Below are positions 1-64,000 of a stretch of DNA of 64,000 nucleotides, in pieces. Within the stretch, counting starts at the first letter, position 1; every line of letters begins with the position of its first letter. Origin of the DNA: Agelas oroides (Eukaryota > Porifera > Demospongiae > Agelasida > Agelasidae); NCBI GenBank assembly GCA_949130485.1, contig OX422199.1, positions 3,209,402-3,273,401 of the forward strand, read 5' to 3'. The translations under genes were made by a program, and so were the position numbers. The notes beneath the pieces were generated by a model. That model saw only the letters and a list, made by a program, of their open reading frames with translations, searched no databases and had not been told where the DNA came from.

Positions 1-2737
1 ACTCTTGATGAAGATGTTCTGAAACACAAGAAAGACCCTGAAGAGCTCCATTCCAAGGCTATGGGTATCATTAGTGCATGCTGCAAGGGCTCCGAAGATG
101 AAAGAGCAGCAAGTTCCCCATCAGTACAGTCCAGAGCCAGCTTGATGAACATTATGAACGAGGATACTACTTACATAGTGTTCCTCCAGCGTTCAGTTTG
201 GATTGTACCCATATAATGCTTATACAATGTTCCTCGATCCATTAACAGTCTTGATTGTCATGCTCACATAATGTTCATGCAGATTGTACTACATGAACTA
301 CAGTCTCGTTTTGACACTTTTTCCCAAATGTCACTTGAGTATCGGGAGCTATGTGATGAGACCAAGTCAGCCATGCAGGCATTCCAGACAAAGTTTGATT
401 CGTTCTCTCACTGGTTGGAGGGGGTGGAGGGGAAGCTGGCAGAGAAGAAGAGCAGCAAGTTCCCCATCAGTACAGTCCAGAGCCAGCTTGATGAACATTA
501 TGAACGAGGATACTACTTACATAGTGTTCCTCCAGAGTTCAGTTTGGATTGTACCCATATAATGCTTATACAATGTTCCTCGATCCATTAACAGTCTTGA
601 TTGTCATGCTCACATAATGTTCATGCAGATTGTACTACATGTAATGCTCACATAATGTTCATCCAGATTGTACTATCACCCCGTTTTTTGTTCTTCGGTT
701 TGCGTTCAATATAATACACGGAGGCGGAAGAGCGCAAAAAAAAAAAACGGGGAAGGCCTGGGAACACCTGTCACATGAATGACGTCTGGTGGATGCGAGG
801 TGGACGTAGGGGGGGCGGTGCCCAACTACAAATTTGTGTGCAATAAACCCTAGTTTCTTACCGGTGAAGTCAAGTACTGTCGATCTCGTGAACGTCTGGG
901 GTCCGGGCTGTCATTGGAGCGCTCGATGGTGAAGTCTAGTAAGTTATTTGAATGTGGACCCCTCCCCCCCCCCCCCCCCCCCACGTCCACCTCACGTCCA
1001 CCAGACGTCATTCACGTGACAGGTGTTCCCAGGCCTTCCCCGTTTTTCACACTCTTCCGCCTCCGTGTATTATATTGAACGCAAACCAAAGAACAAAAAA
1101 CAGGGTAGGCCTGTGAATGAGGCTATCTAAGTAGTACATGTGGTGCAGTTGGTTAGAACACTATGTAAGCATTACATGTAGTGAATAAGCATTACCCGTG
1201 GTAAACTCCAGTCTGAACCTTTCCTTCTTCTTCCCTTCAGGACTTCATGCATGAGTGTGAGCAACAGACAGACCAGTACTCTGACCTCTATTGTCATGGC
1301 AACCGTCTGTCAGCTAAATACAAGCCCAGTGACACCTTGGATGCAATGATGTCATCCTTACATAATCGATGGGTGGGGCACGTGGCCCAGTTTGGAGAGA
1401 TGAGTAAGGAGTTGCTCAGGATACAGGAACAGTGGGAGGAGTATGAGAAAGGAGTGAATGGGCTTTTGAGCTGGATCATGGAAGAGGCAGAGAAGTTCTC
1501 TCGTGAGGTGACAACACGTGGGGACAAGGGGATTGAGGACCACATTATGTCATGCAAGGTGGGAGAGTGGGAGAGTGGGAGAGGGGGGGAGCAGAGTTGT
1601 GTTCAGTGGAACCTCTCTATGCAGGGCCGTAGCCACCGGTCCGGTTAGTCCGGTTTCAACCGGACCACTTTTTCCCTCACCCATGGCTTGCTTGGCGTCG
1701 CCAAATAGGGCCAATGCTCGGCAAACGCACATGGCACGCACACAGCGTGGTGACATGTTGCAACATAATACGAGATGGCTGCGAACAGTGCGAAAGACCG
1801 AGTCTTCCAACAATTTTCCGTTCTTCCTACCGAACGATCTGCGAAGGGTGTGGCTTGTGAGATTAGCGAATGATCGGAAAGCCGAAACCATGCAGTGCTA
1901 TATGGCGCAACGGGCAGAAAGGGTAGATGTTCATGCATGTAAAACTCTGTCGTCTGGCCTGCGAGAAGCATCGTTTTGGCCCAAAAATGGTCTCAGAAGC
2001 AACCTCATAGCCTCTAAATTCCAAAAATTTTATGGGGGGGCATGCCCCCAGACCCCCCTAGCTGTTGCGTGCTTACGCACGCACCACTAACCTGACCACT
2101 CCAAATTTTATGGCTACGGCCCTGCTATGAGGACACTCTTATAACAGATGTCCTGGTTACACTAGTTAGCAAGGTGCCCTCATTTTGAAGGCTGATAAAG
2201 CTATGATTTGAAGATTTTGACATCACCACCAACTGGCCAAACCTGTGAGTAAGATATAGCAAAATATCTGTGCAATGACTGCTTGTGGTGAGCATTGTCT
2301 GCATGCTTTGCATATTGGAGAGCAACCTTGAACATCATGGACAGAAAATTCCAGCATTGCAGTATGCATGTACTGTGTAGTAGGCAAAGGTAGCTACTTT
2401 CTTCTGTCTGTAGTCAGGCTGGATTGTCATGCTTGCATACAGATCTTACTCAAGGCCAGTCAGGAGTAAATCACATTGCAGGCTGAGAATACTGCTATTC
2501 CTCATTGTGATTGATGTCCACAAGTAATTTCTGAATTACTTGTGACACTGTGCTAACTGGAAACACAGCCCCAGTTCAGTCTGACAACCATGTGCTAGCT
2601 ACTTTATTTCTCAGACACTCTAGCTTAAATTTTATCTAGTAATTGGATATGTGCATTGACGGCTATACAGACAAAATCCATGTTAGAAATTGAAGTGGGG
2701 GTTTTATCACAGCTACATGTACATGATGCAAATATCA

Positions 2738-2768
<31 letters not shown>

Positions 2769-5700
2769 GCACTCAGGTGTTTGCAGACACTCTGGAGAAG
2801 AAGCAGGCATCAATCAGAGGCATCCAGGACCTTGTAGAGATCCTTTCTGCTAAGGATGGAATCAAGAAGAATGGAACAAGGGATGTGGAGTCCAGGTAGG
2901 GGTGTGTAGTAAAGATCATATACAATACATGATGAAGACAACAAACTTACTGAAGTTTTGGTTTTGGGATGTTTCATTCCCATGAGCATGTCAGTAGTTG
3001 CAGTGAGAAAGGGCAATATACAAGATTGTGAGTGACATTCTAATAATCACGATATTGTCAAGATGATCGTGCAAGGTGAAAATATCATAAATATTTATAG
3101 ATTGCCCATCCCTTAGTTTAGGTAGGCATTTCACCAGGACTGGTATTGTAGCAGTGCTATGTCAGCTGAGGCCTTGACACTGCCAGGTTAGTCTTGTTCC
3201 CAGGCTCTCGCCCACATGAAGTGAGACTACCGCCAGATGGTTAGTCTTGTTCCCAGGCTCTCTCCCACATAAAGTGAGACTACCGCCAGATGTTGTATGG
3301 GAGGAAGGGAAGGCTGAGGGATTAGTGCCTAAATCATGGCATCATTATAGTTTATCATCACATCACTATTGCTTCCCTGCACATTCATGCACACACAGAT
3401 GGCAGGATGTAAACCAACACTGGAATTCCTTGTGCAAGTTACTAGCCGAGACTCTATTGCATCTGGAGGCAACATATGCTGAAGTTCGCCATGTACTACT
3501 TATCATTGAGAAGGAATTTGATTGGCTGAAGAGGTGTGAACAAACAGCAGCAACGCAGCAGTCAACCCAGGGAAACCTGCAGATTGTGCAGGAATATGTT
3601 GACACATACTATGTGAGTGAAATGCTTGGCTTGACATTCTGACATAACCCACTTGATTCCTCCCTTTCTTCCTCTATCACCCCGTTCCTCCTTCCTTGCC
3701 TCCATCCCTCCATCTCTTTCTCTTTTCCACCCTCCCTCCTTCCCTTATCTTTCCCATATTCTCCCACCCCCCCTTCCTTTCTTCCCTCCCATTTTTCCCA
3801 ACATCATCTTTCCCTTTCTGTCTACTACCCTCTCTCTATCATCTCTCTGTCACCTTCCCTCCAGCAACTGTTATATGAGATAGAGGAACACCAGAAAGAA
3901 GCCGAGTACATACAGCAAATGGTAGACTTTCTTGTAGAACACTCACGCAAAGAGAAGAGGGAGGAGCTAGAAGCAACTGCAAAAGATTTTGCACAGCGCT
4001 ACCACTCTCTCCTTACCTCTGTCAAAACCTATGTCAGCAACATGCAAGACTCCATTTTGGTATGTATTTTGACTAATCTTAACTTTTATCTGCTATTAGT
4101 TGACAATGTGAGGACTGTGGGACTTATTTTAATTCTGTAAACAAGGGAGTTCCCACTGTCCCAGCAGTTCATGCCATGCCTTCCAATGCATGGAACAGGA
4201 ATGGACATCCTGTGGTGTCCCTTACTATAGGGACTCCACAGCTTTATCCTAGCTGTCCATCCCATCTATGGAATTTCCCATTGCATGCTATAGTCTCTAC
4301 TGTCAATGAAGAGTAGGTTCTTCCCAGCAACCCTGGTGAAAGTGTTATTCTTAACAGACAAAATTGTCCTATTTTCTTTGAATCACTATCAGACCCATGC
4401 AGAGTACAGAGTTATAGAGTACAGTCGTTAAGCCATGTTTGCAGCAGTCCATCTTAAATCTGTACAGGTAGAACTTGCCCTAGCTTCTCTAACCAACAAT
4501 TGTGTTTTTGCTTGACTTGGTGTGCACTCCTTTGCAACATTACTCACTCCTTTCCTACTGTTTTCTTCAAGAGGAGTGAGGAGGAGCTGCCTGACTCTCA
4601 GATAACTATTCAGCAGACACATGCTGAAAGCACTGCAGTGGAGATCACTGGTAAGTTACAACTGTATTAGTGTTAGGGGTTTGTTTTTAGTTTAGTTTAG
4701 TTTAGTAATTTAAACCCCAAACAAATCGTTTTAGTTTTAGTTATAGTTTTATTTACTAAATCACTTTTAGTACTCTGATAGTTACTAGTATTGGGTGATT
4801 TTAATATTAGTTTAGAGTAACCAGTATTAATTTATTTTAGGATGGGGTGAGCTTAGAGCCCCAGTGTGTGTAAATAGAATTGTAGTTGAGTATATTACTA
4901 CCTGGTTTGCTTATCCACATGGCATTTCGAATCATTTTCCCAGACTACCTGAGAGGGGTGGATGTAATTGGAGAGACCAGCATCCTTGTTACCAACCAAG
5001 CCCAATCTTTCAAGTGGGTAGGCTATGGACTCAAGATCCATGTCCCCAAGGGAGCCCTGCCAGCAGGCTTGGAGGAGTGCAGACTCCTCATCAAGGTGGG
5101 ATTATCTGGCCAGTTTGCACTCCCCCAGAACACTTCCCTCTCAAGTGCAGTCTACTGGCTAGACAGTCAACCTCCATGCAAGTTCTCACAGCCTATTAGT
5201 CTGGAAATCCAACACAGTGTGAAGAACACTCATATATCACATCTGAGTTTTGTCCATGCAAAGTGCTCCCAAACGCACCTCCCCTATACATTTGAGACTT
5301 TGGAAGGAGGCGTGTTTTCTAGTGAGAGTGTTTATGGCTTTGTGCAACGTGATCACTTCTCTTTGTTGGGCATCACCTGCAATACTGTCCACAATACACC
5401 ACTGCCAGGAGCTCAACTGTATCATGCCAGCCTTTTCTACCTGAGGAAAACAGCCAATAAAAGAGAAATCCACTTTGTGATTACCAAAGACCAGGAAGTG
5501 CATACTACAGTAAGTTCTGGTCTACTGTACTGTTACTGTTGGTGATTACTGTCACCTGTTGATTATTCTTCAGTTTGTCAGACAGAGGTATACTGCTGAG
5601 GGTGCCACAGTTGGGCCAAGCCTGCAAGTAGAGTTTAAATCAAACTGTATATCACTGGAGCTGCCTTCTGAGGAAGATGTTCTCAATGATGGGTAGAAAA

Positions 5701-6764
5701 TTATTCCACTCATTCAGCCAGAGGTAATGACATTTACATTCTTGTACTGGACTTTGTTACTGGGTTTACTGCATCTTCCTGCAGATCACTAAGGAGGTTG
5801 TGGACAGTTACAGTTTTGAGACTGGACGGCAAATCCCTTCTAGCCAGCTGACAGCATTGTGGACTGCACAGCACAGTCCATCACAACTCATCCATACAGT
5901 GACCCTTAAGGGTACCAAGGAACCAGCCTACTTCTCCATCGTACTTGACTCTGGCTCCACCCCAATGGAGTGTATTAGAGGTGAGGAGGTACACTGTACC
6001 TATGCTTGGATGATCATTGTGGTAGAGAGTAATGCTTGACCACCTAGTGTTGAACCAAGGAATCATTTCAAATGATCTTGCTAGCTAGTCTGCAAGGAGT
6101 AACTCAACATCACATGAACTTCATAAGATGTGATGATATAGATACAGCCAATACAGCAATGGAGTTAATGCAGCAACAGTGGTCAGCAGAGTCAGAGTTA
6201 AAATAATGGATAAATTTGTTGATGCTGTTGATGTGGAGAGGATACACTTTATTTCAAAACTTTCTTTTGACCTCTATAATAGTACTTCCTTGCAAGACTT
6301 AGTGCTAAGGCTGAAGTAAAAGTGTCTGGGTCTGAGGATATAAGTTCAGAGACTTATCATTTGGATAGTATTTCCTACTGCACCTATGTGTCGGTGTAAT
6401 AACCTAGCTATTGGTGTAATAATCATATCAGTCATTTGTTTACTTTTGTGATCACATACACACAGCTCCAGCTCCAACACCAGATATGAATGACCTGACA
6501 GAGGCCTTCTACCACACGGTAGCAGACAAGTGGGAGCACATTGGCATCTACCTTCACTTCCCCATGGCTGCTCTGAAGACCATTGCTGCAGAACACCAGC
6601 ATGACTCTCACAAGTGCCTCATTGAGATGCTGGGGGTGTGGCTGAAGAGAGTAGACCCTCCCCCCATCTGGACTGCCATCATTGAGGCTGTGGAGTTTCT
6701 GGGGGAGGAGCAGCTAGCAAGACGACTCAGAGAAAAATACTGCCCACAAATTCATAAAATATGA
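1..6764 (+). CDS. Spectrin-repeat / ZU5 / Death-domain protein, copy A (5' part off window; internal stop)
   Basis: Multi-exon gene. Exons inferred from splice consensus, reading phase and comparison with copy B: an incomplete exon from base 1; about 283-500 (3' end uncertain); 1241-1558; 2777-2895; 3399-3612; 3865-4059; 4572-4650; 4944-5509; 5574-5723; 5785-5980; 6466-6764. The first exons encode amphipathic helical segments with heptad-like spacing and W at spectrin-repeat positions (SHWLEGVEGKL, LLSWIMEEAEKF, EKEFDWLKRCEQ). A ZU5 domain, a possible UPA-like segment and a C-terminal Death domain follow. By analogy with ankyrin/UNC5/PIDD families it would be a cytoplasmic scaffold or signalling adaptor; that is inference. 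Phases chain correctly from 1241 to the end, but exon 5574-5723 holds an in-frame TAG, so the copy would lose its Death domain. It may be a pseudogene, a truncated product or a sequencing error. Confidence 0.72.
105..640 (+). repeat. 190-bp direct repeat around a spectrin exon
   Basis: Positions 105-294 recur at 451-640 (offset 346) with very few changes; a shorter third piece lies at about 641-674. The repeated piece covers the 3' end of a spectrin exon plus following intron, ending at the acceptor-like stretch before 283. In the first copy it is joined to a different upstream exon and read in another frame, so the 5' copy looks like a local duplication that damaged the exon starting at base 1. 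Confidence 0.8.
679..1106. mobile_element. Fold-back (long terminal inverted repeat) MITE in intron
   Basis: About 130-140 bp at 679-820 is nearly the reverse complement of 975-1106. Shared landmarks are CCCCGTTTTTTGTTC near the left end, its complement GAACAAAAAACAGGG at the right end, and CCAGACGTCATTCACGTGA in the right arm, whose complement lies in the left arm. The inner right arm starts with a poly-C run at 966-982. No transposase ORF; a non-autonomous DNA element in the intron before exon 1241-1558. Confidence 0.8.
1241..1558 (+). CDS. Spectrin-repeat exon of copy A
   Basis: A 318-nt, phase 0-0 exon (106 codons), preceded by a pyrimidine-rich TTCCTTCTTCTTCCCTTCAG acceptor and ending CAAG|GT. 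It begins DFMHECEQQTDQYSDLY and holds HNRWVGHVAQFGEMSKEL and LLSWIMEEAEKF, spaced like helices of a spectrin-type triple-helical repeat. It continues in phase into the exon at 2777. No equivalent exists upstream of copy B, so this part of the protein is visible only here. Confidence 0.7.
1622..2124. mobile_element. hAT-like non-autonomous element in intron
   Basis: Ends are CAGGGCCGTAGCCA and TGGCTACGGCCCTG, a perfect 14-bp terminal inverted repeat, flanked by CTATG on both sides. The interior carries a GGGGGGGCATGCCCCCAGACCCCCC block that recurs in a remnant near 25.68 kb. Open frames across it are not conserved proteins. Superfamily is a guess from the TIR style; the flanking repeat is 5 bp rather than the 8 bp expected for hAT. 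Confidence 0.75.
2739..2768 (+). repeat. (CA)n microsatellite before spectrin exon
   Basis: A short CA run immediately upstream of the acceptor of exon 2777-2895. The equivalent position in copy B (28887-29070) has a much longer CA array. Confidence 0.9.
2777..4650 (+). CDS. Spectrin-like helical exons of copy A (2777-2895, 3399-3612, 3865-4059, 4572-4650)
   Basis: Four exons with lengths 119, 214, 195 and 79 nt, identical to those of copy B. They encode VFADTLEKKQASIRGIQDLV, WQDVNQHWNSLCKLLAETLL, QLLYEIEEHQKEAEYIQQMV and RSEEELPDSQITIQQTHAES respectively. Donors are GTAGGG, GTGAGT, GTATGT and GTAAGT. Long amphipathic helices with a leading W in the second exon are typical of spectrin repeats. 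The intron 3613-3864 is a strongly pyrimidine-biased CCTTCC tract. Confidence 0.75.
3186..3291. repeat. 53-bp minisatellite, two units
   Basis: Two tandem 53-bp units beginning GGTTAGTCTTGTTCCCAGGC and ending GAGACTACCGCCAGAT. Each unit is a weak fold-back (TAGTCT ... AGACTA). The same site in copy B holds exactly 11 units. Confidence 0.9.
4944..5509 (+). CDS. ZU5-domain exon, copy A
   Basis: A 566-nt exon (phase 1 to 0) between TTTTCCCAG and GTAAGTTC. It encodes a ZU5 domain: VTNQAQSFKWVGYGLKIHVP, then KGALPAGLEECRLLIKVGLS, LPQNTSLSSAVYWLDS, ISLEIQHS and FVQRDHFSLLGIT. The pattern G-Y-G-L-K-I-H-V-P-K-G-A-L-P followed by C-x-L-x-I-x-V is the classic ZU5 start seen in ankyrins, UNC5 and ZO-1. 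ZU5 folds act as protein-interaction or autoinhibitory modules. The frame is fully open. Confidence 0.88.
5574..5723 (+). pseudogene. Exon after ZU5 with in-frame TAG, copy A
   Basis: A 150-nt phase 0-0 exon after CTTCAG and before GTAATG. The frame reads FVRQRYTAEGATVGPSL and later SLELPSEEDVLNDG, then TAG at 5694-5696. The aligned exon in copy B has TGG there (NDGWKIIPLI). A stop here truncates the protein after ZU5. Splice sites and downstream exons look intact, so the change may be recent or polymorphic. Confidence 0.8.
5785..5980 (+). CDS. Exon between ZU5 and Death domain (possible UPA-like), copy A
   Basis: A 196-nt exon (phase 0 to 1), CTGCAG acceptor and GTGAGG donor. It encodes ITKEVVDSYSFETGRQIP and later AYFSIVLDSGSTPMECIR. 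Its place between ZU5 and Death suggests a UPA-type domain, but I do not recognise UPA motifs with certainty. It lies downstream of the TAG at 5694. Confidence 0.6.
6466..6764 (+). CDS. Death-domain terminal exon, copy A
   Basis: Last exon, entered in phase 1 after a CACACAG acceptor; starts APAPTPDMNDLTEAFYHTVA. The Death-domain pattern is clear: VADKWEHIGIYL, then LKTIAAEHQHDSHKCLIEML, GVWLKRVDPPPIWTAIIEAV and LARRLREKYC. The W in the W-x-x-I/L-G helix and the L-x-x-W-L helix are present. Stop TGA at 6762-6764. Death domains assemble homotypic signalling complexes. In this copy the exon is behind the nonsense codon. Confidence 0.85.
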
Positions 6765-7694
6765 TTTATGTACAGCGGTATCTATATAGGCATTGTAGCT
6801 GAATGGAAGTTATAGCTCTATTCTTATAAGCAATTATCTACAATGGCTCTACTTACTTGCATGGTTCTAGTTTACACTGCTGTGTAGCAATCTCTTGGAT
6901 ACACTAATCAATATTAGCTGACAACAGAGTGGAATGGAGATATTTAGCTACTTGTTTGTAGCTACACTTCTGACATAGCTAGTCAAGGAAGTTCATTGGG
7001 AGAGTGCAAACATGATATACAGCTAGCTAATCTCAATCACATTCCGTCAACTACACGCAAGTGAATAAAAAAATAGTAGCAAAAGTTTCCCCACTAGGGT
7101 GAGGTCTTGGGGTATTGGGCTACCACGACATGCAACACTACGTGGCCAGAACAAGTCCCAGGTAACACCTGGTGGCAGAGCCAGAGCCCCTCTCCTCCCT
7201 GCAGCTGGCTAGGCTGACACCCCTGGTTCCATTCCGTGTCCAGAGTCTGTGGGATGTAAGGGAGGAACAGAGCACCCGGCCCCTAGACCATATCGAGCAG
7301 CCAACTCGCAAGCTCTAGATTATCCGTGATTTAATTAACGACGACAAGTTAATGACATTCATTGTTTTGAAACCATCATCATTAGGGATGCTAGGAGAAA
7401 ATCACTTTTACTAGCACCCAAACTGTGCACAGTTGTTGGGGAGTGTCCTACATGGGGACTAACAGTCATAACAATAGCTGTTAGACGGTTCAGTTCACGT
7501 AGGTGGATAGGAAACGCAGACAGTATACGGAGTTAAGTAATCCGCGGAAGCGATGGGATCGGTATGATTTAAGGTGGCGGTAAGGTCCCAAGGGAGGCTT
7601 TCAGGCTTTTCACCCAATCCCATGCGGATCACGTGATAGGCCTGCAGGACAAAGGTCATTGATCGCGAAGTTGGATACTGCGTTTCTACTATCT

Positions 7695-8930
7695 ATGGTT
7701 TGCGAAAGGCAGGAGCTGAGTGTTCTCCTCGACAGGTAAGATAGCTTTATAGATATAGTGATGTTTTACTTTACGTATAAATGAGAGAGGGCAGCCTATT
7801 ATAGCTATATAGTAGTCTCGCGTAGACTAGCTATATAGTGGGATGGGGACAAAGATTTACTCTTGATTACTTCTTACCACATATGGCAATTTTGTCTGCT
7901 CTCCAAGCCTCCTGACAGATTGTGAGTGGGGCAAGAAAGAAAGGGAGCATTTCATAGCACCAATAGAAGATGATTGGGTGTGTCTCTGTGCTAGAAGTGT
8001 GCCCTCGTCACATGATTTTAAAAGTAGTAAGAGCCAGTGAAAGTAAAATGCAAACAGAAGTGTAAACTTCATTGGCTAAGGCCCCTTCAAAGGGGGCGTC
8101 TACAAACTACCAGGTATTTTTTCAAAAATTGTGATGTTAACTTGTGATCCCCTTCCCCCCTCATATAACGTCATGCATTCTGTCGACTGTTGATCAGACA
8201 CCGCCCTCAAATATCAGCTGCACAATCTGAAGCTCTGAGTGAAATGTCCTCAATAGGAAGCAGACAATAGTCATCTAGCTATAGCACTAAGGGTTTTTGT
8301 ATTCCACGACTTGTTTTCACCACTGACAGCTAAAGCTGGCCATACTACTGCCAGGCAGTGCCAGCGTCCATTAGTCATTGCATTGTGGTTAGCTGCAGAG
8401 AAGTAGCGTAGGCCCAGTGATGTAAATGACTCTAGCTTAGCTGTACCACTCGTACGTACCTTAATATCGTAACAGGCTCACTAATGCTGTAATCACTATA
8501 GTGTATTACAGCATTAGTAAACTGTAGTGCACTGTGGGGGATTAAAACCACCTGATTTTTTGTTTCATCACAGACTCATTTGGGCATAAATAGTTACTAA
8601 GTACTTGGTTGCTGATGTTTTTGCTGAGATACCGAGAAATAAATCCACGGAAAAATTCCGGGATCCACCTGGGGTTTGAACCCAAGACCTTCTGAATAAC
8701 ATCAAGCCTACTTGGTTGCTAATAATTATTATACATCTACCCAGTTGGAATAGCTTAATCCTATGCCCATAACTTTACTAATTTTATTTTGGTATGTATA
8801 CACTGGTCTGCTGTTATCACAAGTGTACAGGTGTAATAGGAAACTGTTTCTATATTTCTATTTGCAGAAGTGCAGAAGCTTCATTCAAGATCTGCTTGTT
8901 GTATCCCACGACATGAAGACAGATATATGA
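7695..8930 (+). other. Possible small spliced transcript in the insertion
   Basis: An ATG at 7695 opens MVCERQELSVLLD up to a strong donor (GACAG|GTAAGA, 7735/7736). A good acceptor with a pyrimidine tract (CTATTTGCAG) ends at 8867. Spliced in phase, the frame continues R-SAEASFKICLLYPTT and stops, giving about 29 residues. I recognise no family. It may be a noncoding transcript or chance. Confidence 0.25.
8640..8765 (-). repeat. tRNA-like (SINE-type) fragment
   Basis: On the minus strand GGTCTTGGGTTCAAACCCC resembles a tRNA T-arm / pol III B box, and an A-box-like CCAACTGGGTAGA lies about 55 nt upstream. A complete acceptor stem is not evident, so a tRNA-derived SINE or tRNA relic is likelier than a working tRNA gene. 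Confidence 0.4.
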
Positions 8931-10016
8931 TGCTTACATCAAGAACTCAATGCTACTGTGTTATTTATGTAGTCACTTTTGTATGTAGTCACTTTTGTAT
9001 GTAGTCGATTTTTGTTAGCGTCAGTGGATGTTATTTTTTGTAAGTATAGATGGTCAAATTTTATACTGATTTGCATTGACTTGCATGGTTGAATTTCAGC
9101 TGAACAACATAAGTAAAATAACTAAATTAGTTCTTTTACTGGTTAAGTTGTAACATATCAGCCTTATCCTTTATGCAGGCAGTAAAGTGCATACAACGTC
9201 ACATACTAACGTTGAAAGAAGTCATCTAGCTAGCTAGCTCCATGCGATAAGAGCCTAGCCTAGGTTCCACCGTGAGACTGAGGTAGCCAAGAGAGATAGT
9301 GAACCAGTCACTCCCCCGACTTGATCGTCGGCCGTGCAAGTTGCACCGGAAGTCACATGGCAAATTAGGGCGGTACCACATGGGATTGGGTGAAAAGACA
9401 GCCTCCCGTTACCATACCATCCATGCTGTAATTACGTCATTTGTGAACCAGTTACGATCGAATCGAGCTACAGATCAAGCTAAGAATCGAGCCACAAAAT
9501 TTATCGAGCTACGAATCGAGCCAAGAATCGAGCTTCGGACCTGTCACTCGAGCTTTAGAACGAGCTGTGAACCGAACTTATTGCACTCCAGGGTCACCGT
9601 ACAGCAGAGATGGAACTACTCTAGAGGTGTGGGCAGTGATGACTTTATAATGGTTAACTAGTCTTGGCCCAGCCTCAATTTTTACACGGCTATCACGTAT
9701 ATTTCAAGTGCATCACGTTACCTTGCTGTATCACTCTATTAATTAAGTGTGGGGCTCATATATGGATGTATGGCTCGGTCCAATTTCAGAGAAATAGCTC
9801 TTCAAACATGGTGATGCACTCAAAATATGATGGAACAGTATTTAATTTCTATCTGGGGCTGCCATACATGTATATTGTAAGGTGTTGGCTATGAAAGACA
9901 GGCCATTATCTTCAGGAAACTCATCTTACAATTAATGGAGACAACACTAATAAGTGATGAGAAATAGTTTAATGACCACTCCTTCACACACAACACCCTC
10001 ACACCCTCACACACAG

Positions 10017-10178
10017 CATCTGAAGCAGCAGCTGTCAGTGGAGGAGGTGAATGTTCAGTACCTGATTGACCTCGGTAACACCATCCTGGCCTGTGTGCAG
10101 CCTGAGGGAGAGGCTGAGATGTACATCGACACTTGCCTGTCTGAGGTGGAGCAGCTGTGGTACAACATGGACACACAG
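10017..10178 (+). CDS. Spectrin-repeat exon of a further gene copy
   Basis: A 162-nt phase 0-0 exon between CACACACAG and GTGTGTG. It encodes HLKQQLSVEEVNVQYLIDLG and later ACVQPEGEAEMYIDTC and LSEVEQLWYNMDTQ. It follows the Death exon of copy A, so it belongs to the 5' half of another gene of the same type; whether that gene continues at 29073, across the collagen array, cannot be decided here. Its counterpart after copy B (35265-35365) is degraded. Confidence 0.65.
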
Positions 10179-10199
10179 GTGTGTGTGGGTGTGTGTGTG

Positions 10200-10649
10200 C
10201 AGTGGCGGATTTAAGGGGGGTAAGGGGAGTGCAAATGCACCCCCCTTTGGCGGCTAGTAATGTATTTTTGCATACATAACTGCACGAGTCCATCAAATGA
10301 TTATGCAGCAGTGGCATGCAGCAACAACAGCCAGGCACAGTTACACACTCACGATTCAGTTCCTTACTGATCTCCAGACGTTTGACTAGGCCTAGAGTTG
10401 CTTCGAGATATTCAGTTCGGACTTCCAGCTATTTTAAACAACTCACTAGCTAGCTACCAGTCAGTAGTTATGTATGTAGCTCGTAGGTAGGTAAACATTT
10501 CAAATTTTTTTTGTACACTTAATTGGAACGGGACTTTCCCAACACCAGGTGGTCTGCGTAGAAGTGAGCGTGGCAACCCAACAATTTTCGGGTGCGCTTC
10601 ACGCGCCAGTGGCTGAACCCCCCTTTCTGAATTTCTAAATCCGCCACTG
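10200..10649. mobile_element. 450-bp non-autonomous DNA element
   Basis: Begins CAGTGGCGGATTTAAGGGGG and ends AAATCCGCCACTG, a clear terminal inverted repeat. It sits in a TG-repeat stretch just after the exon ending at 10178 and is absent from the matching site after copy B (35366). No ORF of note. The site duplication is hidden by the TG repeat. Confidence 0.8.
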
Positions 10650-10772
<123 letters not shown>

Positions 10773-10773
10773 T

Positions 10774-11133
10774 ATGAAGAGTTGCAGCCGGACTTTGACT
10801 GAGTTGGCAGAGTCACTGAGCTCCTCAACCTTTTTGGTAAACATGTCGACTACCTGAGGGATGGGGGAGACTTGAATGAGATATCTGGTACACCACATAC
10901 TAGCTACTTGAATGATACATTGCACACATGCAAGAACATACACACACATGCACACACAAACACATGCATGCACACATACACACACACACACATGCATGGA
11001 GTACAGCAGCAACTATGACAAAATTTGTCCCTGGCTCAAGGGAGCAGAGTCTAGGCTAGAGCAGCTAGTGGTGAGGGAGGAGAGCATGAAAAGTCAAACC
11101 GTCTCCCCAGTAGAGCTGCTGCAAGATGCCAAG
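10774..11133 (+). pseudogene. Spectrin exon split by an inversion
   Basis: In the counterpart at 35712-35948 one 237-nt exon encodes VVKVNHMFTRKIEELSDS through LLQDAK. Here its first third lies on the minus strand (10853 down to 10774, reading VVDMFTKKVEELSDSANS) and its remaining part on the plus strand (10996-11133, MEYSSNYDKICPWLKGAESR to LLQDAK, then GTATGT). The inverted part includes the acceptor and upstream intron to about 10920. Both breakpoints lie in TG/CA repeats. The exon cannot be spliced as one piece. Confidence 0.85.
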
Positions 11134-11260
11134 GTATGTGTGTGATGTGACCATGTTGTCGGTTAGCCAACTAAGGAACTGTGTGTTATATTTGCATTGT
11201 TTCCCGGCTCTCATTCACACATGCATAAAGTTTCCTTGGTTACCTAATATAAATTAGGCT

Positions 11261-11477
11261 CAGTGGAAAAAGGGGATAACCGTTTTTAATAACCCCAAAA
11301 GTTCAAAGGTCAAAAAAGCATTTTCATTGTCAAGCAAATTATCAAGGCTGAAGTTTAACAGTTGAAACTGTGTACGGTTGAAATTCAACCTTGTTATCTT
11401 GCTAGACAATAAAAAAACTCTTTGTTGACCTTTGACCTTTTGGGATTATTACAAATGCTTATCCCCCTTTCCCACTG
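11261..11477. mobile_element. 217-bp MITE
   Basis: Starts CAGTGGAAAAAGGGGATAAC and ends with the near reverse complement TTATCCCCCTTTCCCACTG. Inner arms also pair (AAAGTTCAAAGGTCAA with TTGACCTTTGACCTTTT). Absent from the homologous spacer at 36.0 kb. Confidence 0.8.
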
Positions 11478-12801
11478 GGCCCTTCCTATGCATTGTTAAA
11501 TTACGGTCAGATTGAGTTTGCCTAGTGAAAGGCCATAGCACTGGGTAATGAGGCACGTTCAAGTGAGAAGTGACATTCCTTTGTGGATCATGGTCTGCAT
11601 TTTGTACATCATCTCTGAAACTGCGTACTCAGCATGGAGATACCATGCATTCTGTTGTGGTTTTTATTTAGTTTCCATAAGTATGAACAATCACTCTGTT
11701 CTCTGTAAAACTTCAGGCCTCGATGTTAGATGAGAACATCCACAAGTGAATTGTTGGTTAGTCTGATCCCCATGCAGACCCTCAGTACCGTGCACACAGC
11801 TGAAAACTGTTAGTGTTATGACCTTTACTCTGGTCTATTCATTCCACACATTTCTCTTTTCTTGTGGGCTCAGGATGGCCCTGCTGGTTCAACCGTATTC
11901 CCACAACTCTATCACCTTCTCTAAAAATGTACGACACATTGGGTGTTCATACACACACACCATGTGTATACAGTTTTGAGTGTACACAACTTGATCATAA
12001 TGTTTCGGTCTCGGAGGAGGCATACAGTGCTAGACAGTCTGTACGCAACAGACAATCATTGTAACTACCCACTGCTAGGATATGTTTCAGCCAGTATCAG
12101 GTCTCCTATTAGTCATGCTGGGCTACAATTGATACAAACCACAACTCACTGACACAACACAACTTTCCCAGGCAACAAAGGCCTTCCATCCAAGTGTGTG
12201 TTGTACATGGTATATATGTGCTATGGGTGTACACACAGTTGATTACGTATGTAACTTATAGCAACAAAGACTAAGAACACGTCAGCCACCCTTAGCTAGT
12301 GGCTACAATCTTCTGAACGAGAATATTCAGCCATAACTATGTAGGAATATACTTGCATGCAGTATTTCTCACGTACGCACTGATTGCAACACTGGCAGTG
12401 CTCTCTTTTGTAGACCAGTCTTTATCAACATCATTCACCGTGGCCTCCCACTATCAGACACTCTCACTTGCAGAGACAATCCATTATATAATAGATAGAT
12501 TACTAGCCTAGTGCCATAGATAGTAGCACACCAGTCTACTAGCTATCTTAGTTGACAACTGTTTAGGGAACCCACATGTCTCTTTCGTCTCTTTGTAGGG
12601 TAGGGGGCCTAACCTCTTGGATTGTTAGGGACCATTTTTTCATTTTGTTATTACCATTTGCTGTAAATTATACAGTGTACTCACTGTACTGTAAACTTGT
12701 ATACCATAAACTTGCCTATCTCATACGTGCTCATACTTATTGTAGTGTATTGCCAACTTGGCAAGGATTATGATTAGCAGTCAATAGTATGTTTTCTCGT
12801 A

Positions 12802-12898
12802 CAATTTGGGATTAATAGCATGAGTGAATGGCATAATTTCACTTGACTTGGCCTCGTGCAATTAATAGCCATTCACTCATGCTATTACTTCCAAATTG
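12802..12898. repeat. 97-bp inverted repeat (hairpin)
   Basis: Arms TAATAGCATGAGTGAATGGC and GCCATTCACTCATGCTATTA, extended by CAATTTGG / CCAAATTG, around a loop of about 34 bp. Probably a short fold-back element. Confidence 0.85.
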
Positions 12899-13116
12899 CA
12901 CTCAAAACCACGCTATTAATTGTACATACTAGGTACCTTGGAAGAAAAAGCCAAGACTGAATGCACTCAACTTTGGCATGTACATTCCATTGCCTCAAAA
13001 TTGAACTCAACATTGTCATGCATTAATTCATACAAAGTATTGTTTACTGTAAAAAAAAGATTCCTAATGTAAAAGACAAATGTACCACAAAGTATTGCCT
13101 ACTGGGTTAATACTCT

Positions 13117-14142
13117 CTATTTGGTACAAACAGCACAGGTGATTTTTTTCTGTGGATCATAAGGTGGGCACAGCATTCCATTACAGTTGGCTTCAACATG
13201 GTAAAACAAAGCACCGTTAGCATTGGAAGCACCACCTGGTACTGAGTCTGGGTTCTTGTCAACACACTCATACATGGTGCGCTGACGGTTACTCCATCTT
13301 TTTTCTGACATGAGGTAGCCAGAGTACTCCAGAGTCCATGTTGATGGACACTGAGTTTTAGCTGGGATCATTGTGACTGCCACCTTTGTTGAAGCATAGC
13401 ATACAGCACAGGGGACATTGTGGTTATGAACAGCTGAGAGTGGTCCTCCCCATGTCTCATACTCTGCTCCATACACATAGCTATACCCTTGAACTCCAGG
13501 TTGGTAGCTGAGATAGTCTGGATCATCAGGCATGCAGAGGTAGTTGGCTGCTCCTCCCTTTTGTGAATAGTATGTTCCACCAACCCTCCCTGCATACACC
13601 AGTGTGGTGCCTGAGACACTTGGACAGCTACTTTTCCCCCACCTTGTGTAGAGCACTCCACCGTTCCTTGGTCCAGGAGGACCTGCTACTCCTTGGCCTC
13701 CCTTCTGCCCTTGATCTCCCCTCTGTCCTTGCAGTCCATGGGGACCAGGCACCCCATCTCGTCCATCTCTTCCATCTCGCCCTTGCAGCACCTCAATGTA
13801 GGGAAGGAGCTTGTGTTCACACTGTTCCCTCCACTCTGAGTGTCAGCACTTCTCTGGGGCCTGTGCAGAGCTCCAGCTACAGTGTGCAGTATAGTAGAAA
13901 GATTGGGTTCAAAACAAAAGCAATGCATCAGCTAGTGAAAATAGAGTACCTAACATATTACACATAGTGAGCACATAACAGTTAGTTAATTGTACTGCGA
14001 ACAACGTTAGTATAGCAGACAACAGTTTGAGGAAATTCACATCTGAACTACCTTTCAACACATAGATTTTACCTTCAGGAAGCCCTTCTACACACACTGC
14101 AAGGACCAAAGCACTTGCAATCAGCACCTTTGCCAGTTGCAT
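13117..14142 (-). pseudogene. Short-chain collagen C1, one-base frameshift
   Basis: Exon 1 is 14142-14073 (ATG, signal MQLAKVLIASALVLAVCVEG, donor GAAG|GTAAAA). Exon 2 is 13876-13117 after CACTGTAG, stop at 13117. Exon 2 encodes the RPQR propeptide site, 13 Gly-X-Y triplets (GRDGRDGRDGVPGPHGLQ onward, with one RGD) and the Cys-rich C-terminal domain ending LCPPYDPQKKITCAVCTK. The exon is one base short: the run giving FPYIEVL elsewhere has three rather than four C at 13801-13803, so the frame shifts before the collagen stretch. Everything downstream is otherwise open, so this is a fresh pseudogene or a base-call error. Predicted role if intact: secreted short-chain collagen. Confidence 0.85.
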
Positions 14143-14242
14143 TCTTGTTCTTCCTGCACCAGTGCTGTGGAATAGTTTGATATGAGACAACTGCAACTTG
14201 TACAACTGTCAGAATGTCAGTGAGCAACAAGTGCATGTGATT

Positions 14243-14335
14243 TTTTATAGCAAATGGAAAAACTGTCATGTAAGCTGTTGAATAATATTCACACAGTGGT
14301 TGGTGTTCTGTCAATGTGTCAACTGATGACATCAT
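14243..14335 (-). promoter_or_regulatory. Promoter of collagen C1
   Basis: TATA box CTATAAAAAA (complement of 14243-14250), about 100 bp before the ATG. The dyad TGATGACATCA lies at 14324-14334 within GTCAATGTGTCAACTGATGA. The block is shared by the other collagen genes of the array. Confidence 0.65.
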
Positions 14336-16923
14336 CTCACACAGTGATAGTCCATCAATTGTTAATGTTCTGTAGTAAGAGTTGATGTGATCTGATAACC
14401 TCAGTGCTGTTGCTGTGATATTCTGATCTGAACCAAGTGTCTATCAGGAATACAGTTTAGACAATACGGCATGCATAGCTACATTACCACTCTCAGCAGC
14501 AGATGTTTGCTGTTGGTCTACGGAAGCAGATTTGTGTGTCAATAAACTACTCAGTCAAATAACCTTTGTGTAGTTACAGTTTTAGAACTGTTGAGTCTAC
14601 ACAACAAATGTCATTCCCTTGTTGTGCATGTGGACTATAAGACTCATTAACTGTCTGTGTGCGGCCACTGTATATATATTTTCCAGCCCTTAACTCTTAT
14701 TGGTGCAGTACTCCACTGAGCTCCAGATGGTGAAGGCAGTTGTAAATAATTATATCCCTTCATGTGTGACAGCCAGCTGTGAACATATACAATGTGCATG
14801 CATGGAGTATACAACAAATGAATTGGCCACTAGGACTGGAAAGGTTACTTAGACCAAAGTTAAGCACAATACAAAGCAAAACGCATTGTTCTTATCTTGT
14901 CATGTGAACTGTAAGACTCACAAATTATCTGTGGCCTGTGTATCATTCCCAGCCATTGTAGGAACTTCAATTGTTCTAGATTTACGACAGCATAGCTTGC
15001 TCATCTTTTGCTGTTTGTCACTTTATACTAGACTGTGGTCTCCATTATATTATCATCCTCAGTGCATGCAGAGACCGTCTGCGCTGAAAGATACCTGACT
15101 CCACTTCATGTAAATGTATTCGAGTCAGTGAATGCATTTCAACACGCAACCTTCAGGCAGCCCTTTAATAAATATTAATAGTATTCATAGTTGTATTGAT
15201 GTCACGTGCACAGTGGTTGGTGTTCTGTCAATGTGTCAACTGGTGACATCACTCATAGTAAAGGTACACTAACATGAATCACTAGTAAGTAGTGTTGTTA
15301 CAGGAGTTTGAAAAGAGTCCATCTCTATCAGTAATGCTTATGATGGTACAGTTGTAACTTGTTCATAATTATGATGGTCTGGTGCACACGTGCAGAGGGC
15401 AGCCATTAGCTACTGTTTTAGTGGCAACTGTTTCCTGTATCTTATGGCACTTTAAGTAAGGCTGTTCATCAACAACACCCCATGCTGCTCTGTAGTCTCA
15501 CCAAATGCAAACAATGTGAGTCTTGGCACAGTGATACATAGTGCAAGGGTATTAACCTTCAGCATGCTTTACTATTATGATCACATGATATATAGTGAAC
15601 CACCAAAATTGTTGCCAAGCCAATGGAAAAACATGTTGCATCATGTGAAAATTTGAAGTTGTTGAATAATATTCAACTTGTGGTATGATGTTTGTTAGTG
15701 TGTCGATAAAGACCTTGGTTAAAACAAAGGGTTCATTGAACTGGTGGGTACTACTCAACTAAAAGCATTGCCTTGTCATGCATTTGAACTATATGACTCA
15801 TTAGCTGTCTGTGGCCTACTGTATATGTGCACTCCCCAGCCCTTAATTGTTGCAATGCTCCAAGCTCCAGATGGTGAAGGCAATAGTGAACCTTTTGAAT
15901 ACACGTATTCCTTCATGACAGCCAGATGTGAACAAATACAAAGTGCAGGAAGTTTACTTACACCAAACTTAAGCACAGTGCAAAGCAAAAGGCATTGTTC
16001 TTTATCTTGTCATGTCAACTGGAAGACACATAAACTGTTTGTGACCTATGTGTCATTCCCAGCCACTGTAGCAACTTCAATTGTTGCAGTACTCCAAGCT
16101 CCAGATGGCAAAGACAGTGGTTAAAACATCTTTTGTTCAAGTGCACAATACGTATATCCCTCATGAGCCAGATATGCTAATGCAAAGCACGTGAATACAC
16201 TACAACTGCAGGGAATTTTATGTAAGTATATACAAAGCAGAAGGCCATTGTCCCTATGTCAACTATCTGTGGTCAATTCAAATATACACTGTCTTGTATG
16301 ATTTTATGGTACTTATGTATGGCCATATATGGCATTTTTGATCGCATCTAACTTCTGTGTTCTACTGCATGGTCTGTCATAGTGCATACTGCAAGAAAAA
16401 GAGTTTTCATACTATCGAATGATGTACAAGCTTGTACATGTGTGTGTAATAATGACTAGGGGATGGAAGTGGTGCAGAAGGTCAAACATCTACTCGGAGA
16501 TAAAACCTATAATGAACTGTTTGTTGGGTCAGCTTACCTAGCTTGAGAAACAAAGGAGGGATTTATTAGAAGTCACTTGTCGAGTACTGTCTAGATTCAT
16601 GGCAGCTTTGTTTCCTCATAATTTGCCTGGTTGCCTTGGCTTTTACACCCTTCAGTAGCGCAAAAGGACTGTTTTCTTGCTATAATAAACTGTACTGTAC
16701 AACATGAAAGGTAGCTGCAAAATGGGAAAATCCCATATGGTGTAGGACTGTAGTCCAGATGTGATGTAGCTCTACAGTATCATGGTGTGAAAGGCACACA
16801 CAAGTTGCAGAGATACCTGACTCCAGAATTGCCTGTAACATGATAGTGCACAACAGCCAAGGTATGCAGCCTGGGAGAATCTGTATTTGAGTATGTGAAT
16901 ACATTTCAACACACAACTTTTAC
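14336..16923. other. Collagen-array spacer between C1 and orphan exon
   Basis: No supported gene. Consists of diverged copies of blocks found across the array: an upstream block (14340-14560), the module CAATTGTTGCAGTACTCCAA / GCTCCAGATGG (about 14700-14740, 15840-15880, 16075-16120), and a relic of a signal-exon 3' end (ACCTTCAGGCAGCCC near 15150). ORFs on the plus strand here are by-products of these repeats. Confidence 0.6.
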
Positions 16924-16993
16924 CTTCAGGCAGCCCTTCTGCTCATGCCACAAGGACCAAAGCACTTGTAATCACCACCTTTGCCAGTTGCAT
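16924..16993 (-). pseudogene. Orphan collagen signal exon with stop codon
   Basis: Same 70-nt layout as working first exons: ATG at 16993, MQLAKVVITSALVLVA, then TGA where the others have TGT (Cys), then AEGLP and the donor GAAG|GTAAAA. No second exon lies downstream before C1. A TATA-like TATATAA is at about 17083-17089. A dead gene start. Confidence 0.8.
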
Positions 16994-17131
16994 TCTTGTT
17001 CTTTCTGCACCATGCAGTGCTGTGGAATGGTTTGATATGAGACAACTGTAACTTGTGCAACTGTCAGAATGTGAAGTGCAGCAATTTATATAACCCGTTA
17101 AAGAATATGCTATGTCAGTTAGTAATATTCA

Positions 17132-18247
17132 CAGAGGTCGAAATAAGGTTTATTGAATGTCTGGTCACTATGTCCTAGCACTTTTGATGTTGAGTGGTCA
17201 TTTTTACAATCTGTCTGGACGTGCTTGTCACAGTCATCCAATTTTATATCCTGTACATTCACTTACAATAAACCTTTAACCCGACGCGCATGCGCAGAAA
17301 TCAACCACGTGGTTATGACAGAAATTGACTTCCGATTTTGAGTCGTGTGACCCATCGATAGCTACAATAGCTTGGTTTGAAATGAACCTACTTTACGCTG
17401 GAAATAGTCAGAAGAGAAGCCAGTAGAGTCTGAACAAGATACAACGGTGTAAAAGCCGGTAGCTACTCGACATTGCATGCCAGCGTTCATGAAAATGAGA
17501 TGTGAAACGACGTCTGATATTGAGCGTGCGATCGAGCTCGCGCTGTCACTTACGGAAGGTAGCGTACTTGAGGTGTAGTTTCTTGGTACTGTCTGCCTCG
17601 TCTCGTCTCTACTGGAAGCGATCCGCGCCAGTTGGGTCCGGCTTGCGAGACTACGAACTGGGTATCTTCCCTGTCATGTCAGGAAACTGCTTTACCAATC
17701 TCTGGTACTTCCACACCTGCACTACTGTGCTGTAGCTTGGCACTCCTGTGGGGTAACTATGAGTGACCGAATTGAAAGAATTCAAAACTATGCTATGTGT
17801 TTGATTCTGCGCCAACCACCTCGCACCAGTAGTGAGCAGCTGCGACAAGCATTGGGCTGGACGACACTGAGGAGAAGGAGCCAGAACGCTATGCTATGTC
17901 AAGTGCATTGGTGTGTGCAGAAGTGTGTTCCCCCTTATCTGACATCCAAGTTTGTGATGAATTCTACTCTTGGCTACACTGTAACACGAGGAGCAAATAA
18001 ATTACATTTGAGCTGGCCTTACAGTAATTTCTACCGAAATTCATTTGAGTTCCAAGGAGCACTACACTTTAATAGCTTCCCAGCATCTGTACGATCATTG
18101 ACTTGTAGAACAGCATTTAAACATTAATTAAAATCTATCTATCTATCTAACGGTCGGTTATGCCTACCGACCACTTACATTTATGGTCGGTCATTTTAAT
18201 AAAACGCGCGGAATTTGACCGATGACCGCATGTAATTTCGACCTCTG
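17132..18247. mobile_element. TIR element carrying a nested LINE fragment
   Basis: Ends CAGAGGTCGAAAT and ATTTCGACCTCTG are perfect inverted repeats. The 6-bp TATTCA stands on both sides (17126-17131, 18248-18253). The paralogous spacers at 47450 and 52350 read GTAATATTCATAGTTGTATT without the insertion, which fixes the target duplication as TATTCA. The interior is largely a LINE 3' end. Confidence 0.85.
17500..18150 (+). mobile_element. 5'-truncated LINE (CR1/L2/Jockey-like) reverse transcriptase C-terminus
   Basis: A frame ending at 18127 reads VRKLLYQSLVLPHLHYCAVA, RIERIQNYAMCLILRQPPR, LGWTTLRRRSQNAM, SKFVMNSTLGYTVTRG and NSFEFQGALHFNSFPASVRS. This is the conserved tail of non-LTR reverse transcriptases (IQNRALRxI ... 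LxWxxLxxRR ... FxxxGAxxWNxLP). An ATCT-type repeat (18134-18150) follows, as at CR1/L2 3' ends. The catalytic core is absent. Confidence 0.85.
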
Positions 18248-18253
18248 TATTCA

Positions 18254-19168
18254 TAGTTGTATTGATGGGTGCATTGGGCAGTATGTAGCTATATGGTGTC
18301 AGTGTGTCAACTTGTGACATCATATGTAGTAAACAAGTACCATGCAGTCATGGTACACATGATAGTCATTCATGTCCATAGGACAGCTGTATTAAACCCC
18401 TTGGGTGGCATGCACATCTTTGTTCAATTTTTGTGGCACTTCTGAGAAGGCTATTCAGCTTGTTTATAACCAACACATCGTGCTGCTCTATAACCTCGCA
18501 CAACAATGTGACTGCACATGTTCATACATAGATAATCCCACTCCATCCTGTTGTAGAATTAATGGCATGGCTAGCTGTACATCTATACATTTCTATGACC
18601 TTGAAGTCTTGTGTTTACTGTGATCTCAGTTATTGTCATATGCAACATACCAAAGATAGGCACAGTGCACTAATATGTGAGAAAATTCATAATCTTAAAC
18701 ACATCTTCTAGACACTGCAAAGCTTGTGCTGGCTCACATAGTGTCATTTCCTCAAGCACTTCATTAGGTGTACAAACTGGGGAGATATATTGTAGTTCAC
18801 CCAGCTGTGAGTGGATAAGCAAAGACACTATTCTTTCAACCACTGTTTCTCACAGTATCAAAACAAAATCTGCTCATTTTTGTTCACTGGCAACAGGGGA
18901 GACTTCTGCCTGAAGCACAAGCATATTCAGACTACCAGTTCAGAGAGATTTCTAGTTTCCATGTTAACTTGCATTTTGTTATAGAAGTTACATGCCCCTG
19001 AGTGTACCTGGCAGTAGAGTGTGTTTATATTGGAATGCACTTAATTGTATCAGGCATCTTGTATGAAAAAATGCATGATATACAGTTCACTCAGCATTGG
19101 CAAGTACATACTATTGCCTCAAAATTACACTCAATATCATAGTATGTGTTAATTGTAATGTCTTTTAG
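18254..19168. other. Spacer downstream of collagen C2
   Basis: No gene. Closely related to 47460-48171, 52360-52840 and 54840-55514, that is, to the 3' flanks of C7 and C8: one spacer module copied with the collagen genes. Confidence 0.7.
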
Positions 19169-20201
19169 CTACTTGGTACAAACAGCACAGGTAAGTTCTT
19201 TCTGTGGATCATAAGGTGGGCACAGCATTCCATTACAGCTGGCTTCAACATTAAAAAACACAGCACCATTAGTATTAGAAGCACTTCCTGGTACTGAGTC
19301 TGGATTTTTGTCAACACACTCATACATGGTGCGATCATGAGTATGATGGCCTGACATGAGGTAGCCAGAGTACTCCAGAGTCCATGTTGATGGACAACTA
19401 GTTTTAGCTGGGATCATTGTGACTGCCACCCTTGTTGAAGCATAGCACACTGCACAGGGGACATTGTGGTCATTAACAGCTCGGAGTGGTGCTACATGTG
19501 TCTGATACTCTGCTCCATACACATAGTTCAATCCTTGGACTCCAGGTGTGTAGCTGAGATAGTCTGGATCATCAGGCATGCAGATATAGTTGGCTGCTCC
19601 TCCCTTATGTGCATACCACGTTCCACCAGCCCTTCCTGCATATACCAGTGTGGTACCTGAGACATTTGGACAACTGCTTTTCCCCCACCTTGTGTAGACC
19701 ACTCCACCATTCCTTGGTCCAGGAGGACCAGCTACTCCTTGGTCTCCCCTTTGACCTTGAGGTCCACGAGGACCAGGGACCCCATCTCGTCCATCTCTTC
19801 CATCTCGTCCTCGTAGCACCTCAATGTAGGGGAAGGAGCTTGTGTTCACACTGTCCCCTCCACTCTGAGTGTCAGCACTCCTCTGGGACCTGTGCAGAGG
19901 TCCTGCTACATTAACATTGGGTTCAAACAAAAGCATCAACAATGAAAACATAGCAATCCATTGATATTTCATTTCCAAGTAGTTTGAAATATTTTTCACA
20001 TTTCACTTTCACACTGATGATGTCCATAGAACTTATGCGCAAAGTACATTTAATACTTCAGCCAACTGTAGTACAATATACAACCTCTACTAATGTCACA
20101 TCTGGAGTACATTTCAACACACACCCTTTACCTTCAGGTAGCCCTTCTGCACATACTGCAAGGACCAAAATACTTGAAATCACCACCTTTGCCAGTTGCA
20201 T
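19169..20201 (-). CDS. Short-chain collagen C2
   Basis: Two exons: 20201-20132 (MQLAKVVISSILVLAVCAEG, phase 1 donor) and 19905-19169 (after AATGTAG), together 268 residues. Order: signal peptide 1-19; short propeptide with furin-like RSQR at about 29-32; 11 Gly-X-Y triplets starting GRDGRDGRDGVPGPRGPQ and including QRGDQ (an RGD); then the C-terminal domain with conserved Cys in SSCPNVSG, ICMPDDPDYLS, VPCAVCYAST, TSCPSTWTLEYSGYL, ECVDKNPDSVPG, CNGMLCPP and CAVCTK. This is the sponge short-chain collagen C4 / spongin-like family, a secreted extracellular-matrix protein. The frame is intact. ATG chosen over upstream in-frame TTG because every paralog aligns from MQLA. Confidence 0.9.
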
Positions 20202-20297
20202 TCTTGTTGTTCCTGCACCAATGCTGTGGAATAGTTTGATATGAGACAACTGCAACTTGTGCAACTGTCAGAATGTCGTTTGCAACAAGTGCAGCGA

Positions 20298-20417
20298 TTT
20301 TTATAGCAAATGGAAAAACTATGTCATATAAATTTTTTCAACTGTTGAATATTATTCATAATTGTATTGATGGCACAGTGGTTGGTGTTCTGTCAATGTG
20401 TCAACTGATGACATCAT
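20298..20417 (-). promoter_or_regulatory. Promoter of collagen C2
   Basis: TATA box CTATAAAAATC (complement of 20296-20306), about 97 bp before the ATG, and the dyad TGATGACATCA in the shared TCAATGTGTCAACTGATGAC block about 100 bp further upstream. Confidence 0.65.
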
Positions 20418-22344
20418 CTCACACAATGATAGTCCATCAATTGTTAATGTTCTGTAGTAAGACTTGATGTGATCTGATAACCTCAGTGGTGTTGCTGTGA
20501 TGTTCTGATCTGAACCAAGTGTCTATCAGTAATACAGTTTAGTCATTACTGGTACATGCATAGCTGCATTACCACTCTCAGCAGCAGATGTTTGCTGTTG
20601 GTCTGTGAAAGTGGTGTACACCTCACGGCACTTCTGATAAGCTTGCTGTTCATCGACAACATATCATGCTGCAGTGTAGTTTCACATAGCACACAGGCTG
20701 TGAGGATCAGCATTTCTTAGGGAGTGGGTCAAGCCACAAAATGTTTTTATGGTAGTAACGGTGTGTTCAAGACACAACAGACATCTATAGTACCAGGAAG
20801 CTGTTGGAGACCTTATCATTGTGCAATCATAAAGGAGTTTATGTCATATGGCTTCTCTATTAGCCTTATACCAAAGCACAATCAGGCGAAGTACCTGGGT
20901 AGGAGACTAACTAGGCCAAAATTGGAAGATAAGTCTAGAGATTCAATTTTCTTGCTTGTCTGGTACCTTGAAGTAGCTGTTCATGTGTGATACTGCTATT
21001 AACATAACATGCTTCATTACTAATCTCATAGTCTCATGATATACAGCAAAGTGCCAAAACTATGTAGTTAAGTAGAAAAACGAGGTACATGTGAAAATTT
21101 GATAAATGATATTCATAGTTGTACTGTGCCATTACCCTTTGTGTAGTTGCTCCAGTTTCAGGGTTTATTAAACTGGTGAGTGCTATACAACGTACAGCAT
21201 TGTTCCTTTTCCTTGTCGTGCTTGTAAGACTCATTAACTGTCTGTGACCTATACAATATGTACACCAATCTTCAGATGGCAAAGGCAATAGTAAATCTTT
21301 TGTTCAAAGAATTATTATATCCCTCGTGACAGCCAGCTGTGAACAACTACAAAGTGCATGTATGGATTACAACAAAGGGAATTGCTACTAGGACTGGGAA
21401 GTTTATATAGACCCAAGTTAAGCACAATGCAAAGCAGGTTCTTTATCTTGTGATGTGAACTTCCTGACTCATGAACTGTTTGTGGCCTATGTACCATTCC
21501 CAGGCCTTATAGCAACTTCAATTGTTGCATTACTCCAAGCTCCAGATGGCAAAGACAGTGGATAAAACGTCTTTGTTCAAGTGTGCAATACTCATATCCC
21601 TCATGAGCCATCTATGGATTAGTACAAAGCACATGAATACACTACAAGCATAGGAACATTATGTAAATGTAAAAGGGCATCGTTCCTATGTCAACTGTGA
21701 ACTACCTGTGGCCAAATTTCAGTTCCTTGCCCTTGCAGTGCCATATAATGGGAAAACTGGCAGTTGTGTTTATTTGGTGATTTGGTATTTTGTCCACGAT
21801 TGCCAAATTAAATTCCCACCAATTTTTGACAGCCAGCTGTTCTGACGCTTAGTAGCAGAAACACTGTCACTGTACAAGTACCTTGCCAAGGAACGACGGA
21901 CCTGTATCGTACATTGTTGGGGCTTTCTCACTTTCCAAGAAAGAAATCTGGAGGGCAAATAAGGCAGTAAAGTGTACTCTTGAGGACACAAACACAACAA
22001 ATTTTCAGTACCACCACTACATACGGATCATTGGAATTGTTGGTGTAGTTTAGTCCTTTGTGGACTGGGGCTGCATATATTCTTGAAGTTGTGATGGCCT
22101 CGACTGCAACTTCCACTTCATACACTTCAATTTCTTTTGCACTTGATTGCTCTCAACAGTCAACTACTCGAGCTGAGTATAGTAACAAGAGATGATTAAA
22201 GTCATGTAAGACAGTTATGTCATGTAAATACTTTGCACAAAATTGCCAAACTCTTGCGAATTCGCCAAATTTAATACAACATACAACCTCAACAAACCAG
22301 TACTAATGCCACATCTGGAGTACATTTCAACACAAAACTTTTAC
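20418..22344. other. Spacer between C2 and orphan signal exon
   Basis: Upstream block of C2 (to about 20640), then low-complexity array spacer, with the GCTCCAGATGGCAAAGACAG module at 21535-21560. No second collagen exon is present, which is why the first exon at 22345 is an orphan. Confidence 0.6.
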
Positions 22345-22414
22345 CTTCAGGAAGCTCTTCAGCACATGCTGCAAGGACCAGAGCACTTGCAATCACCACC
22401 TTTGCCAGTTGCAT
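22345..22414 (-). pseudogene. Orphan collagen signal exon with intact promoter
   Basis: ATG at 22414; MQLAKVVIASALVLAACAEE then LPE and a phase-1 donor GAAG|GTAAAA. TATA box and dyad are both present upstream (22511-22614). The next collagen second exon in its direction is that of C2, more than 2 kb away beyond C2's own first exon. Either the second exon was deleted, or the exon donates to C2 as an alternative start. Confidence 0.75.
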
Positions 22415-22510
22415 TCTTGTTCTTCCTGCACCAGTACTGTGGAATAGTTTGATATGAGACAACTTCAACTTGTGCAACTGTCAGAATGTCGTTTTCAACA
22501 AGTGCAGTGA

Positions 22511-22614
22511 TTTTTATAGCCAGTTGAGGCTACGTCATGTAAAATTATTTAAGCTGTTGAATAATATTCACACAGTGGTTGGTGTTCTGTCAATGTATCA
22601 ACTGATGACATCAT
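22511..22614 (-). promoter_or_regulatory. Promoter-like block of orphan exon
   Basis: CTATAAAAATC (complement of 22509-22519) plus TGATGACATCA around 22602-22612 in the same arrangement as intact collagen genes. Confidence 0.6.
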
Positions 22615-25600
22615 CTCACACAGTGATAGTGCGGTTAATGTTCTGGAGTAACAGTTGATGTGATCTGATAACCACAGTGCTGTTGCTGTGATATTTTTAT
22701 CTGAACCAAGTCTCTATCAGTAATACAGTTCTGTCATTACTGTTACATGCATAACTGCATTATCACTTTCAGCAGCAGATGTTTGCTGTTGGTCTGTGAA
22801 AGCAGGTTTGTGTGTCAATAAGCTATTCAGTCAAATAACCTTTGTGTGGTTACAGTTTTAGAAATGTTGAATCTACACAACAAATGGCATTCCCTTGTCA
22901 TCATGTGGACTACAAGACTCACTGTCTGTGCATGGCCTACTGTATATATATTCTCCAGCCCTTAACTCTTATTGGTGCAGTACTCCATGCAAAGGCAGTT
23001 TTAAATCTTCATGTGTGACAGCCAGCGGTGAACAAATACAATGTGCATGTATGGACAACAATAAATGAATTTGGGTTCTAGGACTAGGAAGTTTTCTTAG
23101 ACCCAAGTTGAGCACAATACAAAGCAAAAGGCATTGTTCTTTATCTTGTTATGTGAACTGAAAGACTCCTAATCTTCTGTGGCCTATGTATCATTCCCAG
23201 GCCTTATAACAACTTCAATTGTTGCAGTACTCCAAGCTCCAGATGGCAAAGACAGTGGATAAAACATCTTGTGATCACATGTACAATACGTGTATCCCTC
23301 ATCACAGCCCGCTATGGGTTAATACAAAGCACATGAATACACTACAAGTGCAGGGAAGTATATACAAAGCAAAGGGCATTGTTCCTATGTCAACTGTAAA
23401 CTATCTGTAGCCATTCCCAGCTCTTGTAGCAAATGAGTAGCATGTAAGAATTCTAAAATGTGCAATATACATCCACACTGCAGTCTGTACCATTTTGCAT
23501 ATAGAGACAGAGCTTTTGTACTATTGATGTAAAACCAAGGTAATCAGTATAAAGACGAGCAAGCTATGCTCTTGTGTACTCAGACATTACTCCCCAAGAA
23601 AACTAGCACAATGTCTACTACTCTCTTTGTTTTTCAACCCAAGCATGGCCCAACAAATCATTGCTTGTAGTTGCTTGTAGATATGTATGACCAGAGGATG
23701 GAAGTAGCGCGAGAAGTCATGAATGCTTGCTTTGATGCCTGTTGGCATTCTAGCATTGCTAGTGAGCATTTATGTCTCCCCAACCCACTTTCAGCCCCAG
23801 ATCTACACATTCAAAAAAAACTATAACCAACTTTTTAGTGGGTCTTGCTCAGCTTACCTATTCATTAGAAGTCATTAGTTTTCTTGTCAAGTACTGTCTA
23901 GATCCACAGCAGCGTAGTTTGCTCATCTTTTGCCCGCTTGCCTACATCTTCAATAGCACGAAGGCTCACAATATGTGCTATATTATGGACTATACAGTAG
24001 AACATAGAGATGAGATGCAGAATAGGGAAAATTTGCTACATGGCTGTTGATATTCCCACTGTATCGTACACAATGCATAAATCAATCCTCTCATATAATT
24101 ATACCTATGTACCTATGTAAGGCCACTGCATTACTGCTGTCAGTAGCCTATCATCACACCTTTACATGCTGTTGATCACTGAATGTGTATAACTCAAACC
24201 ATTGCTTCAAAGAAGGCTGTGTTTAGCTTGCTGTTTGTCAGCTAATTTTATACTAGACTGTAGTCTCCATCGATATAATTCATCCTCATGCAGTGCATGC
24301 AGAGACTGCCTGTGCTCAAAGATACCTGACTCCACTTCACAGCCTACCTACCTGTAACATGATAGTGAGACCATACTGAAGACAATCTTGCACAACAGCT
24401 AAGGTATGCAACTTGAGAGAAAGTGTGTTCGAGTCAGTGAATGCATTTCAACATTACCTTCAGGCAGCCCTTTGAGTTGTTAATAGTATCCATAGTTGTA
24501 TTGATGTCACGTGCATAGTGGTTGATGTTCTGTCAATGTGTCAACTCATGACATCACACATAGTAAAGGTACACATATTGTGATCGGATAGCACGAAGCA
24601 CTAGTATGTAGTGTTGTTACATTGACTTGGAGCTTGAAAAGAGATCATGAGTCAATCTCTATCAGTAACACGTAAAATGGTACAGTCGTAACTTGTTAAT
24701 AATGATCTGGTGCATACTTGCAGAGGGCAGCCATTAGCTACTGTTTCAGAAGCAAATGTTTTCTCACTGCTGTATACACCTTATGGCACTTCAAGTAATT
24801 AAGGCTGTTCAGCTCACTTTTCATCAACCACACACCATGCTGCTCTGTAGTCACAGAGAATGCAAACAATGTGAGTGTCAGCACACTTAAGGGGCCTGTG
24901 CATACATAGTTACAGGCACTACATATATTGACATCAAATATCACCAGTTAGATCCAGCCAGGAAGCTTCCCAGAGTGATCATACACAATCAGAACTGAAT
25001 TTATGACAAAGTTAGCTGTATTAAGCAAGGCACCTGGGTACAAAAGTTGATACAGAATCTAGGCTAAATTGGGCGAGATAAGGTCAGATCTATACAGTTT
25101 CAATTTTCTTTCTCCATACCTGATTTGGTTTTGTTTTGCCCGTCTAGTGCCTTGAAGTAGCTGCTCATACATGATACTGCTGTTGACATAGTGTGCTTGA
25201 TTATTACCCCCATGATATATAGTGAAATTACGCCAACACAGAGCCAAGCCACAGGAAAACCATATTTGGTCTGTCAACGTGTCAACTTGTGACATAGCAC
25301 ATAGTGATAGTGCATGGGATCAACCTTCAGTATACATACCAGCTTGATTAGGAATTGATGTGACCAGATAAACCCACGAGTGGCACAGTATTGTATTGTA
25401 GCTAAGTGCAAGTCTCTGCCCTTCAGTCTGAACTAGTTCTCAAAGTGAAGTACAAAGTAGAAACTGTTCTTGTCCAGTCGTCAATTCGTCTATAAGATGC
25501 CCACCTCATCAGGTCCGACACGTACAAGGTCAACTATAGTGACTGAAATACCTTGTGACGACTGACGTGTATCGTGGCGAACGGCGGTATTACTTCCGCC

Positions 25601-26073
25601 ATGCACTCTAGTCGGACTAGTGGCATTTGTGTACAAATATGACCTCAGAAGCAATCTCAGAGCACCTAATTTTAAAAATTTTTCTGGGGGAACATGCCCC
25701 CAGACCCCCCTAGCGTGTGCATGCTTACGCACACACCATCATCGGTGCACCCCCAATTTCAAGTACCTTCCGCTGCCTCTGCTCCCACACCATCATTATG
25801 TTGCAGTGTGGCATAAGAGGGGTATATATCCTTGAAAGCATAATTCACTCTGCTATGTATATGTTGACTGTATATGGTAAGTGTGTTCTATATTGGCATG
25901 CAATGTAAGCAAATATATTAGGTATCAGGTATTGAAAAAAGCATCATAAACAAAGATGAATGCATTAGCATATTCTATTGCCTTAAATATGCACTCAACA
26001 TTGTCATGCATTTAATAACTGTTGTGAAAAAAAATTAAGTGTAAAAATTAAATGCGTACCACAAAGTTAATGC
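22615..26073. other. Spacer between orphan exon and collagen C4
   Basis: Diverged array-spacer modules (22620-23270 resembles 14340-15000 and 42240-42920; 24400-24560 holds a signal-exon relic ACCTTCAGGCAGCCC). A piece of the element family of 1622-2124 lies at about 25640-25740. No gene supported. Confidence 0.55.
25640..25745. mobile_element. Remnant related to the element at 1622-2124
   Basis: CCTCAGAAGCAATCTCAGAG, AAATTTTTCTGGGGGAACAT and GCCCCCAGACCCCCCTAGCG followed by GCTTACGCACACACC match 1990-2090 with moderate divergence. Boundaries not found. Confidence 0.6.
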
Positions 26074-26961
26074 CTACTGGGATAATATTATCTGTTTGGT
26101 GCAAACTGCACAGGTGAGTTCTTTCTGTGGGTAATAAGGTGGGCACAGCATTCCATTGCAGTTGGCTTCAACATGGTAAAACAAAGCACCTTCAGCATTA
26201 GAAGCACTGCCTGGCACTGAGTCTGGGTTCTTGTCAATACACTCAAACATGGTGCGATGATGGTAAGTCCACAGCCTTCCTTCTGACATGAGGTAGCCGG
26301 AGTACTCCAGAGTCCATGTTGATGGAAACCGAGTTTTAGCTGGGATCATTGTGACTACCACCCTTGTTGACACATAGCACACAGCACAGGGGACATTGTG
26401 GTCATGAACAGCTGAGAGTGGCCCTTGATTTGATTCATACTCTGCTCCATACACATAGCTGCCTCCTTGCACTCCAGGTTGGTAGTTGAGATAGTCTGGA
26501 TCATCAGGCATGCAGAGGTGGTTGGCTGCTCCTCCCTTTTGTGCATACCACGTTCCACCGACCCTCCCTGCATACACCAGTGTGGTGCCTGAGACATTTG
26601 GACAGCTACTTTTCCCCCACTTCGTGTAGACCACCCCTCCATTCCTTGGTCCAGGAGGACCAGCTACTCCTTGGTCTCCCCTCTGTCCTTGTGGTCCACG
26701 AGGACCAGGCACCCCATCTCGTCCATCTCTTCCATCTCGCCCTCGCAGCACCTCAATGTAGGGGAAGGAGCTTGTGTTCACACTATCCCCTCCACTCTGA
26801 GTGTCAGCACTCCTCTGGGGCCTGTGCTGAGCTCCAGAAAAGTGTAAAGCATACGTAGTGGGGTTAAAACACAAGCAATGCATTAAATGAATCACTTCGA
26901 TTATTTACCTTAACAATGCAAGGACCAAAGCAGATGTAATCACCACCACTGCTATTTGCAT
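26074..26961 (-). CDS. Short-chain collagen C4 with rearranged signal exon
   Basis: Exon 2 ends at 26074; its upstream edge is ambiguous. It encodes RPQRSADTQSGGDS, 11 Gly-X-Y triplets with RGD, and the C-terminal domain. The Cys of the QCPSTW motif is Phe here (TRFPSTW), and the final PPYDPQ is PPYYPQ. Exon 1 is shortened: ATG at 26961, MQIAVVVITSALVLALL, donor AAG|GTAAAT at 26909/26908, phase 2 instead of 1. The usual acceptor (TGTAG) is mutated to TTTTC. An acceptor CAG at 26823-26821 entered at 26821 would restore the frame (LLR-PQRSADTQ), giving 266 residues and an 87-bp intron. The leader then lacks the AEG cleavage region. Functional status uncertain. Confidence 0.75.
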
Positions 26962-27057
26962 TGTTATTCTCCTGCACCAGTACTGTGGAATAGTTTGATA
27001 TGAGACGACTGCAACTTATGCAACTGTCAGAATGTCAGTGAGCAACAAGTGCAGAGA

Positions 27058-27084
27058 TTTTTATAAATGATGTTATGACATCAC
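27058..27084 (-). promoter_or_regulatory. Compressed promoter of collagen C4
   Basis: TATA-like ATTTATAAAAA (complement of 27057-27067) with TGATGTCA (complement of 27076-27083) only about 10 bp upstream rather than 60-100 bp as in the other genes. Confidence 0.5.
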
Positions 27085-28402
27085 AACATGTAGATAAACA
27101 TTTATTACATTTTGAAATAAAATTTGATTTTGATGTGATCAGACAAGTCCTCCTCATACGTGGGAAATAAGCACAGCCCTATATGTTATGTTGACCTGAA
27201 CTATCTTCACTCTCAGTAGCAGATGTTTGCTGTGGTAACACCTCATGTTCAGCTTGCTGTTCATCATCAACACATCATACTGTTCACTAGTTTCATGCAA
27301 CACAAGTGTCCACACTCCTCAGAGGTCTATCTACATGCATACTAGTAACAGTGGGTTCAAGACACATCAGATATCACCAGTATTAAATCTATATTGTTGG
27401 ATCCAGTCAAGAATTTGGGGAGACCTAAAATTTCAGTGTGATTACAAAAACATATTTATGTCGAGAACCAAACAACGAGTGAATATTAATTTTCCAGAGT
27501 GATCATGCACAATTGGAAATGAATTTATGTTTACACTATGTCCCAGTTAAACATTTTGTAGTTACATGCACACTCTTCCTCCCCATTACTCTCATTACTC
27601 TACACACCCTTCCTGCCCACACCGATTCTTGTGCTCTTGATCGACTGAAGCTGTTACAATTGCTTGAACTAGCTGGTCATACATGATACAGTGCACTTTT
27701 GGCCAACCAGTTGGCATTATTTGCACTTCACAGTTTGCCCTAATGGGTAACTTTAGATATGCTGGAATTAGCTACATGTATTAATGTTACATGATTATTA
27801 ACCTCATGATATATAATGTACCAAAACAAAGCCAAGCCAACGAAACCATATATTATTCACAGTTGTACATACACAGTGGTGTAGTCTCGTGCCCAGATGC
27901 CACCTGCAAGGAGAGGGTCTGGTGATATTTGGCTGCTTCATCAGGCTTCATTAAAATTCATAGCTTACTGTATGCATAGTTGCAAAGTGATAACTAATTT
28001 GCCTGCCAAAAAAGTGCTGTGTCATTGTGTTGAAGTAGTTAAGAATTTCCGGTGTTGCAACCACAGATTGTGTTTTCTGCAACATGATTGGTGGTTGGAA
28101 AAGTCTCGGCAGAAAACGTAAATGAAGCCCGAGGAATTACCAGAACATCACCAGACCCTCTTCTCTCGGGTGGGGTCTGGGCACAAGACTACAGTGGTAT
28201 GGTGCCCTGTTAATATGTCAACATGTGACATCATAACACATCATGAAAGTTAGAGTTGATGTGAACCAGATAACCTCATGAAGTGGGAGATATACACAGT
28301 ATTGTTGCTGTGTTACTTTGACCTGAACCTTGAAAACCATTGGCGAATATTCTGTATCATTGTACACATGTAACTTAGAAGCGCACATGGTAGCTATGTA
28401 TT
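27085..28402. other. Spacer between collagen C4 and ZU5 copy B
   Basis: Array-spacer sequence with one clear insertion (27881-28192). From about 28403 the sequence matches 2276 onward, the start of the duplicated ZU5 unit. No gene supported. Confidence 0.6.
27881..28192. mobile_element. 312-bp fold-back element, TAGTCTCGTxCCCAG family
   Basis: Left arm GTAGTCTCGTGCCCAGA and right arm TCTGGGCACAAGACTAC pair; GAGAGGGTCTGGTGAT and ATCACCAGACCCTC extend the arms. AGTGGT stands on both sides (27875-27880, 28193-28198). The paralogous spacers read CACAGTGGTTGGTGTTCTGT with no insertion, confirming a 6-bp target duplication. Confidence 0.85.
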
Positions 28403-29072
<670 letters not shown>

Positions 29073-32000
29073 GTGTTTGCAGATACTCTGGAGAAGAAGC
29101 AGGCATCAATCAGAGGCATCCAAGACCTTGTAGAGATCCTTTCTGCTAAGGATGGAATCAAGAAGAATGGAACAAGGGATGTGGAGTCCAGGTAGGGGAG
29201 TGCAGTACTCAGCCATGATTGTTACGATCATAACAAAAAATTATGACACCAAGATTATACAATACCTGAGGAACAATGCAACTAACACATTGAAGTTTAG
29301 GATGTTTCATTCCCATGAGCATGTCAGTAGTTGCAGCAACAAAAGGCAATATATACAAGACTGTGAGTGATATTGTAATTATTACCATATTGACAATAAG
29401 ATAATGTAAAAATATCATACAATATGGATAAATTGCCCATCCCTAAGTGAATTTCACTAGGACTGGTCTTGTAGCAATGTCAGGTGAGGCCTTGATACTG
29501 CAAGGTTAGTCTTGTTCCCAGGCTCTCTCCCACATGAAGTGAGACTACCGCCAGATGGTTAGTCTTGTTCCCAGGTGCTCTCCCACATGAAGTGAGACTA
29601 CCGCCAGATGGTTAGTCTTGTTCCCAGGCTCTCTCCCACATGAAGTGAGACTACCGCCAGATGGTTAGTCTTGTTCCCAGGCTCTCTCCCACATGAAGTG
29701 AGACTACCGCCAGATGGTTAGTCTTGTTCCCAGGCTCTCTCCCACATGAAGTGAGACTACCGCCAGATGGTTAGTCTTGTTCCCAGGCTCTCTGCCACAT
29801 GAAGTGAGACTACCGCCAGATGGTTAGTCTTGTTCCCAGGCTCTCTCCCACATGAAGTGAGACTACCGCCAGATGGTTAGTCTTGTTCCCAGGCTCTCGC
29901 CCACATGAAGTGAGACTACCGCCAGATGGTTAGTCTTGTTCCCAGGCTCTCTCCCACATGAAGTGAGACTACCGCCAGATGGTTAGTCGTGTTCCCAGGC
30001 TCTCTCCCACATGAAGTGAGACTACCACCAGATGGTTAGTCTTGTTCCCAGGCTCTCTCCCACATGAAGTGAGACTACCACCAGATGTTGTATGGGAGCA
30101 AGGGAAGGGAGAAGGAGTAGTGCCTAAATTATGACATCATTATAGTTTATCATCACATCACTATTGCCTCCCTGCACATGCATGCACACCCAGATGGCCG
30201 GATGTAAACCAACACTGGAATTCCTTGTGCAAGTTGCTAGCCGAGACTCTATTGCATCTGGAGGCAACATATGCTGAAGTTCGCCATGTACTACTTATCA
30301 TTGAAAAGGAATTTGATTGGTTGAAGAGGTGTGAGCAAACAGCAGCAACGCAGCAGTCAGCCGAGGGAAACCTGCAGATTGTGCAGGAGGATGTTGACAC
30401 ACACTATGTGAGTGACATGCTTGGCTTTACATTCTGGCATAACTCACTTGATTCCTCCCTTTCTTCCTCTATTCACCCCTTCCCTCCTTCCCTCTCTCCT
30501 TTTTTCCCTCCTTCCTTGCCTCCATCTCTCCATCTCTTTCTCTCTTCCACCCTCTCTCCTTCCCCCCTCTTTTGCTCCCTCTTTCCCTCTCTCCTTCCCT
30601 TATCCTTCCCCATCCCCCCCCCCCCCCCCCCCCTTCCTTTCTTCCCTCCATCTTTTCTTCCCAACTTCATCCTTCCCTTCTTGTCTACCACCCTCTCTCT
30701 ACCATCTGTCTGTCACCTTCCCTCCAGCAACTGTTATATGAGATAGAGGAACACCAGAAAGAAGCCGAGTACATACAGCAAACGGTAGACTTTCTTGTGG
30801 AACACTCACGCAAAGAGAAGAGGGAGGAGCTAGCAGAAAGTGCAAAAGATTTTGCACAGCGCTACCACTCTCTCTTTACCTCTGTCAAAACCTATGTCAG
30901 CAACATGCAAGACTCCATTTTGGTATGTATTTTGACTAATCTTAACTTTGATCTGCTATTAGTTGACAATGTGAGGACTGTGGGACTTATTGTGTTTTTG
31001 CTTGACTTGATGTGCACTCCTTTTCCCACTGTTCTCCCCAAGAGGAGTGAGGAGGAGCTGCCTGACTCTCAGATAACTGTTCAGCAGACACATGCTGAAA
31101 GCACTGCAGTGGAGATCACTGGTAAGTTACAACTGTATTAGTGTTAGGGGGTTTGTTTTATTATCATTTTAAATTAAGGCCCAAACAAATAATTTAGTTT
31201 GGTAAATTAAGCCCCAAACAAATAATTTAGTTTTAGCCATAACTTTTAATTACTAAATCTAAAAAGATTTACTAAATCTAACTTTTTATTACCATTTTAG
31301 GAAGTAACCAGTATTAATTTTGTTTTAGGATGGGGTGAGCTTAGACATTACAGAGCCCATTGTGTGTAAATAGAATTGTGGTTTGCTTATCTACATGGCA
31401 TTTCAAATCATTTTCCCAGACTACCTGAGGGGGGTGGATGTGATTGGAGAGACAAGCATCCTTGTTACCAACCAAGCCCAATCTTTCAAGTGGGTAGGCT
31501 ATGGACTCAAGATCCATGTCCCCAAGGGAGCCCTGCCAGCAGGGTTAGAGGAGTGCAGACTCTTCATCAAGGTGGGATTATCTGGCCAGTTTGCACTCCC
31601 CCAGAATACTTCCCTTTCAAGTGCAGTCTACTGGCTAGACAGTCAACCTCCATGCAAGTTCTCACAGCATATTAGTCTGGAAGTCCAACACAGTGTGAAG
31701 AACACTCATATATCACATCTGAGTTTTGTCCATGCAAAGTGCTCCCAGACGCATCTCCCCTATACATTTGAGACATTGGAAGGAGGTGTGTTTTCTAGTG
31801 AGAGTGCTTATGGCTTTGTGCAACGTGATCACTTCTCTTTGTTGGGCATCACCTGCAATACTGTCCACAATACACCACTGTCAGGAGCTCAACTGTATCA
31901 TGCCAGCCTTTTCTACCTGAGGAAAACAGCCAATAAAAGAGAAATCCACTTTGTGATTACTAAAGACCAGGAAGTGCATACTACAGTAAGTTCTGGTCTA

Positions 32001-33676
32001 CTGTACTGTTACTGTTGGTGACTACTGTCACCTGTTGATTATTCTCCAGTTTGTCAGACAGAGGTATACTGCTGAGGGTGCCACAGTTGGGCCAAGCCTG
32101 CAAGTAGAGTTTGAATCAAACTGTATATCACTGGAGCTGCCTTCTGAGGAAGCTGTTCTCAATGATGGGTGGAAAATCATTCCACTCATTCGGCCAGAGG
32201 TAATGACTTTTACATTCTTGTACTGGACTTTGTTACTGGGTTTACTGCATCTTCCTACAGATCACTAAGGAGGTTGTGGACAGTTACAGTTTTGAGACTG
32301 GACGGCAAATCCCTTCTAGCCAGCTGACAGCATTGTGGACTGCACAGAACAGTCCATCACAACTCATCCATACAGTGACTCTTAAGGGTACCAAGGAACC
32401 AGCCTACTTCTCCATCGTACTTGACTCTGGCTCCACCCCAATGGAGTGTATTAAAGGTGAGGAGGTACACTGTACCTATGCTTGGATGATCAGTGTGGTA
32501 GAGAGATGTGAGACAAAGCTGTACCCACATCATCAAGGGTGTGTACCTTAAACTTAGTTTGGTTATTAAAAGGGGATTCACCTTATAAACTGGCCTAACA
32601 TTGATGTGAGTTCAAAGTTCAAGGTATCATCATGAACATACTTGCAACTTAGTAACTGAATGCATGCTGTAACCACAATAAGTTTGTAAGGCCTTTTTTG
32701 GCAAATTCACATAATTTTCTCACTTGCATACTATTATAGCATTACAGTAATGTTCCTGCTTTGTACCTCAACAGTTGTTGTGCTATTGTTTGAACAAATC
32801 AATGATTTACACACATAAGTATTGGTTACAGTTGAAATAAACTTGCAAATCAATAAAATCAAATACTGGAATGACTAGACTGTACTATCATGATTGATGA
32901 GGCAGTGAGTGACTTATGCATTGCTTCACTTGCAGCACTAGTTTTCATGTCTGGCATATCAGTCATTTGTTTACTGTCATTCACTGTTCATTTGTCTGGT
33001 GGTATATCAGTCTCTAATGCTAGACCACCTAGTGTTGAACCAAGGAATCATTTAGAAATGGTCTTGCCAGCTAGTCTCCAAGGAGTAACTCAACATCACA
33101 TGGACTTCATAAGATGTGATGAATTAGTTACAGGAGTCAGAGTCAAAGTTACAAATAATGGTGTTGATGCTGTTGAGAGGACACACTTTACCCTTCTTTT
33201 GACTGCTATTATCTTTGCAACTGCTAAGACTGAAGTAAAAGTGTCTGCAATGGGTCTCGAATATAAATTTAGATAGTATTTCTAATTTAAACTTACTGCA
33301 CCTAGCTATGTAGCTATTGGTGTAATAATCATATCAGTCATTTGTTTACTTTTGTGTTACTAATCATGTACACACAGCTCCAGCTCCAACACCAGATATG
33401 AATGACCTGAGTGAGGCCTTCTACCACACGGTAGCAGACAAGTGGGAGCACATTGGCATCTACCTTCACCTCCCCATGGCTACTCTGAAGACCATTGCTG
33501 CAGAACACCAGCATGACTCTCACAAGTGCCTCATTGGGATGCTGGGGGTGTGGCTGAAGAGAGTAGACCCTCCCCCCAGCTGGACTGCCATCATTGAGGC
33601 TGTGGAGTTCCTTGGGGAAGAGCAGCTAGCAAGACAACTTAGAGAAAAATACTGCCCACAAATTTATGAAATGTGA
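29073..33676 (+). CDS. Spectrin-like / ZU5 / Death-domain protein, copy B
   Basis: Exons 29073-29191, 30194-30407, 30728-30922, 31043-31121, 31420-31985, 32050-32199, 32261-32456 and 33378-33676. Together they give 1818 nt, exactly 606 codons with the stop, all phases consistent and no internal stop. Domains: helical spectrin-like segment (about residues 1-202), ZU5 (about 203-391, GYGLKIHVPKGALPAGLEEC), a possible UPA-like segment (about 392-507, including NDGWKIIPLI) and a Death domain (about 508-605, WEHIGIYLHLPMATLKTIAA). The start codon must lie further 5'; candidate exons are at 10017-11133, before the collagen array, but joining them would need a 17-kb intron holding collagen genes on the opposite strand. 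Inferred role: intracellular scaffold or death-fold signalling. This is the intact copy. Confidence 0.8.
29504..30086. repeat. 53-bp minisatellite, 11 units
   Basis: 583 bp, exactly 11 x 53, of the unit present twice at 3186-3291. Units differ by few bases (CTCTCCC/CTCGCCC/CTCTGCC; ACCGCC/ACCACC). Each unit contains TAGTCTTGTTCCCAGGC, close to the end sequence of the fold-back elements at 27881 and 34774, and an internal AGACTA that can pair with TAGTCT. Located in the first intron of copy B. Confidence 0.95.
30450..30727 (+). repeat. Polypyrimidine tract intron
   Basis: CCTTCC/CTCTCC-rich intron with a poly-C run near 30617-30633, ending in the acceptor at 30725-30727. Same character as 3650-3864 in copy A. 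Open frames rich in Ser/Pro here are compositional. Confidence 0.85.
31420..31985 (+). CDS. ZU5-domain exon, copy B
   Basis: 566 nt, same length and phase as 4944-5509 and nearly identical in protein (changes such as RLLIKV to RLFIKV, FSQPISLEIQ to FSQHISLEVQ). Intact ZU5 domain. Confidence 0.88.
32457..33377 (+). other. Last intron of copy B, with a residual open frame
   Basis: 921-bp intron. 32890-33276 is open for 128 codons (NARPPSVEPRNHLEMVLPAS, HTLLLTAIIF-like hydrophobic stretch). The matching part of copy A (about 6040-6350) is recognisable but frame-broken. I recognise no domain, so it is left as intron. Confidence 0.5.
33378..33676 (+). CDS. Death-domain terminal exon, copy B
   Basis: 299 nt, as in copy A. 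APAPTPDMNDLSEAFYHTVA, then WEHIGIYLHLPMATLKTIA, CLIGMLGVWLKRVDPPPSW and LARQLREKYCPQIYEM. Here the upstream frame is open, so the Death domain should be translated. Confidence 0.88.
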
Positions 33677-35264
33677 TTTATGTACAGTGGTAGCGGCATT
33701 GTAGCTAAATGGAATTATAGCTCTATTCTTATAAGCACTTATCTACAGTGGCTCTACTTGCATGGTTCTAGTTTACGCTGCTGTGTAGCAATCTCTTGGA
33801 TACACTAATCAATATTAACTGACAACAGAGTGGAATGGAGGGATTTACCTAACAGTTTGTAGCTACACTATCTGCAAAGTTGAACTTCTTACATAGCTAG
33901 GTAGCTAGTCAAGGAAGTTCATTGGGAGAGTGCAAACATGATATACAGCTAGCTAATCTCAATCACATTCCATCAACTACACGCAAGTGAACAAAAAAAA
34001 TAGTAGCTAGCAAAAGTTTCCCCACTAGGGTGAGGTCTTGGGGTATTGGGCTACCACGACACATGCAACACTACGTGGCCAGAACAAGTCCCAGGTAACA
34101 CCTGGTGGCAGAGCCAGAGCCTCTCTCCTCCTTGCAGCTGGCTAGGGTGACACCCCTGGTTCCATTCCGTGTCCAGAGTCTGTGGGATGTAAGGGAGGAA
34201 CAGAGCACCCGGCCCCCTAGACCATATCGAGCAGCCAACTTGCAAGCTCTGAACCTTCTTCTAACAGCGTTGGTTATGACTGTTAGTCCCCACAGTCTCC
34301 ATGTAGGACACTCCCCAACAGCTGTGAACCGTTTGTGCTAGTAAAAGTGTAGCCTGGTACGAGGCTAATAAAAGTGTAGCATCCCCAATGATTATGGTTT
34401 CAAAACAATGAATGTCATTAACTTGTCGTTAATTAAATCACGGATAATCTAGTTCACGTAGGTGGACAGGAAACGCAGATAGTATACGGAGTTAAGTAAT
34501 CCGCGGAAGCGCTGGGCAATGCGGTTTATATACATCCATGCTGTAATTAGCTACAATCGAATCGAGCTACGGATCGAGCCACGAAATTTATCGAGCTACG
34601 AATCGAGCCAAGAATCGAGCTTCGGATCGACCTGTGACTCGAGCTTTAGAACGAGCTGTGAACTGAACTTATTGCACTCAAGGGTCACCGTACAGCAGAG
34701 ATGGAAGGCTACATAATTTTGCTACTCTAGAGGTGTGTGCAGTGATGACTTTATAATGGTTAACTAGTCTTGGCTAGTCTCGTCCCCAGACCCTCCGCGC
34801 CACGCCCGACGGGGCGTGGCGCGGAGGGTCTGGGGACGAGACTAGTCTTGGCCCAGCCTCAATTTTTATTATTCTATCACGTATATTTCAAGTGCATCAC
34901 GTACCGTGCTGTACCACTCCCTTAAGGGTGGGGCTCATATATGTACTCATATATGCCGAGGAGTATCTGATATGTCTATGAAGCATGTATGACTCGGCCC
35001 AATTTCAGTGAAATAGCTCTTCAAAGATGGTGATGCACTCAAAATATGTGATGGAATAGTATTTAATTTCTATCTGGGGCTGCCACATACGTATATCATA
35101 AGGTATTGGCTATGAAAGACAGGTTGGTAATTCATTATCACTCATCTTACAATTAATGGAGACAATACTATAATAAGTGGTGAGAAATAGTTTAATGACC
35201 ACTCCTTCACAATAGTATATATCCCTTTTTGCACACATACACACACTCACACTCTCACACACAG
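33677..35264 (+). other. Spacer after copy B
   Basis: Aligns with the copy A spacer: 34020-34250 with 7080-7316, 34251-34450 with 7317-7491 in inverted orientation, 34550-34740 with 9450-9650. It lacks the 1.84-kb insertion of copy A and has a 72-bp palindromic insertion at 34774. No gene supported. Confidence 0.7.
34774..34845. mobile_element. 72-bp perfect palindromic insertion
   Basis: Arms CTAGTCTCGTCCCCAGACCC... and its exact complement, with a GACG-type centre. TCTTGG flanks both sides (34768-34773, 34846-34851). Copy A (ACTAGTCTTGGCCCAG near 9658) shows the empty site. Same end family as 27881-28192 and the same 6-bp duplication length. Confidence 0.9.
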
Positions 35265-35365
35265 TATCTGATTGACCTAACACAATCCTGGCCTGTGTGC
35301 AGGTTCATGGAGAGGCTCATGGACACTTGTCTGTCTGCAGCTGTGGTGCAAACACGGTCACACAG
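35265..35365 (+). pseudogene. Degraded spectrin exon after copy B
   Basis: Counterpart of 10017-10178. YLIDL, then ...ILACVQ-, EMYIDTCLSEVEQ- and DTQ-like pieces survive at DNA level but about 60 nt are lost (101 nt against 162), and 101 is not a multiple of three. The acceptor CACACAG and donor-like GTGTGTG remain. Confidence 0.7.
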
Positions 35366-35460
35366 GTGTGTGTCCGTGTGTGTGTGTGTGTGTGTGTGCA
35401 TAGTGTGTTTGGGGGTAGAGAGGTGCATAGTGTGTCTGTGCATGTATGGTGCATACGTGC

Positions 35461-35495
<35 letters not shown>

Positions 35496-35711
35496 GGGAA
35501 AGGCATAGTGTATCTGTGTGTGTGCATGTGTTCTTACATGTGTGTCATGTAATCATTTGAGTAGTATGTGGTATACCACATACTATACCACATACTACTC
35601 AAATGATACATGTACACATGTGTTCTTGCACGTGTGTTCTTGCACATTTGTTCTTGCACATGTAGTGTGTGGTGTACCAGATACCTCATTCAAGTCTCCC
35701 CCATCCCTCAG
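35366..35711. repeat. TG/GTGC-rich intron with palindrome
   Basis: Two TG arrays (about 35366-35398 and 35461-35494) and a palindrome at 35555-35605, arms TTGAGTAGTATGTGGTATA and TATACCACATACTACTCAA. Position matches the rearranged region 10650-10995 of the first unit. Confidence 0.8.
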
Positions 35712-35948
35712 GTAGTCAAAGTGAACCACATGTTTACCAGGAAGATTGAGGAGCTCAGTGACTCCACCAACTCAGCCAAAGTCCAGCTGCAACTCTTCAT
35801 TCAGTGGTGGGTGGAGTACAGCAGCAACTATGACAAAATTTGTCCCTGGCTCAAGGGAGCAGAGTCTCGGCTAGAGCAGCTAGTGGTGAGGGAGGAGAAC
35901 ATGCAGAGTCCAACCATCTCCCCAGTAGAGCTGCTGCAAGATGCCAAG
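35712..35948 (+). CDS. Spectrin-repeat exon after copy B (intact)
   Basis: 237 nt, phase 0-0, acceptor CCCATCCCTCAG and donor GTATGT. Encodes VVKVNHMFTRKIEELSDSTN, QLQLFIQWWVEYSSNYDKIC and PWLKGAESRLEQLVVREENM to LLQDAK, a good spectrin/dystrophin-type repeat segment. Its counterpart (10774-11133) is split by an inversion. Confidence 0.7.
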
Positions 35949-36754
35949 GTATGTGTGTGATGTGACCATGGTGTCAGTTAACCAACTGAGGAACTATGTG
36001 TTATATTTGCGTTGTTCCCGGCTCTTGTGTGAGGCACATTCAGGCAGTTTTGTGACATTCCTTTGTTGATTATGGTCTACATTTTGTATATCATCTCTGA
36101 AACTGTGTACTCAGTACGGATATACCATTCTGTCATGGTTTCTATAATATTATAGTTTGCCTAAGTATGAACAATCACTCAGTTCTCTGTAAAACTTCAA
36201 GCAGACAATGCTAGATGAGAACATCCACAAGTGAATTGTCGGTTAGTCTGATCCCCAGACCCTCAGTACGGTGCACACTACCATTAAAGTGTTAGTGTGA
36301 TGACCTTTGCTCTGGTCTATTCTCTCTCTTTGCATGCATTTCTCATTTCTTGTGGGCTCAGGATGGCCCTGCTGGTTCAACAGTACACTTCACAAACTAG
36401 CACGCTATTCACAGTCATGAATGTTTAGACACTGGACTATGAATACACTTCCAATTCCAAACCCATAAGTGAAGTGCACATGATGGTAGTATAAAAGTGT
36501 GCTTTATTTCAAGAGGTGGTTTTGGGTACAGTCTTGGAAACGGATGTGTTAATATTATTTTGAGCTGTGTTTTACGGGTGGAAAATGTCTTTGTCCATGT
36601 AGTTGTTAAAAAGGGAAGGAGTCAGGCTATTTCCTAGGTGGTCATTTTAGCGATGACCAGTGAGACAAAAGTTTTACTACGGGCATTATAGTTTTGTATG
36701 TGGAATGCTGTGCAGTGAGTCTATAGTGCATGTTGATGTGCATGAAGGATGTTG
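35949..36754. other. 3' end of duplicated ZU5 unit and start of collagen array 2
   Basis: Homology with 11134-11900 runs to about 36383 (AGGATGGCCCTGCTGGTTCA). The exon-like stub QTMLDENIHK then TGA lies at 36202-36234. Unrelated sequence follows up to the reversed collagen fragment. Confidence 0.65.
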
Positions 36755-36904
36755 AGCTATGTGTATGGAGCAGAGTACGAGACATTCTCAGGAGCACCAC
36801 TCTCAGCTGTTAACAATCACAATGTCCCCTGTGCCGTGTGCTATGCCTCAACAAGGGTGGCGGTCACAATGATTCCATCTAAAACTCAGTGTCCAGCAAC
36901 ATAG
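36755..36904 (+). pseudogene. Collagen C-terminal-domain fragment in reverse orientation
   Basis: The only collagen sequence on the plus strand. Reads SYVYGAEYETFSGAPLSAVN, NHNVPCAVCYASTRVAVTMI and PSKTQCPAT, then TAG, covering the middle of the C-terminal domain. No collagen triplets, signal exon or ending. A displaced, inverted remnant. Confidence 0.9.
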
Positions 36905-38998
36905 ACTCTGGACTCATTATCTCAATGACCAAAATTTTTAAGATAGATTTGATCACTAGAAGTAAAATAACTATGTAGCATTGAACTCCTGCTGACACTA
37001 ATTAGTGGGCTTTGGTGAATTATGCTGGCATCATTTTGAGCATAATAGTAGTGTGGAAGCATAGGAGCATATGCTGGCATAATGAAGAGCTGTTACGAGC
37101 ATAATTGTACTGTTTAGGAGCATAATAATTTAAACATTCATTATTTGGTAGGCACTTTTAGCTTATCTAAGACAGAACAGGCACTAGACTGACCCTCCAC
37201 TACTGGTACAGGGCTAATTTCACGGGCCAACTCACTCTCCAGTCTCCACAGGCTCTACAGTGTAGTCTACCGCAGAATAATCGCGTTTACTTAGTGACAC
37301 ATGTAGTTCACCACCACGTGACCATGTGCTCATGAATAATATTGTAAGCGAGCATTGGAGCATAGCATAATAACAATTTTTCTGATCATAATTCGCCAAG
37401 GCCTACTAATCAGCCATGTGCACTTTTGATTAAATCATACTGCACAGTATGCAGAAAGGGTGGGACAGGGCGAGGTGGGTGGGGTCCCCCACAGAGTGGC
37501 ATGCACATGGTGGCTGTTGTGGCAGGCTGTAGAAATGCCTTGGTTGAAAATCTCATTATGAGCCATGTTATTAAGCAGTTGGGTAGGTTTTGGTGCATTA
37601 GAGTTTCTCATTAACAGCCTTTCACAAAGAGGCAGTAGCCAACCAAGTATTCTAAGCCTTTACTTGACATTGTCCAACTATACTGCAAAAGGCTCTTTAT
37701 CTTGTCATGTGAATTGTAACACTCATGAACTATTTTTGGCTTATGTTAAAGCACCTTTTGTTAAAATATACAACAATATTTGTGTCTCGCATAACAGACA
37801 GCTATGGGTAAATAAAAAGCACATGAATACACTACAAGTGCAGGCAAGTTTATGTAAGCACATACAAGGCAAGGGCATTGTTCCTATGTCAACTATCTGT
37901 GGCTGAATATACACAGTCTTGTACTATTTTTGGGTTCTTATGTGTGTGGCCATATATGGGATTTTCCTGTTTGTTTGATCACATCTAACTTCTGTGTTCC
38001 ACAGTATAGTCTATCATAGTGCACATTGCAAGAAAATGGAGCTTTCATACTATCAAACGATGTACAAGCCAAGCCAATCAATCAAAAGACAAGCATACTA
38101 TGCTGTCACATACTCAGATGGTACTCGACAAGAAAACTAGCAATGTCTGTGGTTACTCTCTTCATTTCTCAAGCTAGGTAACACAAGCTGTCGCATGCTC
38201 AGATGGTGCTTGACAAGAAAACTAGCAAGACCCGACAAACAGTTGCTTGTAGATGTGTGTGTGTAATAAAGACTAGGGAATGGAATTGACGCAGAAAGTT
38301 ACGAACATCTACTCTGAGGTAAAAAGCTATAGCCAACTGCTTTGTTGGGCATTGGTCAGCCCACCAAGCTTGAGAAACAAAAGAAGTATTAATTAGAAGT
38401 CAGTAGTTTTCTTGTCGAGTACTGTGTAGGTTCATGGCAGCATAGCTTGCTCATCTTTTGCCCGGTTGCCTTGGGTTTTACACCACTCAATAGCGCAAAT
38501 GCACTGTTTTCTTGCTATAATAAACTGTACCGTAGAACATGAAAGTTAGATGCAAAATGGAAAAATCCCATATGGTGTAGGACTGAAAGTCCAAATGTGA
38601 TGTAGCACTGCAGTATCATTGTGTGAAATCAAATCATGTCAACTGTGAACTACCTGTAGCCAAATAATTACACTAGTATACCACTACACTCTCCACAATC
38701 ATGCAAATGGAATACCTCATGTCATGATGGAAGGGCACTGCCAGATCACTTGAGACTACAGTGAGATTGTATAAATACAAAATTCAACTCACTCATGCAG
38801 CAATGACATGTACATGCTACTGCCTCAAAATTACACTCATTAACAAGTGTTAATCATCAGAAGTGTTTTAGTATTACAACAGTTACGATGTCAGCAAAAA
38901 AGCATGAAACAATTCACTCAGCATTGGCACATGCAGACTATTGCCTCAAAATTACACTCAACACTAGCAAGACTGTTTATTCAAAAAAGGAATGCCTT
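36905..38998. other. Spacer before collagen C5
   Basis: Contains an inverted-repeat element (37001-37410) and array-spacer modules (37680-38620 resembling 16000-16900 and 51000-51800). No gene supported. Confidence 0.6.
37001..37410. mobile_element. 410-bp MITE with 24-bp TIR
   Basis: ATTAGTGGGCTTTGGTGAAT at the left pairs with ATTCGCCAAGGCCTACTAAT at the right. Interior repeats of GAGCATAAT and GCTGGCATAAT. No ORF. Confidence 0.8.
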
Positions 38999-39976
38999 CT
39001 ATTTGGTACAAACTGCACAGGTAAGTTCTTTCTGTGCATCATAAGGTGGACACAGCATTCCATTGCAGCTGGCTTCAACATGGTAAAACAAAGCACCATC
39101 TGTATTAGAAGCACTGCCTGGCACTGAGTCTGGGTTCTTGTCAACACACTCATACATTGTGCGCTGGCGTTCATTCCATTTTCTTTCTGACATGAGGTAG
39201 CCCGAGTACTCCAGAGTCCATGTTGATGGACACTGAGTTTTAGCTGGGATCATTGTGACTGCCACCCTTGTTGAAGCATAACACACAGCACAGGGAACAT
39301 TGTGGTTGTAAACAGCTGAGAGTGGTCCTTGATCATATGTCTGATACTCTGCTCCAAACACATAGCTATATCCTTGCACTCCAGGTGTGTAGCTGAGATA
39401 GTCTGGATCATCAGGCATACAGAGGTAGTTGGCTGCTCCTCCCTTTTGTGCATACCATGTTCCACCAACCCTCCCTGCATACACCAGTGTGGTACCTGAG
39501 ACATTTGGACAACTAATTTTCCCCCACCTCGTGTAGACCACTCCACCATTCCTTGGTCCAGGAGGACCTGCTACTCCTTGGTCTCCCTTCTGTCCTTGTG
39601 GTCCACGGGGACCAGGCACCCCATCTCGACCATCCCTTCCATCTCGTCCTCGCAACACCTCAATGTAGGGGAGGGAGCTTGTGTTCACACTGTTCCCTCT
39701 ACTCTGAGTGTCAGCACTCCTCTGAGGCCTGTGCAGAGCTCCAGCTACAGTGTGCAGTATAGTAGAAACATGAAGTTAACACTACATCAAACAACACAGC
39801 TAGTTAAAATACCACATAGTGAGCACACAACAATTAGTTAATCATACTTCAAACAACTTCACAACAGCATGAGAAAATTTCACATCTGAAATGCATTTCA
39901 ACACACCTTCAGGAAATCCTTCAGCACATACTGCAAGGACCAAAGCACTTGCAATCACCACCGTTGCCAGTTGCAT
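38999..39976 (-). CDS. Short-chain collagen C5
   Basis: Exons 39976-39907 (MQLATVVIASALVLAVCAEG, then FPE) and 39744-38999, 271 residues. Same domain order as C2: RPQR propeptide site, 11 Gly-X-Y triplets, C-terminal Cys-rich domain. In the triplets the usual QRGDQ is QKGDQ, so the RGD is lost. All conserved Cys are present (ISCPNVSG, LCMPDD, VPCAVC, QCPSTW, ECVDKN, CNGMLCPP, CAVCTK). Intron 162 bp. Frame intact. Confidence 0.9.
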
Positions 39977-40072
39977 TCTTGTTCTTCCTGCACCAGTGGT
40001 GTGGAATAGTTTGATATGAGACGACTGCAACTTGTGCAACTGTCAGAATGTCAGTGAGCAACAAGTGCAGAG

Positions 40073-40167
40073 ATTTTTATAGCCAGTTGAGGGTACGTCA
40101 TGTAAGCTGTTGAATAATATTCACACAGTGGTTGGTGTTTTGTCAATGTGTCAACTGATGACATCAT
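40073..40167 (-). promoter_or_regulatory. Promoter of collagen C5
   Basis: CTATAAAAATCT (complement of 40071-40082) about 97 bp before the ATG; TGATGACATCA in the conserved block at 40141-40167. Confidence 0.65.
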
Positions 40168-41103
40168 CTCACACAGTGATAGTCCATCAATTGTTAATGT
40201 TCTGTAGTAAGAGTTGATGTGATCTGATAACCTCAGTGGTGTTGCTGTGATATTCTAATCTGAACCAACTCTCTATCAGTAATACAGTTCTGTCATTACT
40301 GGCACATGCATAACTACATTACCACTCTCAGCAGTTGATGTTTGCTGTTTGTTCTGTGAAAGTAGTGTACACCTCACGGCACTTCTGATAAGGCTATTTA
40401 GTCTGCTGTTCACCACCGACACATCATGCTACAGTGTAGTCCCACATACCACTAAGACTGTGAGGGTCAGCATTCCTCAGAATCCTGTGCAGAGTGGTTA
40501 AGCCGCAAAATGTTTTGTAACAGTGTGTTCAAAACACAACAGACATCTATAGTATTAGGTCTAAATAGGAAGCTGTAGGAAACCTTTTCAAAGTTTACCT
40601 TAATGTTACTTTCAATTGCGCGTACTAAATTTAGTGATTTTAGCAATCAGAGCCATTATCGCTAAAATAAGTACTCGCAATTATTATAAATTCCAATAAT
40701 GATATGTTGAATTAATGTTGGTTTCTGTTAAAAAAAAAAATAATTAATACACGCTAAACGAGGTGTATTCAAAATCGCTAAATTAAGTATGCGCAATTAA
40801 AAGTAACATTAAGGTACATAGTCATATGGCTTCTCTATTAGCTTACACTGCACAATCAGCCAAAGTACTTGGTTATGAGAGTGCAAACAATGTAGTTAAG
40901 CCAACAGAAAAACATGTTGCATCATGTGAAAAATTTGTGAAAATGTTAAATGATATTCATAGTTAGGTGTTTTGTCAGTGTGTCAATGAACTACTCAGTT
41001 AAATGAACCATTACCCTTTGTGTAGTTGCTCCAGTTTCAGGGTTTATTAAACTACTGTACGTACTGTAGTCTCAAGGGATTATGGCATTGAAAATCACCT
41101 TTA
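40168..41103. other. Upstream region of C5
   Basis: Conserved upstream block to about 40460, then a MITE (40596-40816) and further array spacer. No gene. Confidence 0.6.
40596..40816. mobile_element. 221-bp MITE with possible TA target site
   Basis: TACCTTAATGTTACTTTCAA pairs with AATTAAAAGTAACATTAAGGTA at the right; inner arms pair too (CGCTAAAATAAGTACTCGCA / ATCGCTAAATTAAGTATGCG). Tc1/mariner-like TA duplication possible. The related C2 spacer near 20.82 kb lacks it. Confidence 0.85.
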
Positions 41104-41791
41104 GACTGAGTTCGGAGCAGTCAAACTGCACCAGACACTCCATTATTGTGAGTTCGGCCCCTTTGAACTTGATATTGCCCCCTTTGGACTGAGTTCGGAG
41201 CAGTCAAACTGCACCAGACACTCCATTATTGTGAGTTCGGCCCCTTTGAACTTGATATTGCCCCCTTTGGACTGAGTTCAGAGTAGTCGAACTGCACCAG
41301 ACACTCCATTATTGTGAGTTCGGCCCCTTTGAACTTGATATTGCCCCCTTTGGACTGAGTTCAGAGTAGTCGAACTGCACCAGACACTCCATTATTGTGA
41401 GTTCGGCCCCTTTGAACTTGATATTGCCCCCTTTGGACTGAGTTCAGAGTAGTCGAACTGCACCAAACTCTCCATCAGAGTGAGTTCGGCCCATTCAAAC
41501 TTGCTTTTGGCCCTTATAGATTGAGTTCGGAGTAGTCGAACTGTACTAAACTCTCCATCAGAGTGAGTTTGGCCCCTTCGAACTTCGTTTTGGGCCTTAT
41601 AGATTGAGTTTGGTATAGTCGAACTGCACCAAACTCTCCATCAGAGTGAGTTCGGCCCATTCGAACTTGGTTTTGGCCCTTATAGATTGAGTTCAGAGTA
41701 GTCGAACTGTACCAAACTCTCCATCAGAGTGAGTTTGCCCCCTTTGAGCTTGATATTGCCTCCTTTAGGCTGAGTTTGGTGTTGTCGAACT
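41104..41791. repeat. 83-bp satellite array
   Basis: About 8.3 tandem units of 83 bp. Units begin GACTGAGTTCGGAGCAGTC and contain CACCAGACACTCCATTATTG and GTGAGTTCGGCCCCTTTGAA. The later half belongs to a second subfamily (CCAAACTCTCCATCAGAGTG). Lies just downstream of an orphan collagen signal exon and forms the left edge of the 14,479-bp duplication. Confidence 0.95.
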
Positions 41792-41977
41792 GTATCAAGT
41801 ACGATACGTTTATTATGTAGGGGGTGGCCCATTATGCATGATTGTGGAGAGTGACATATGTATGCTAGTGCAATTAATGGGAAAATCAATTTTAAGTCTA
41901 ACTCTAATACAAAGTACAACCTCACCAAACCTGTGCTAATGCCACATCTGGAGTACACTTCAACACAAAACTTTTAC

Positions 41978-42047
41978 CTTCAGGAAACCCTTCAGCACAT
42001 ACTGCAAGGACCAAAGCACTTGCAATCACCACCGTTGCCAGTTGCAT
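41978..42047 (-). pseudogene. Orphan collagen signal exon with promoter
   Basis: ATG at 42047, MQLATVVIASALVLAVCAEG, FPE, donor GAAG|GTAAAA. TATA box and dyad upstream (42145-42238) are intact. Instead of an exon 2, the 83-bp satellite follows, then C5's own promoter. Signal differs little from C5 (both MQLATVV), suggesting a recent common origin. Confidence 0.8.
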
Positions 42048-42144
42048 TCTTGTTCTTCCTGCACCAGTGCTGTGGAATAGTTTGATATGAGACGACTGCA
42101 ACTTGTGCAACTGTCAGAATGTCAGTGAGCAACAAGTGTAGAGA

Positions 42145-42238
42145 TTTTTATAGCCAGTTGAGGGTACATCATGAAAGCTGTTGAGTAATATTCACACAGT
42201 GGTTGGTGTTCTGTCAATGTGTCAACTGATGACATCAT
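42145..42238 (-). promoter_or_regulatory. Promoter-like block of the 42-kb orphan exon
   Basis: CTATAAAAATCTC (complement of 42141-42153) and TGATGACATCA near 42228-42238. Confidence 0.6.
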
Positions 42239-44203
42239 CTCACACAGTGATAGTCCATCAATTGTTAATGTTCTATAGTAAGAGTTGATGTGATCTGATA
42301 ACCCCAGTGCTGTTGCTGTGATATTCTGATCTGAACCAACTCTCTATCAGTAATACAGTTCTGTCACTACTGGCACATGCATAACTACATTACCACTCCC
42401 AGCATCAGATGTTTGCTGTTGGTCTACGAAAGCAGATTTGTGTGTCAATAAGCTACGTACTCAGTCTAATAACCTTTGTGTGGTTACTCCAGTTTTAGAA
42501 CTGTTGAGTCTACTCAACAAATGCCATTCCCTTGTCGTGCATGTGAACTATAAGACTCATTAACTGTCTGTGCATGGCCTACTGTATATATTTTCCAGAC
42601 CTTAACTCTTATTGTTGCAATGCTCCAAGCTCCAGATGGTGAAGGCAGTTGTAAATAATTATATCCCTTCATGTGTGACAGCCACCTGTGAACAAATACA
42701 ATGTGCATGTATGGACAACAATAAATGAATTTGCTGCTATAGAACTGGATCGAAAGTTTACTTATAGACCCAAGTTAAGCACAGTGCAAATAAAAAGGCA
42801 TTGTTACTTTATCTTGTGATGTGAACTGGAAGGCTTATCAACTGTGTGTGGCCTCCCAGCCGTTGTAGCAACTTCAATTGTTGCAGTACTCTAAGCTCCA
42901 GATGGCAAAGACAGTGGATAAAACATCTTTTGTCCAAATGTACAATATTTATTTCCCCCGTGACAGCCAGCTATGGGCAAATACAAAGCACATGAATGTA
43001 CTACAAGCATAGGAACATTATGTAAGTGTATACAAAGCAAATAGGGTACTGTTCCTTTGTCAACTCAGAACTACCAGTGGCCCAGCCCTTGCAGTACCAT
43101 AGAAAAATTGGTGGTGGTTTTAATTTGGTGATTTAGATCTTTTGTCCCCAATCTCCAAATTAAATTCCCTCGTGACAGCAAGCTATGGGCAAATACAAAG
43201 CACATAAATACACTACAAGTGAAGGGAAGTTTATGTATGTAAGTACATACGAAGCAAAAGTCATTGTGAACTATCTGTGGCCGTTCCAAATGGGCCAGTT
43301 GCCTGTAAGAATTTTAAACTGTGCAATTATACATCCACTAAACAGTCTTGTACCATTTTGCATATAGAGATAGAGCTTTGCTGTTGTGTACTATGACAAT
43401 ACTCCACAAGAAAACTAGCAATGTCTACTACTCTCTTTGTTTTTCAACCCAAGCATGGCCCAACAAACTTACATGTTCAACGGGTTTTTTTGGCTGTGTG
43501 TTTGGCTGTGTTCAGCTTACTGTTTGTCAGCAACACTTTATACTAGACTTTAGTCTCCATCGTTATATCCAGTGCATGCAGAGACTGTCTGTGCTCAAAG
43601 ATACCTGACTCCACTTCATGGCCTACCTAGCTGTAACATGATAGTGAGATCGTACTGAAGACAATCTTGCACAACAGCTAAGGTATGCAACTTGAGAGAA
43701 AATGTATTCGAGTCAGTGAATGCATTTCAACACACATCATTACTTCAGGCAGCCCTTCTCACATACTGCAAGAACCAAAGCCATTACCTTTGTCAGTTGT
43801 GCGTGCAAGGCCTTCTGTTTCTCAGAAGAAACCTTACACTACTTCAGAAAACAGATGTTTGCTGTATGAGGCTATGAATCAACTAGCCTCGTACCCAGGC
43901 CTGGCTACGAGGCTGCATTGACATAAAAATTGTGTAGTATAGGTAGATTGATTTCTTCATCTGATAACCTTATCAAGTGGGTAATAAATTTCTCTGGTGC
44001 AATGGTCTCAATTTATAAGTTGAGTGTATTGGTGAGTGCCTTTTATATTGGCATACAATGTAATCAAATGTATCAGGTAACTTGTATGAAAGCAAATATA
44101 ATGCACTCAGCATTAGCATGTAGATTTTATTGCCACTAAGGTACAACAACTCAACATTTGCATGTTTTAGTTTACGAAAAGGAATACTTGCACGTAATGT
44201 CCT
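42239..44203. other. Spacer between orphan exon and collagen C6
   Basis: Array-spacer modules; a degenerate signal-exon relic near 43740-43815 (TACTTCAGGCAGCCCTTCTC); and a small fold-back at 43884-43914 (TAGCCTCGTACCCAGG / CCTGGCTACGAGGCT). No gene. Confidence 0.6.
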
Positions 44204-45253
44204 CTATTTAGTACAAACTGCACAGGTGAGTTCTTTCTGTGGATCATACGGTGGACACAGCATTCCATTGCAGCTGGCTTCAACATGGTAAAACACAGCA
44301 CCATTAGTATTAGAAGCACTGCCTGGCACTGAGTCTGGGTTCTTGTCAACACACTCATACATGGTGCGAGAGCGGTCATTCCATCTTCTTTCTGACATGA
44401 GGTAGCCGGAGTACTCCAAAGTCCATGTTGATGGACACTGAGTTTTAGCAGGTATCATTGTGACTGTCACCCTTGTTGAAGCATAGCACACAGCACAGGG
44501 GACATTGTGCTCTCGAACAGCTCGGAATGGTCCTCCATGTGTCTCATACTCTGCTCCATACACGTAGCTGTACCCTTGAACTCCGGGTGTGTAGCTGAGA
44601 TAGTCTGGATCATCAGGCATACAGAGGTGGTTGGCTGCGCCTCCCTTTTGTGAATAGTATGTTCCACCAACTCTCCCTGTATACACCAGTGTGGTACCTG
44701 AGACACTTGGACAACTACTTTTCCCCCATCTCGTGTAGACCACCCCACCATTCCTTGGTCCAGGGGGACCTGCTACTCCTTGGTCTCCCCTCTGCCCTTG
44801 TTGACCACGAGGACCAGGCACCCCATCTCGTCCATCTCTTCCATCTCGTCCTCGCAGCACCTCAATGTAGGGGAATGAGCTTGTGTTCACACTGTTCCCT
44901 CCACTTTGAGTGTCAGCACTCCTCTGAGGTCTGTGCAGAGCTCCAGCTACAGTGTGCAGTATAGTTGAATTTAAAGATTAAGACAAGAAATTTATCAAAT
45001 ATCCCTGCTAGTGGAAAATACAGTGAATCATATATGCATGGTTAAAATACTCCCCACATAGTGAGCACACAACAATTAGTTGCAAACAACTTTGGTGTAG
45101 CAAACAACAGTTTGAAGAAAATTGACATCAAAACTAAATTTGTTATGTCACAATTTTAATACATTTCAACTCACAACTTTTACCATCAGGCAGCCCTTCT
45201 GCACATACTGCAAGGAGGAAAGCACTTGTAATCACCACCTTTGCCAATTGCAT
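44204..45253 (-). CDS. Short-chain collagen C6
   Basis: Exons 45253-45184 (MQLAKVVITSAFLLAVCAEG, then LPD) and 44946-44204, 270 residues. 11 Gly-X-Y triplets (GPRGQQGQRGDQ with RGD), intact C-terminal domain with all conserved Cys; ends ECVDKNPDSVPG, CNGMLCPPYDPQ, CAVCTK. Intron 237 bp with a donor GATG|GTAAAA rather than the usual GAAG. Repeated almost unchanged at 58683-59732. Confidence 0.9.
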
Positions 45254-45350
45254 TCTTGTTCTTCCTGCACCAGTGCTATGGAATAGTTTGATATGAGACA
45301 ACTGCAACTTGTGTAACTGTCAGAATGTCAGTGAGCAACAAGTGTAGAGA

Positions 45351-45470
45351 TTTTTATAGTCAATGGAAAAATTCTACGTCATGTAAAATTTTTTGAGCTC
45401 TTAAATATTATTCATAGTTGTACAGGAGTCACAGGCATAGTGGTTGGTGTTGTGTCAATTCATGACATCA
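45351..45470 (-). promoter_or_regulatory. Promoter of collagen C6
   Basis: CTATAAAAATC (complement of 45349-45359). The dyad is reduced: only ATGACATCA at 45462-45470, with TGTCAATT preceding; part of the usual TCAATGTGTCAACTG block is deleted. Confidence 0.55.
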
Positions 45471-48171
45471 TAATATATAGTAAAGGTACACATTCCTATA
45501 GTAAGATAACAGATAACCCCATGAAGAGCTAATATGCAGTGTTACCTTGACCTGGTGTTTGAAAAGGTGTCACGAGTCAATCTCTCTAATACACAATCAT
45601 GATGGTTTAGTCATGACTGGTGCTCCAGAGGGAAAATCATTTCTCACTGCTGTGATACACCTTATGGCACTTGTAAGAAGGTTGTTCAGCTTGCTGTTCA
45701 TCATGCTGCTCTCTAGTCTCACTCAACACAAGGACTGTGAGCATCAGCACTCTTCAGGGTCCTGTACAGAGCTTCAGCAACAGAATGTTTTCTTTAAGAG
45801 TATAGCAGTGACATCAGTATTAGATATAGCCAGTAAGCTTCCTTCAAAAAGTGATCTTATACAACCAGAACTGAATTTAAATGCAGTCACGTAGAGAAGT
45901 CAGCCTCATGACATGCTAATAGCCAAAAATTGGGAGAGATAAGTGACATCTGCACATATAATTTTCTTTTGGTGTCTCTGAGTCAATTTTTTCCTCTGTC
46001 TAGTTAGTACATGCCTTGAAGTAGCTGCTTGTACTGCTATTGACATAGTGTGCTTGATTTTTACCCCCATGATAGTGATATTACACCAACACAGAGCAAT
46101 CGTGATGGCACATGCAAGGCAGTTTTTGTTCTGTCAACCTCTGAATACATAGTGAAAGTGCATAAGCATCAATGTTCAGGAGTAGAAATTGATGTAGAAA
46201 TTGATGTGACCCAAGGCATTCCCTTGTCATGCATGCATGGAGTACAACAAATGAATTTGCTACTAGGACTGGGAACTTTACTTAGGCCCACGTTAACCAC
46301 AATACAAAGCAAACAGCGCTGTTCCTTTATCTTGTCATGTGAACTGGAAGACTCATAAACTATCTGTGGCCTGTGCATCATTCACAGCCATTGTAGCAAC
46401 TTCAATTGTTGCAGTACTCCAAGCTCCAGATGGCAAAGACAGTGGATAAAACATCTTTTGTCCAAATGTACAATACTTTGTATCCCTTGTGAGTCAGCTA
46501 TGGGTTAACATGAATACACTATACAAGTGCAGGGAAGTTTATATATGTATATACAAAGCAAAGGGCATTGTTCCTATGTCAACTATCTGTGGCCAAATAT
46601 ACACAGTCTTGTACTATTTTTGGGTATTTATGTATATGGAATTTTTCTGTTTGTTTGTTTGATCGCATCTAACTTCTGTGTTCTACCGTATAGTCTATCA
46701 TAGTGCATATTGCAAAAAATTAGAACTGTCAACTGTCACTCAAACGATCTACAAACAAAGCCAATGAATCAAAAAACAAGTGAACTAAGCTGTCACATGC
46801 TCAGATGGTACTCGACAGCAATGTCTGCTACTCTCTTCATTTCTCAAGCTAGGTAACACAAGCAAGACCCAACAAACAGTTGCTTGTACATGTGCAAAGC
46901 CACAAACCTAAAACCTATAACCAACTGTTTGCGGAGCCTTGCTCAGCTTACCAAGATTCCCACTAGATCATATGTGTGATCATATGGATGTTGTGTACAC
47001 AATGCATAAATCAATCATCTCAGTAATCCTTTCAGTAATACATACAATGACTGCTATGTACCGTTTATGGCTACTACACTACTGCTGTCAGTAGCTTATT
47101 TCCAGACCCTTGCTTGCTGTTCAACTAAATGCACACACCTGATGACAGTACTTCAATGAATGTTGTGTTCAGCTTGCTATTTGTCAGCAACACCTCATGC
47201 TAGTCGGTAGTCTCTGTCATATAAGACATGCAGCCTTAGAGAGAATCTATATTTGAGCACAAGAATACATTTCAACACACAAATTTTACCTTCAGGCAGT
47301 CTTTCTGCTTAAGCTGTAATGACCAAAACACCACCTTTGCCAGTTGCATTCTTGTTCTTCCTGCATCAGTGCTGTGGAATAGTTTGATATGAGACGACTT
47401 CAACTTGTGTAACTGTCAGTACAGCAGTTTATATAACCAGTTGAAAACGTCAGTAATATTCATAGTTGTATTGATGGGTGCATTGGGTGGTATGTATATG
47501 ATGTCAATGTGTGAACTTGTGACATCATATGTAGTAAACATGTACCAGTCATATTGTGGTACACATAGTTGATTCATGTCTGTAGGGTAGCTGTGTTAGA
47601 CTCCCTGGGCAGCAGATCTTCATCGATTTTAGTCCACTAAAGGTGGCACTGCTGAGAAGCTGTTCATCTTGTTTATAGCCAACACATCATGCTGCTCTAT
47701 AGCCTCACACAACATGATGACTGCATATGTTCATGCATAGATAATCCCATCCTGTTGCAGCGTGGAATTAATGGCATGTCTAACTGTACGTCTATACATT
47801 TCTATGACCTTGAAGTTTTGTGTTCATATGCAACATACCAAGACAATGTGAACTGTTTAGCTAAGAAAATCTAAGTATCAAAACAAAATCTGCTCATTTT
47901 TGTTCATTGGCAACAGGGGTGACTTCTGCCAAAGCACAAGCATATTCAGACCACCAATTCAGAGAGTCTTTCCAACTTCCATGTTAACTTGCATTGTCTT
48001 ATAGAAGTTATGTGGCCTGGCAGTATATTGTGTGTTTTATACTGGAATGTCTTCAAGTATCTTGTATAAAAAAAAGCATGATAAACATTTCACTCAGCAT
48101 TGGCAAGTACATACTATTGCCTCAAAATTACTCAATATTATGCATTAATTCCCAAAAGTAATGTCTTCTAG
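45471..48171. other. Spacer between C6 and C7
   Basis: Array-spacer modules (CTCCAAGCTCCAGATGGCAA near 46418-46440), a degenerate signal exon at 47290-47349, and the C7 3'-flank module (47460-48171). No gene supported. Confidence 0.6.
47290..47349 (-). pseudogene. Degenerate collagen signal exon
   Basis: ATG at 47349 then MQLAKVV, after which about 10 nt are missing and the hydrophobic core is replaced (FWSLQLKQK). The donor GAAG|GTAAAA survives. The same relic is at 54668-54726 and in the duplicate at 61769-61828; a shorter one near 52229-52245. Confidence 0.75.
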
Positions 48172-49207
48172 CTACTTGGTACAAACTGCACAGGTAAGTT
48201 CTTTCTGTGGATCATAAGGTGGACACAGCATTCCATTGCAGCTGGCTTCAACATGGTAAAACAAAGCACCGTTAGCATTGGAAGCACTGCCTGGTACTGA
48301 GTCTGGGTTTTTGTCAACACACTTATACATGGCGCGGTTGTGAGTATATCCCTCTGACATGAGGTAGCCAGAGTACTCCAGAGTCCATGTTGATGGACAC
48401 TGAGTTTTAGCTGGGATCATTGTGACTGCCACCCTTGTCGAAGCATAGCACACAGCACAGGGGACATTGTGGTCATGAACAGTTGAGAATGGTCCTCCCC
48501 TTGTCTCATACTCTGCTCCATACACATAATTGGCTCCTTGCACTCCAGATTGGAAGCTGAGATAGTCTGGATCATCAGGCATGTAGAGGTAGTTGGCTGC
48601 TCCTCCCTTATGTGTGTAGTGTGTTCCACCAGCCCTTCCTGCATACACCAGTGTGGTACCTGTGACATTTGGACAGCTACTTTTTCCCCACCTTGTGTAG
48701 ACCACTCCACCATTCCTTGGTCCAGGAGGACCTGCTACTCCTTGGTCTCCCCTCTGCCCTTGGTCTCCCCTCTGTCCTTGCAGTCCACGGGGACCAGGCA
48801 CACCATCTCGTCCATCTCTTCCATCTCGTCCTCGCAGCACCTCAATGTAAGGGAAGGAACTTGTGTTCCCACTGTTCCCTCTACTCTGAGTGTCAGCACT
48901 CCTCTGGGGCCTGTGCAGAGCTCCAGCTACAGTGTGCAGTATAGTAGAAACAAGGGGTTCAAACCACAAGCAATACATCAAATATCACAACTAGTTAAAA
49001 TAGAGTACTTAGCTATCATTACACATAATGAGCACAAAACAGTTAGTTAATCACATTGCAAACAGTTTCAGTATGCAGACAACTTGAAGTTTGAAGAAAT
49101 TTTAAATCTTGAATACATTTCAATGCACAACCTTTACCTTCAGGCAGCCCCTCTGCACATGCTGCAAGGACCAAAGCACTTGCAATCACAACCTTTGCCA
49201 GTTGCAT
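48172..49207 (-). CDS. Short-chain collagen C7
   Basis: Exons 49207-49138 (MQLAKVVIASALVLAACAEG, then LPE) and 48926-48172, 274 residues. It has 13 Gly-X-Y triplets, two more than C2/C5/C6, through a repeated GQRGDQ, so it carries two RGD motifs. The Cys of the CMPDDPDY motif is Tyr (NYLYMPDD), an unpaired loss in an otherwise Cys-conserved domain. Ends CKCVDKNP-like (YKCVDKNPDSVPG), CNGMLCPP, CAVCTK. Repeated at 62651-63686. Confidence 0.9.
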
Positions 49208-49307
49208 TCTTGCTCTTCCTGCACCAGTGCTGTGGAATAGTTTGATATATGAGACAAACAGCAACTTGTGGATCTGTCAGAATGTCAGTGAGCAACAAGT
49301 GCAGTGA

Positions 49308-49430
49308 TTTTTATAGCCAGTTGAGGCTACGTCATATAATGTTTTGAGCTGTTGATTAATATTCATAAGTTGTATTGTGGCACATGAACAGTGGTTGGTG
49401 TTCTGTCAATGTGTCAACTGGTGACATCAT
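49308..49430 (-). promoter_or_regulatory. Promoter of collagen C7
   Basis: CTATAAAAATCAC (complement of 49304-49316), and GTGACATCAT within TCAATGTGTCAACTGGTGAC at 49404-49430. Here the dyad is imperfect (GGTGACATCA). Confidence 0.6.
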
Positions 49431-50050
49431 AACACAATCATAAGCCCTGTTTACACTAGCAATTAAACTGGTTTCAATCGGTTTACATTAAACTAGTTTT
49501 GCCAAACCACATCCATTATGTGGATTACAGAAAGTATAGTTTCCAAAATGCATTAAGGGCATTTATACACCTGCCATACACCGATTTGAAACCGATTTGA
49601 AACCGATTTGAAACTCCGGCTAAAGTGATAGTGCATCCATTGAGAACATCCTTTTAGTAAGAATTGATGTGGTGTGATGACGTTCATAAGCTCCTGCTTG
49701 AAGCTACGTCATGTAACATTTGGAGCTGTTGATTAATATTCATAAGTTGTATTGTGGCACATCAACAGTGGTTGGTCTTCTGTCAATGTGTCAACTGGTG
49801 ACATCATAACACAATCATAAGCCCTGTTTACACTAGCACTTAAACTGGTTTCAAATCCGTTTACATTAAACCAGTTTTAAGGTAAGACATTTCCAAAGCG
49901 CATACACCTGCCCTAAACCGATTTGAAACCGATTTGAAACCGATTTGAAACCAGTTTAGAATCCTAGTGTAAACAGAGCTAAAGTGATAGTGCATCCATT
50001 GTGAACATCCTTGTAGTAAGGATTGATGTGATCTGATGACCCCAGTGCTG
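49327..50050. repeat. Tandem duplication of the C7 upstream region
   Basis: The stretch with AGCTGTTGATTAATATTCAT, the GTGTCAACTGGTGACATCAT block and a GCCCTGTTTACACTAGC element occurs at about 49327-49690 and again about 377 bp further on (49690-50050). The second copy of the regulatory block lies at 49780-49810. Confidence 0.85.
49444..49980. mobile_element. Two copies of a PIF/Harbinger-like MITE
   Basis: GCCCTGTTTACACTAGC at the left and GTGTAAACAGAGC at the right (49820-49980), with three tandem CGATTTGAAAC repeats inside and TAA on each side. The other copy (49444-49625) has lost its right end. The superfamily is inferred from TIR style and the TAA flanks. Confidence 0.7.
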
Positions 50051-53000
50051 TTGCTGTGTTATGTTGACCTGAACCAACAGTTTAGTCATTACTGGTACAT
50101 GCATAGCTGCATTACCACTCTAAGCAGATGTTTGCTGTTGGTCTGTGAAAGTGTTTTACATCTCACAATACTTTTCATAAGGCCATTCAGCTTGCTGTTC
50201 ATTGACAACACATCATGCTGCAGTGTAGTTTCACATGGCGTAAAGACTGAAGGGTCAGCATTCCTAAGGGACGTGGGTATGAGACTAATGGAGAAGCTAG
50301 AGGGGGAGATAAGTCAAGTCTGCAGTCTTAATCTTCTGGTACTTCTTTTTTCTCTTGCCTGCAGTGCCTTGAAGTAGTTGTTCATATACTAGTATGAACA
50401 TGGCTTGTTTGGTTTATTAACCTCATGATATGTATATAGTGAAACACCAAATAGCCAAGCCACACACATTGTATTATGTGAAAATTGAAGGTGTTGAATA
50501 ATAGTTGTACTGCCGGCACATGCACAGTGGTATGGTGTTTGTCAGTGTGTCAATAAAATATTTAGTCAAATATCCATTTGTGTAGTTATAGTTTTAGAAC
50601 TATTGAGTCTACACAACAAAAGGCATTCCGTTGTCATGCATGTGAACTATAAGACTCATTGACGGTCTGTGCATGGCGTACTGTATATATATTCTTCAGC
50701 CCTTAACTCTTATTGTTGCAGTGATCCAAGCTCCAGATGGCGAAGGCAGTTGTAAATAATTATATCCCAGCCAGCTGTGAACATATACAAAGTGCATGCA
50801 TGGAGTAAATGAATTTGCTACTAGGACTGGACAGTTTACTCAGACCAAAGTTTAGCACAATGCAAAGCAAAAGGCATTGTTCTTTATCTTGTCATGTGAA
50901 CTGGAAGACACATAAACTATCTGTGACCTATGTGTCATTCCCAGCCATTGTAGCAACTTCAATTGTTGCTGTGCTCCAAGCTCCAGATGGCAAAGACAGT
51001 GGTTAAAACATCTTTTGTTCAAGTGCACAATACTTATATCCCTCTTGAGCCAGATATGCTAATACAAAGCACGTGAATACACTACAACTGCAACGAATTT
51101 TATGTAAGTATATACAAAGCAGAAGGGCATTGTTCCTATGTCAACTATCTGTGGTCAATTCAACTATACACTGTCTTGTACGATTTTATGGTACTTATGT
51201 ATGGCCATATATGGCATTTTTGATCACATCTAACTTCTGTGTTCTACTGCATGGTCTACCATAGTGCATACTGCAAGAAAAAGAGTTTTCATACTATCGA
51301 ATGATGTACAAGCTTGTACATCGTTCGATAGTACATTGTTCGATAGTATAAAAGCTCTGTTTCATTTCTCAAGCTAGGTAACACAAGCCAAGCCCAACAA
51401 ACAGTTGCTTGTACATGTGTGTGTAATAATGACCAGGGGATGGAAGTGGTGCAGAAGGTCAAACATCTACTCGGAGATAAAACCTATAACCAACTGTTTG
51501 TTGGGCCTTGCTCAGCTTACCTAGCTTGAGAAACAAAGGAGGGATTTATTAGAAGTCACTTGTCAAGTACTGTGTAGATTCCTTTGTTTCCTCATAATTT
51601 GCCTGGTTGCCTTGGCTTTTACACCATTCAGTAGCACAAAAGGACTGTTTTCTTGCTATAATAAACTGTACCATAGAACATGAAAGTTAGATGCAAAATG
51701 GGAAAATCCCATATGGTGTAGGACTGTAGTCCAGATGTGATGTAGCACTACAGTATCATTGTGTGAAAGTCACACACAAGTTGCCTAAAGGAAAAGCTTA
51801 GAGTACTGCATCATGGCTTTCCTGCATTACACAGTTGGTTGTCAGTTGTTACATGGTGGTTCTGCTACATTGTGGAGAGATTTCTGATCCTGTTGCATGG
51901 AACAAATCTTAAGTGCTAAGTTTTATCCCAGTGCTACACTACCAACTTCGGAGAAAGTTTTCCTAGGAAACTTGATATTCCCACTAGATCATATGTATGA
52001 TCATATTTATGTTGTGTACACGATGCATGTAAATAGCCTATTACCAAGTCCTTGCTTGCTGTTCATCACTGAATGTACACATCTGAGGACAGTACTTCAT
52101 GAATGTTGTGTTCAGCTTGCTGTTTGTCAGCAACACTTTATACTAGACTGTAGTCTCTGTCGTATAAGATATGCAGCCCACATGAATCTGTATTTGAGCA
52201 TGTGAATACATTTCAACACACAACTTTTTACCACCTTTGCCAGTTGCATTCTTGTTATTCCTGCACCAGTGTTGTGGAATACTTTGATATGAGACAACTG
52301 CAACTTGTGTAACTGTCAGTACAACAATTTATATAACCAGTTGAAAACGTCAGTAATATTCATAGTTGTATTGATGGGTGCATTGGGTGGTATGTATATG
52401 GTGTCAATGTGTCAACTTGTGACATCATATGTAGTAAACATGTACCAGTCATATTGTGGTACACATCATGTATGTAGGGCAGCTGTGTTAGACCCCCTGG
52501 GCAGCAGATCTATGTTCAGTTTTTGGTCACTGAAGGTGGCACTTCTGAGTAGGCTGTTCATCTTGTTTATAACCAACACACATCATGCTGCTCTATAGCC
52601 TCACACAACATGATGACTGCATATGTTCATGCATAGATAACCCCATCCTGTTGCAGAGTGGAATTAATGGCATCTCTAGCTGTACGTCTATACATTTCTA
52701 TGACCTTGAAGTCTTGTATTTATTGTAATCTCAGTTATTATCATACCAAAGAGAAGCACAGTGCACTAATATGTTTAGCTAAGAAAATTCACAATCTGAA
52801 ACACATCTTTCAAAATAGACACTGCAAAGCTTGTAATTAAGCCGATAAGTCAAGTCTACTGATTCCCTTTTCCTACTTGTCTGGAGCCTTGAAGAACTGC
52901 TATTGACACAGCATGCTTTACTATTATAATCACATGATATATAGTGAACCACCAAAACTGTTGCCAAGCCAATGGAGTCGGAGGGCTGGGAATCGGTAGA

Positions 53001-54667
53001 GACATCAATATCGATTATTAGTATACCCAATATTGATAGATAGTATCGGAGGAAGTAATTAATTAGGTTGACAGGAAAGGCCTCCCACTTAATTAAGTTA
53101 ATTGGCAGCATGATGAAACTGTACCAAGTACTATGAACTATGAATGTACAAAATACAAGACAGTGTAGGAGACAAGGGTAAGTTACAACTTAGTTCTCCA
53201 AAGCTTGGCTTTGTCAGTTATTAAATGCGAAATGCACGGAAAGTTCAAAGGTTATCGCTATTTCACTGCAGTATCGATTATCACTAAATCTGCATTATCG
53301 ATAACGATTATCGATATTTCGATTATCGAGTCCCGGGAGTCCGAAAAATGTGTTGGGTCATGTGAAAATTTAAAGTTGTTGAACTTGTGGTATGATGTTT
53401 TGTTAGTGTGACCTTGGTTAAAACAAAGGGGTTATTGAACTGGTGAGTACTACTCAACTAAAAGCATTGCCTTGTCATGCATTTGAACTATATGACTCAT
53501 TAGCTGTCTGTGGCCTACTGTCCCCAACCCTTAATTGTTGCAATGCTCCCAGCTCCAGATGGTGAAGGCAGTAGTAAACCTTTTGAATACATGTCTTCCT
53601 TCGTGTCAGCCAGCTGTGAACAACTACAAAGTGCATGCATGGAGTACAACAAATGAATTTGCCACTAGGACTGGAAAGTTTACTCAGACCAAACTTAAGC
53701 ACAATACAAAGCAAAAGGCATTGTTCTTTCATGTGAACTGGAAGACTCGTGAACTATCTGTGACCTATGTAGCATTCCCAGCGCTTGTAGCAACTTCAAT
53801 TGTTGCAGTACTCCAAGCTCCAGATGGCAAAGATAGTGGATAAAACATATTTTGTCCAAATGTACAATACTTGTATCCCTTGTGAGCCAGCTATGGGTTA
53901 ACATGAATACACTACAAGTGCAGGGAGGTTTATGTATGTATATACAAAGCAAAGGGCATTGTTCCTATGTCAACTATCTGTGGCCAAATATACACAGTCT
54001 TGTACTATTTTTGGGTATTTATGTATATGGAATGTTTCTGTTTGTTTGTTTGATCGCATCTAACTTCTGTGTTCTACTGTATAGTCTATCATAGTGCATA
54101 TTGCAAAAAATTAGAACTGTCAACTGTCACTCAAACGATGTACAAACAAAGCCAATAAATCAAAAAACAAGCGAACTACGCTGTCACATGCTCAGATGGT
54201 ACTCGACAGCAATGTCTGCTACTCTCTTCATTTCTCAAGCTGGGTAACACAAGCAAGGCAAACAGTTGCTTGTAGATGTGCAAACGTCAAAGCCACAAAC
54301 CTAAAACCTATAACCAACTGTTTGCGGAGCCTTGCTCAGCTTACCAAGATTCCCACTAGATCATATGTGTGATCATATGGATGTTAAATCAATCATCTCA
54401 GTAATCCTTTCAGTAGTACATACAATGACTGCTATGTACCGTTTATGGCTACTACACTACTGCTGTCAGTAGCCTATTTCCAGACCCTTGCTTGCTGTTC
54501 AACTAAATGCACACACCTGATGACAGTACTTCAATGAATGTTGTGTTCAGCTTGCTATTTGTCAGCAACACCTCATGCTAGTCGGTAGTCTCTGTCATAT
54601 AAGACATGCAGCCTTAGAGAGAATCTATATTTGAGCACAAGAATACATTTCAACACACAAATTTTAC
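50051..54667. other. Long gene-free spacer of array 2
   Basis: Diverged tandem spacer modules without a collagen second exon: 50870-51000 and 53710-53840 share the CAATTGTTGC...CTCCAAGCTCCAGATGG module; 51000-51800 matches 16000-16900; 52100-52840 matches 47200-47880, including a tiny relic of a signal exon at 52229-52245. One transposon-like insertion (52977-53344). Confidence 0.6.
52977..53344. mobile_element. 368-bp insertion with inverted-repeat ends
   Basis: Starts GTCGGAGGGCTGGGAATCG and ends CGAGTCCCGGGAGTCCGA, imperfect inverted repeats, with several ATCGATTATCG-type motifs inside. The related spacer at 15.62 kb reads GCCAAGCCAATGGAAAAACA without it, showing the empty site. Confidence 0.75.
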
Positions 54668-54726
54668 CTTCAGGCAGTCTTTCTGCTTAAGCTGTAATGA
54701 CCAAAATACCACTTTGCCAGTTGCAT
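54668..54726 (-). pseudogene. Degenerate collagen signal exon
   Basis: Same relic type as 47290-47349, here 59 nt with an additional base lost. ATG followed by MQLAK, then frame-broken; donor GAAG|GTAAAA retained. Confidence 0.7.
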
Positions 54727-55514
54727 TCTTGTTCTTCCTGCACCAGTACTGTGGAATAGTTTGATATGAGACGACTTCAACTTGTGTAACTGTCAGTACA
54801 ACAATTTATATAACCAGTTACAAACATCAGTAATATTCATATTGGGTGGTATGTATATGGTGTCAATGTGTCAACTTGTGACATCATATGTAGTAAACAT
54901 GTACCAGTCATATTGTGGTACACATAGTTGATTCATTTCTGTAGGGTAGCTGTGTTAGACTCCCTGGGCGGCAGATCTTCATTGATTTTAGTCCACTAAA
55001 GGTGGCACTGCTGAGAAGCTGTTCATCTTGTTTATAGCCAACACATCATGCTGCTCTATAACCTCACACAACATGATGACTGCATACGTATGTTCATGCA
55101 TAGATAATCCCATCCTGTTGCAGCGTGGAATTAATGGCATGTCTAACTGTACGTCTATACATTTCTATGACCTTGAAGTTTTGTGTTCATATGCAACATA
55201 CCAAGACAAGGTGAACTGTTTAGCTAAGAAAATCAAAGTATCAAAACAAAATCTGCTCATTTTTGTTCATTGGCAACAGGGGTGACTTCTGCCAAAGCAC
55301 AAGCATATTCAGACTACCAGTTCAGAGAGCTTTCTAGCTTCCATGTTAACTTGCATTGTCTTATAGAAGTTATGTGGCCTGGCAGTATATTGTGTGTTTT
55401 ATATTGTATAAAAAAAAAACATGATAAACATTTCACTCAGCATTGGCAAGTACATACTATTGCCTCAAAATTACTCAATATTATGCATTAATTCCCAAAA
55501 GTAATGTCTTCTAG

Positions 55515-55790
55515 CTACTTGGTACAAACTGCACAGGTAAGTTCTTTCTGTGGATCATAAGGTGGACACATCATTCCATTGCAGCTGGCTTCAACATGGT
55601 AAAACAAAGCACCATTAGTACTAGAAGCACTGCCTGGTACTGAGTCTGGGTTTTTGTCAACACACTTATACATGGCGCGGTTGTGAGTATATCGCTCTGA
55701 CATGAGGTAGCCAGAGTACTCCAGAGTCCATGTTGATGGACACTGAGTTTTAGCTGGGATCATTGTGACTGCCACCCTTGTTGAAGCATA
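55515..55790 (-). pseudogene. Short-chain collagen C8, cut by the duplication junction
   Basis: Only the last 91 codons of exon 2 remain: YASTRVAVTMIPAKTQCPST to CNGMMCPPYDPQ and CAVCTK. At 55790/55791 the exon stops and satellite sequence equivalent to 41312 begins. No collagen triplets or signal exon follow. If the tandem model is right, the full C8 gene should lie beyond the right end, after the second unit. Confidence 0.9.
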
Positions 55791-56456
55791 TTGTGAGTTC
55801 GGCCCCTTTGAACTTGATATTGCCCCCTTTGGACTGAGTTCAGAGTAGTCGAACTGCACCAGACACTCCATTATTGTGAGTTCGGCCCCTTTGAACTTGA
55901 TATTGCCCCCTTTGGACTGAGTTCAGAGTAGTCGAACTGCACCAAACTCTCCATCAGAGTGAGTTCGGCCCATTCAAACTTGCTTTTGGCCCTTATAGAT
56001 TGAGTTCGGAGTAGTCGAACTGTACTAAACTCTCCATCAGAGTGAGTTTGGCCCCTTCGAACTTCGTTTTGGGCCTTATAGATTGAGTTTGGTATAGTCG
56101 AACTGCACCAAACTCTCCATCAGAGTGAGTTCGGCCCATTCGAACTTGGTTTTGGCCCTTATAGATTGAGTTCAGAGTAGTCGAACTGTACCAAACTCTC
56201 CATCAGAGTGAGTTTGCCCCCTTTGAGCTTGATATTGCCTCCTTTAGGCTGAGTTTGGTGTTGTCGAACTGTATCAAGTACGATACGTTTATTATGTAGG
56301 GGGTGGCCCATTATGCATGATTGTGGAGAGTGACATATGTATGCTAGTGCAATTAATGGGAAAATCAATTTTAAGTCTAACTCTAATACAAAGTACAACC
56401 TCACCAAACCTGTGCTAATGCCACATCTGGAGTACACTTCAACACAAAACTTTTAC

Positions 56457-56526
56457 CTTCAGGAAACCCTTCAGCACATACTGCAAGGACCAAAGCACTT
56501 GCAATCACCACCGTTGCCAGTTGCAT
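56457..56526 (-). pseudogene. Orphan collagen signal exon (duplicate of 41978-42047)
   Basis: Identical layout and peptide (MQLATVVIASALVLAVC). Its promoter block is at 56624-56717. Here it sits just upstream of satellite and then the truncated C8 exon 55515-55790 on the same strand, so splicing from this signal exon into the C8 remnant is geometrically possible, although no acceptor is evident at the junction. Confidence 0.75.
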
Positions 56527-58682
56527 TCTTGTTCTTCCTGCACCAGTGCTGTGGAATAGTTTGATATGAGACGACTGCAACTTGTGCAACTGTCAGAATG
56601 TCAGTGAGCAACAAGTGTAGAGATTTTTATAGCCAGTTGAGGGTACATCATGAAAGCTGTTGAGTAATATTCACACAGTGGTTGGTGTTCTGTCAATGTG
56701 TCAACTGATGACATCATCTCACACAGTGATAGTCCATCAATTGTTAATGTTCTATAGTAAGAGTTGATGTGATCTGATAACCCCAGTGCTGTTGCTGTGA
56801 TATTCTGATCTGAACCAACTCTCTATCAGTAATACAGTTCTGTCACTACTGGCACATGCATAACTACATTACCACTCCCAGCATCAGATGTTTGCTGTTG
56901 GTCTACGAAAGCAGATTTGTGTGTCAATAAGCTACGTACTCAGTCTAATAACCTTTGTGTGGTTACTCCAGTTTTAGAACTGTTGAGTCTACTCAACAAA
57001 TGCCATTCCCTTGTCGTGCATGTGAACTATAAGACTCATTAACTGTCTGTGCATGGCCTACTGTATATATTTTCCAGACCTTAACTCTTATTGTTGCAAT
57101 GCTCCAAGCTCCAGATGGTGAAGGCAGTTGTAAATAATTATATCCCTTCATGTGTGACAGCCACCTGTGAACAAATACAATGTGCATGTATGGACAACAA
57201 TAAATGAATTTGCTGCTATAGAACTGGATCGAAAGTTTACTTATAGACCCAAGTTAAGCACAGTGCAAATAAAAAGGCATTGTTACTTTATCTTGTGATG
57301 TGAACTGGAAGGCTTATCAACTGTGTGTGGCCTCCCAGCCGTTGTAGCAACTTCAATTGTTGCAGTACTCTAAGCTCCAGATGGCAAAGACAGTGGATAA
57401 AACATCTTTTGTCCAAATGTACAATATTTATTTCCCCCGTGACAGCCAGCTATGGGCAAATACAAAGCACATGAATGTACTACAAGCATAGGAACATTAT
57501 GTAAGTGTATACAAAGCAAATAGGGTACTGTTCCTTTGTCAACTCAGAACTACCAGTGGCCCAGCCCTTGCAGTACCATAGAAAAATTGGTGGTGGTTTT
57601 AATTTGGTGATTTAGATCTTTTGTCCCCAATCTCCAAATTAAATTCCCTCGTGACAGCAAGCTATGGGCAAATACAAAGCACATAAATACACTACAAGTG
57701 AAGGGAAGTTTATGTATGTAAGTACATACGAAGCAAAAGTCATTGTGAACTATCTGTGGCCGTTCCAAATGGGCCAGTTGCCTGTAAGAATTTTAAACTG
57801 TGCAATTATACATCCACTAAACAGTCTTGTACCATTTTGCATATAGAGATAGAGCTTTGCTGTTGTGTACTATGACAATACTCCACAAGAAAACTAGCAA
57901 TGTCTACTACTCTCTTTGTTTTTCAACCCAAGCATGGCCCAACAAACTTACATGTTCAACGGGTTTTTTTGGCTGTGTGTTTGGCTGTGTTCAGCTTACT
58001 GTTTGTCAGCAACACTTTATACTAGACTTTAGTCTCCATCGTTATATCCAGTGCATGCAGAGACTGTCTGTGCTCAAAGATACCTGACTCCACTTCATGG
58101 CCTACCTAGCTGTAACATGATAGTGAGATCGTACTGAAGACAATCTTGCACAACAGCTAAGGTATGCAACTTGAGAGAAAATGTATTCGAGTCAGTGAAT
58201 GCATTTCAACACACATCATTACTTCAGGCAGCCCTTCTCACATACTGCAAGAACCAAAGCCATTACCTTTGTCAGTTGTGCGTGCAAGGCCTTCTGTTTC
58301 TCAGAAGAAACCTTACACTACTTCAGAAAACAGATGTTTGCTGTATGAGGCTATGAATCAACTAGCCTCGTACCCAGGCCTGGCTACGAGGCTGCATTGA
58401 CATAAAAATTGTGTAGTATAGGTAGATTGATTTCTTCATCTGATAACCTTATCAAGTGGGTAATAAATTTCTCTGGTGCAATGGTCTCAATTTATAAGTT
58501 GAGTGTATTGGTGAGTGCCTTTTATATTGGCATACAATGTAATCAAATGTATCAGGTAACTTGTATGAAAGCAAATATAATGCACTCAGCATTAGCATGT
58601 AGATTTTATTGCCACTAAGGTACAACAACTCAACATTTGCATGTTTTAGTTTACGAAAAGGAATACTTGCACGTAATGTCCT

Positions 58683-59732
58683 CTATTTAGTACAAACTGC
58701 ACAGGTGAGTTCTTTCTGTGGATCATACGGTGGACACAGCATTCCATTGCAGCTGGCTTCAACATGGTAAAACACAGCACCATTAGTATTAGAAGCACTG
58801 CCTGGCACTGAGTCTGGGTTCTTGTCAACACACTCATACATGGTGCGAGAGCGGTCATTCCATCTTCTTTCTGACATGAGGTAGCCGGAGTACTCCAAAG
58901 TCCATGTTGATGGACACTGAGTTTTAGCAGGTATCATTGTGACTGTCACCCTTGTTGAAGCATAGCACACAGCACAGGGGACATTGTGCTCTCGAACAGC
59001 TCGGAATGGTCCTCCATGTGTCTCATACTCTGCTCCATACACGTAGCTGTACCCTTGAACTCCGGGTGTGTAGCTGAGATAGTCTGGATCATCAGGCATA
59101 CAGAGGTGGTTGGCTGCGCCTCCCTTTTGTGAATAGTATGTTCCACCAACTCTCCCTGTATACACCAGTGTGGTACCTGAGACACTTGGACAACTACTTT
59201 TCCCCCATCTCGTGTAGACCACCCCACCATTCCTTGGTCCAGGGGGACCTGCTACTCCTTGGTCTCCCCTCTGCCCTTGTTGACCACGAGGACCAGGCAC
59301 CCCATCTCGTCCATCTCTTCCATCTCGTCCTCGCAGCACCTCAATGTAGGGGAATGAGCTTGTGTTCACACTGTTCCCTCCACTTTGAGTGTCAGCACTC
59401 CTCTGAGGTCTGTGCAGAGCTCCAGCTACAGTGTGCAGTATAGTTGAATTTAAAGATTAAGACAAGAAATTTATCAAATATCCCTGCTAGTGGAAAATAC
59501 AGTGAATCATATATGCATGGTTAAAATACTCCCCACATAGTGAGCACACAACAATTAGTTGCAAACAACTTTGGTGTAGCAAACAACAGTTTGAAGAAAA
59601 TTGACATCAAAACTAAATTTGTTATGTCACAATTTTAATACATTTCAACTCACAACTTTTACCATCAGGCAGCCCTTCTGCACATACTGCAAGGAGGAAA
59701 GCACTTGTAATCACCACCTTTGCCAATTGCAT
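58683..59732 (-). CDS. Short-chain collagen C6 duplicate
   Basis: Exons 59732-59663 and 59425-58683, 270 residues, translation identical to C6 (44204-45253). Promoter block at 59830-59949. The identity means it adds dosage rather than a new product, if the duplication is real. Confidence 0.88.
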
Positions 59733-61768
59733 TCTTGTTCTTCCTGCACCAGTGCTATGGAATAGTTTGATATGAGACAACTGCAACTTGTGTAACTGTC
59801 AGAATGTCAGTGAGCAACAAGTGTAGAGATTTTTATAGTCAATGGAAAAATTCTACGTCATGTAAAATTTTTTGAGCTCTTAAATATTATTCATAGTTGT
59901 ACAGGAGTCACAGGCATAGTGGTTGGTGTTGTGTCAATTCATGACATCATAATATATAGTAAAGGTACACATTCCTATAGTAAGATAACAGATAACCCCA
60001 TGAAGAGCTAATATGCAGTGTTACCTTGACCTGGTGTTTGAAAAGGTGTCACGAGTCAATCTCTCTAATACACAATCATGATGGTTTAGTCATGACTGGT
60101 GCTCCAGAGGGAAAATCATTTCTCACTGCTGTGATACACCTTATGGCACTTGTAAGAAGGTTGTTCAGCTTGCTGTTCATCATGCTGCTCTCTAGTCTCA
60201 CTCAACACAAGGACTGTGAGCATCAGCACTCTTCAGGGTCCTGTACAGAGCTTCAGCAACAGAATGTTTTCTTTAAGAGTATAGCAGTGACATCAGTATT
60301 AGATATAGCCAGTAAGCTTCCTTCAAAAAGTGATCTTATACAACCAGAACTGAATTTAAATGCAGTCACGTAGAGAAGTCAGCCTCATGACATGCTAATA
60401 GCCAAAAATTGGGAGAGATAAGTGACATCTGCACATATAATTTTCTTTTGGTGTCTCTGAGTCAATTTTTTCCTCTGTCTAGTTAGTACATGCCTTGAAG
60501 TAGCTGCTTGTACTGCTATTGACATAGTGTGCTTGATTTTTACCCCCATGATAGTGATATTACACCAACACAGAGCAATCGTGATGGCACATGCAAGGCA
60601 GTTTTTGTTCTGTCAACCTCTGAATACATAGTGAAAGTGCATAAGCATCAATGTTCAGGAGTAGAAATTGATGTAGAAATTGATGTGACCCAAGGCATTC
60701 CCTTGTCATGCATGCATGGAGTACAACAAATGAATTTGCTACTAGGACTGGGAACTTTACTTAGGCCCACGTTAACCACAATACAAAGCAAACAGCGCTG
60801 TTCCTTTATCTTGTCATGTGAACTGGAAGACTCATAAACTATCTGTGGCCTGTGCATCATTCACAGCCATTGTAGCAACTTCAATTGTTGCAGTACTCCA
60901 AGCTCCAGATGGCAAAGACAGTGGATAAAACATCTTTTGTCCAAATGTACAATACTTTGTATCCCTTGTGAGTCAGCTATGGGTTAACATGAATACACTA
61001 TACAAGTGCAGGGAAGTTTATGTATGTATATACAAAGCAAAGGGCATTGTTCCTATGTCAACTATCTGTGGCCAAATATACACAGTCTTGTACTATTTTT
61101 GGGTATTTATGTATATGGAATTTTTCTGTTTGTTTGTTTGATCGCATCTAACTTCTGTGTTCTACCGTATAGTCTATCATAGTGCATATTGCAAAAAATT
61201 AGAACTGTCAACTGTCACTCAAACGATCTACAAACAAAGCCAATGAATCAAAAAACAAGTGAACTAAGCTGTCACATGCTCAGATGGTACTCGACAGCAA
61301 TGTCTGCTACTCTCTTCATTTCTCAAGCTAGGTAACACAAGCAAGACCCAACAAACAGTTGCTTGTACATGTGCAAAGCCACAAACCTAAAACCTATAAC
61401 CAACTGTTTGCGGAGCCTTGCTCAGCTTACCAAGATTCCCACTAGATCATATGTGTGATCATATGGATGTTGTGTACACAATGCATAAATCAATCATCTC
61501 AGTAATCCTTTCAGTAATACATACAATGACTGCTATGTACCGTTTATGGCTACTACACTACTGCTGTCAGTAGCTTATTTCCAGACCCTTGCTTGCTGTT
61601 CAACTAAATGCACACACCTGATGACAGTACTTCAATGAATGTTGTGTTCAGCTTGCTATTTGTCAGCAACACCTCATGCTAGTCGGTAGTCTCTGTCATA
61701 TAAGACATGCAGCCTTAGAGAGAATCTATATTTGAGCACAAGAATACATTTCAACACACAAATTTTAC

Positions 61769-61828
61769 CTTCAGGCAGTCTTTCTGCTTAAGCTGTAATG
61801 ACCAAAACACCACCTTTGCCAGTTGCAT
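61769..61828 (-). pseudogene. Degenerate collagen signal exon (duplicate)
   Basis: Second-unit copy of the relic at 47290-47349. Confidence 0.7.
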
Positions 61829-62650
61829 TCTTGTTCTTCCTGCATCAGTGCTGTGGAATAGTTTGATATGAGACGACTTCAACTTGTGTAACTGTCAGTA
61901 CAGCAGTTTATATAACCAGTTGAAAACGTCAGTAATATTCATAGTTGTATTGATGGGTGCATTGGGTGGTATGTATATGATGTCAATGTGTGAACTTGTG
62001 ACATCATATGTAGTAAACATGTACCAGTCATATTGTGGTACACATAGTTGATTCATGTCTGTAGGGTAGCTGTGTTAGACTCCCTGGGCAGCAGATCTTC
62101 ATCGATTTTAGTCCACTAAAGGTGGCACTGCTGAGAAGCTGTTCATCTTGTTTATAGCCAACACATCATGCTGCTCTATAGCCTCACACAACATGATGAC
62201 TGCATATGTTCATGCATAGATAATCCCATCCTGTTGCAGCGTGGAATTAATGGCATGTCTAACTGTACGTCTATACATTTCTATGACCTTGAAGTTTTGT
62301 GTTCATATGCAACATACCAAGACAATGTGAACTGTTTAGCTAAGAAAATCTAAGTATCAAAACAAAATCTGCTCATTTTTGTTCATTGGCAACAGGGGTG
62401 ACTTCTGCCAAAGCACAAGCATATTCAGACCACCAATTCAGAGAGTCTTTCCAACTTCCATGTTAACTTGCATTGTCTTATAGAAGTTATGTGGCCTGGC
62501 AGTATATTGTGTGTTTTATACTGGAATGTCTTCAAGTATCTTGTATAAAAAAAAGCATGATAAACATTTCACTCAGCATTGGCAAGTACATACTATTGCC
62601 TCAAAATTACTCAATATTATGCATTAATTCCCAAAAGTAATGTCTTCTAG

Positions 62651-63686
62651 CTACTTGGTACAAACTGCACAGGTAAGTTCTTTCTGTGGATCATAAGGTG
62701 GACACAGCATTCCATTGCAGCTGGCTTCAACATGGTAAAACAAAGCACCGTTAGCATTGGAAGCACTGCCTGGTACTGAGTCTGGGTTTTTGTCAACACA
62801 CTTATACATGGCGCGGTTGTGAGTATATCCCTCTGACATGAGGTAGCCAGAGTACTCCAGAGTCCATGTTGATGGACACTGAGTTTTAGCTGGGATCATT
62901 GTGACTGCCACCCTTGTCGAAGCATAGCACACAGCACAGGGGACATTGTGGTCATGAACAGTTGAGAATGGTCCTCCCCTTGTCTCATACTCTGCTCCAT
63001 ACACATAATTGGCTCCTTGCACTCCAGATTGGAAGCTGAGATAGTCTGGATCATCAGGCATGTAGAGGTAGTTGGCTGCTCCTCCCTTATGTGTGTAGTG
63101 TGTTCCACCAGCCCTTCCTGCATACACCAGTGTGGTACCTGTGACATTTGGACAGCTACTTTTTCCCCACCTTGTGTAGACCACTCCACCATTCCTTGGT
63201 CCAGGAGGACCTGCTACTCCTTGGTCTCCCCTCTGCCCTTGGTCTCCCCTCTGTCCTTGCAGTCCACGGGGACCAGGCACACCATCTCGTCCATCTCTTC
63301 CATCTCGTCCTCGCAGCACCTCAATGTAAGGGAAGGAACTTGTGTTCCCACTGTTCCCTCTACTCTGAGTGTCAGCACTCCTCTGGGGCCTGTGCAGAGC
63401 TCCAGCTACAGTGTGCAGTATAGTAGAAACAAGGGGTTCAAACCACAAGCAATACATCAAATATCACAACTAGTTAAAATAGAGTACTTAGCTATCATTA
63501 CACATAATGAGCACAAAACAGTTAGTTAATCACATTGCAAACAGTTTCAGTATGCAGACAACTTGAAGTTTGAAGAAATTTTAAATCTTGAATACATTTC
63601 AATGCACAACCTTTACCTTCAGGCAGCCCCTCTGCACATGCTGCAAGGACCAAAGCACTTGCAATCACAACCTTTGCCAGTTGCAT
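62651..63686 (-). CDS. Short-chain collagen C7 duplicate
   Basis: Exons 63686-63617 and 63405-62651, 274 residues, identical in translation to C7, including 13 triplets, two RGD motifs and the Cys-to-Tyr change in YMPDD. Promoter block 63787-63909; the window ends inside its upstream MITE. Confidence 0.88.
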
Positions 63687-64000
63687 TCTTGCTCTTCCTG
63701 CACCAGTGCTGTGGAATAGTTTGATATATGAGACAAACAGCAACTTGTGGATCTGTCAGAATGTCAGTGAGCAACAAGTGCAGTGATTTTTATAGCCAGT
63801 TGAGGCTACGTCATATAATGTTTTGAGCTGTTGATTAATATTCATAAGTTGTATTGTGGCACATGAACAGTGGTTGGTGTTCTGTCAATGTGTCAACTGG
63901 TGACATCATAACACAATCATAAGCCCTGTTTACACTAGCAATTAAACTGGTTTCAATCGGTTTACATTAAACTAGTTTTGCCAAACCACATCCATTATGT

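What the first reader, a model, noticed from the sequence alone, without database searches (positions are those of the whole stretch)
41312..64000. Near-identical 14,479-bp tandem duplication with its junction inside a collagen exon
All landmarks from 41312 to 49521 recur at +14479. The joint at 55790/55791 fuses the C8 second exon to the middle of an 83-bp satellite unit, with only a TA microhomology. I noticed one substitution, so it is very young, a copy-number polymorphism, or an assembly duplicate of two haplotypes. A true tandem predicts a complete C8 exon immediately after the second unit.
Basis: seen in the sequence. Interest (0 to 1): 0.72.

Follow-up and report, generated by a model that had tools for sequence, protein, structure and literature searches.

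The report
Young tandem duplication in collagen cluster
A 14.5-kb stretch carrying two short collagen genes sits twice in a row, almost letter for letter identical, in what looks like a sponge genome; it is a clear but ordinary case of a gene cluster growing by a recent copy-and-join event.

Summary
Positions 41310-55790 recur at 55789-70270 with 2 substitutions and one 1-bp A-run difference in 14,482 aligned columns. The joint at 55790/55791 fuses the interior of a collagen exon (C8) to the middle of an 83-bp satellite unit, with a 2-bp TA overlap only. DNA fetched beyond the window shows unit 2 running straight into a complete, open C8 exon at 69998-70654. Left flank and DNA past C8 each have one full-length place in the assembly; two interior pieces have two, both in the tandem. 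Best reading: a real, very young tandem duplication made by end-joining or microhomology-primed replication, not homologous crossing-over. It adds two spongin-like short-chain collagen genes and leaves a headless C8 remnant. Fixed, heterozygous or (less likely) assembly error cannot be settled without reads. The cluster holds a second near-identical pair (~12 kb, 187.5 kb apart) with a different signature, resembling long gene conversion. New member of a known kind; modest interest.

The parts
41098..41792 (.). 83-bp satellite array (8.4 units); the left breakpoint lies inside it at 41310-41312
   Evidence: TRF; pieces at 79-96% identity on C3, C2, C15, C10, C7, C23 and elsewhere on C17, (query includes some flanking DNA)
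41312..55790 (.). Copy 1 of the 14,479-bp unit (placement ambiguous by the 2-bp TA)
44204..44977 (-). Stop-to-stop ORF holding the main (second) exon of a short-chain collagen gene, copy 1 (part compared: 44207-44869)
   Evidence: ORF; tblastn; open, TAG after it, 10 Cys, no HSQ
48172..48984 (-). Stop-to-stop ORF holding the main exon of a second short-chain collagen gene, copy 1 (part compared: 48175-48849); one nearly invariant Cys is Tyr
55518..55790 (-). Headless C8 remnant: last 91 codons of the exon; the triple-helix part and everything upstream are missing
55515..55922 (-). Open frame through the joint: 27 satellite-derived codons from an ATG plus 91 C8 codons (118 aa); expression not tested
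55789..55792 (.). Joint of the duplication with TA microhomology
   Evidence: the 201-bp joined query has one full-length place, (40 of 112 candidates scored)
55791..64000 (.). Copy 2, part inside the window; it continues to 70270 in contig DNA and ends inside the complete C8 exon (69998-70654)
58683..59456 (-). Copy 2 of the first collagen ORF (compared part identical to copy 1)
62651..63463 (-). Copy 2 of the second collagen ORF (compared part identical to copy 1)

Best explanation
A real, direct tandem duplication of 14,479 bp in a spongin-like short-chain collagen cluster. Inferred steps: breaks (or a stalled fork) in an 83-bp satellite array and in the main exon of collagen gene C8; the C8-side end of one copy was joined to the satellite-side end of a sister or homologous copy by end-joining, or by microhomology-primed replication, using at most TA. 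Shown: two head-to-tail copies, one non-homologous joint, near-zero divergence, continuous sequence on both outer sides. Consequence (shown in sequence): two collagen genes with open main exons gained, C8 complete after copy 2, a headless C8 remnant at the joint. That the remnant is a pseudogene is inferred.
For: Sharp identity edges at 41310 and 70270. Complete C8 after unit 2, as a true tandem requires. The left flank and the DNA past C8 have one full-length place each; two interior pieces (2,001 and 3,001 bases) have two full-length near-100% places each, both in the tandem. 2 substitutions in 14,479 bp, Poisson 95% 1.7e-5 to 5.0e-4 per site. No homology beyond 2 bp at the join, so homologous unequal exchange did not make this joint. 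Published parallel: yeast CUP1 arrays, joints with 3 bp of homology or less and one partner inside a gene (PMC4232551, passages).
Against: No reads or depth were available. A 2-bp overlap is expected by chance in ~16% of random joins, so it does not identify the pathway. The same cluster holds another near-identical pair of ~12 kb, which could also mean that this part of the assembly is hard to get right.
Confidence: 0.8

Rival explanations
1. A special case of the best explanation, not exclusive of it: the duplication is real but heterozygous, one haplotype of the sequenced animal having two units and the other one.
For: Extreme youth. A single-unit allele need not be present in a one-haplotype assembly, so its absence among close matches says nothing against it.
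Against: Nothing direct; needs reads.
Confidence: 0.4
2. Assembly duplicate: two haplotypes, or a chimeric amplified read, laid in series.
For: The copies differ by only 2 substitutions and one homopolymer length, a level that sequencing error or low heterozygosity can give. A second near-identical pair in the same cluster could point to assembly trouble.
Against: No N in the window; the join has no homologous overlap and falls at two unrelated points. Two haplotypes of an outbred marine invertebrate would usually differ more (inference; 2.3 and 1.14% heterozygosity in two corals, PMC10236652, passages).
Confidence: 0.12
3. An old tandem duplication kept identical by gene conversion.
For: The cluster does show a ~12-kb near-identical tract between loci 187.5 kb apart, with diverged colinear flanks, which looks like conversion.
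Against: Identity here is uniform right up to both non-homologous edges; conversion would have to cover the whole 14.5 kb to the last base. No diverged shoulder is seen.
Confidence: 0.04
4. Unequal homologous crossing-over between repeats of the cluster made the duplication.
For: The cluster is full of repeats, many 82-95% identical; [quoted passage not shown]
Against: The joint joins satellite to exon with a 2-bp overlap only; identity left of 41310 is at chance level and the sequences part at once after 70270.
Confidence: 0.02

Closest known systems
Yeast CUP1 tandem arrays (Zhao et al. 2014, PMC4232551; passages seen)
   Same: Direct tandem repeats made from a single-copy locus; one side of the joint can lie inside a gene (RSC30); 3 bp of homology or less at the joints; end-joining favoured by the authors
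   Different: Type 1 unit is 1,998 bp and the gene is a copper-binding metallothionein; here the unit is 14.5 kb, two copies, no phenotype known
Stickleback MYH3C myosin copy-number haplotypes (PMC12776057, preprint; passages seen)
   Same: Tandem growth of a structural-protein gene cluster; first step by microhomology joining of non-homologous sites
   Different: Microhomology 4-8 bp there, 2 bp here; several haplotypes and long-read confirmation exist there
Segmental and tandem duplication in the freshwater sponge Ephydatia muelleri (PMC7385117; passages seen)
   Same: Large clusters of related genes, tandem and widespread segmental duplication in a sponge
   Different: No single young joint is described in the passages seen; slippage and unequal crossing-over are proposed there
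[quoted passage not shown] 1991, seen only in a reference list)
   Same: Same kind of multigene collagen family, as far as protein features tested here go
   Different: Genomic layout in that work not seen
Drosophila yakuba tandem duplications making chimeric genes (PMC5460883; abstract seen)
   Same: A duplication boundary inside a gene makes a new gene structure
   Different: Here the chimeric frame has no expression evidence and probably no promoter (inference)

Membership tests
Direct tandem duplication | Two head-to-tail copies, one novel joint, both outer sides continuous | tested here: met
Direct tandem duplication | Reads span the joint; depth agrees with copy number | not testable with these tools
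   no reads held
End-joining or microhomology type joint | Few or no shared bases at the joint | tested here: met
   TA only; chance of 2 bp or more 0.16, so the pathway is not singled out
NAHR / unequal crossing-over product | Long homology between the two breakpoints | tested here: not met
   identity at chance level left of the unit, match ends at 70270
Spongin short-chain collagen (as described in PMC5395295, passages) | Short Gly-X-Y stretch followed by an NC1-related C-terminal domain | tested here: inconclusive
   Short Gly-X-Y stretch present; Pfam Collagen E 3.7e-4 and 3.3e-5, both below the gathering score; the PDB profile search matched only within positions 3-40, the triple-helix part; structure model failed, mean pLDDT 25.6
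Spongin short-chain collagen (as described in PMC5395295, passages) | Seven cysteines shared with collagen IV plus three of its own; no HSQ motif | tested here: inconclusive
   The total of ten fits: 10 Cys in 15 of 19 full-length open exons (three have 9, one has 11; 17 of the 19 are distinct, as two are second copies), HSQ in 0 of 21 open exons; HSQ appeared in 2 of 5 broken ones, read across frameshifts. Which cysteines correspond was not tested, as no alignment to collagen IV was made

The most novel reading that the evidence does not exclude
The short-chain collagen cluster is being actively resized and homogenised in living populations by two processes at once: end-joining duplications starting at a hairpin-forming 83-bp satellite, and ectopic conversion tracts of about 12 kb. 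Collagen gene dosage would then vary between individuals.
Probability: 0.15. Interest if true: 0.5.

Novelty: new member of a known kind. Interest (0 to 1): 0.3.

Why it matters
It catches one step of gene-cluster growth before mutation has blurred the joint, in what appears to be a sponge structural-protein cluster. The joint shows that this step needed no long homology, whereas slippage and unequal crossing-over were proposed for clusters of the sponge Ephydatia (PMC7385117, passages). If polymorphic, the joint is a ready PCR marker for collagen copy number.

Tried and rejected
Homologous unequal exchange was rejected for this joint because identity left of the unit is at chance level and the match ends at once after 70270. 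A third copy or an allele was sought with the left flank (23 of 23 candidates scored), two interior pieces (40 of 270 and 40 of 353 scored) and the DNA past C8 (40 of 421 scored); no further full-length place was found. A phage comparison had no match and is uninformative. Pfam, PDB and structure prediction did not confirm an NC1 fold: weak Collagen hits only, PDB matches only in the collagen stretch, model with mean pLDDT 25.6, so no fold search was run. The species was not found: a search for papers giving 259.3 Mb or similar sizes listed one unrelated plant review, and the 11 genome papers listed (10 sponges, one sea fan; abstracts only) give other sizes. Searches were used from their listings to choose papers.

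No separate first exon of the collagen genes was found with a 26-residue signal-peptide query, except the stretch fused in frame at 19.9 kb from which the query was taken. Among 18 exons (the two second copies dropped; one of the 18 holds a stop) closeness on the chromosome did not go with similarity: Spearman -0.19 over 153 pairs, P 0.017, the opposite sign to neighbour-by-neighbour growth. Hairpin idea: the breakpoint 41310-41311 lies in the 16-base loop 41298-41313 of a predicted satellite hairpin, but 9 of 200 shuffles fold as well (z -1.85), and a loop covers 16 of 83 bases of a unit, so this is a lead only. Five further stretches of the array gave z of -1.80, -3.01, -1.85, -2.37 and -4.42 (the third has the same sequence as the first one folded, and others fold differently); the C8 breakpoint gave +1.78.

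Full report
WHAT WAS CHECKED. The window is C17:3209402-3273401 of a 259.3-Mb, 141-contig assembly. Sliding the window against itself by 14,479 gives chance identity (24-29% in the five 250-bp bins from 40001 to 41250) and then full identity from 41310, with one mismatch at 46543, to the last comparable base of the window. DNA beyond the window was then fetched. The match continues to 70270: 14,482 aligned columns, 2 substitutions (46543, 50009) and one A10/A11 run difference near 55419.

THE DECISIVE PREDICTION. A true tandem requires that unit 2 be followed by the sequence that the joint interrupts in unit 1. At 70270 the sequence passes without a break from the shared part into the rest of C8, giving a complete exon at 69998-70654 on the minus strand, open, with TAG directly after it. 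In unit 1 the same exon ends at 55790 and satellite follows.

COPY NUMBER IN THE ASSEMBLY. The 201-bp joined query has one full-length place. The left flank (first 310 bases of the query) has one full-length place; a 46-base part of it recurs at 100% elsewhere on C17. Interior pieces of 2,001 and 3,001 bases each have two full-length near-100% places, both in the tandem. The DNA from the C8 exon onward has one full-length 100% place, next best 93% over most of it. score only the 40 best candidates, so they speak about close copies only. Assemblers more often collapse than expand near-identical long repeats (recalled), so two may be a lower bound on the true number.

THE JOINT. One parent is a unit of an 83-bp satellite (41098-41792); pieces similar to it occur at 79-96% identity on C3, C2, C15, C10, C7, C23 and elsewhere on C17. 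The other parent is the interior of the C8 exon. Overlap TA. A match of 2 bp or more is expected in 16% of random joins, so microhomology use is not proven; what is shown is that long homology was not used. End-joining and microhomology-primed replication both fit. The breakpoint lies in the loop of a predicted satellite hairpin, but the statistics are weak.

AGE. 1.4e-4 substitutions per site between copies (95% 1.7e-5 to 5.0e-4). With a rate of 1e-9 to 5e-9 per site and generation (recalled, not measured for this animal), the point estimate is about 14,000 to 69,000 generations, with wide limits. Sequencing error could account for some or all of the differences, so it may be younger.

WHAT IS DUPLICATED. 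Two collagen genes whose main exons are open, and identical between copies, plus the last 91 codons of C8. The protein type fits the published description of spongin short-chain collagen in part: short Gly-X-Y part, ten cysteines in 15 of 19 full-length open exons, HSQ in 0 of 21 open exons (description from passages of PMC5395295). Homology to the collagen IV NC1 domain was not shown here: Pfam, PDB and AlphaFold gave no support. 'Sponge' is therefore an inference from the protein type and from recall; no tool named the organism.

THE CLUSTER. In the 264 kb put together (5 kb of it N), 33 tblastn pieces make 30 collagen-exon-like places, 29 of them on the minus strand. Of 26 inspected (four short partial ones left out), 21 have no stop and 5 are broken; of the 21, two are partial, one of them the C8 remnant. 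The 91-bp C8 piece has 39 places among the 53 matches (14 are satellite): 26 in C17:3.11-3.49 Mb, 2 elsewhere on C17, 10 on C11, 1 on C6; a lower bound. So one more duplication here is not surprising. Against simple neighbour-by-neighbour growth, nearby exons are not the most alike.

A SECOND YOUNG EVENT. C17:3189.5-3201.9 kb and its partner 187,549 bp downstream differ by 6 substitutions in about 12.4 kb, plus 23 gap columns near 3192.4-3193.4 kb. To the right divergence rises to 4-6% per 500 bp; to the left it is 0.2-1.4% with large gaps for about 3 kb and then 4-8%. Unlike the tandem, this has homologous shoulders and no foreign joint; a long ectopic conversion or exchange tract is the simplest reading (inference). 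An assembly mix-up is not excluded.

VERDICT. Real in the sequence, ordinary in kind, cleanly documented. Best reading: true tandem duplication by non-homologous joining, confidence 0.8; heterozygous or fixed cannot be told.

Noticed in passing
C17:3189500-3201860 (window-based -19901 to -7541; loci L016, L009) vs +187549 (L030, L029): Second near-identical pair: 6 substitutions and 23 gap columns in about 12.4 kb, with diverged colinear shoulders (up to about 8% per 500 bp); looks like a long gene-conversion or exchange tract.
   Followed up: partly
window 217-6764 and 28842-33676: Two sets of ORFs with ZU5 (E 4.2e-4, at the cut-off; 0.012, below it), weak spectrin (0.027) and weak Death (0.074) matches between the collagen genes; 4545-6029 vs 31015-32505 are 91% identical.
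   Followed up: partly
window 19169-20002, minus strand: This collagen ORF has a signal-peptide-like stretch in frame with the main exon; a search with it found no other such match in the 264 kb, and six other genes shown have different sequence ending in AG there: possible intron loss or a different gene model.
   Followed up: partly
window 29504-30087 and 3186-3292: A 53-bp tandem repeat with 11 copies at one place and 2 at the other.
   Followed up: no
C17:3204402-3209401: Exactly 5,000 N directly left of the window; withheld stretch or assembly gap, not known.
   Followed up: no
window 48175-48849 and 62654-63328: The second duplicated collagen gene has Tyr in place of a nearly invariant Cys.
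   Followed up: no
window 26095-26760, and window-based 120332-120997: Two related collagen exons (closest to each other, 6.5% apart, ~94 kb apart) read CAG where the others in the table have TAG after the exon.
   Followed up: no
window-based 110210-112382 vs 133598-135764 (right of the window on C17): Another recent pair, 2.2 kb at 99.08%, 23 kb apart.
   Followed up: no
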